From a virus: a stretch of 21,771 bases of DNA. The stretch covers positions 1 through 21,771 of IMG/VR virus record IMGVR_UViG_3300030109_002779. One strand, 5' to 3'. The notes under the pieces were generated by a model. That model saw nothing but the letters and a program-made list of their open reading frames with translations. It was not told the DNA's origin and ran no database searches. Made by a program: the position numbers and the translations under genes. Positions within the stretch are counted from its first letter, which is position 1. Every line of letters starts with the position of its first letter. Of the stretch, positions 1 through 21,771 are shown piece by piece.

Positions 1-2
1 TC

Positions 3-212
3 ACCACCGCAACCGGAACAAAATGCAAAGATCCTATAGACCCCGCAAAGGTTGATGTGATCGCTTGCTATGTAGCCGCAATCCCAACCTGGTACATCAT
101 ACCCTCACTCGCCACAGACGGGGCGGTACGCATATCCCTGTACCCACACAATACCAACTCCAAGGCAAAGCACGAAAAGTTCATCGAAGCGTGGGATGTG
201 TTTAAACGCTAA
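3..212 (+). CDS. PD-(D/E)XK endonuclease, group I intron-associated type, C-terminal part
   Basis: The reading frame is open from the window edge to TAA at 210-212; the start lies outside. The visible 69 residues include KVDVIACYVA followed by TWYIIP, then a polar loop, LYPHN, and a C-terminal KFIEAWDVFKR helix. This order (D-x-D-hydrophobic strand, WYIIP strand, basic helix, aromatic amphipathic end) matches the C-terminus of the I-SspI-like PD-(D/E)XK family as I know it. The catalytic E/D-x-K residues would lie upstream, outside the window. The role would be site-specific DNA cleavage, possibly as a free-standing homing-type nuclease. The family call is recognition by eye. Another small restriction-like nuclease is possible. 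Confidence 0.55.
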   Translation, partial: TTATGTKCKDPIDPAKVDVIACYVAAIPTWYIIPSLATDGAVRISLYPHNTNSKAKHEKFIEAWDVFKR

Positions 213-235
213 CTACTCCTGACTACGCTTGGTGC

Positions 236-351
236 GGGGGTGGCGAGTCTCTGCGTTGGGGGCGGAGGGGGCGTTATAGCGAAAAATTTCGTGGGGGGTG
301 TGATGATAATACAGAAATTAGCGCGGGCCGGCGCGCACCCCCGCCCCCCCC
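236..351. repeat. Opposed G-tract and C-tract island
   Basis: On the + strand G runs of 5, 5, 5 and 6 occur at 236-240, 258-262, 267-271 and 293-298. They are followed by C runs of 5 and 8 at 338-342 and 344-351. The G half could fold as a long-loop quadruplex, or the G and C halves could pair as an imperfect hairpin. Nothing comparable is seen elsewhere in the window. Confidence 0.6.
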
Positions 352-605
352 TGGCGTGATGTGCGCGTCGTGCGTCAATTTATACGGATTCGGGGACCGC
401 GATTGATTCAAAGTCAACTGTGGGTCCGCATTGATAGTGGGATTGCGGATTTTGTGCGCCAAGCGGGCCAACGATTCACGCGGATTTGCTTGGTGCGGAT
501 TGCGAGGTGCGGACCGTGTGGCCAACGCATCAACGCATCATGATATGTTGATACGTATGTACCGTAAAAACAGTGAACGGGGTTGAAATGAATTACTCCC
601 TCGGA

Positions 606-644
606 TTCCAAATATGGAACCGCATTTCCAAATATGGAACCGCA
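606..644. promoter_or_regulatory. Tandem 19-bp repeat with TTCCA/TGGAA palindrome
   Basis: The 19-base unit TTCCAAATATGGAACCGCA occurs twice without mismatch, at 606-624 and 626-644, at a 20-base period. Each unit contains an inverted repeat, TTCCA-AATA-TGGAA. Two palindromes two helical turns apart suggest a pair of operator sites for a dimeric repressor bound on one DNA face. The repeat itself is seen directly; its role as an operator is inferred. Confidence 0.55.
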
Positions 645-753
645 CCTGACGTTGGTTTGTTGTCCGCGATTCCCGCTTTAATCCGTTCACGCATCCATTT
701 TGGCAATCTCATATTTCATTGCGTTTGCTCAGTATCTATGCGGGTTGCAACAC

Positions 754-764
754 ATTGTTACAAT
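754..764. promoter_or_regulatory. Palindrome ATTGT-T-ACAAT, possible operator
   Basis: A perfect 5-bp inverted repeat with a single central T lies about 90 bases before the first early gene, and a further ATTGT half-site follows at 778-782. Related TGT-N-ACA palindromes lie at 9315-9328 and 11004-11015. A TATAGA at 785-790 could be a -10 box, but no correctly spaced -35 box was found. Confidence 0.35.
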
Positions 765-854
765 TATTGATTTGACTATTGTCGTATAGAGTGGTTTGTA
801 GTTTGGTATGCCGACGCAATGTCGCGGAGGCTCAAAAGAAAGAAAGAAATACAA

Positions 855-1109
855 ATGAAAAGCAATTACAGAAAAGCGTATAACAAACTTAAAAGTATAA
901 ACGCGCCTGTCGTCGAGGGCGGATGGAATGGAGAGGATACATTCCGCATCAGTGGTGAAAACAATGAAGATTCGATGATTTGGGCGGATTATTGGAATCA
1001 ATCGTTTGGCGACTTTGGCGTGAATCCTAAAATCTCAAATGTCCTTAATCAATACGGACTTTTTGCCGAGTGGATAAATGCGGGAGTCTTAGGCGTTTAC
1101 GATGCTTAA
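855..1109 (+). CDS. Hypothetical early protein, 84 aa
   Basis: I do not recognise this protein. It has a basic N-terminus (MKSNYRKAYNKLKS) followed by an acidic, Trp-rich body (GGWNGED, IWADYWNQSFGDFG) with no membrane segment or cysteine motif. It reads as a small soluble protein. I chose ATG 855 over the in-frame ATG at 819 because 855 follows an A/G-rich leader (AAAGAAAGAAATACAA) that closely resembles the leader of the next gene at 1140. The 819 start has no visible ribosome site and would place GGAGG inside the gene. It is the first gene of the rightward early block. Confidence 0.55.
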   Translation: MKSNYRKAYNKLKSINAPVVEGGWNGEDTFRISGENNEDSMIWADYWNQSFGDFGVNPKISNVLNQYGLFAEWINAGVLGVYDA

Positions 1110-1139
1110 CCAACCAACCAAAGAAAGAAAGATACTAAG

Positions 1140-1838
1140 ATGAAATTATTAACTAGCGGTAACGCCAAAATCGTGAAAGGCGAAAAATTCGGATACATGA
1201 CAAAGGGGATTCACTTTGCTCCCGCAACTTTGAGCGGACACAATGTGTGCGCTTGGGCTTCCCAAGGATGCGCAATGGCCTGTCTAAACACTAGCGGACG
1301 CGGAAAGATGCAATCCATCCAAGATTCCCGTATTGCCAAGACACAAGCATTCTTTGCGGACAAAGAGGGTTTCCTTTGCAACTTGGTAAAAGAGATTGCT
1401 AGCGCTTGCAAAAGCGCGGAAAAGAAAGGTTTAAGGCCGTGCTTCCGTTTGAATCTCACAAGTGATTTACCTTGGGAAAACATCCGTTGCCATGACGGAC
1501 AAACTATCTTTGAGAAATTCCCACAAGTGCAATTTTATGATTACACCAAAGGCTTTAAGCGCATGGAAAGATATCTAAACGGTAAGATGCCAAGAAACTA
1601 CCATTTGACATTCTCGCGCTCGGAATCGAATGACAAACATGCGCGCTTGGTTTTGGCTATGGGCGGAAATGTCGCTGTAGTATTTCGCAATGAGCTTCCC
1701 AAGCAATGGGAAACGAGAAATGTGATTGACGGGGATGAATCCGATTTGCGGTTCAAAGATCCGCAAGGATGCGTTGTGGGCCTTGTTGAGAAAGGCGATG
1801 CCAAGAAAGATTCAAGCGGATTTGTTGTAACCTTTTAA
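1140..1838 (+). CDS. Gp88-family phage protein, 232 aa
   Basis: This resembles the phage 'gene product 88' family, known from mycobacteriophages and other phages, whose function is not established to my knowledge. The N-terminal half has the family's cysteine-rich signature: NVCAWASQGCAMACLNTSGRG, with further Cys residues in LCNL, SACK and RPCF, and a charged RLNLTSDLPWE segment. The C-terminal half contains NYHLTFSRSESND and GGNVAVVFR. The clustered cysteines suggest a metal or Fe-S site; that is inference. It is preceded by the leader CAAAGAAAGAAAGATACTAAG directly before ATG, with no classic Shine-Dalgarno. It is the largest gene of the early block and the only one there with a recognisable family apart from the HTPGPW-type protein. 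Confidence 0.75.
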   Translation: MKLLTSGNAKIVKGEKFGYMTKGIHFAPATLSGHNVCAWASQGCAMACLNTSGRGKMQSIQDSRIAKTQAFFADKEGFLCNLVKEIASACKSAEKKGLRPCFRLNLTSDLPWENIRCHDGQTIFEKFPQVQFYDYTKGFKRMERYLNGKMPRNYHLTFSRSESNDKHARLVLAMGGNVAVVFRNELPKQWETRNVIDGDESDLRFKDPQGCVVGLVEKGDAKKDSSGFVVTF

Positions 1839-1851
1839 ACTACATTTGACT

Positions 1852-1944
1852 ATGAACTATGACATTCTAATACTAATTTTACCTTGGGTTTTCCCGCTTT
1901 GGATAATGTTTGCGGACTTATTTAGGAAAGGGGCGGACCAATGA
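1852..1944 (+). CDS. 30-aa membrane micropeptide
   Basis: An ATG at 1852 opens a 30-codon frame, MNYDILILILPWVFPLWIMF and then ADLFRKGADQ. Its first twenty residues are almost wholly hydrophobic and are followed by a basic tail, the pattern of a single-pass membrane peptide. Its stop codon overlaps the ATG of the next gene (ATGA at 1941-1944), as is usual in this operon, which supports it as a genuine translated gene. The function is unknown; such phage micropeptides often act on host membrane processes. Confidence 0.6.
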   Translation: MNYDILILILPWVFPLWIMFADLFRKGADQ

Positions 1945-2171
1945 TTCACGCAAAAGAATTTCCATTTGAGGAAATACGCAAACCATCAGGAGATTATTTC
2001 GATAGTTGGCAAGACGCAAAAGATCATGGCTATGATGATGAGCAAATATGGTCAGTGACCGTTCATGAGGATACCCATTGCTACGGTCCGCCTCATCACT
2101 TCGTTAATCATATTGGCCACATTGCGACAAAAGAGCGCCATGACGGCAAAACCTATTACGAAGAGACATGA
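1941..2171 (+). CDS. Hypothetical early protein, 76 aa
   Basis: I do not recognise a family. It is an acidic, His-rich protein (VHEDTHCYGPPHHFVNHIGH), with enough His and Cys for a possible metal site. Its N-terminus MIHAKEF is nearly the same as the next gene's (MIHAKDLF), at DNA level as well. A purine-rich site (AGGAAAGGGG) precedes ATG 1941. The start overlaps the micropeptide stop, and its own stop overlaps the next start (ATGA at 2168), so the three genes are probably translationally coupled. Confidence 0.65.
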   Translation: MIHAKEFPFEEIRKPSGDYFDSWQDAKDHGYDDEQIWSVTVHEDTHCYGPPHHFVNHIGHIATKERHDGKTYYEET

Positions 2172-2362
2172 TCCACGCAAAAGACTTATTCCCTATCGCG
2201 CTTGATCGTATCCACGATCACTTGGAGCGCGTCAACGCAAGCTCCGACAATCCTGAGACCAAGCGCAGGGGAGAAACGCGCAAGGCGGGCGGCCGTGAAA
2301 CGGCCCGCGTTAAGCGTAAGGAGAAACGCGCACGCGCAAAGCAACTAACATTTAACCTATAA
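2168..2362 (+). CDS. Hypothetical basic protein, 64 aa
   Basis: The N-terminal half is a short amphipathic segment (FPIALDRIHDHLERVNASS). The C-terminal half is strongly basic (TKRRGETRKAGG, RVKRKEKRARAK) and could bind nucleic acid. The coding DNA of the basic half is built on a 13-base direct repeat, GGAGAAACGCGCA, at 2270-2282 and 2320-2332, with a GC-rich hairpin around 2291-2305 between them, so the basic tail may have grown by short duplication. The start overlaps the upstream stop. No family is recognised. Confidence 0.5.
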   Translation: MIHAKDLFPIALDRIHDHLERVNASSDNPETKRRGETRKAGGRETARVKRKEKRARAKQLTFNL

Positions 2363-2385
2363 AACGAAAGAGAAAGATATATATT

Positions 2386-2583
2386 ATGAACATATTAGAC
2401 CTAGAGGAATCAAGTGCGGTGCTGTATCGCAAAATTAAAGAGAAGGGGCGCTTGTCTATTAGCAAGCTTTCATATTCTGAAATAATTGACGCAATGAAGC
2501 TTAACGATGAGGGGCTTATAAAGTTTGATAGAACCCGCAAAGGGAATGTATCGCGGTTTCTAGTAGTAAAGGGGGACGCATAA
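2386..2583 (+). CDS. Hypothetical early protein, 65 aa, possible winged-helix
   Basis: This is a small charged protein with the pattern helix (LDLEESSAVLYRKIKEKG), short strand (RLSISKL), helix (SYSEIIDAMKLNDEG), and two strands with a basic turn (LIKFDRTRKGNVSRFLVV). This order resembles a minimal winged helix, so DNA binding is possible. That is a structural guess, not a family match. It is preceded by an A-rich leader (CGAAAGAGAAAGATATATATT) like those of the genes at 855 and 1140. The next gene starts two bases after its stop. Confidence 0.55.
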   Translation: MNILDLEESSAVLYRKIKEKGRLSISKLSYSEIIDAMKLNDEGLIKFDRTRKGNVSRFLVVKGDA

Positions 2584-2584
2584 A

Positions 2585-2845
2585 ATGGAAGCGAAACATA
2601 AGCTTAAGGCTCCGCGATTCATACAACATAGAGCCGGAAGTATGCTCGAAATTGGTTCAAGTAATTCTGAAACCTTGCAAGGTGTTGCTCGGTTGGCCTA
2701 TGTGCAGGGGGCGCAGCAAGTGATTAGCATGATCAGGGAAAAAGCCGAAAAGAACGATATAAAAGGAATTGTTAAAATATTAATCGATGCAAAGTATAAT
2801 GACTTTTATGAGGAGATCGAAAACATGAGAGCGGAAGAGGTGTAA
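2585..2845 (+). CDS. Hypothetical early protein, 86 aa
   Basis: No family is recognised. The N-terminal third is basic and polar. The remainder is predicted largely helical: TLQGVARLAYVQGAQQVISM, then a long charged helix and an acidic C-terminus (YEEIENMRAEEV). There is no membrane segment. It is packed between neighbours, with start 2 bases after the upstream stop and the next ATG 1 base after its own stop, which supports it as a real operon member. Confidence 0.6.
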   Translation: MEAKHKLKAPRFIQHRAGSMLEIGSSNSETLQGVARLAYVQGAQQVISMIREKAEKNDIKGIVKILIDAKYNDFYEEIENMRAEEV

Positions 2846-2846
2846 T

Positions 2847-3263
2847 ATGAACGATACAAAAGAGAAACACGCCACACACACGCCAGGACCTTGGAGTCTA
2901 TCATGTATTGATGGAGTAAAAGATTCCCTCATGGTAGGGGGCGGAGATGATGGAAGCGATATTGTCGCGGATATCCGCACTTATGAGAATTACATCTTGG
3001 ATGTACGAGCAGATCATCAAAGCTTCGAGTGCAATACCCATGCACACAAGCGCTTGAGCGCAAAGATAGCGAGGCTTGAGAGAAAAGAGAAGGAATCATG
3101 GGCCAACGCGCGTTTGATCGCGGCGACTCCTGAGCTATTGGAGCAATGCAGGGAGTTCGAGAAATGCCTAACCTACTTAATCAATAGCGGGGATGGTGGA
3201 GCAGACCTGGAACGCGACAAACTCCGCAAGGTACTCGCCAAAGTAGACGGAGGTGAGGGATGA
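2847..3263 (+). CDS. HTPGPW-type conserved phage protein, 138 aa
   Basis: Two hallmarks identify this as the widespread phage/prophage family with an N-terminal HTPGPW motif (residues about 11-16) and a C-terminal helix of the form ANARLIAATPELLE (about 87-100), followed by a short helical end. The function of the family is unknown; it is typical of early regions of temperate phages. A charged helical insertion (HKRLSAKIARLERKEKES) lies between the motifs. A GAGGTG site precedes the ATG. Its stop overlaps the next start (ATGA at 3260-3263). Confidence 0.75.
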   Translation: MNDTKEKHATHTPGPWSLSCIDGVKDSLMVGGGDDGSDIVADIRTYENYILDVRADHQSFECNTHAHKRLSAKIARLERKEKESWANARLIAATPELLEQCREFEKCLTYLINSGDGGADLERDKLRKVLAKVDGGEG

Positions 3264-3445
3264 GCTACTTCAATGAGAAAGATCTAGAGCGGATTGACTT
3301 GGAGGATAAAATAAAAGACCTCGAAGCGGATCTGTACGAAAAGATACCCTTCAAGCGCTCGCAAGCGCATGTTCATGGGGATGATCAGGCATGGATTGAT
3401 GAGTGGGAGAAAGAGGTCGAGGCTGAACTAGAAAGGATGCGATAA
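3260..3445 (+). CDS. Hypothetical acidic helical protein, 61 aa
   Basis: A strongly charged, mostly helical protein (EKDLERIDLEDKIKDLEADL near the N-terminus; WIDEWEKEVEAELERM at the C-terminus) with coiled-coil character. No family is recognised. A strong ribosome site (GGAGGTGAGGG) immediately precedes its ATG, inside the upstream gene. Its stop overlaps the next start as TAATG at 3443-3447. Confidence 0.6.
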   Translation: MSYFNEKDLERIDLEDKIKDLEADLYEKIPFKRSQAHVHGDDQAWIDEWEKEVEAELERMR

Positions 3446-3771
3446 TGAGAAAGGAGAGACAATACAAATTCAACTACACCATTGATACGGCAGATTGGGG
3501 AAGTGGTTGCGAAATGGACAGAGAGAAATGCGAGGAAGCATTATCTGAATGGTTTGATAATCTCAGTCTGAAAACCAAGCTCGCCATTTACTATTCGCAA
3601 AAGTTATGCGAGACCGATGAGGAAATTGGCATTGATACAATGAACGAATGCCCGTGGAGCAAAATGGTTTGGGATGCAGAAATAAGGATAAAGGAAAAAT
3701 ATGCGCCTTACTCATTGAAAGTAAACGGTCACAATCTAAGCTTTTGGATAGAAAGCATTACCCATGACTAA
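3445..3771 (+). CDS. Hypothetical early protein, 108 aa, paralogue of the gene at 4818
   Basis: The function is unknown. It aligns over its length with the protein at 4818-5147. EKCEEALSEWFDNLSLKTKL-AIYYS pairs with EKCEKALGAWFEAQSINTQL-AIFYA, and ECPWSKMVWDAEIRIKEKY pairs with HCPWCKLMERARDDILKKH. The shared core is a long amphipathic helix, a variable loop, a CPW motif, and a second helix. The conserved Cys (EKCE, CPW) may be structural. It follows a short TAATG overlap with a preceding AAGGA site. Its last bases overlap the next small gene by eight bases. Confidence 0.65.
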   Translation: MRKERQYKFNYTIDTADWGSGCEMDREKCEEALSEWFDNLSLKTKLAIYYSQKLCETDEEIGIDTMNECPWSKMVWDAEIRIKEKYAPYSLKVNGHNLSFWIESITHD

Positions 3772-3889
3772 GCCAAACGAATCCGACACAATTGCGCGCC
3801 TGGCGTTGGGCCTTGTCATCTTTTTGGTGATGCGGTTCGCGCCCAAAGCGGTTGAAGCTTGGCAAAAGAGAAAGGAGAAACAAATATGA
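3764..3889 (+). CDS. 41-aa single-pass membrane protein
   Basis: This frame encodes MTKPNESDTIARLALGLVIF, then LVMRFAPKAVEAWQKRKEKQI. A polar N-terminus is followed by one hydrophobic segment (ALGLVIFLVMRFA) and a basic tail, giving an expected tail-inside orientation. It overlaps the upstream gene by eight bases, and its stop overlaps the next ATG (ATGA at 3886-3889), which fits the packing of the whole block. The function is unknown. A GGAG site for the next gene lies within its 3' end. Confidence 0.6.
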   Translation: MTKPNESDTIARLALGLVIFLVMRFAPKAVEAWQKRKEKQI

Positions 3890-4083
3890 GACCGTTTTAT
3901 ATCTTATTTCGCCACAATAAACCAGGAGAGAAAACACGGTTTTCCATTTGGAAAGAGTACGATGATAGCAAGATATGGGATTCACCTACGAATGAAGTAA
4001 TCGAATATTATAAAACAAGAAAAGAAGCTCAGAATGCTTTAGCTTGGCAAAAGCGCCAAGATATGAAAGGAGAAATGCGATGA
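3886..4083 (+). CDS. Hypothetical early protein, 65 aa
   Basis: This is a small, Tyr- and Lys-rich soluble protein (MRPFYILFRHNKPGEKTRFS; later EVIEYYKTRKEAQNALAWQK) that reads as strand-turn-strand followed by a helix. I chose ATG 3886 because it sits in an ATGA overlap with the membrane protein stop and has GGAGAAA ahead of it. A longer frame from 3859 would overlap the upstream gene unnecessarily. It ends in ...EMR-stop, with that stop overlapping the next start. The same end-start junction sequence recurs at 4806-4824. Confidence 0.6.
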   Translation: MRPFYILFRHNKPGEKTRFSIWKEYDDSKIWDSPTNEVIEYYKTRKEAQNALAWQKRQDMKGEMR

Positions 4084-4565
4084 GTGTTAGTTATGGACAA
4101 TCAGGATATGTAGGCACATCAAGAAGTGTACGCTCTTACGAAGCGTTGCAGGATGGTAAACTTGTACCTAGCGAAATGGTCAAACATTTGCGAAAGAAGA
4201 AACTATTCAAGGGAGTCAAGGCAAGTGACTTGAATAAAGCTTGCCAAGGTTGCGAATGGCATCATGTCGGAACCTATGCTCAGGCAGTTTTGCACTTGGA
4301 CATGTTTGATATTTACGAAAACCGTCAACAGATCAGGCATGAAATAAAGGCAAGGCAGTTAATCAAACCAACTGAATTTATAAAGGAAGTTGAGTGGACT
4401 GAGTGGGAAGGCCGATCACGCAATTACATGAGACCTGTAAAGTACCAAGCAAAGTGCAGGGTAACGAGAAAGGGGGGGACCATGGTCACGCTTCAAATCA
4501 TCGAGAAAGGGAAACCATCCGGGGAACCATTTCGCAAGAAAGAATCGAACCTGAGATATCTCTAA
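4080..4565 (+). CDS. Hypothetical early protein, 161 aa
   Basis: No family is recognised. The protein is basic, with a Ser/Tyr/Gly-rich start and SEMVKHLRKKKLFKGVKASD. It then has a Cys/His cluster, C-x2-C-x2-HH (KACQGCEWHHVG), which could bind zinc, and a C-terminal half rich in strands (MRPVKYQAKCRVTRKGGTMV). ATG 4080 is chosen from its ATGA overlap with the upstream gene and the GGAG site eight bases before it. The stop overlaps the next start as TAATG at 4563-4567. Confidence 0.6.
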   Translation: MSVSYGQSGYVGTSRSVRSYEALQDGKLVPSEMVKHLRKKKLFKGVKASDLNKACQGCEWHHVGTYAQAVLHLDMFDIYENRQQIRHEIKARQLIKPTEFIKEVEWTEWEGRSRNYMRPVKYQAKCRVTRKGGTMVTLQIIEKGKPSGEPFRKKESNLRYL

Positions 4566-4807
4566 TGGTTTTTGATCCTGACTCTTGGGAAAGTAAGTTT
4601 CCTAAATTTCTCATTGGTGACTCTCCAGGCAGGACTTTTGTTATTCATCTTCACCGTCCAAGATTTGTGGCAGAACTTATCGAGGATGGTGAAGATGAAA
4701 CCTTCGAACCTTCTTGGATTGATGAACCGCCATCTGATGCAAGTTATCTTTCATCCTTAATGCGTGAAGCGGGTGACTTTTACATCGAAGAAATTGAAAG
4801 GGAGTAG
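4565..4807 (+). CDS. Hypothetical acidic protein, 80 aa
   Basis: A very acidic protein (ELIEDGEDETFEPSWIDEPP, then a C-terminal EEIERE) with one possible strand segment (RTFVIHLHRPRF). The strong negative charge would fit a DNA-mimic or inhibitor, but nothing else supports that. ATG 4565 is chosen because it forms a TAATG overlap with the upstream stop. Longer readings in this frame back to 4403 would run antiphase inside the previous gene. Confidence 0.55.
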   Translation: MVFDPDSWESKFPKFLIGDSPGRTFVIHLHRPRFVAELIEDGEDETFEPSWIDEPPSDASYLSSLMREAGDFYIEEIERE

Positions 4808-4817
4808 GAGAAATGCG

Positions 4818-5147
4818 ATGAGTGAAGGCACAAAGCAATTGAAAGTTATCTACCAAGTTGAAACTTCCGACATAAAGGAACAGGATCTCAAGCAGGCCGA
4901 GAAATGCGAGAAAGCATTGGGTGCTTGGTTTGAGGCACAAAGCATTAATACGCAACTTGCAATTTTTTATGCTTACACATCTTTGGATGTTATTGATTTC
5001 AATAAGTTTGATATTCTTGAGCATTGCCCTTGGTGCAAACTTATGGAGCGGGCGAGAGATGACATTTTGAAAAAACACATGCCTAAAGGAGTATACGATG
5101 CGAAATCGAATTTATTTCTTTATCCGATCAAAGTAACTTGTCGCTAG
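4818..5147 (+). CDS. Hypothetical early protein, 109 aa, paralogue of the gene at 3445
   Basis: The function is unknown; it is the second member of a duplicated pair (see the gene at 3445). It shares the EKCEKALGAWF...TQLAIFYA helix and a CPW motif, here CPWCK with an additional cysteine. Its 19-base leader, from AGGAG through the ATG to the second codon (4806-4824), is identical to the leader of the gene at 4080. It carries a free-standing two-codon frame, ATG-CGA-TGA (4813-4821), overlapping the true start. It is the last complete gene before the early terminator. Confidence 0.65.
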   Translation: MSEGTKQLKVIYQVETSDIKEQDLKQAEKCEKALGAWFEAQSINTQLAIFYAYTSLDVIDFNKFDILEHCPWCKLMERARDDILKKHMPKGVYDAKSNLFLYPIKVTCR

Positions 5148-5280
5148 CTTCGACACTTACCGCGAACATGTCGAAGGGTGGATCTTTCATAAAGATATAC
5201 CTAACACACAAGCAATCTCCATAGACCCCCTTAAAAAGCGTTTCGTTGCGTATCCATACTACCAACGATATAATTTCTAA
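5137..5280 (+). pseudogene. Start-less ORF remnant with protein-like C-terminus
   Basis: After the stop of the previous gene, a different frame reads from 5149 as FDTYREHVEGWIFHKDIPNT, then QAISIDPLKKRFVAYPYYQR-YNF, ending in TAA at 5278-5280. The composition is convincingly protein-like, but the frame opens at a TAA (5134-5136) and contains no ATG, GTG or TTG. I infer the 3' end of a gene whose 5' part was lost by deletion or replaced by the duplicated neighbour. Expression by frameshift from the upstream gene is an alternative, but no slippery site is evident. Confidence 0.45.
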
Positions 5281-5281
5281 A

Positions 5282-5321
5282 AAGCACGATTAGGTACCTC
5301 TATGCGTCTCTAATCGTGCTT
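5282..5321. terminator. Bidirectional terminator between converging operons
   Basis: A perfect 11-bp stem, AAGCACGATTA (5282-5292) with TAATCGTGCTT (5311-5321), encloses an 18-base loop. It is flanked by A-rich sequence on the left and a T-rich stretch on the right. It lies between the rightward early genes and the leftward replication operon, where a terminator serving both is expected. Confidence 0.8.
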
Positions 5322-5340
5322 CTTTGTATTCATTTGTAGT

Positions 5341-6612
5341 TCAAAACGACACAACCTTACGCTTATCATCATTTAACCTGCTCGGAACGTGGGCCGAAAA
5401 TCGGCCAAGGTTCTTGCGAAACTCTAAGGTAGTCACGCCCTGCTCTCCGTTTCGGTTCTTTGCGACCTCGCAATTGATGAGTTCATCATCATCCTTATCA
5501 GGAGAAAGGAGCAGGACCGCATCCGCATCTTGTTCGATGGAACCCGATTCTCGGAGATCCGACAGTGCGGGTTTTCGCTTCTGTACTTCAAGCGCTCTGT
5601 TGAGTTGAGAAAGGGCGAGGACTGAGGTTTGATACTCCAACGCCAATGTCTTCATGGTACGAGAAATCTCGGAAACCTCTTGGGTGCGTGAGTCATACCC
5701 TTTCGCGGAGAGTAGTTGGAGGTAATCCACCACTACGAGTCCAAGCTCACCTTCGAGTCTCTGTTGTGCGAGAAAGGCGCGGAAACTCTCAAGGGTAGCT
5801 TCGTGATCATCCTTGAAGGTAATCGGCCATACCTTGATGCGTTGAGCGGTCTCCGCGAGTTTCTTCTTTGCGATGTGGTCCATTGAATCCTTCATGGTTG
5901 GGCGCGGGACTCCGCTCACATTCGTGAGCAATCGCCCCGCACACTCGGACGCTTTCATCTCAAGACTTGCATAGGATGTTCGCTTACCGTACTTCGCGGC
6001 TTCGTGGGTAAAGTGAATCGCTAATGCGGACTTCCCGATTCCGGGTCTCGCGGCTAAAACATATAGGCATCCCTCGCGGAATCCTCCATTGAGTAAACTA
6101 TCCAATCCTTTGAACCCTGTGGATATTGCGGAGACTCCGCCTGCATCGATTGCCAGGTACTCCGCTTGTGCTTCCGTTACCGCATCTCGGATATGCGTTT
6201 GGCCCTTTCTCTTGGAAAGAGACTTGGCCACGCGGGTTGTGAAGGCGGAGGCCACATCCTCTGCGCTCTTGGTTGGATCGCGGACTTCGTCCTGGGCGTG
6301 AAGGATTGCCTGCTCCACCGCCTTGGCGTTTCTTTGCTCGATTACCTGATCGATGTAGCGATCTATCTGTCCACCTCCGTATTGCTCGGATATCTCCGTA
6401 ACCTCAGATGCGAGGTCAGGTAATGCGATCATCACATCCACCTCATTCACATCCGGGGAATGCTTCGCAATGGCTGAGAAGATTTGCTGACGGGTTGGAG
6501 AGGTGAAGTCATCTTCGGTGAGATGCTCCAGGGCGATGGCCGAGGATCGGCCCGACTCATCGCGCATGGAAGCTGAGAGAACTGCAATCTCTGCTAAAGA
6601 GAAATCAATCAC
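5341..6612 (-). CDS. dnaB: Replicative DNA helicase, DnaB family
   Basis: This is the hexameric 5'-3' fork helicase. An N-terminal helical domain (FSLAEIAVLSASMRDE, FTSPTRQQIFSAI) is followed by the RecA-like core: Walker A in ARPGIGKSALA (about residues 185-195), SLEM, Walker B in LGLVVVDYLQLL, LSQLNRALE, and the late DnaB motif SDLRESGSIEQDADAVLLL. The length (about 423 aa) is slightly short of cellular DnaB. I prefer GTG 6612 to GTG 6633. The former overlaps the upstream stop (GTGTGA) and has GGAAGG at a usable distance; the latter has no site. It is the last gene of the leftward replication operon, directly after the probable helicase-recruiting protein. Confidence 0.93.
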   Translation of the reverse strand: MIDFSLAEIAVLSASMRDESGRSSAIALEHLTEDDFTSPTRQQIFSAIAKHSPDVNEVDVMIALPDLASEVTEISEQYGGGQIDRYIDQVIEQRNAKAVEQAILHAQDEVRDPTKSAEDVASAFTTRVAKSLSKRKGQTHIRDAVTEAQAEYLAIDAGGVSAISTGFKGLDSLLNGGFREGCLYVLAARPGIGKSALAIHFTHEAAKYGKRTSYASLEMKASECAGRLLTNVSGVPRPTMKDSMDHIAKKKLAETAQRIKVWPITFKDDHEATLESFRAFLAQQRLEGELGLVVVDYLQLLSAKGYDSRTQEVSEISRTMKTLALEYQTSVLALSQLNRALEVQKRKPALSDLRESGSIEQDADAVLLLSPDKDDDELINCEVAKNRNGEQGVTTLEFRKNLGRFSAHVPSRLNDDKRKVVSF

Positions 6613-7070
6613 ACTCTTTTGACGCCTTCCCACTCATCACGCTCTTGGGGTACTCGCTCTTTGATCCAACCGCGACATGCGTTTCGGAAGGTTGCGTTCC
6701 AATCAGCTTGGACATGTCCCTTACCCTTGGCCCAATCAACGAATAACTGAACAGCAAGCTCATGGTTTAATCCTTCCTCTTGGGTAATGCTTTTGGGTGG
6801 ATCGAAGTTATCTGAGATTGTTGTGCCTTTTTTCTTCCGAGGCTTGGAATTGGATTTGCCGCTTTTTGTGGAATCATCGCTATATATAATATTAATATTC
6901 TTGGAAAGAATATGTTGCGCGCGCGAGGGATGCCACAGATACTCCACTAGAAGTGGAGTTATGGTGGAAACTGCGTTTGTTCCAAATGACTCGCAATATT
7001 GCTTCAAAGCATCCGAAATCCACCTCGGAATCTTGAGTCGTAACTCCACTTTTTCGTCCCGTTTATCCAT
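6609..7070 (-). CDS. Replication protein: ribbon-helix-helix N-terminus plus DnaT-like C-terminus
   Basis: Residues about 6-45 (KVELRLKIPRWISDALKQYC and the following helix STITPLLVEYL) have the strand-helix-helix pattern of ribbon-helix-helix DNA-binding proteins. A basic, low-complexity linker (KSGKSNSKPRKKKG) follows. The C-terminal segment, LAVQLFVDWAKGKGHVQADW with NATFRNACRGWIKE, resembles the ssDNA/helicase-contact tail of DnaT- and phage replication-type proteins. It ends inside the helicase start. I infer an origin-binding or helicase-loading factor. Both domain calls are by eye. Confidence 0.6.
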   Translation of the reverse strand: MDKRDEKVELRLKIPRWISDALKQYCESFGTNAVSTITPLLVEYLWHPSRAQHILSKNINIIYSDDSTKSGKSNSKPRKKKGTTISDNFDPPKSITQEEGLNHELAVQLFVDWAKGKGHVQADWNATFRNACRGWIKERVPQERDEWEGVKRV

Positions 7071-7071
7071 C

Positions 7072-7185
7072 TTATTCAGACCCTTGGAAGAGGGTTGTCA
7101 GGATAGCCATTACGATCCAAATGAGGGTCGCAGATGCGGCGGTGAATAGGGCCGTGAAGATGAGGTATTCGATGATCTCTCTCAT
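7072..7185 (-). CDS. 37-aa membrane protein in the replication operon
   Basis: A short frame MREIIEYLIFTALFTAASAT, then LIWIVMAILTTLFQGSE, is almost wholly hydrophobic after the first residues and would span the membrane once. It has a good ribosome site (GGAAGGAAG) and lies between two operon genes. It starts two bases after the resolvase stop and ends one base before the next ATG. This packing supports a real gene. The function is unknown. Confidence 0.6.
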   Translation of the reverse strand: MREIIEYLIFTALFTAASATLIWIVMAILTTLFQGSE

Positions 7186-7186
7186 G

Positions 7187-7516
7187 CTATTCTTCCTTCC
7201 ATGTTTTGTTATTAAGGAGAGCCACCAGGTCACTTAATCGACAGGTGAACATACTCTCCGAGTTACTTCTTCTGTGAATGACGCACGGGGGTTTGTCTCC
7301 TGCGTCTGAAATTGCTTGGCTGAATGCTGAATAGAGATCCAACCTTTCGACCCTTTTAGCTTCTATATGAAACGGAAACTCCTCACTGACCACATCAGGG
7401 CTATCCCCGCCACCGGAGAACTGTTGTCCTCGGCGGCTAGGGAAGCCATTATCTGATAGGTAGTTTGCTAGTTCTCGCTCGTATCGCTTGCCCTTATTAC
7501 GACTCAGCTTGCCCAT
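7187..7516 (-). CDS. Holliday junction resolvase-like PD-(D/E)XK nuclease (Hjc type)
   Basis: The order of motifs fits an Hjc-type resolvase. There is KGKRYERELANYL with the first acidic residue, a Gly-rich QQFSGGGDSPDVV with the catalytic Asp, and HIEAKRVERLD with the E-x-K pair, then a Gln/Ala helix (YSAFSQAISDA) and a CVIHRR strand. At about 109 aa it has the expected size. It would cut four-way junctions produced by replication or by the recombination proteins upstream. I take ATG 7516, six bases after GAGG, over the GTG one codon earlier. Confidence 0.75.
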   Translation of the reverse strand: MGKLSRNKGKRYERELANYLSDNGFPSRRGQQFSGGGDSPDVVSEEFPFHIEAKRVERLDLYSAFSQAISDAGDKPPCVIHRRSNSESMFTCRLSDLVALLNNKTWKEE

Positions 7517-7706
7517 CACAATCCTCTTCGAAGGTTATGGTCACATCCCCGTCAGGATCGTGGTCCAGGCAACGCTTCTCCATCAAAGCCACCATTTGCT
7601 CAAGGACTGCGACTGCTACGATGACCGCACCATTAAAGTTCGAATCGTCGATGTGTTCCTTCGCAAAGTTCACACCCTTTCTAAGTCTTTCCACCTTCTC
7701 ATTCAT
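7497..7706 (-). CDS. Hypothetical acidic protein, 69 aa
   Basis: No family is recognised. It has a helical body (NEKVERLRKGVNFAKEHI, then GAVIVAVAVLEQMVALMEKR) with an acidic C-terminus (DHDPDGDVTITFEEDCDG). The ATG at 7706 forms an ATGA overlap with the exonuclease stop, so I prefer it to the upstream TTG. The 3' end overlaps the resolvase gene by 20 bases. Its position suggests an accessory role in recombination. Confidence 0.6.
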   Translation of the reverse strand: MNEKVERLRKGVNFAKEHIDDSNFNGAVIVAVAVLEQMVALMEKRCLDHDPDGDVTITFEEDCDGQAES

Positions 7707-8680
7707 GCCACATCCCTTTCGTTTTCGTTGTACCAACGCATAGCATTCGCAAAGTCTGCCATATCGATGGTTTGTTTTCTGCCCATTTGCCTGACCTCTA
7801 ATTGGTAGGCTTCTATGATTTTATAAACATAGGTTCTGCTGACCTCGAACTTCCTAGCGATGTCGGAGATCGACAAACGGTTGAAGTTATTGCTCAGATC
7901 GAGGATCTCCACGGACTCGGAATATCCCGGCCAAACCTTGTTCGAAACACATTGTGTCCATAACTGACAAGCCCGTCTCATATCCTCACGGTGACGCTCA
8001 ATATCCGCACCCCGCAAGGTGTAAACCCCAATATTGTAGGGCGGTTTCTTCTCAACAGCGACGAAGATAAATTGCTTCGGAGAGTGACCCAATCTGCGTA
8101 ATCCCTCCATATAGAAGCACGCTTGAAAGTCGTAGCCAAACTGCCTAACGCTCTTGGCAAATCCTTTCTTGCTCGCATCCTGTGTACTCTTTAAATCCAT
8201 CACCACATCCGCGCCGGGCAGATAGTAATCGGGTCTCACCTTGCAGTCCGCACCCTCGCATTGAAAGAATCCCGTCCCTTCGATAACCGAATCCACTTCC
8301 GCCAGGTATGCACTAACCACAGGGTGGTCCAGGCATGATGCCGCCATTTCCATGCAAGTGTTGTATTCACTTGAGTTGAGCCATTGGCGCTCAGGATACT
8401 CCGCTTCAATCTCTGCTAATGCTTCCTTGTATGCATTGGTTCTCGGCCCATTACCGTCGATCTCGTTAGGCTTTTCTCCGAACTCATAATCAAGCTTCTC
8501 AGGCTCTAAAACTGCCGTGTGAAAACACCCGCCCATCAAAAGGGCGGATGTTTTCGGTGACGGATTATCCATGTTGTGCTTAACATGAGCAGGGGAAGTC
8601 TTGAGCAGAGCAGACGCAGTACTCCGAGATAACTCAGGAGAGGCGTGATACGCCTCGTTGCTTATGTCTGTTCTTAACAT
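7703..8680 (-). CDS. RecE/exonuclease VIII-like PD-(D/E)XK exonuclease with C-terminal helix-turn-helix
   Basis: The first ~250 residues match the RecE-like phage exonuclease family. They show an N-terminal YHASPELSRSTASALLKTSP, then MGGCFHTAVLEPE, then VRPDYY with the acidic ligand, VVMDLKST with D-x-K (about residues 147-165), and the Q-x3-Y helix QACFYMEGL. Such enzymes resect dsDNA 5'-3' for annealing recombination. Unusually, residues about 265-325 add a helix-turn-helix (RLSISDIARKFEVSRTYVYK) and a second short DNA-binding-like segment (QMGRKQTIDMADFANAM). It is flanked by the SSB-like and resolvase genes. The start overlaps the SSB stop (TGATG). Confidence 0.85.
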   Translation of the reverse strand: MLRTDISNEAYHASPELSRSTASALLKTSPAHVKHNMDNPSPKTSALLMGGCFHTAVLEPEKLDYEFGEKPNEIDGNGPRTNAYKEALAEIEAEYPERQWLNSSEYNTCMEMAASCLDHPVVSAYLAEVDSVIEGTGFFQCEGADCKVRPDYYLPGADVVMDLKSTQDASKKGFAKSVRQFGYDFQACFYMEGLRRLGHSPKQFIFVAVEKKPPYNIGVYTLRGADIERHREDMRRACQLWTQCVSNKVWPGYSESVEILDLSNNFNRLSISDIARKFEVSRTYVYKIIEAYQLEVRQMGRKQTIDMADFANAMRWYNENERDVA

Positions 8681-9297
8681 CAGAAAGGGGTATCTTCGTC
8701 GTCCAAGGTTGGAGCTTGGTCCATCTTAGGCGCAGGTTTAGGTTCCAACTTAGGCTCAGGCTTGGGTTGCTCCACCTCCGCAAAGGGGTCTCCTGATTCG
8801 TACAGAGCATTGAGGTTTACCACGGTATCTATTGATACTTTTCGCTGTTCCTCGGACATCTTTTTGTGCGGCTTCGCAACCATCGCATAAGAGGTTTCCA
8901 ATCCCTCACCGTTGCGGATGATATCAATGTCGTATGCTCTTGGATCTCCCCAATCCGGGTCTTCGCAGTAGCTGACCAAGGAATCCTTCAGAGTCTTTTG
9001 CGTAATCTCAAGGACTTGAACCCGCTCTTCTGCGTAGTTGTAAACTTTCATAGCAAAGAATTCCTTCGGCTTATCCTCGAAGCTACCTGGAGCTTCCTCA
9101 CCTACTTTCCAACGGTATGGCTTGCGTCCTCCGTCCTCGTTAGTTCCCCAACCGAGCATTCCGGTTATGAATCCACCATCGTCCTGAGATCCCACGATTC
9201 GGAAACTATTCTTTCCTTGTTGTAGCTTCATATAGCTACCTCCACTACCATTACCGCCCGTTTCAGGCGCTCGCGTTATATTATTTAAGAATGACAT
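8680..9297 (-). CDS. Single-stranded DNA-binding protein, phage type
   Basis: The protein has a Gly-rich N-terminus, a strand-rich core (MKLQQGKNSFRIVGSQDDGG, EFFAMKVYNYAEERVQVLEI, SYAMVAKPHKKM) and a Pro/Glu/Lys linker. It ends in the acidic tail LDDEDTPF, the classic SSB C-terminus that docks partner proteins. There is no OB-fold signature I can prove by eye, but the architecture and the position directly ahead of the exonuclease fit a phage SSB. It opens the replication operon. No clear Shine-Dalgarno precedes ATG 9297; the leader is A-rich. Confidence 0.75.
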   Translation of the reverse strand: MSFLNNITRAPETGGNGSGGSYMKLQQGKNSFRIVGSQDDGGFITGMLGWGTNEDGGRKPYRWKVGEEAPGSFEDKPKEFFAMKVYNYAEERVQVLEITQKTLKDSLVSYCEDPDWGDPRAYDIDIIRNGEGLETSYAMVAKPHKKMSEEQRKVSIDTVVNLNALYESGDPFAEVEQPKPEPKLEPKPAPKMDQAPTLDDEDTPF

Positions 9298-9314
9298 TTT
9301 ATTTTGTATATATT

Positions 9315-9328
9315 TAGTGTTGACACTA
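9315..9328. promoter_or_regulatory. Palindrome over a -35-like box between divergent operons
   Basis: TAGTGT-TG-ACACTA is a perfect 6-bp inverted repeat. A TTGACA hexamer on the + strand (9320-9325) falls inside it, facing the ribbon-helix-helix gene at 9359. Its -10 partner is weak (around 9343). The SSB operon runs the other way from 9297. A repressor bound here would control one or both directions, the neighbouring regulator being the obvious candidate. Confidence 0.45.
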
Positions 9329-9358
9329 TTTGTAGTTTATTGATTTAAGCTTAGAACT

Positions 9359-9553
9359 ATGAAAGAAAATACAACGAAACCATTATCCCTTCGCTTCTCA
9401 CCCAAAGTCCGTAAGACTATGAAAGAATTATCAGAAACAAGTTATATCCATCAGGCCCAACTATTTAATGTTGTGATGACAGCGGCTTGTGAAGCAATCG
9501 CCAAGAATGATCACAAGATTTCTCTACCGTTAAAGTTTGAGATCGTAGACTAA
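9359..9553 (+). CDS. Arc/CopG-like ribbon-helix-helix regulator, 64 aa
   Basis: The sequence PLSLRFSPKVRKTMKELSET, then a helix HQAQLFNVVMTAACEAIAKN, has the strand-helix-helix layout of small ribbon-helix-helix repressors, with the strand LSLRF as DNA-contacting ribbon. The size is typical. It is transcribed away from the replication operon, with a palindrome (9315-9328) just upstream, which suggests autoregulation and control of the divergent SSB-first operon. No Shine-Dalgarno is evident before ATG 9359. Its last 89 bases overlap a possible antisense gene. Confidence 0.7.
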   Translation: MKENTTKPLSLRFSPKVRKTMKELSETSYIHQAQLFNVVMTAACEAIAKNDHKISLPLKFEIVD

Positions 9554-9668
9554 TCAGGTCTGCAATCAATTCGTCAATCTTTACGATTGTCGGCGCTTCA
9601 CTGATGACTGTGACGCACTCTCCTCCTGCGTACTCTATTCGCATTCCATTCATATCTATTGTATCCAT
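9465..9668 (-). CDS. Possible small protein overlapping the regulator's 3' end, 67 aa
   Basis: The N-terminal 45 residues are protein-like: MDTIDMNGMRIEYAGGECVT, then an Ile-rich amphipathic helix (IVKIDELIADLISLRSQ). The last third is antisense to the regulator gene and less convincing. The ATG directly follows AACTACAA, one of four copies of a motif found only outside the main genes. The call is supported by composition and by the otherwise empty interval 9554-9668. It may still be spurious. Confidence 0.4.
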   Translation of the reverse strand: MDTIDMNGMRIEYAGGECVTVISEAPTIVKIDELIADLISLRSQTLTVEKSCDHSWRLLHKPLSSQH

Positions 9669-9724
9669 TTGTAGTTGCCTTTCTACTAGTGATTCTAGGG
9701 GTTTATGTTTGGTTGATTAAGTTC

Positions 9725-10813
9725 CTACCGTGATGCCACGATAGTAGGAAGCCCCGAATATATCTTGGCGGTCATCTCAATCGATTTATGACCCAAAACC
9801 TTACTCGCGGCGTAAATACTATTTCCGTTCGTTCTCATGGTCCTGTCTCCTGCATATTTGCGGAGCCTGTGTACCGGACGATTGTCCGAGACCCCGCATT
9901 CGTGTCTTAAAAAATATGGAAAGTCGCGGACAATCCGGTCCTTGGATGCTTCAATGATGTATTCATCGTTGCCCCGCAAACTCAGAACCTCATTCCACCA
10001 CCAAGGGTCACAGCAACGGTCCTGGTACTTTCCCCCGCTCTTAGGATTGTGGATGCGGATGAGCTTGTTTCCATTCATATCATCAAAGAGGTCATCATAC
10101 TTTGCCCTAAGAATCTCGCTTGAGCGAAGGCCGAGTCCGTACGCTAATGCGTATGCTTTGTATAATTCAGGGTCTGTATACTTCAGTGCTTCGCATTTTA
10201 ACTCAATACGGTCCCGCTCGGAACCCATTGGAATGAATGCCTCAACCTCGGTGGACTCCACAGTCAGGGCAATCCAATTCGCAAACCAAGTGGTGTCGAT
10301 TCCCATCCTCTTATAATAGGAAATCCATCCCTTGCTAAAAAGGCTTCGGGCCTGACGCATGTTATTTGCACCCTTCTCTCCGTAACGAATGAGATAATCC
10401 TCGCAGATCGGAGTCCCGTTTCCGGTTTTTTTTGCAAACATTCTTATATCGTGTGCGCCAACATCTATATCGTATTCCTCAAGGATAGGCACACAGCGAT
10501 TTACATTGTTTTTCTTAGTCTGCCCGTTCGCCTGTTTTTTTTGTACTAATTTATTGCCCTTATAAATTTCAAACAATTCACTTATCAGGGGAACAATGCG
10601 ACCCATTCGCCTGTCGAGTTCCTCAACGGCGGCAATCGGGGCCATACGGGCCGCTTCGTTGGGGTCTGTCGTATTCAAGGACTTGCGAATCCTTTCTGTC
10701 CCGAAATAGATTTCTACATAGAAAAATCCATTGCGGGAATAAGTGTTATATTGGGGTGTGTCCTTTTCCTTTATAAAGGTGCTTGGAGTGATGCAAGAAT
10801 TTTTTTTACTCAT
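9725..10813 (-). CDS. int: Tyrosine recombinase (phage integrase)
   Basis: This enzyme catalyses site-specific integration at attP. The catalytic set is visible: Arg in YGLGLRSSEIL (about residue 231), His-x2-Arg in RPVHRLRKYAGD (about 314), His in VLGHKSIEMT (about 339), and the nucleophile Tyr in AKIYSG (about 352). The N-terminal part has a strand-rich arm-binding-like start (YNTYSRNGFFYVEIYFGTER) and a core-binding helical region. The length of 362 aa is normal. The gene lies next to the tRNA-derived attachment site, which is upstream of its start. Confidence 0.92.
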   Translation of the reverse strand: MSKKNSCITPSTFIKEKDTPQYNTYSRNGFFYVEIYFGTERIRKSLNTTDPNEAARMAPIAAVEELDRRMGRIVPLISELFEIYKGNKLVQKKQANGQTKKNNVNRCVPILEEYDIDVGAHDIRMFAKKTGNGTPICEDYLIRYGEKGANNMRQARSLFSKGWISYYKRMGIDTTWFANWIALTVESTEVEAFIPMGSERDRIELKCEALKYTDPELYKAYALAYGLGLRSSEILRAKYDDLFDDMNGNKLIRIHNPKSGGKYQDRCCDPWWWNEVLSLRGNDEYIIEASKDRIVRDFPYFLRHECGVSDNRPVHRLRKYAGDRTMRTNGNSIYAASKVLGHKSIEMTAKIYSGLPTIVASR

Positions 10814-10867
10814 TAGTTGTGAATCGATAATTTTATTGCTTTATCGTCACGGCCCCAAGCTCTCACT

Positions 10868-10913
<46 letters not shown>

Positions 10914-10923
10914 AGTTTAGGAA

Positions 10924-11016
10924 GTCAACTGTTGCTTTCTCAATCGGTACGATAATTGCACTAAAAGACACTAAACGATTTATGTCAACTTTTTTGCAAG
11001 ATAATTGTCAACAATC
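10924..11016. repeat. Short repeated motifs beside attP, candidate integrase or accessory sites
   Basis: GTCAAC occurs at 10924-10929, 10984-10989 and 11007-11012. CACTAAA occurs at 10959-10965 and 10969-10975, a 10-base period. GATAATTG occurs at 10951-10958 and 11000-11007. A perfect palindrome ATTGT-CA-ACAAT lies at 11004-11015. Repeats of this type next to the core are expected for arm-type integrase binding and bending-protein sites. The assignment to specific proteins is inference. Confidence 0.45.
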
Positions 11017-11045
11017 CTGATTTAGTTGATTTGTTGCACAAAAAA

Positions 11046-11074
11046 AGCCCGTGAGGAGCGACCCCACGGGCTTC
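11046..11074 (-). terminator. Rho-independent terminator of the virion operon
   Basis: AAGCCCGTG (11046-11054) pairs with CACGGGCTT (11066-11074) around an 11-base loop. On the minus strand the stem is followed by a run of T residues (the A run at 11040-11047). It lies about 50 bases beyond the 886-aa gene stop and shields attP and int from virion-operon transcription. Confidence 0.9.
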
Positions 11075-11121
11075 GAAAGAAAGAATACTAAGAGATACTA
11101 AGTCTCAGTATGTAGATGAGG

Positions 11122-13782
11122 TTAGTCCTTACCTCTAAGTTGGTCAAGCCTTTGTTTCCTGATCTTATCCTTACCTGCACCCACTCTCCAATATAAGTCT
11201 TTACCGAAAACAGGAATGAAGCGAATAAGCTCCTGGCTTTGTTTCTCAATTGCTTTACCTACATCGGGATTACTTGACATAGGTTCAGCGGCAACCTTGA
11301 AGGCTTCATTAACAATTGGCATTGGAGGAAGTAATAAAGAAGCAACAAATCCACCAAGTCCATCACTCTTTCCTTTGTAGATCGAATACCTTGAAATACC
11401 TGTCATTTGTAAGGCAGTATCCATCAACTCATCAGGTATGCTCACGGGTCGGCCTAGAGCTAAATCCTTTGTTACATTAACTGCTGTCGTGCCACCTCCA
11501 AAAAGCATGGCAAAACGGATTGCGTTTTGAACTCCTTCCTTAGTGGTTTCTCTCTTGGCAAGTTTTTTTAGAATATCTTCACGCAAGACATCCAATTGCT
11601 TAACGAAAAAAGTTTTCAATGAATAAGCCAATCTACCTCCTTTCATCTTTAGATACTGTTCCGGCATCTCCGAAAGGGTGATTGGTTGTGTCTTAGTTAG
11701 TCTGCTAAATAAATAATGTTTTACATTTTCGTTTTGTGAATCTCCCCGTCGGATCGCATCTACTAGGTCATCGGTTTCGTTTTGGAAAAAAGGCTTATTC
11801 TCTTCTACGAAATCTTTATATGCCTTTGAGTTTTTATTTTTAAGTTTCGACTGAGCCTGTCTAAATGCACCTCTCAAATTGTTTTCTTTCAAGGCAACAT
11901 CAAGGTTTTTGAAACCTGTCATCTTAAACAATGTATCCATTGTTTTTTTCATCTTTCCGGCATCCGCAAAATCTGCACCAATATCATTAAGTCCAAAGTC
12001 TTTGAGTTTAATTTTCGGCCCGAATGGTGAGACTGTGTTGATTAAGCCATTACGATATGCGTTAAGAGCAAGATCCCCTAGTTGGGTAATAGTGGAGTAT
12101 GGATTGACGATTGTACTAGCATAAATCGCATTTCTTATTCCATTGGTGGCTCCGCTTATTCTTGCTTCACCTCCATCGAATCTCTGCTTAAGCAATCTTG
12201 TCGCTTCATCTCCCGCCTCGTCATCACTTATGCGAGCAATATCCTCAAATATACTTCTTGCATTTGGGTCAGTCGATTTTCCAAGGAATCGGTTTTTTTC
12301 TACATTGTATGTTACATTATCAACATACTTTTGTAGTCCTCCAAGGAAGTCATCGTAAAATTTTTGAGTATCTTCCGTAATGGTGGCAAGTGTGCGCTCT
12401 TTTTGTAATCCCATCTTACCTCTGCCACGCAAGTTGTTTCCTTCAAAGAAATCCTGAACAACTTTTGATTTTTCTGCACTTGTTAAAGATGTGTCTGTTA
12501 AGGAAGCTGTTTGTTTCATTTTCTCAGGCAAATCATCAAACTTCTTTTGCTCTGCTTGCCTAATCATTTTCTTCAACTCGCCTTGTGGTTCAACTCCGAG
12601 GGATTTCAAATACCCTTCGTGATCCTTCATAACGCGCGGCAAGTAATCCTTGCGGTACTCGATATCTATACCATTCCTGTTGGCACTTTCATACAAGTCA
12701 TCAAGGCTATCCCTGACCGCTAAAAAGTTCTCTTTGATTCCATCCATGCCAGGTTCCTTTTGCACCCTATCAAGCATTTTGTAAGCTTCAGGCATGGTCT
12801 CAGAATTACTTGTAAGTCTTTGAAATAGGTTTTGTTCGTTCCTTTTTAGTTTTTTAAATTGCTTTGCGAATGGCTTGATACGCTCTGCAAAGTCTTGCTT
12901 GGCCATCAATACATCTAGTTCGAAGCGGTCTAATCTACTTGCGACAAATGGATCAATCTCCTTCAGTTTTGTTTTTATTGGTCGTATGTACTTATCTGTC
13001 GTAGCCAATGTTTTATCTATCGCACTAAAAGTTTTATTTACCGCAGGAACAATTGCTTTATCTGCGAGCTTAACTCCAAGTTTTGCAAATGCACCACCTA
13101 CTGAACCCTCTGCTAGGTTCTTGAGTTTACCCGTCAGAATGGTGTCTGTGTCTTTTTTCTGCAATGGATTCTCAAAACCTGCTTCTGCGACTGCATCCGC
13201 CAATCCTTTTTCATCTGATGCCAATGCAATAAACTCAGTTATTCCCGCACCTGCGGGTAAGCGTAGTGCTTTGGGTACAGCTTGTACCACCTTTGCAACT
13301 TGTGGAAGTTTACTAATTGCAGTAACTCCTGCTCCAACGGGTGCAAGTTGACCTGCAACTGTTACTATGTCCTTTGTGATAGACTCGTCGTATTGCTGTG
13401 GTGTAATCCCCTTAGTCGCACCTATTAATGCCCTACCCTTGGCAACAAAACCTTCATCAAAAGGATTTTTTACATCCTTTCCAAGGAGTTGCATCCCTGA
13501 ACGATAGAGTTCGCCAACCGTGCCAACCAATCCAAAAGCAATCTCATGCTTCTTTTTCTCCAACTCATAAACCATAGACTCGTACCAGGGCGTATTGTCT
13601 ATGCGTTCTTTGAGATCGGGGGATACGGGCGGGGTGGTTGGAATATCTACTTCCAATAAAGAAGAGAATTTACTTTCGGATTTAATTTCTGAATCAAGAT
13701 TATCATCTGAAAGTAAAGCACTAAACTTACTCGGCCCTTGAGTATCAGTTTCTTCTTCAAGCAATGCGCTGAATTTTGACAT
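11122..13782 (-). CDS. Large internal virion (ejection) protein, 886 aa
   Basis: No family is recognised with certainty. The N-terminus carries three copies of SKFS(A/S)LL (residues 2-8, 18-24, 37-43) separated by acidic spacers. The rest is mainly helical, with a hydrophobic/Gly-Ala region (SKLPQVAKVVQAVPKALRLP; TEFIALASD) near 160-190 and another (NAIRFAMLFGGGTTAVN) near 750. It is the last gene of the virion operon, following two other large virion-type proteins. This corresponds to the position of the largest ejection protein in podoviruses. No lytic transglycosylase motif was found. Confidence 0.55.
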   Translation of the reverse strand: MSKFSALLEEETDTQGPSKFSALLSDDNLDSEIKSESKFSSLLEVDIPTTPPVSPDLKERIDNTPWYESMVYELEKKKHEIAFGLVGTVGELYRSGMQLLGKDVKNPFDEGFVAKGRALIGATKGITPQQYDESITKDIVTVAGQLAPVGAGVTAISKLPQVAKVVQAVPKALRLPAGAGITEFIALASDEKGLADAVAEAGFENPLQKKDTDTILTGKLKNLAEGSVGGAFAKLGVKLADKAIVPAVNKTFSAIDKTLATTDKYIRPIKTKLKEIDPFVASRLDRFELDVLMAKQDFAERIKPFAKQFKKLKRNEQNLFQRLTSNSETMPEAYKMLDRVQKEPGMDGIKENFLAVRDSLDDLYESANRNGIDIEYRKDYLPRVMKDHEGYLKSLGVEPQGELKKMIRQAEQKKFDDLPEKMKQTASLTDTSLTSAEKSKVVQDFFEGNNLRGRGKMGLQKERTLATITEDTQKFYDDFLGGLQKYVDNVTYNVEKNRFLGKSTDPNARSIFEDIARISDDEAGDEATRLLKQRFDGGEARISGATNGIRNAIYASTIVNPYSTITQLGDLALNAYRNGLINTVSPFGPKIKLKDFGLNDIGADFADAGKMKKTMDTLFKMTGFKNLDVALKENNLRGAFRQAQSKLKNKNSKAYKDFVEENKPFFQNETDDLVDAIRRGDSQNENVKHYLFSRLTKTQPITLSEMPEQYLKMKGGRLAYSLKTFFVKQLDVLREDILKKLAKRETTKEGVQNAIRFAMLFGGGTTAVNVTKDLALGRPVSIPDELMDTALQMTGISRYSIYKGKSDGLGGFVASLLLPPMPIVNEAFKVAAEPMSSNPDVGKAIEKQSQELIRFIPVFGKDLYWRVGAGKDKIRKQRLDQLRGKD

Positions 13783-13784
13783 AC

Positions 13785-14810
13785 CTATTGCCCTAATATC
13801 TTGCGCGCGGCTTCTTTTTCTTCTTCGGTTGCGCCTGAATTTTCCATTAGCGCTTCTTGTGCGAGTTTTTGTTTTTCGGTCAGAACTGTTTCACTTTCTG
13901 TCGCAGAATCGTCCTTTACTTTACCACGTAGACCTAAGATTGTAATAGCTTCCTCCATCATAGGATTTCTTTTACCGCCAAAAAAACCTGAACCATCGAA
14001 AGTATATGTGTCGGTTTCCTTATCGTACTCATAGTTGTTATCAAGGTACACTTTAAGTTGAGCCTGATCTAATCCTCGAATCATAGCTTCCTCCACAGCT
14101 TTACGGGATACTCCCTCATTTAGCGGTTGAAAAGTTTCACCTGTGTAAATGAACTTCACTCCCTCTCTTTCAATTACATCGCCTTTTGTGTATGACTCCC
14201 CTGATTCCAATAAATCAGTTTTTAACTGCTGATATTTAGTTTGAGCAGACTTTAACGCATTGTCTTGAACTTTAGCCGCATACTCAGCACTTGCTATACT
14301 ATTTGCGTAATTACCAAATGCTTCCGCACGGTTGGCTTCACCTACTGCTTTTCTTATCGTAGGATCTTTGAGCGCTTCTTGTAAGGTAAGATTCAACTGA
14401 TTCATTTTCTGTTGGGTCTCAGCGTTTTGCCTTTTGAGCATCGCATTCTCCTGCGTTGTCTTACCCGCAAGTAATCCGTTTGCGCGCTCTAGGTCAGCAA
14501 TACTTGCGTCACCGCTTTGTACCTTATCGAAGAGTTTCATGTTCTTCTTATCGCTTGCCTCGTCACCTGACATTGTTAGTTGCTGAACGATACTTGGATC
14601 TGCGGATAACTGCCCCTCTAGCGTTGCCTGAAGTTTATTACGCTTCTCCTTATTCAACCCATACTGCTGAATCATTCCGCCTATCTGTTGGCCCATATTC
14701 GCAAACATCTGCCCTTGGGTCTCCCCTGCCCTTGCGATTAAGTTTGCGGCATTAGCGGTTGATCCGAGAGCGGATCCGTAATTTCCTGAATAGAATGGTC
14801 GTCTTGCCAT
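13785..14810 (-). CDS. Probable internal virion protein, 341 aa
   Basis: This is a soluble, mostly helical protein. The N-terminus is Gly/Ala-rich (YGSALGSTANAANLIARAGE), followed by a Gln-rich coiled-coil zone (QENAMLKRQNAETQQKMNQL) and a compact strand-containing part (GVKFIYTGETFQPLNEGV, then DTYTFDGSGFFGGKRNP). The C-terminus is a charged helix. Its position between the 1041-aa and 886-aa genes, and its composition, fit an ejection or core protein. There is an AGGAG site before ATG 14810. The family is not recognised. Confidence 0.5.
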   Translation of the reverse strand: MARRPFYSGNYGSALGSTANAANLIARAGETQGQMFANMGQQIGGMIQQYGLNKEKRNKLQATLEGQLSADPSIVQQLTMSGDEASDKKNMKLFDKVQSGDASIADLERANGLLAGKTTQENAMLKRQNAETQQKMNQLNLTLQEALKDPTIRKAVGEANRAEAFGNYANSIASAEYAAKVQDNALKSAQTKYQQLKTDLLESGESYTKGDVIEREGVKFIYTGETFQPLNEGVSRKAVEEAMIRGLDQAQLKVYLDNNYEYDKETDTYTFDGSGFFGGKRNPMMEEAITILGLRGKVKDDSATESETVLTEKQKLAQEALMENSGATEEEKEAARKILGQ

Positions 14811-14827
14811 GTTATTTGTCTCCTATT

Positions 14828-17800
14828 TTAACCGAAAATTTTCTTTTGAAATGGTGTGCCACCTAAAAATCCACCACCAATCGCACCCAAGCCTCCTAAG
14901 AGACCCGAACTGCGCGAAGCATCTGCCATTTGTTGCGCACCATACATCGATGCCTCATTAGCGGCCATCTGTGAAATAAAGCCCAACCCTGCTTCGGGGT
15001 TCAAGTATTGCGGACCGCTCGATAGTCCGTAGTTCGCTTGTCCGAATACCTGTCCTGCTTGGCCCAAGCTTCCTCCGCCTGCTCGGTTGAGGAGGGCGGC
15101 AAAGGGGTCCATCGTGGTCTGATCTTCGAGAGCGGCAAGCCGGGTGGCGGCATCGACATAACCGAGCGCTCCCTGCTGTGCGAGTTGTGCGTTGAGACGC
15201 TCCGCGTCCATCGTGGCCCCAACCCCAAACTGTGCGGCTTGTTGCTGTTGCCTTTGATCCGCGAGTGCGGCTTGTTGGGTGGCTTCGGCTCCGAAAGCGG
15301 CTCCCTGTTGATCAAGTTGCGCTTGTAAAATATCTCTGTCCTGCTGAATCCCGGCCTGTGCAATATCCTGTTGCATACCCGCCTGTAGGCCCGCCATTGC
15401 GGCTTGTTGTGTAAGATTGGCTTGATCTCTTTGTGCCTGTTGCGTAATCGCGGCCTGAGCCTGATCCTGTTGAAGGCCTGCCCGTAATGCGGCTTGGCTT
15501 GCTTGTTGAGTGAGATCCGCCTGTGCAAGCTGTCCTCTTTGCGTGATTCCGGCTTGTGCTTGATCTTGGGCAAGACCCGCTTGCAGGGCAGATTCTTGCC
15601 TTTGTTGCTCGGCCCCAAATTCTGTAAGTTCTGCTTGTTGACCGAGTCGAGCCTGTGCCTCCTCCTGCGATATACCCGCTTGTGCGGCAAATTCTCTTGC
15701 TCGGTTAGTAGCGGCTTGATTTGCAAGTTGGGCTTGCATGGCTTGGTTCTGCTCGAACTCCAAGGCCCGATTTGCGGCCTGCTGATTCGCAAATTCCTGA
15801 GCCTGTTTTTGTTGAGCGGCAAGTGCTTCTTGTGATAGTCCGGCGGCCATCCCAAGTCGCAAGGCTTCGTTGGTGGCCGCTTGGTTTGCAAGTTGAGCTT
15901 GCATCCCTTGGGATGCGGTAAACTGTGCGGCTTGGTTAAGCGCGGCTTGGTTTTGCATTGCTGCCTGTAACCCACGACCCAAATCAGATTCTTGTAGCCC
16001 TGCTTCCTGTCCAAGTACACCCTGCGCAAATGCACGGTTTTGCATCAATCTATTACGGTCCTCAAGAACTTGTGCTTTTGCTTCCTCGATAGCAGATTGT
16101 TGATCAAAAGTCCTGCCCATCATAGTGGCTCGCGCTCTTTGTGATTCGTCTATCAATCTTCTTTCCCTAGCTGTTAGACCTCCGCTCAAACCTTCCTGTG
16201 CCTGAGTCATGAGTGCTTGTCTTAACGGATCTGCGGCAATTGCTCCGCCTTCCAATCCTGCGGTGGCGGTAAATCCTTCTCCTGTCACGCTTGCAGATGG
16301 GTCGAACGAGGTTGCCGCAGTTAAGGCCATTGGATCAGCGGCTTGGGCGGCTGTAAAACTACCACCCGTTACACCTGTGGATGGAGTGTATGAGGTATCT
16401 GCGGTGAGCGTTTGCCGAGTAAGCGGATCGAGGGCATCATACGAGGTAGTGGCATCAAGTGTTGGAGCGGTACCCACCGTTGCGGCGGTAAACGAGGTAT
16501 CGGCATCAAGCGTTGGGGTGGTCCCTAACTGAGCCGCAGTGAATGATGTCTGTGCATCAAGGGTTGGTGCGGTTCCGAGTTGAGCGGCAGTCAAAGTCGC
16601 AGGAGTCGCGGCTCCGCCAAAGGTGTCGGCGGTTGGGATGGTGATTTGTCCCTGGTCTCCTGTGAGTCGATCCTTCTGCGATTCTAGGACTTCACGCGCT
16701 CCGGTGACCGCTTCGGCGGTACCAGGGCGGTAATCTTCCATCACATCCTGAAAGCGGCCTGACAGACGCTCGACATCCGCAAGATCGGCTTCGCGTTGGC
16801 GGGAAAGGTTGCCCCGCTGAATATCTTCAGCTAATGCAGAGAGGCCGAGGAAGTTGCCCTGTGCGTCGAAACCTGCCTGCCTGTCTAATTCACCAAAGCC
16901 AGGACTAAACCTTAATTGCTCATAGGAACCTTCAGTGTATGCAGGAACATCTTTACCATCTTTTAATTTTTGGTTCCTTTCCTGCAATAATTCAGTCTCT
17001 AAAGACTTCATTTCACTAGGATTATCTACCCGTTGTGACCAATAATTAATTCCATCTTCGTCAGGCACTCTCCCCACTATGCTTTTGTAGACATCCTTGA
17101 CGTACTCTCTAGGTGCCTTCTCAACTTTAGTGGCACCAATCGCTTTACGCTTATCACCCAACAGATCGATCATGCCGTCCTCGGCTCGGACTACATCACC
17201 CTCTTGGAGTAAGGCTCGACCTTCCGAATCAAAACCTTCTTGTCCTGCTTTTGATGGGCTTGCGGGAATGTTGGGGTTGGTGAAGTTAAACTCGCGGGTA
17301 GGAGCGTCCACTCCATCCTCTGCAATTACTCCTCTTAGTTTGTTAAATTCTCCCGAAACATCTTTGAGTAGGTCGTCTCGAATTGCTGAACCTAATTCAG
17401 AGGCTCTACCATCTGACCCAAGGCTTATAGCTGTACTTATATCATAATCAGCCGCTATACTTCTTGCATTATATTCCTTACCCCCGATTGTTTTAGTAAA
17501 TCCTCCGGTTTGAGTATCAAGAATTGCATAGGTTGGTTGTACACCTAATTGCGCCTCTTTATTCATGGAAGTGGGGTCTCCTGCCTTACCTGCATCTACT
17601 TGAATTATCTGATACCTACCGCCACCCGCAGTCTGCGGTTCACCGTCATCTCCTGTGACAACTTCCGCACCCGGTATTCCGAACTGTCCGGTCTCAGGAT
17701 CTTGTACGACCTTCTGCTGACCACCCAACAAGGTTTGACGCAGAACATCGGTATCGATTTGAGCGGTGGTTTGTCTAAGCGGAGCTTCGTAGTCCTGAAC

Positions 17801-17953
17801 TAGTTTTTGCAGGCCACCCTGAAACTGCGAAAAGTCTGCATCTCCTACCTCGGTTCCTGTTAGTAAGGCAACCTGTGCCTCTAACGATTCGCGCATAGAA
17901 TCGCCGTATGACGGTTGAGACGGATAATTTATACTTGTGTCACCTTTTCCCAT
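14828..17953 (-). CDS. Long repeat-rich virion protein with DUF4214-like segment, 1041 aa
   Basis: Domain order by eye: a polar N-terminus; a segment near 285-330 (YVKDVYKSIVGRVPDEDGIN, YW) resembling DUF4214; Thr/Ala-rich repeats near 450-560 (TAAQLGT.PTLDA.TS units); a long Gln/Ala helical repeat region near 625-985; and a Gly-rich end (LLGGLGAIGGGFLGG). The Gln/Ala region would form an extended coiled coil or helical bundle, as expected for a tail spike core or an internal ejection protein. A GGTGAT site precedes ATG. Its exact role is unknown. Confidence 0.6.
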   Translation of the reverse strand: MGKGDTSINYPSQPSYGDSMRESLEAQVALLTGTEVGDADFSQFQGGLQKLVQDYEAPLRQTTAQIDTDVLRQTLLGGQQKVVQDPETGQFGIPGAEVVTGDDGEPQTAGGGRYQIIQVDAGKAGDPTSMNKEAQLGVQPTYAILDTQTGGFTKTIGGKEYNARSIAADYDISTAISLGSDGRASELGSAIRDDLLKDVSGEFNKLRGVIAEDGVDAPTREFNFTNPNIPASPSKAGQEGFDSEGRALLQEGDVVRAEDGMIDLLGDKRKAIGATKVEKAPREYVKDVYKSIVGRVPDEDGINYWSQRVDNPSEMKSLETELLQERNQKLKDGKDVPAYTEGSYEQLRFSPGFGELDRQAGFDAQGNFLGLSALAEDIQRGNLSRQREADLADVERLSGRFQDVMEDYRPGTAEAVTGAREVLESQKDRLTGDQGQITIPTADTFGGAATPATLTAAQLGTAPTLDAQTSFTAAQLGTTPTLDADTSFTAATVGTAPTLDATTSYDALDPLTRQTLTADTSYTPSTGVTGGSFTAAQAADPMALTAATSFDPSASVTGEGFTATAGLEGGAIAADPLRQALMTQAQEGLSGGLTARERRLIDESQRARATMMGRTFDQQSAIEEAKAQVLEDRNRLMQNRAFAQGVLGQEAGLQESDLGRGLQAAMQNQAALNQAAQFTASQGMQAQLANQAATNEALRLGMAAGLSQEALAAQQKQAQEFANQQAANRALEFEQNQAMQAQLANQAATNRAREFAAQAGISQEEAQARLGQQAELTEFGAEQQRQESALQAGLAQDQAQAGITQRGQLAQADLTQQASQAALRAGLQQDQAQAAITQQAQRDQANLTQQAAMAGLQAGMQQDIAQAGIQQDRDILQAQLDQQGAAFGAEATQQAALADQRQQQQAAQFGVGATMDAERLNAQLAQQGALGYVDAATRLAALEDQTTMDPFAALLNRAGGGSLGQAGQVFGQANYGLSSGPQYLNPEAGLGFISQMAANEASMYGAQQMADASRSSGLLGGLGAIGGGFLGGTPFQKKIFG

Positions 17954-17962
17954 AATATCACC

Positions 17963-18445
17963 TTATTGTATTAAATCTAAAATTCTTCGATTGTAACGAA
18001 CGCGAGACGCTATTCCTGTCCTTTTGTTTTTCCTAGTTCCCCAAATCTCAAGATCAGCATAGTCAGGGTTTCGCTTAACTAATTCCCTGGCCAATGACTT
18101 CATTGCTATTGGATTGGTTGTAACTACATCACTTAAATATAACAAATCTCCATCCGCATAATGCTTGGGAGGATTTTGGAAAATTTCGTCATCCTCTATA
18201 TTTTCTAAATCTTTTTTATTCCAACGCCACCAAGTGGTAAGACCAATTACTTCACCCTTGTCATTTCTAACGAATAATAAAGTGCCTTGATTCAGGTGGT
18301 AGTGTAAAAAGTTTTTTGTACTTTCCCATGTCCATGCGTGTTTAGGGAAACATCTTTCCTTATCATGTGTGCGGGCATAATCTGTAAGCTCATTAAGTAA
18401 CTCATGCAACTCACTTACTTCTGTGACTTTTTCTAAAATACTCAT
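17963..18445 (-). CDS. GNAT-like protein, possibly T7 Gp13-type virion protein
   Basis: At 160 aa it has features of the acetyltransferase fold: an N-terminal helix, the strand pair TLLFVRNDKGEVIGLTTWWR, and later LYLSDVVTTNPIAMKSLARE followed by a strand DYADLEIWGT. A clear acetyl-CoA loop (Q/R-x2-G-x-G/A) is missing. This makes an inactive structural relative likely, as proposed for podovirus Gp13-type proteins. It sits just ahead of the large internal-protein genes, the place Gp13 holds in T7-like phages. Its first bases overlap the end of the gene before it (18442-18445). Confidence 0.45.
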   Translation of the reverse strand: MSILEKVTEVSELHELLNELTDYARTHDKERCFPKHAWTWESTKNFLHYHLNQGTLLFVRNDKGEVIGLTTWWRWNKKDLENIEDDEIFQNPPKHYADGDLLYLSDVVTTNPIAMKSLARELVKRNPDYADLEIWGTRKNKRTGIASRVRYNRRILDLIQ

Positions 18446-18888
18446 GTGCTAATATTCGCCCCCAAAGCGACCACCTTCCAATTTGACCCATCACTCACCG
18501 CGACCGTTGCGGCTCCTGCGTTTCCATCAGTTACATAAATCATCTGCCCCGCAGGACTTGCGGATGGAACTCCGCTGACTGCATAACTCTTAAGCGTCAT
18601 AATGGTCCCACTTATGGTCCCACCTGTTATCGCTACTGCGTTGCTCGCTTGTGTGGCAATCGTGCCTAGTCCAAGGTTCGATCTCGCGGCACTTGCGGAG
18701 GTCGCGTTTGTGCCACCGTCCCCAATTGCGATGGGTGAGGATAAGCCACTTACCGTTCCTCCTGTGATGTTCACATTGGATTCGTTAATCGTGACAGTTG
18801 GTTCACCAAGTTGATTTAATGCGGCGGCGGTTACATCCACGCCTGTGGCAAATGTAAAACCTCTTGTGACTGACGCAGTGATTGCCAT
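18442..18888 (-). CDS. Tail-fibre-like repeat protein, 148 aa
   Basis: The protein is Gly/Ala/Ser/Thr-rich with tail-fibre repeat wording: NITGGTVSGLSSPIAIGDGG, TNATSASAARSNLGLGTIAT, then AITGGTISG. GDGGTNATSASAARSNLGLG is typical of the fibre repeat in phage tail and receptor-binding proteins. The C-terminal part (AGQMIYVTDGNAG, SDGSNWKVVALG) resembles a small beta domain. It may be a short fibre or an adaptor that attaches one. ATG 18888 touches the stop of the upstream gene (1-base overlap). Confidence 0.7.
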   Translation of the reverse strand: MAITASVTRGFTFATGVDVTAAALNQLGEPTVTINESNVNITGGTVSGLSSPIAIGDGGTNATSASAARSNLGLGTIATQASNAVAITGGTISGTIMTLKSYAVSGVPSASPAGQMIYVTDGNAGAATVAVSDGSNWKVVALGANIST

Positions 18889-20540
18889 TACGCAACTTCC
18901 CTCCTGGCGTTGAGTCCATTGGCAATCGCTTCGAGCGAGATGTGTCTAAAGCTTGGTCTCCCCGCAGTTACATCAATCTCAACTGAAGCCCCATAGCCAC
19001 GCACCCTACCCGTTCCGAATCGCAATAAGGCTTCTTCAGTACCCGAAGCGGTGTGCGTCAAGACAGTGCTTGATGCGTCAGGATCGATGGTGTTGACCTT
19101 CACGGTGAACGCATCAGATGCCACAGTATTGACTCCGACTTGTCCGCGTCTCCAACGCTTGACATCGACACTATCAAAGGTGAAGGATCTCGTCTTCAGC
19201 TTACCCGCGATTGCGGTTGTTCCTGACTCTGCGGTTGATCCAATCTTGCGACCGGAATCATCCGTTTGATTTTCTTCCATCAGGTAAAACCCGGTGTCAT
19301 TGCAGGCGAATAATCTTCGTCTAGTCGGGTTACTCCCGTGTGAGCAGATGACCCAATCATCCACATGGAATGCCAAGCTTCCTGACATTGCGGGGTAACT
19401 GTCCACGCTTATCCATGTGGAGGAAAGCAAATCGTAAACAAAGATTGCATTGGGTACGGTTGAACTACCCGTGGGTACAGCGAGGTAATACTTGTTATCA
19501 TGCACCACTCCGCAGGACTTGTCCGCATGTGCAAAGTTTACCTCATCGAACTGATCCTGTATTGGGCGGGTCATCGGTATGGTTTCTCCGCTTACTTTCG
19601 AAATTGCGACTCCGAGACCTTTTGCGGGGTCAGTACCAGGAGACAGTACGATGACCCCATTATCGGACAGAAAGAAAGTTTGGGGTCCGCTCTGTGCGAT
19701 ACTCTTGCGAGCTACACATCCATGCTGACGGGTGATCTCGTAAGTGTTTGCCGCGCTCACCGTGGCAATGTTGTTGATCATGTGGATCGAGTTGCGCATG
19801 AACACAATCAACTGATCCTCCTGATAGGGAAAGAATCCTACGAGTTTATCCGCGCTTCCCTTGTTTAATCTGAACTGTGCGTCTGCCGCCGTGAAATTAT
19901 TACTATCCAAGAGGTCGGACATGATCACACTGTAATTACTGTCTCCACCGCTTGGGTTTGTGGTCACAGGATTTGCGATGATTAATCGATTTCTAAAACT
20001 TATTCCAAAGGTTGAGTTTGGACAGGCAATACCTGCTCCACTCGCAGTTCCCGTTTTGACGGTGAAGTCACTAGGTGATGCAAAGTCTCCATCCCATTCA
20101 AGCGGTCTTTTTGCAGTGCCACGAAACAAAATAAGCTTCTCAAAGTTCTGTACGAAGGATGCTCCATCCGCATCTGCGACTACCTCACCACCGGGGTAAT
20201 CAATTGCGATTCCTGAGTTGTTTGCGTCATTCCAAATGATTGCTTTTGTCTTGGTTGCAACCACCACAAACTCAGTGCCGCTAGCCGGGTCTGAGAAGAG
20301 TGTTGATGCAAATACCCGCTCATCTGAACCATTGTAGGTGAGGGTTAGGTTTCCCGCTAAGAAATCAATACCTTTACGGGTCTCCGCCAGGTCTCCGGTG
20401 AGACGCATATTCTCACTAGTCTCCACAAACCCACCCTGCAAGGATGTGTTCTCAAGGTATGAATCGATACCACGAAATCCGCGATCCCCGTCTACTAAGA
20501 TAGGATCGTCAAGCGGACCATTTGGAGTGTAGCGTGGCAT
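18888..20540 (-). CDS. Probable tail/head-tail structural protein, 550 aa
   Basis: This long, strand-rich protein has the alternating hydrophobic blades of a beta-propeller-like fold (RVFASTLFSDPASGTEFVVV, DQLIVFMRNSIHMI, KYYLAVPTGSSTVPNAIFVY). It begins with GPLDDPILVDGDRGFRGIDS, a start I associate with the conserved tail or stabilisation proteins of marine podoviruses. It lies between the lysis-type genes and the fibre-like gene. It probably forms part of the tail tube or plug; no catalytic motif is seen. Start and stop overlap its neighbours by single bases. Confidence 0.55.
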   Translation of the reverse strand: MPRYTPNGPLDDPILVDGDRGFRGIDSYLENTSLQGGFVETSENMRLTGDLAETRKGIDFLAGNLTLTYNGSDERVFASTLFSDPASGTEFVVVATKTKAIIWNDANNSGIAIDYPGGEVVADADGASFVQNFEKLILFRGTAKRPLEWDGDFASPSDFTVKTGTASGAGIACPNSTFGISFRNRLIIANPVTTNPSGGDSNYSVIMSDLLDSNNFTAADAQFRLNKGSADKLVGFFPYQEDQLIVFMRNSIHMINNIATVSAANTYEITRQHGCVARKSIAQSGPQTFFLSDNGVIVLSPGTDPAKGLGVAISKVSGETIPMTRPIQDQFDEVNFAHADKSCGVVHDNKYYLAVPTGSSTVPNAIFVYDLLSSTWISVDSYPAMSGSLAFHVDDWVICSHGSNPTRRRLFACNDTGFYLMEENQTDDSGRKIGSTAESGTTAIAGKLKTRSFTFDSVDVKRWRRGQVGVNTVASDAFTVKVNTIDPDASSTVLTHTASGTEEALLRFGTGRVRGYGASVEIDVTAGRPSFRHISLEAIANGLNARREVA

Positions 20541-20689
20541 TACTTCTTGGTGATCTCTTGGTAAAGTTTGATGCTCATGTAGACCAGGGTGACTAGGCCA
20601 ACTGCAATTCCGATTGCCGAATCAAATGCGGATAATCCGAAGGTTGCGAGCGTCCCGCTCATCCCTATGTACGAAACTCGATCAAACAT
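20540..20689 (-). CDS. 49-aa membrane protein
   Basis: The frame begins MFDRVSYIGMSGTLATFGLS and continues AFDSAIGIAVGLVTLVYMSI-KLYQEITKK, a single hydrophobic segment with a basic end. It exactly fills the gap between two genes, with TAATG overlaps at both ends (20687-20691 and 20538-20542). That is good evidence of a translated gene. It lies beside the holin-like gene and could be part of a lysis set. Confidence 0.7.
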   Translation of the reverse strand: MFDRVSYIGMSGTLATFGLSAFDSAIGIAVGLVTLVYMSIKLYQEITKK

Positions 20690-21153
20690 TATCTTCTGCC
20701 TCCAGGTGTGAAATAAAATCCTATAATTAACGGCAACACGACCGTTGCTTCGAAAAGGGCAATATGTCCTGTTGTAACAACCAAAGGGGCTTGCTCTGCC
20801 GGAAAACTGAAGAGTCCGAATAAGAACTCTCTTCGTCCTTCTCCGGTAATGTTTGTTGTACTGACGAGTGGAACGCTTGGGAAGATGGTTGTGATACAGG
20901 TGATGAAGCTGAGTGTGAACATGCCGATAAGAGCAAGCATACGACGAGTAGCACGAGTAAAAGCTCCCCCAGGACCGCTATTGAGTGACGCTTGGAATTG
21001 TAAAGCGAACTCATTGTTACGACATTCCCTCGCCATTTCCATCTCATACTTCTGTTGGCGAGCATCGGTAATCGCCCCAAACACGCCCTTGAGAATACTC
21101 CCCATTGCGGCCGACCCCCCACCGGTAAGAAAGAGCGTAAGTAACTCAAACAT
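20689..21153 (-). CDS. Probable holin, 3TM type, 154 aa
   Basis: An N-terminal hydrophobic Gly-rich segment (FELLTLFLTGGGSAAMG) is followed by a charged helical domain (RQQKYEMEMARECRNNEFAL) and two more hydrophobic spans (MLALIGMFTLSFITCITTIF; EATVVLPLIIGFYF). This layout matches the GTA/phage 3-transmembrane holin family as I know it. It would permeabilise the inner membrane at lysis. Two other small membrane proteins directly precede it. The shifted frame over the same stretch has much less regular composition. Confidence 0.65.
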   Translation of the reverse strand: MFELLTLFLTGGGSAAMGSILKGVFGAITDARQQKYEMEMARECRNNEFALQFQASLNSGPGGAFTRATRRMLALIGMFTLSFITCITTIFPSVPLVSTTNITGEGRREFLFGLFSFPAEQAPLVVTTGHIALFEATVVLPLIIGFYFTPGGRR

Positions 21154-21154
21154 T

Positions 21155-21379
21155 TCATTTGCCCTCCAAGCGTTTAAACAGATTCTTCACATCCTCGCGC
21201 CGATCCTCGGCTAGCTTGGTTAAGTGTGCGAGATCCTTGGATTGCCCCGCATTCGAGATCTCTATTTGCCTGAGCCGCTCATTCATCTTCTCAAGTTCCC
21301 ACTTGTTTCGTTTGATGAAGAACGCAAGGATAGAGAGGGCAACGCCAACTCCTGCAAACATGTAATGCGAAACTTCCAT
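21155..21379 (-). CDS. Small membrane-anchored coiled-coil protein, 74 aa
   Basis: The start is MEVSHYMFAGVGVALSILAF: one membrane span, then a long charged heptad-rich helix (WELEKMNERLRQIEISNAGQ) to the end. Such N-in/coiled-coil-out proteins commonly serve lysis (spanin- or pinholin-like) in phages. I chose ATG 21379, two bases after the upstream stop, over the TTG further up. No lipobox is visible. Confidence 0.65.
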   Translation of the reverse strand: MEVSHYMFAGVGVALSILAFFIKRNKWELEKMNERLRQIEISNAGQSKDLAHLTKLAEDRREDVKNLFKRLEGK

Positions 21380-21380
21380 A

Positions 21381-21698
21381 TCATTGCCCAACAGGTCGAT
21401 ACCTTATATTATCTAATAATTCTTCATGCTTTCCGATTTGTTTTTCTAAAAAGGAAAGTCTCATGTTTTGCTCTGCGTCATCGGGTAATGCCCCAAGTTC
21501 TCCCCTTGGCCACTTTACCCTAAACTCACTATTCATATCAACCTCATGATGGATACGTATATTATCATTTCTAATCTCATCTATATCAGACTTGATGGTC
21601 ACATAGGAATAGGTCGCGATTACGACCGCACCAACCGTCTTAGCCATAAAGGCAAGATTTGCCTTTATCTGTGTGCCTTCTCCTACTTCAGTGGCCAT
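21381..21698 (-). CDS. Membrane-anchored protein with marine-podovirus motif, 105 aa
   Basis: It has an N-terminal amphipathic start, one membrane span (AKTVGAVVIATYSYVTI), a charged helix, then FRVKWPRGELGALPDDAEQN and a C-terminal helix. I know the FR(V/I)KWPRG...LP.D.EQ motif from small membrane proteins of marine podoviruses, where its function is unassigned. ATG 21698 overlaps the upstream stop as TAATG, so I prefer it to the TTG at 21716. With its two downstream neighbours it forms a probable lysis cluster. Confidence 0.65.
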   Translation of the reverse strand: MATEVGEGTQIKANLAFMAKTVGAVVIATYSYVTIKSDIDEIRNDNIRIHHEVDMNSEFRVKWPRGELGALPDDAEQNMRLSFLEKQIGKHEELLDNIRYRPVGQ

Positions 21699-21771
21699 TA
21701 CTCTATTGGTGTCCAATCCTCACCCGCTAGGATTTCAAGCATCTGCGAGTGCGTGTAGGTGTCTTTTCCGT
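21698..21771 (-). CDS. C-terminal end of an unidentified virion-operon gene
   Basis: The window edge cuts this gene. The visible end reads GKDTYTHSQMLEILAGEDWT-PIE-stop. The stop overlaps the next ATG as TAATG, so it belongs to the same operon. The fragment is too short for a family call. Confidence 0.6.
   Translation of the reverse strand, partial: GKDTYTHSQMLEILAGEDWTPIE

Follow-up and report, generated by a model that had tools for sequence, protein, structure and literature searches.

We find that one group of uncultured viruses encodes a RecE-like exonuclease that carries, behind a complete nuclease body, a small C-terminal domain of the winged helix-turn-helix (HTH) type. The tail is present in all 171 tail-group loci, representing 96 distinct proteins, among the IMG/VR matches listed; several of these loci share contigs, and the sequence studied here is counted together with its copy, L007. 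The tail is under purifying selection comparable to that on the body, and the group seems, from a quick tree of the nuclease bodies only, to have gained it once and kept it. The usual view of resection exonucleases is that any duplex end will serve as their substrate. An exonuclease fused to a domain of the site-recognising type, never lost in our sample, raises the question of whether end resection can be directed to selected DNA, and the arrangement suggests an exonuclease steered to particular DNA.

Nuclease body, tail and gene cluster

The stretch of DNA analysed, referred to here as the window, is a linear virus contig of 21,771 bases, and the features discussed below are collected in Table 1. 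The first-pass annotation had placed the exonuclease reading frame at 7703-8680, a position that stands; the strand, which it had left unstated, is minus. The reading frame abuts the SSB-like gene upstream and overlaps the start codon of the next gene, and thus sits within one gene cluster. On the minus strand the order of this cluster is SSB-like protein, exonuclease, a small protein of no named family, a resolvase-like protein, a 153-aa protein and a DnaB-like helicase. As far as the contigs reach, gene order is largely common to the tail-bearing loci, and runs from the integrase through the opposite 64-aa ORF, SSB, exonuclease and small genes to the resolvase, an initiation-like protein and the helicase.

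Table 1. Coordinates of the exonuclease, its parts and its neighbours in the window.
Feature	Position	Strand	Basis
RecE-like exonuclease with fused C-terminal winged HTH, 325 aa	7703..8680	-	ORF list and profiles
PD-(D/E)XK exonuclease body, residues 4-264	7889..8671	-	PF12684, PHROG exonuclease VIII and RecE 3h4r (sequence and fold)
Linker, residues 249-266, overlapping the body end	7883..7936	-	pLDDT 34-52 in full-length model
Winged HTH, residues 267-318	7727..7882	-	AF2 models; HTH profiles; fold matches to Xis, RacA, TerS and MerR
Putative recognition helix, residues 282-291 (RTYVYKIIEA)	7808..7837	-	R282 in 78/78 distinct coding sequences
Wing, residues 296-306, conserved basic tip	7763..7795	-	K/R at 302 in 72/78 coding sequences
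SSB-like protein, directly upstream in operon	8680..9297	-	PHROG single-strand DNA-binding families, E 3.8e-8 and 1.5e-6; synteny
Small protein of no named family, after exonuclease	from 7497	-	Cluster order
Resolvase-like protein	7187-7519	-	Cluster order and profile matches
153-aa protein, weak primosomal match	6609-7070	-	Cluster order and profile matches
DnaB-like helicase	5341-6633	-	Cluster order and profile matches
64-aa ORF, opposite strand, between integrase and SSB	9359..9553	+	Same place in most loci with enough flank
Tyrosine integrase	9725..10813	-	PF00589, 32.1 bits; PHROG integrase, E 9.4e-20
Candidate attP core resembling a tRNA 3' end, beside integrase start	10868..10900	-	Read from the sequence; attP role putative

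The sequence beside the start of the integrase gene is a probable attP core; ARAGORN detected no complete tRNA there. The 64-aa ORF has no family match in Pfam or PHROG; its product, judged by eye, is likely a ribbon-helix-helix regulator, and it is at least as good a candidate for the regulator of the operon as the exonuclease tail. An exact 10-base repeat, ATTTGTAGTT, flanks this ORF on both sides (9328-9337 and 9667-9676). Elsewhere in the window, positions 1140-1838 of the plus strand encode a PF17338 (GP88) family protein (E 8.5e-50), and positions 11122-13782 of the minus strand encode an 886-aa protein that matches nothing in 50,697 phage records at E 1e-3, nor in the PHROGs; close relatives have a weakly similar or dissimilar gene at that place.

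The body of the protein was identified by sequence and by fold. PF12684 matches residues 27-261 (E 7.4e-33; 114.7 bits against a cut-off of 26), the PHROG exonuclease VIII family matches residues 4-264 (E 1.1e-72), and a phmmer comparison with Escherichia coli RecE (3h4r) aligns residues 9-253 (E 7e-11). The full-length AF2 model (14 sequences; mean pLDDT 74.7) retrieves 3h4r as its first Foldseek match in the PDB, with an E of 6.4e-9, a probability of 1.00 and a TM-score of 0.65 by target length. The residues R149, P150, D151, D162, L163 and K164, which we take to be the catalytic PD-(D/E)XK residues, are invariant in a 14-row alignment and align with those of RecE. The claim of the first-pass annotation that the PD-(D/E)XK exonuclease body is complete is thus borne out, and membership of this family points to a 5'-3' duplex exonuclease activity.

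In the full-length model the tail (residues 268-318) is composed of a strand, two helices, two strands and a further helix, with block-mean pLDDT values of about 76-87, and it appears as a separate high-confidence domain behind a low-confidence linker. When the tail of about 63 residues was modelled alone (32 sequences), the mean pLDDT rose to 89.8. The elements are a helix at 271-277, a helix at 282-291, wing strands at 296-299 and 302-306, and a last helix at 307-318; the helix-turn-helix, two-strand wing and C-terminal helix of the MerR/Xis type are therefore all seen in the tail models. This structure prediction, which had been proposed as a check, agrees with the earlier suggestion of an excisionase- or MerR-like DNA-binding-type domain after the nuclease, as do the fold and profile matches described below. 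The same annotation had described two tail modules, SISDIARKFEVSRTYVYKII and MGRKQTIDMADFANAM; in the AF2 model these form one winged HTH, the second being the wing and last helix of the same domain.

Profile matches of the window's own tail are weak. HTH_23 scores 21.8 bits on the whole protein and 24.6-25.4 bits on the tail alone, marginal against a cut-off of 24.6, and HTH_17 scores 15.1 bits, below its cut-off of 27, which is exceeded in two of 13 records (G008 and G009). Among 18 divergent tails, at E<=0.1, HTH_23 and HTH_28 each match 17 and HTH_17 matches 16; phrog_66 (excisionase and regulator) matches two of the 18 at E<=0.01, and the tail in two of the 13 records. Within the tail family, identity to the window's tail is 32-61% in a 32-row alignment, and on this basis the HTH similarity exceeds chance. 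In a Foldseek search with the tail, the first match is Xis of mycobacteriophage Pukovnik (E 0.029, probability 1.00); BldC and the excisionase RdfS rank just below it. VIA-align Z values are 7.4 for pSK1 Par, 7.2 for a packaging-redirecting protein, 7.0 for RacA, 6.3 for both SoxR and Pukovnik Xis, 5.3 for gpNu1, and 6.5-6.9 for the terminase small subunit family. These values are middling and in the range of common arrangements, and a common fold proves no function. The fold and the conserved basic residues of the recognition helix and wing are consistent with a tail that binds duplex DNA, in which the helix 282-291 would read the DNA.

Distribution, selection and inheritance of the tail

Relatives were collected from IMG/VR in three rounds with tail-bearing queries, taking the best 80 of at least 500, at least 579 and 164 relatives, respectively; relatives between the tailed and tail-less groups may be absent from this sample. 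The new loci of the third round (best 80 of 164 relatives) were all tailed. The search for other exonucleases with this tail, which the first-pass annotation had advised, yielded in all the 171 loci given above. Outside the group the tail profile was absent from 97 sampled relatives, including 11 hits in one-per-species GTDB genomes; together with L029, which is cut before the tail, these make up the 98 loci without a tail match. The best-matching homologues from cultured phages align up to about residue 262-275, and those extracted end there (one of these, L013, was read from an internal point). In most homologues without a tail, no more than about 20 residues follow the body. Since these proteins stop near the body, and since the linker is modelled at low confidence, the tail appears to be separate from the nuclease fold; packing of the tail into that fold in all homologues, the outcome that had been named as fatal to a separate domain, did not occur. 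One further RecE-like exonuclease, L183 (447 aa), has a different C-terminal extension of about 196 aa, without a match to the tail profile.

A quick tree of the nuclease bodies (104 rows, 32 of them tailed), which left out L183, near-copies and all proteins that were incomplete or shorter than 245 aa, places the tail as one change with an SH-aLRT of 100. The tail was found attached to the exonuclease wherever the upstream part of the locus was readable, and not as a separate small protein as excisionases are. A tail-only scan of IMG/VR, with 40 loci kept, located 38 of its matches inside the exonuclease reading frame; of the other two, the match in L283 comes behind exonuclease-like sequence whose frame is shortened, and L308 starts within the tail at a contig edge. 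The profile gives a single match per record in 13 of 13 records, on the exonuclease, and no tail detached from an exonuclease was found in these records or among the tail-only IMG/VR matches listed.

In 209 pairs of tail-group coding sequences that are moderately diverged at synonymous sites, the body has a dN/dS of about 0.115; the value for the tail is 0.10 to 0.17, a range that depends on the treatment of saturated pairs. R282, F310 and A313 are identical in all 78 coding sequences. The mean net charge over 91 loci is +4.6 for the tails and -6.1 for the bodies; the window's own tail carries only +1. The possibility that the tail is translated by itself, from a start codon inside the gene, was considered and rejected: a start with a Shine-Dalgarno-like word occurs in eight of 91 loci, within the control range of 3 to 27 of 91. 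A fusion with a neighbouring HTH gene, as in L012, was also set aside, the 66-aa protein after the exonuclease appearing by eye to be a different HTH type. In 42 of 91 loci, the window not among them, a separate gene of 70-95 aa ending in WLID or WLVD lies just after the exonuclease (L088, L104, L083 and others); the L088 form weakly matches an HTH family and phrog_66, and the L104 form has no match.

The trees of neighbouring genes were compared for their fit to the tail. In the window's subclade (25 loci) the deltaL of the tail is 5.1 on the tree of its own body, 45 on that of the integrase, 61 on SSB and 75 on the 64-aa ORF; here the tail is inherited with its own nuclease body. The sister subclade (20 loci) gives another order, with 81 for the integrase, 111 for the 64-aa ORF, 133 for the downstream gene, 247 for the body and 316 for SSB. 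Because the downstream gene also fits the tail better than the body or SSB does, part of this signal is body exchange. A subset of 12 loci gives nearly equal fits of the tail to the trees of the integrase, 64-aa ORF and body (deltaL 3.2, 4.2 and 7.5). Among 117 close-backbone pairs, the tail correlates with the 64-aa ORF (r = 0.92) and the integrase (r = 0.89), and in a distance regression over 51 loci the 64-aa ORF has the strongest effect on the tail (0/1000 permutations); this permutation test is too lenient, with the controls p79, exoN and SSB reaching 0/1000, 1/1000 and 2/1000. Nucleotide profiles show that L087/L088 and L024/L100 differ mainly in the exonuclease body and that L096/L103 differ mainly in the integrase-to-ORF block and the tail, whereas L096/L100, a counterexample to covariation, have the same integrase/64-aa ORF type and different tails. 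Covariation of the tail with the integrase and 64-aa ORF, strong in the sister subclade, absent in the window's and judged in part by too lenient a test, was therefore rejected as a general rule. We read the sister-subclade data as a few body exchanges, which are compatible with, and no proof of, a link between the tail and the integrase region.

Some tailed loci have no integrase region. In L006 and L017, SSB and the tailed exonuclease come immediately after a long upstream gene, without the integrase or 64-aa ORF (locus coordinates 1756-5384 and 71-3384), which represents a natural deletion or absence of the two genes. The records of L006, L015 and L017 (34.8, 17.0 and 17.6 kb; they may be fragments) contain no integrase match and keep the tail. 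A homologous integrase is present in nine of 12 records; the other three are tailed, and PF00589 matches none of these (0/3), which may be fragments. In the L006 group the tail has diverged more than the body from that of the L018 contig (0.54 against 0.17-0.18), and is at low dN within the group.

Possible roles of the tail

Shared-word searches of the control regions in the window and 46 loci yielded no candidate tail-binding site above chance. One word, TTTAGTGT, occurs twice in the window, once in the attP region and once in the gap upstream of SSB; it was discarded, as 0.65 occurrences are expected and 18 of 100 shuffles reach two. A general shared site was likewise rejected across the 46 loci, where the longest word common to both regions is mostly no longer than in shuffles; in four (L053, L057, L073 and L075) the observed length is reached by at most two of 60 shuffles. 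By eye, words like AACTACAA recur in the gap between the 64-aa ORF and SSB in many members of the window's subclade; the L006 group, where the 64-aa ORF is missing, seems to have none. We attribute these words to the product of the 64-aa ORF or its promoter rather than to the tail.

We propose, tentatively and at slightly less than even confidence, that the tail is a tether or loader of the nuclease on phage duplex DNA, probably with a sequence preference. A 5'-3' duplex exonuclease of the RecE kind would carry the MerR/Xis-type winged HTH on a flexible linker; the winged HTH would bind duplex DNA and so tether or load the nuclease on phage DNA, and resection by the SSB-exonuclease pair would start or stay preferentially on the phage's own ends or sites. 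The sequence preference of the tail and the location of its site are guesses. A function exerted together with the nuclease is favoured because the tail is constantly attached, is inherited with the body in the window's lineage and is retained in loci without the integrase region. The lack of a site counts against the tether, as do the low charge and marginal HTH score of the window's tail; so does the tail's going with the integrase and 64-aa ORF in the sister subclade, which a pure nuclease tether does not predict. This last pattern, in which the integrase and 64-aa ORF trees outperform those of the body and SSB, speaks for a regulatory tail, carried by the nuclease and comparable to Xis, Cox or Cro, that would bind at the integrase and attP, or else between the 64-aa ORF and SSB, and would control excision or early operon expression. 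Such a role would also suit the resemblance to Pukovnik Xis and RdfS, the position of the integrase and probable attP just upstream of the cluster, the covariation among close-backbone pairs with the L096/L103 differences, and the observation that 11 of 13 records have no HTH_17 match besides the tail (G007 and G010 each have one more, weak). We nevertheless hold it to be rather unlikely: L006, L015 and L017, in records that may be fragments, keep the tail with neither integrase nor 64-aa ORF at the locus, the tail of the window's subclade follows its own body, and in the sister subclade the downstream gene also beats the body and SSB trees. Moreover, the permutation test passes the control p79 equally well, L096/L100 share an integrase/64-aa ORF type and differ in tail, and the separate small gene of 42 of 91 loci weakly matches an excisionase family in some of its forms.

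A winged HTH can, in addition, function in contacts between proteins. A protein-interaction module of the Red-beta C-terminal domain type, contacting the exonuclease or SSB, would fit the position of the exonuclease gene directly downstream of the SSB-like gene, and excerpts of two papers describe small C-terminal HTH-like or three-helix domains of annealing proteins that contact lambda exonuclease and probably SSB (PMC8093625, PMC9512822). We consider this role unlikely, given that the modelled tail shows a wing and a basic recognition helix as in the MerR/Xis domains that bind DNA, that no Red-beta-like domain is among the fold matches listed, which may miss one, and that of the five trees compared in the sister subclade the one for SSB fits the tail least well. 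That the tail is an artefact or neutral read-through, as the marginal HTH score of the window might be taken to indicate, is extremely improbable in view of the 96 distinct tailed proteins, the purifying selection and the confidence of the tail-alone model. A further reading, site-directed resection, which we regard as doubtful, would have the winged HTH recognise a sequence in the integration/early-control region of the phage (attP or the gap upstream of SSB), coupling end resection and the excision/lysogeny decision in one polypeptide; recombination that exchanges the body would then leave the recognition domain matched to its region. The tether or loader, as proposed above, is the reading we prefer. 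If the tail is sequence-specific, it would be a useful recombineering part; if it is only a tether or protein contact, the protein is a modest variation on RecE. With only about 63 residues and a high-confidence prediction, the isolated tail is easy to assay.

Comparison with known systems

No description of an HTH-tailed RecE-like exonuclease was found in the titles and abstracts listed by searches of open-licence PMC papers; the parts are known, and none of these titles and abstracts describes a viral lineage in which they are consistently fused. The parts are known neighbours, since Phage_integrase, HTH_17 (excisionase) and DUF3799 occur together within about 10 kb around whiB in cluster T mycobacteriophages, according to an excerpt of PMC8612146. 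The same excerpt describes phage Ku-Lsr2 fusions, and annealing proteins with an extra C-terminal HTH are described in part of PMC8093625. As presented there, both likewise join a DNA-end or annealing protein to an appended DNA-binding or HTH-like domain; they differ from the window's protein in that the partner is an annealase or Ku, not an exonuclease, and in the appended domains themselves.

The E. coli RecE protein (exonuclease VIII, 3h4r; PF12684 = DUF3799) has the same nuclease body, with the motif positions R149-P-D151, D162 and K164; unlike the window's protein, its aligned domain stops at the end of the body, without a winged HTH tail. The partner gene also differs from the E. coli RecE system, being SSB-like in the window, where no annealing protein was seen in the operon. 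The RecE-like exonucleases of the cyanophages S-H1, KBS-S-2A and S-CBS1 have bodies about 33-36% identical to that of the window; at about 261-269 aa these proteins stop just after the body, whereas the window's is tailed. For the tail, the DNA-binding domains of terminase small subunits (7lwr, gpNu1 1j9i), RacA and pSK1 Par have a similar fold (Z 5.3-7.4) and belong to proteins with functions different from those of the exonuclease. Pukovnik Xis (4j2n), RdfS (8dgl) and BldC (6amk) have the same order of helices and strands and the same size (Foldseek E 0.029-0.07, probability 0.97-1.00); these are separate small proteins, whereas the domain in the window is fused to a nuclease.
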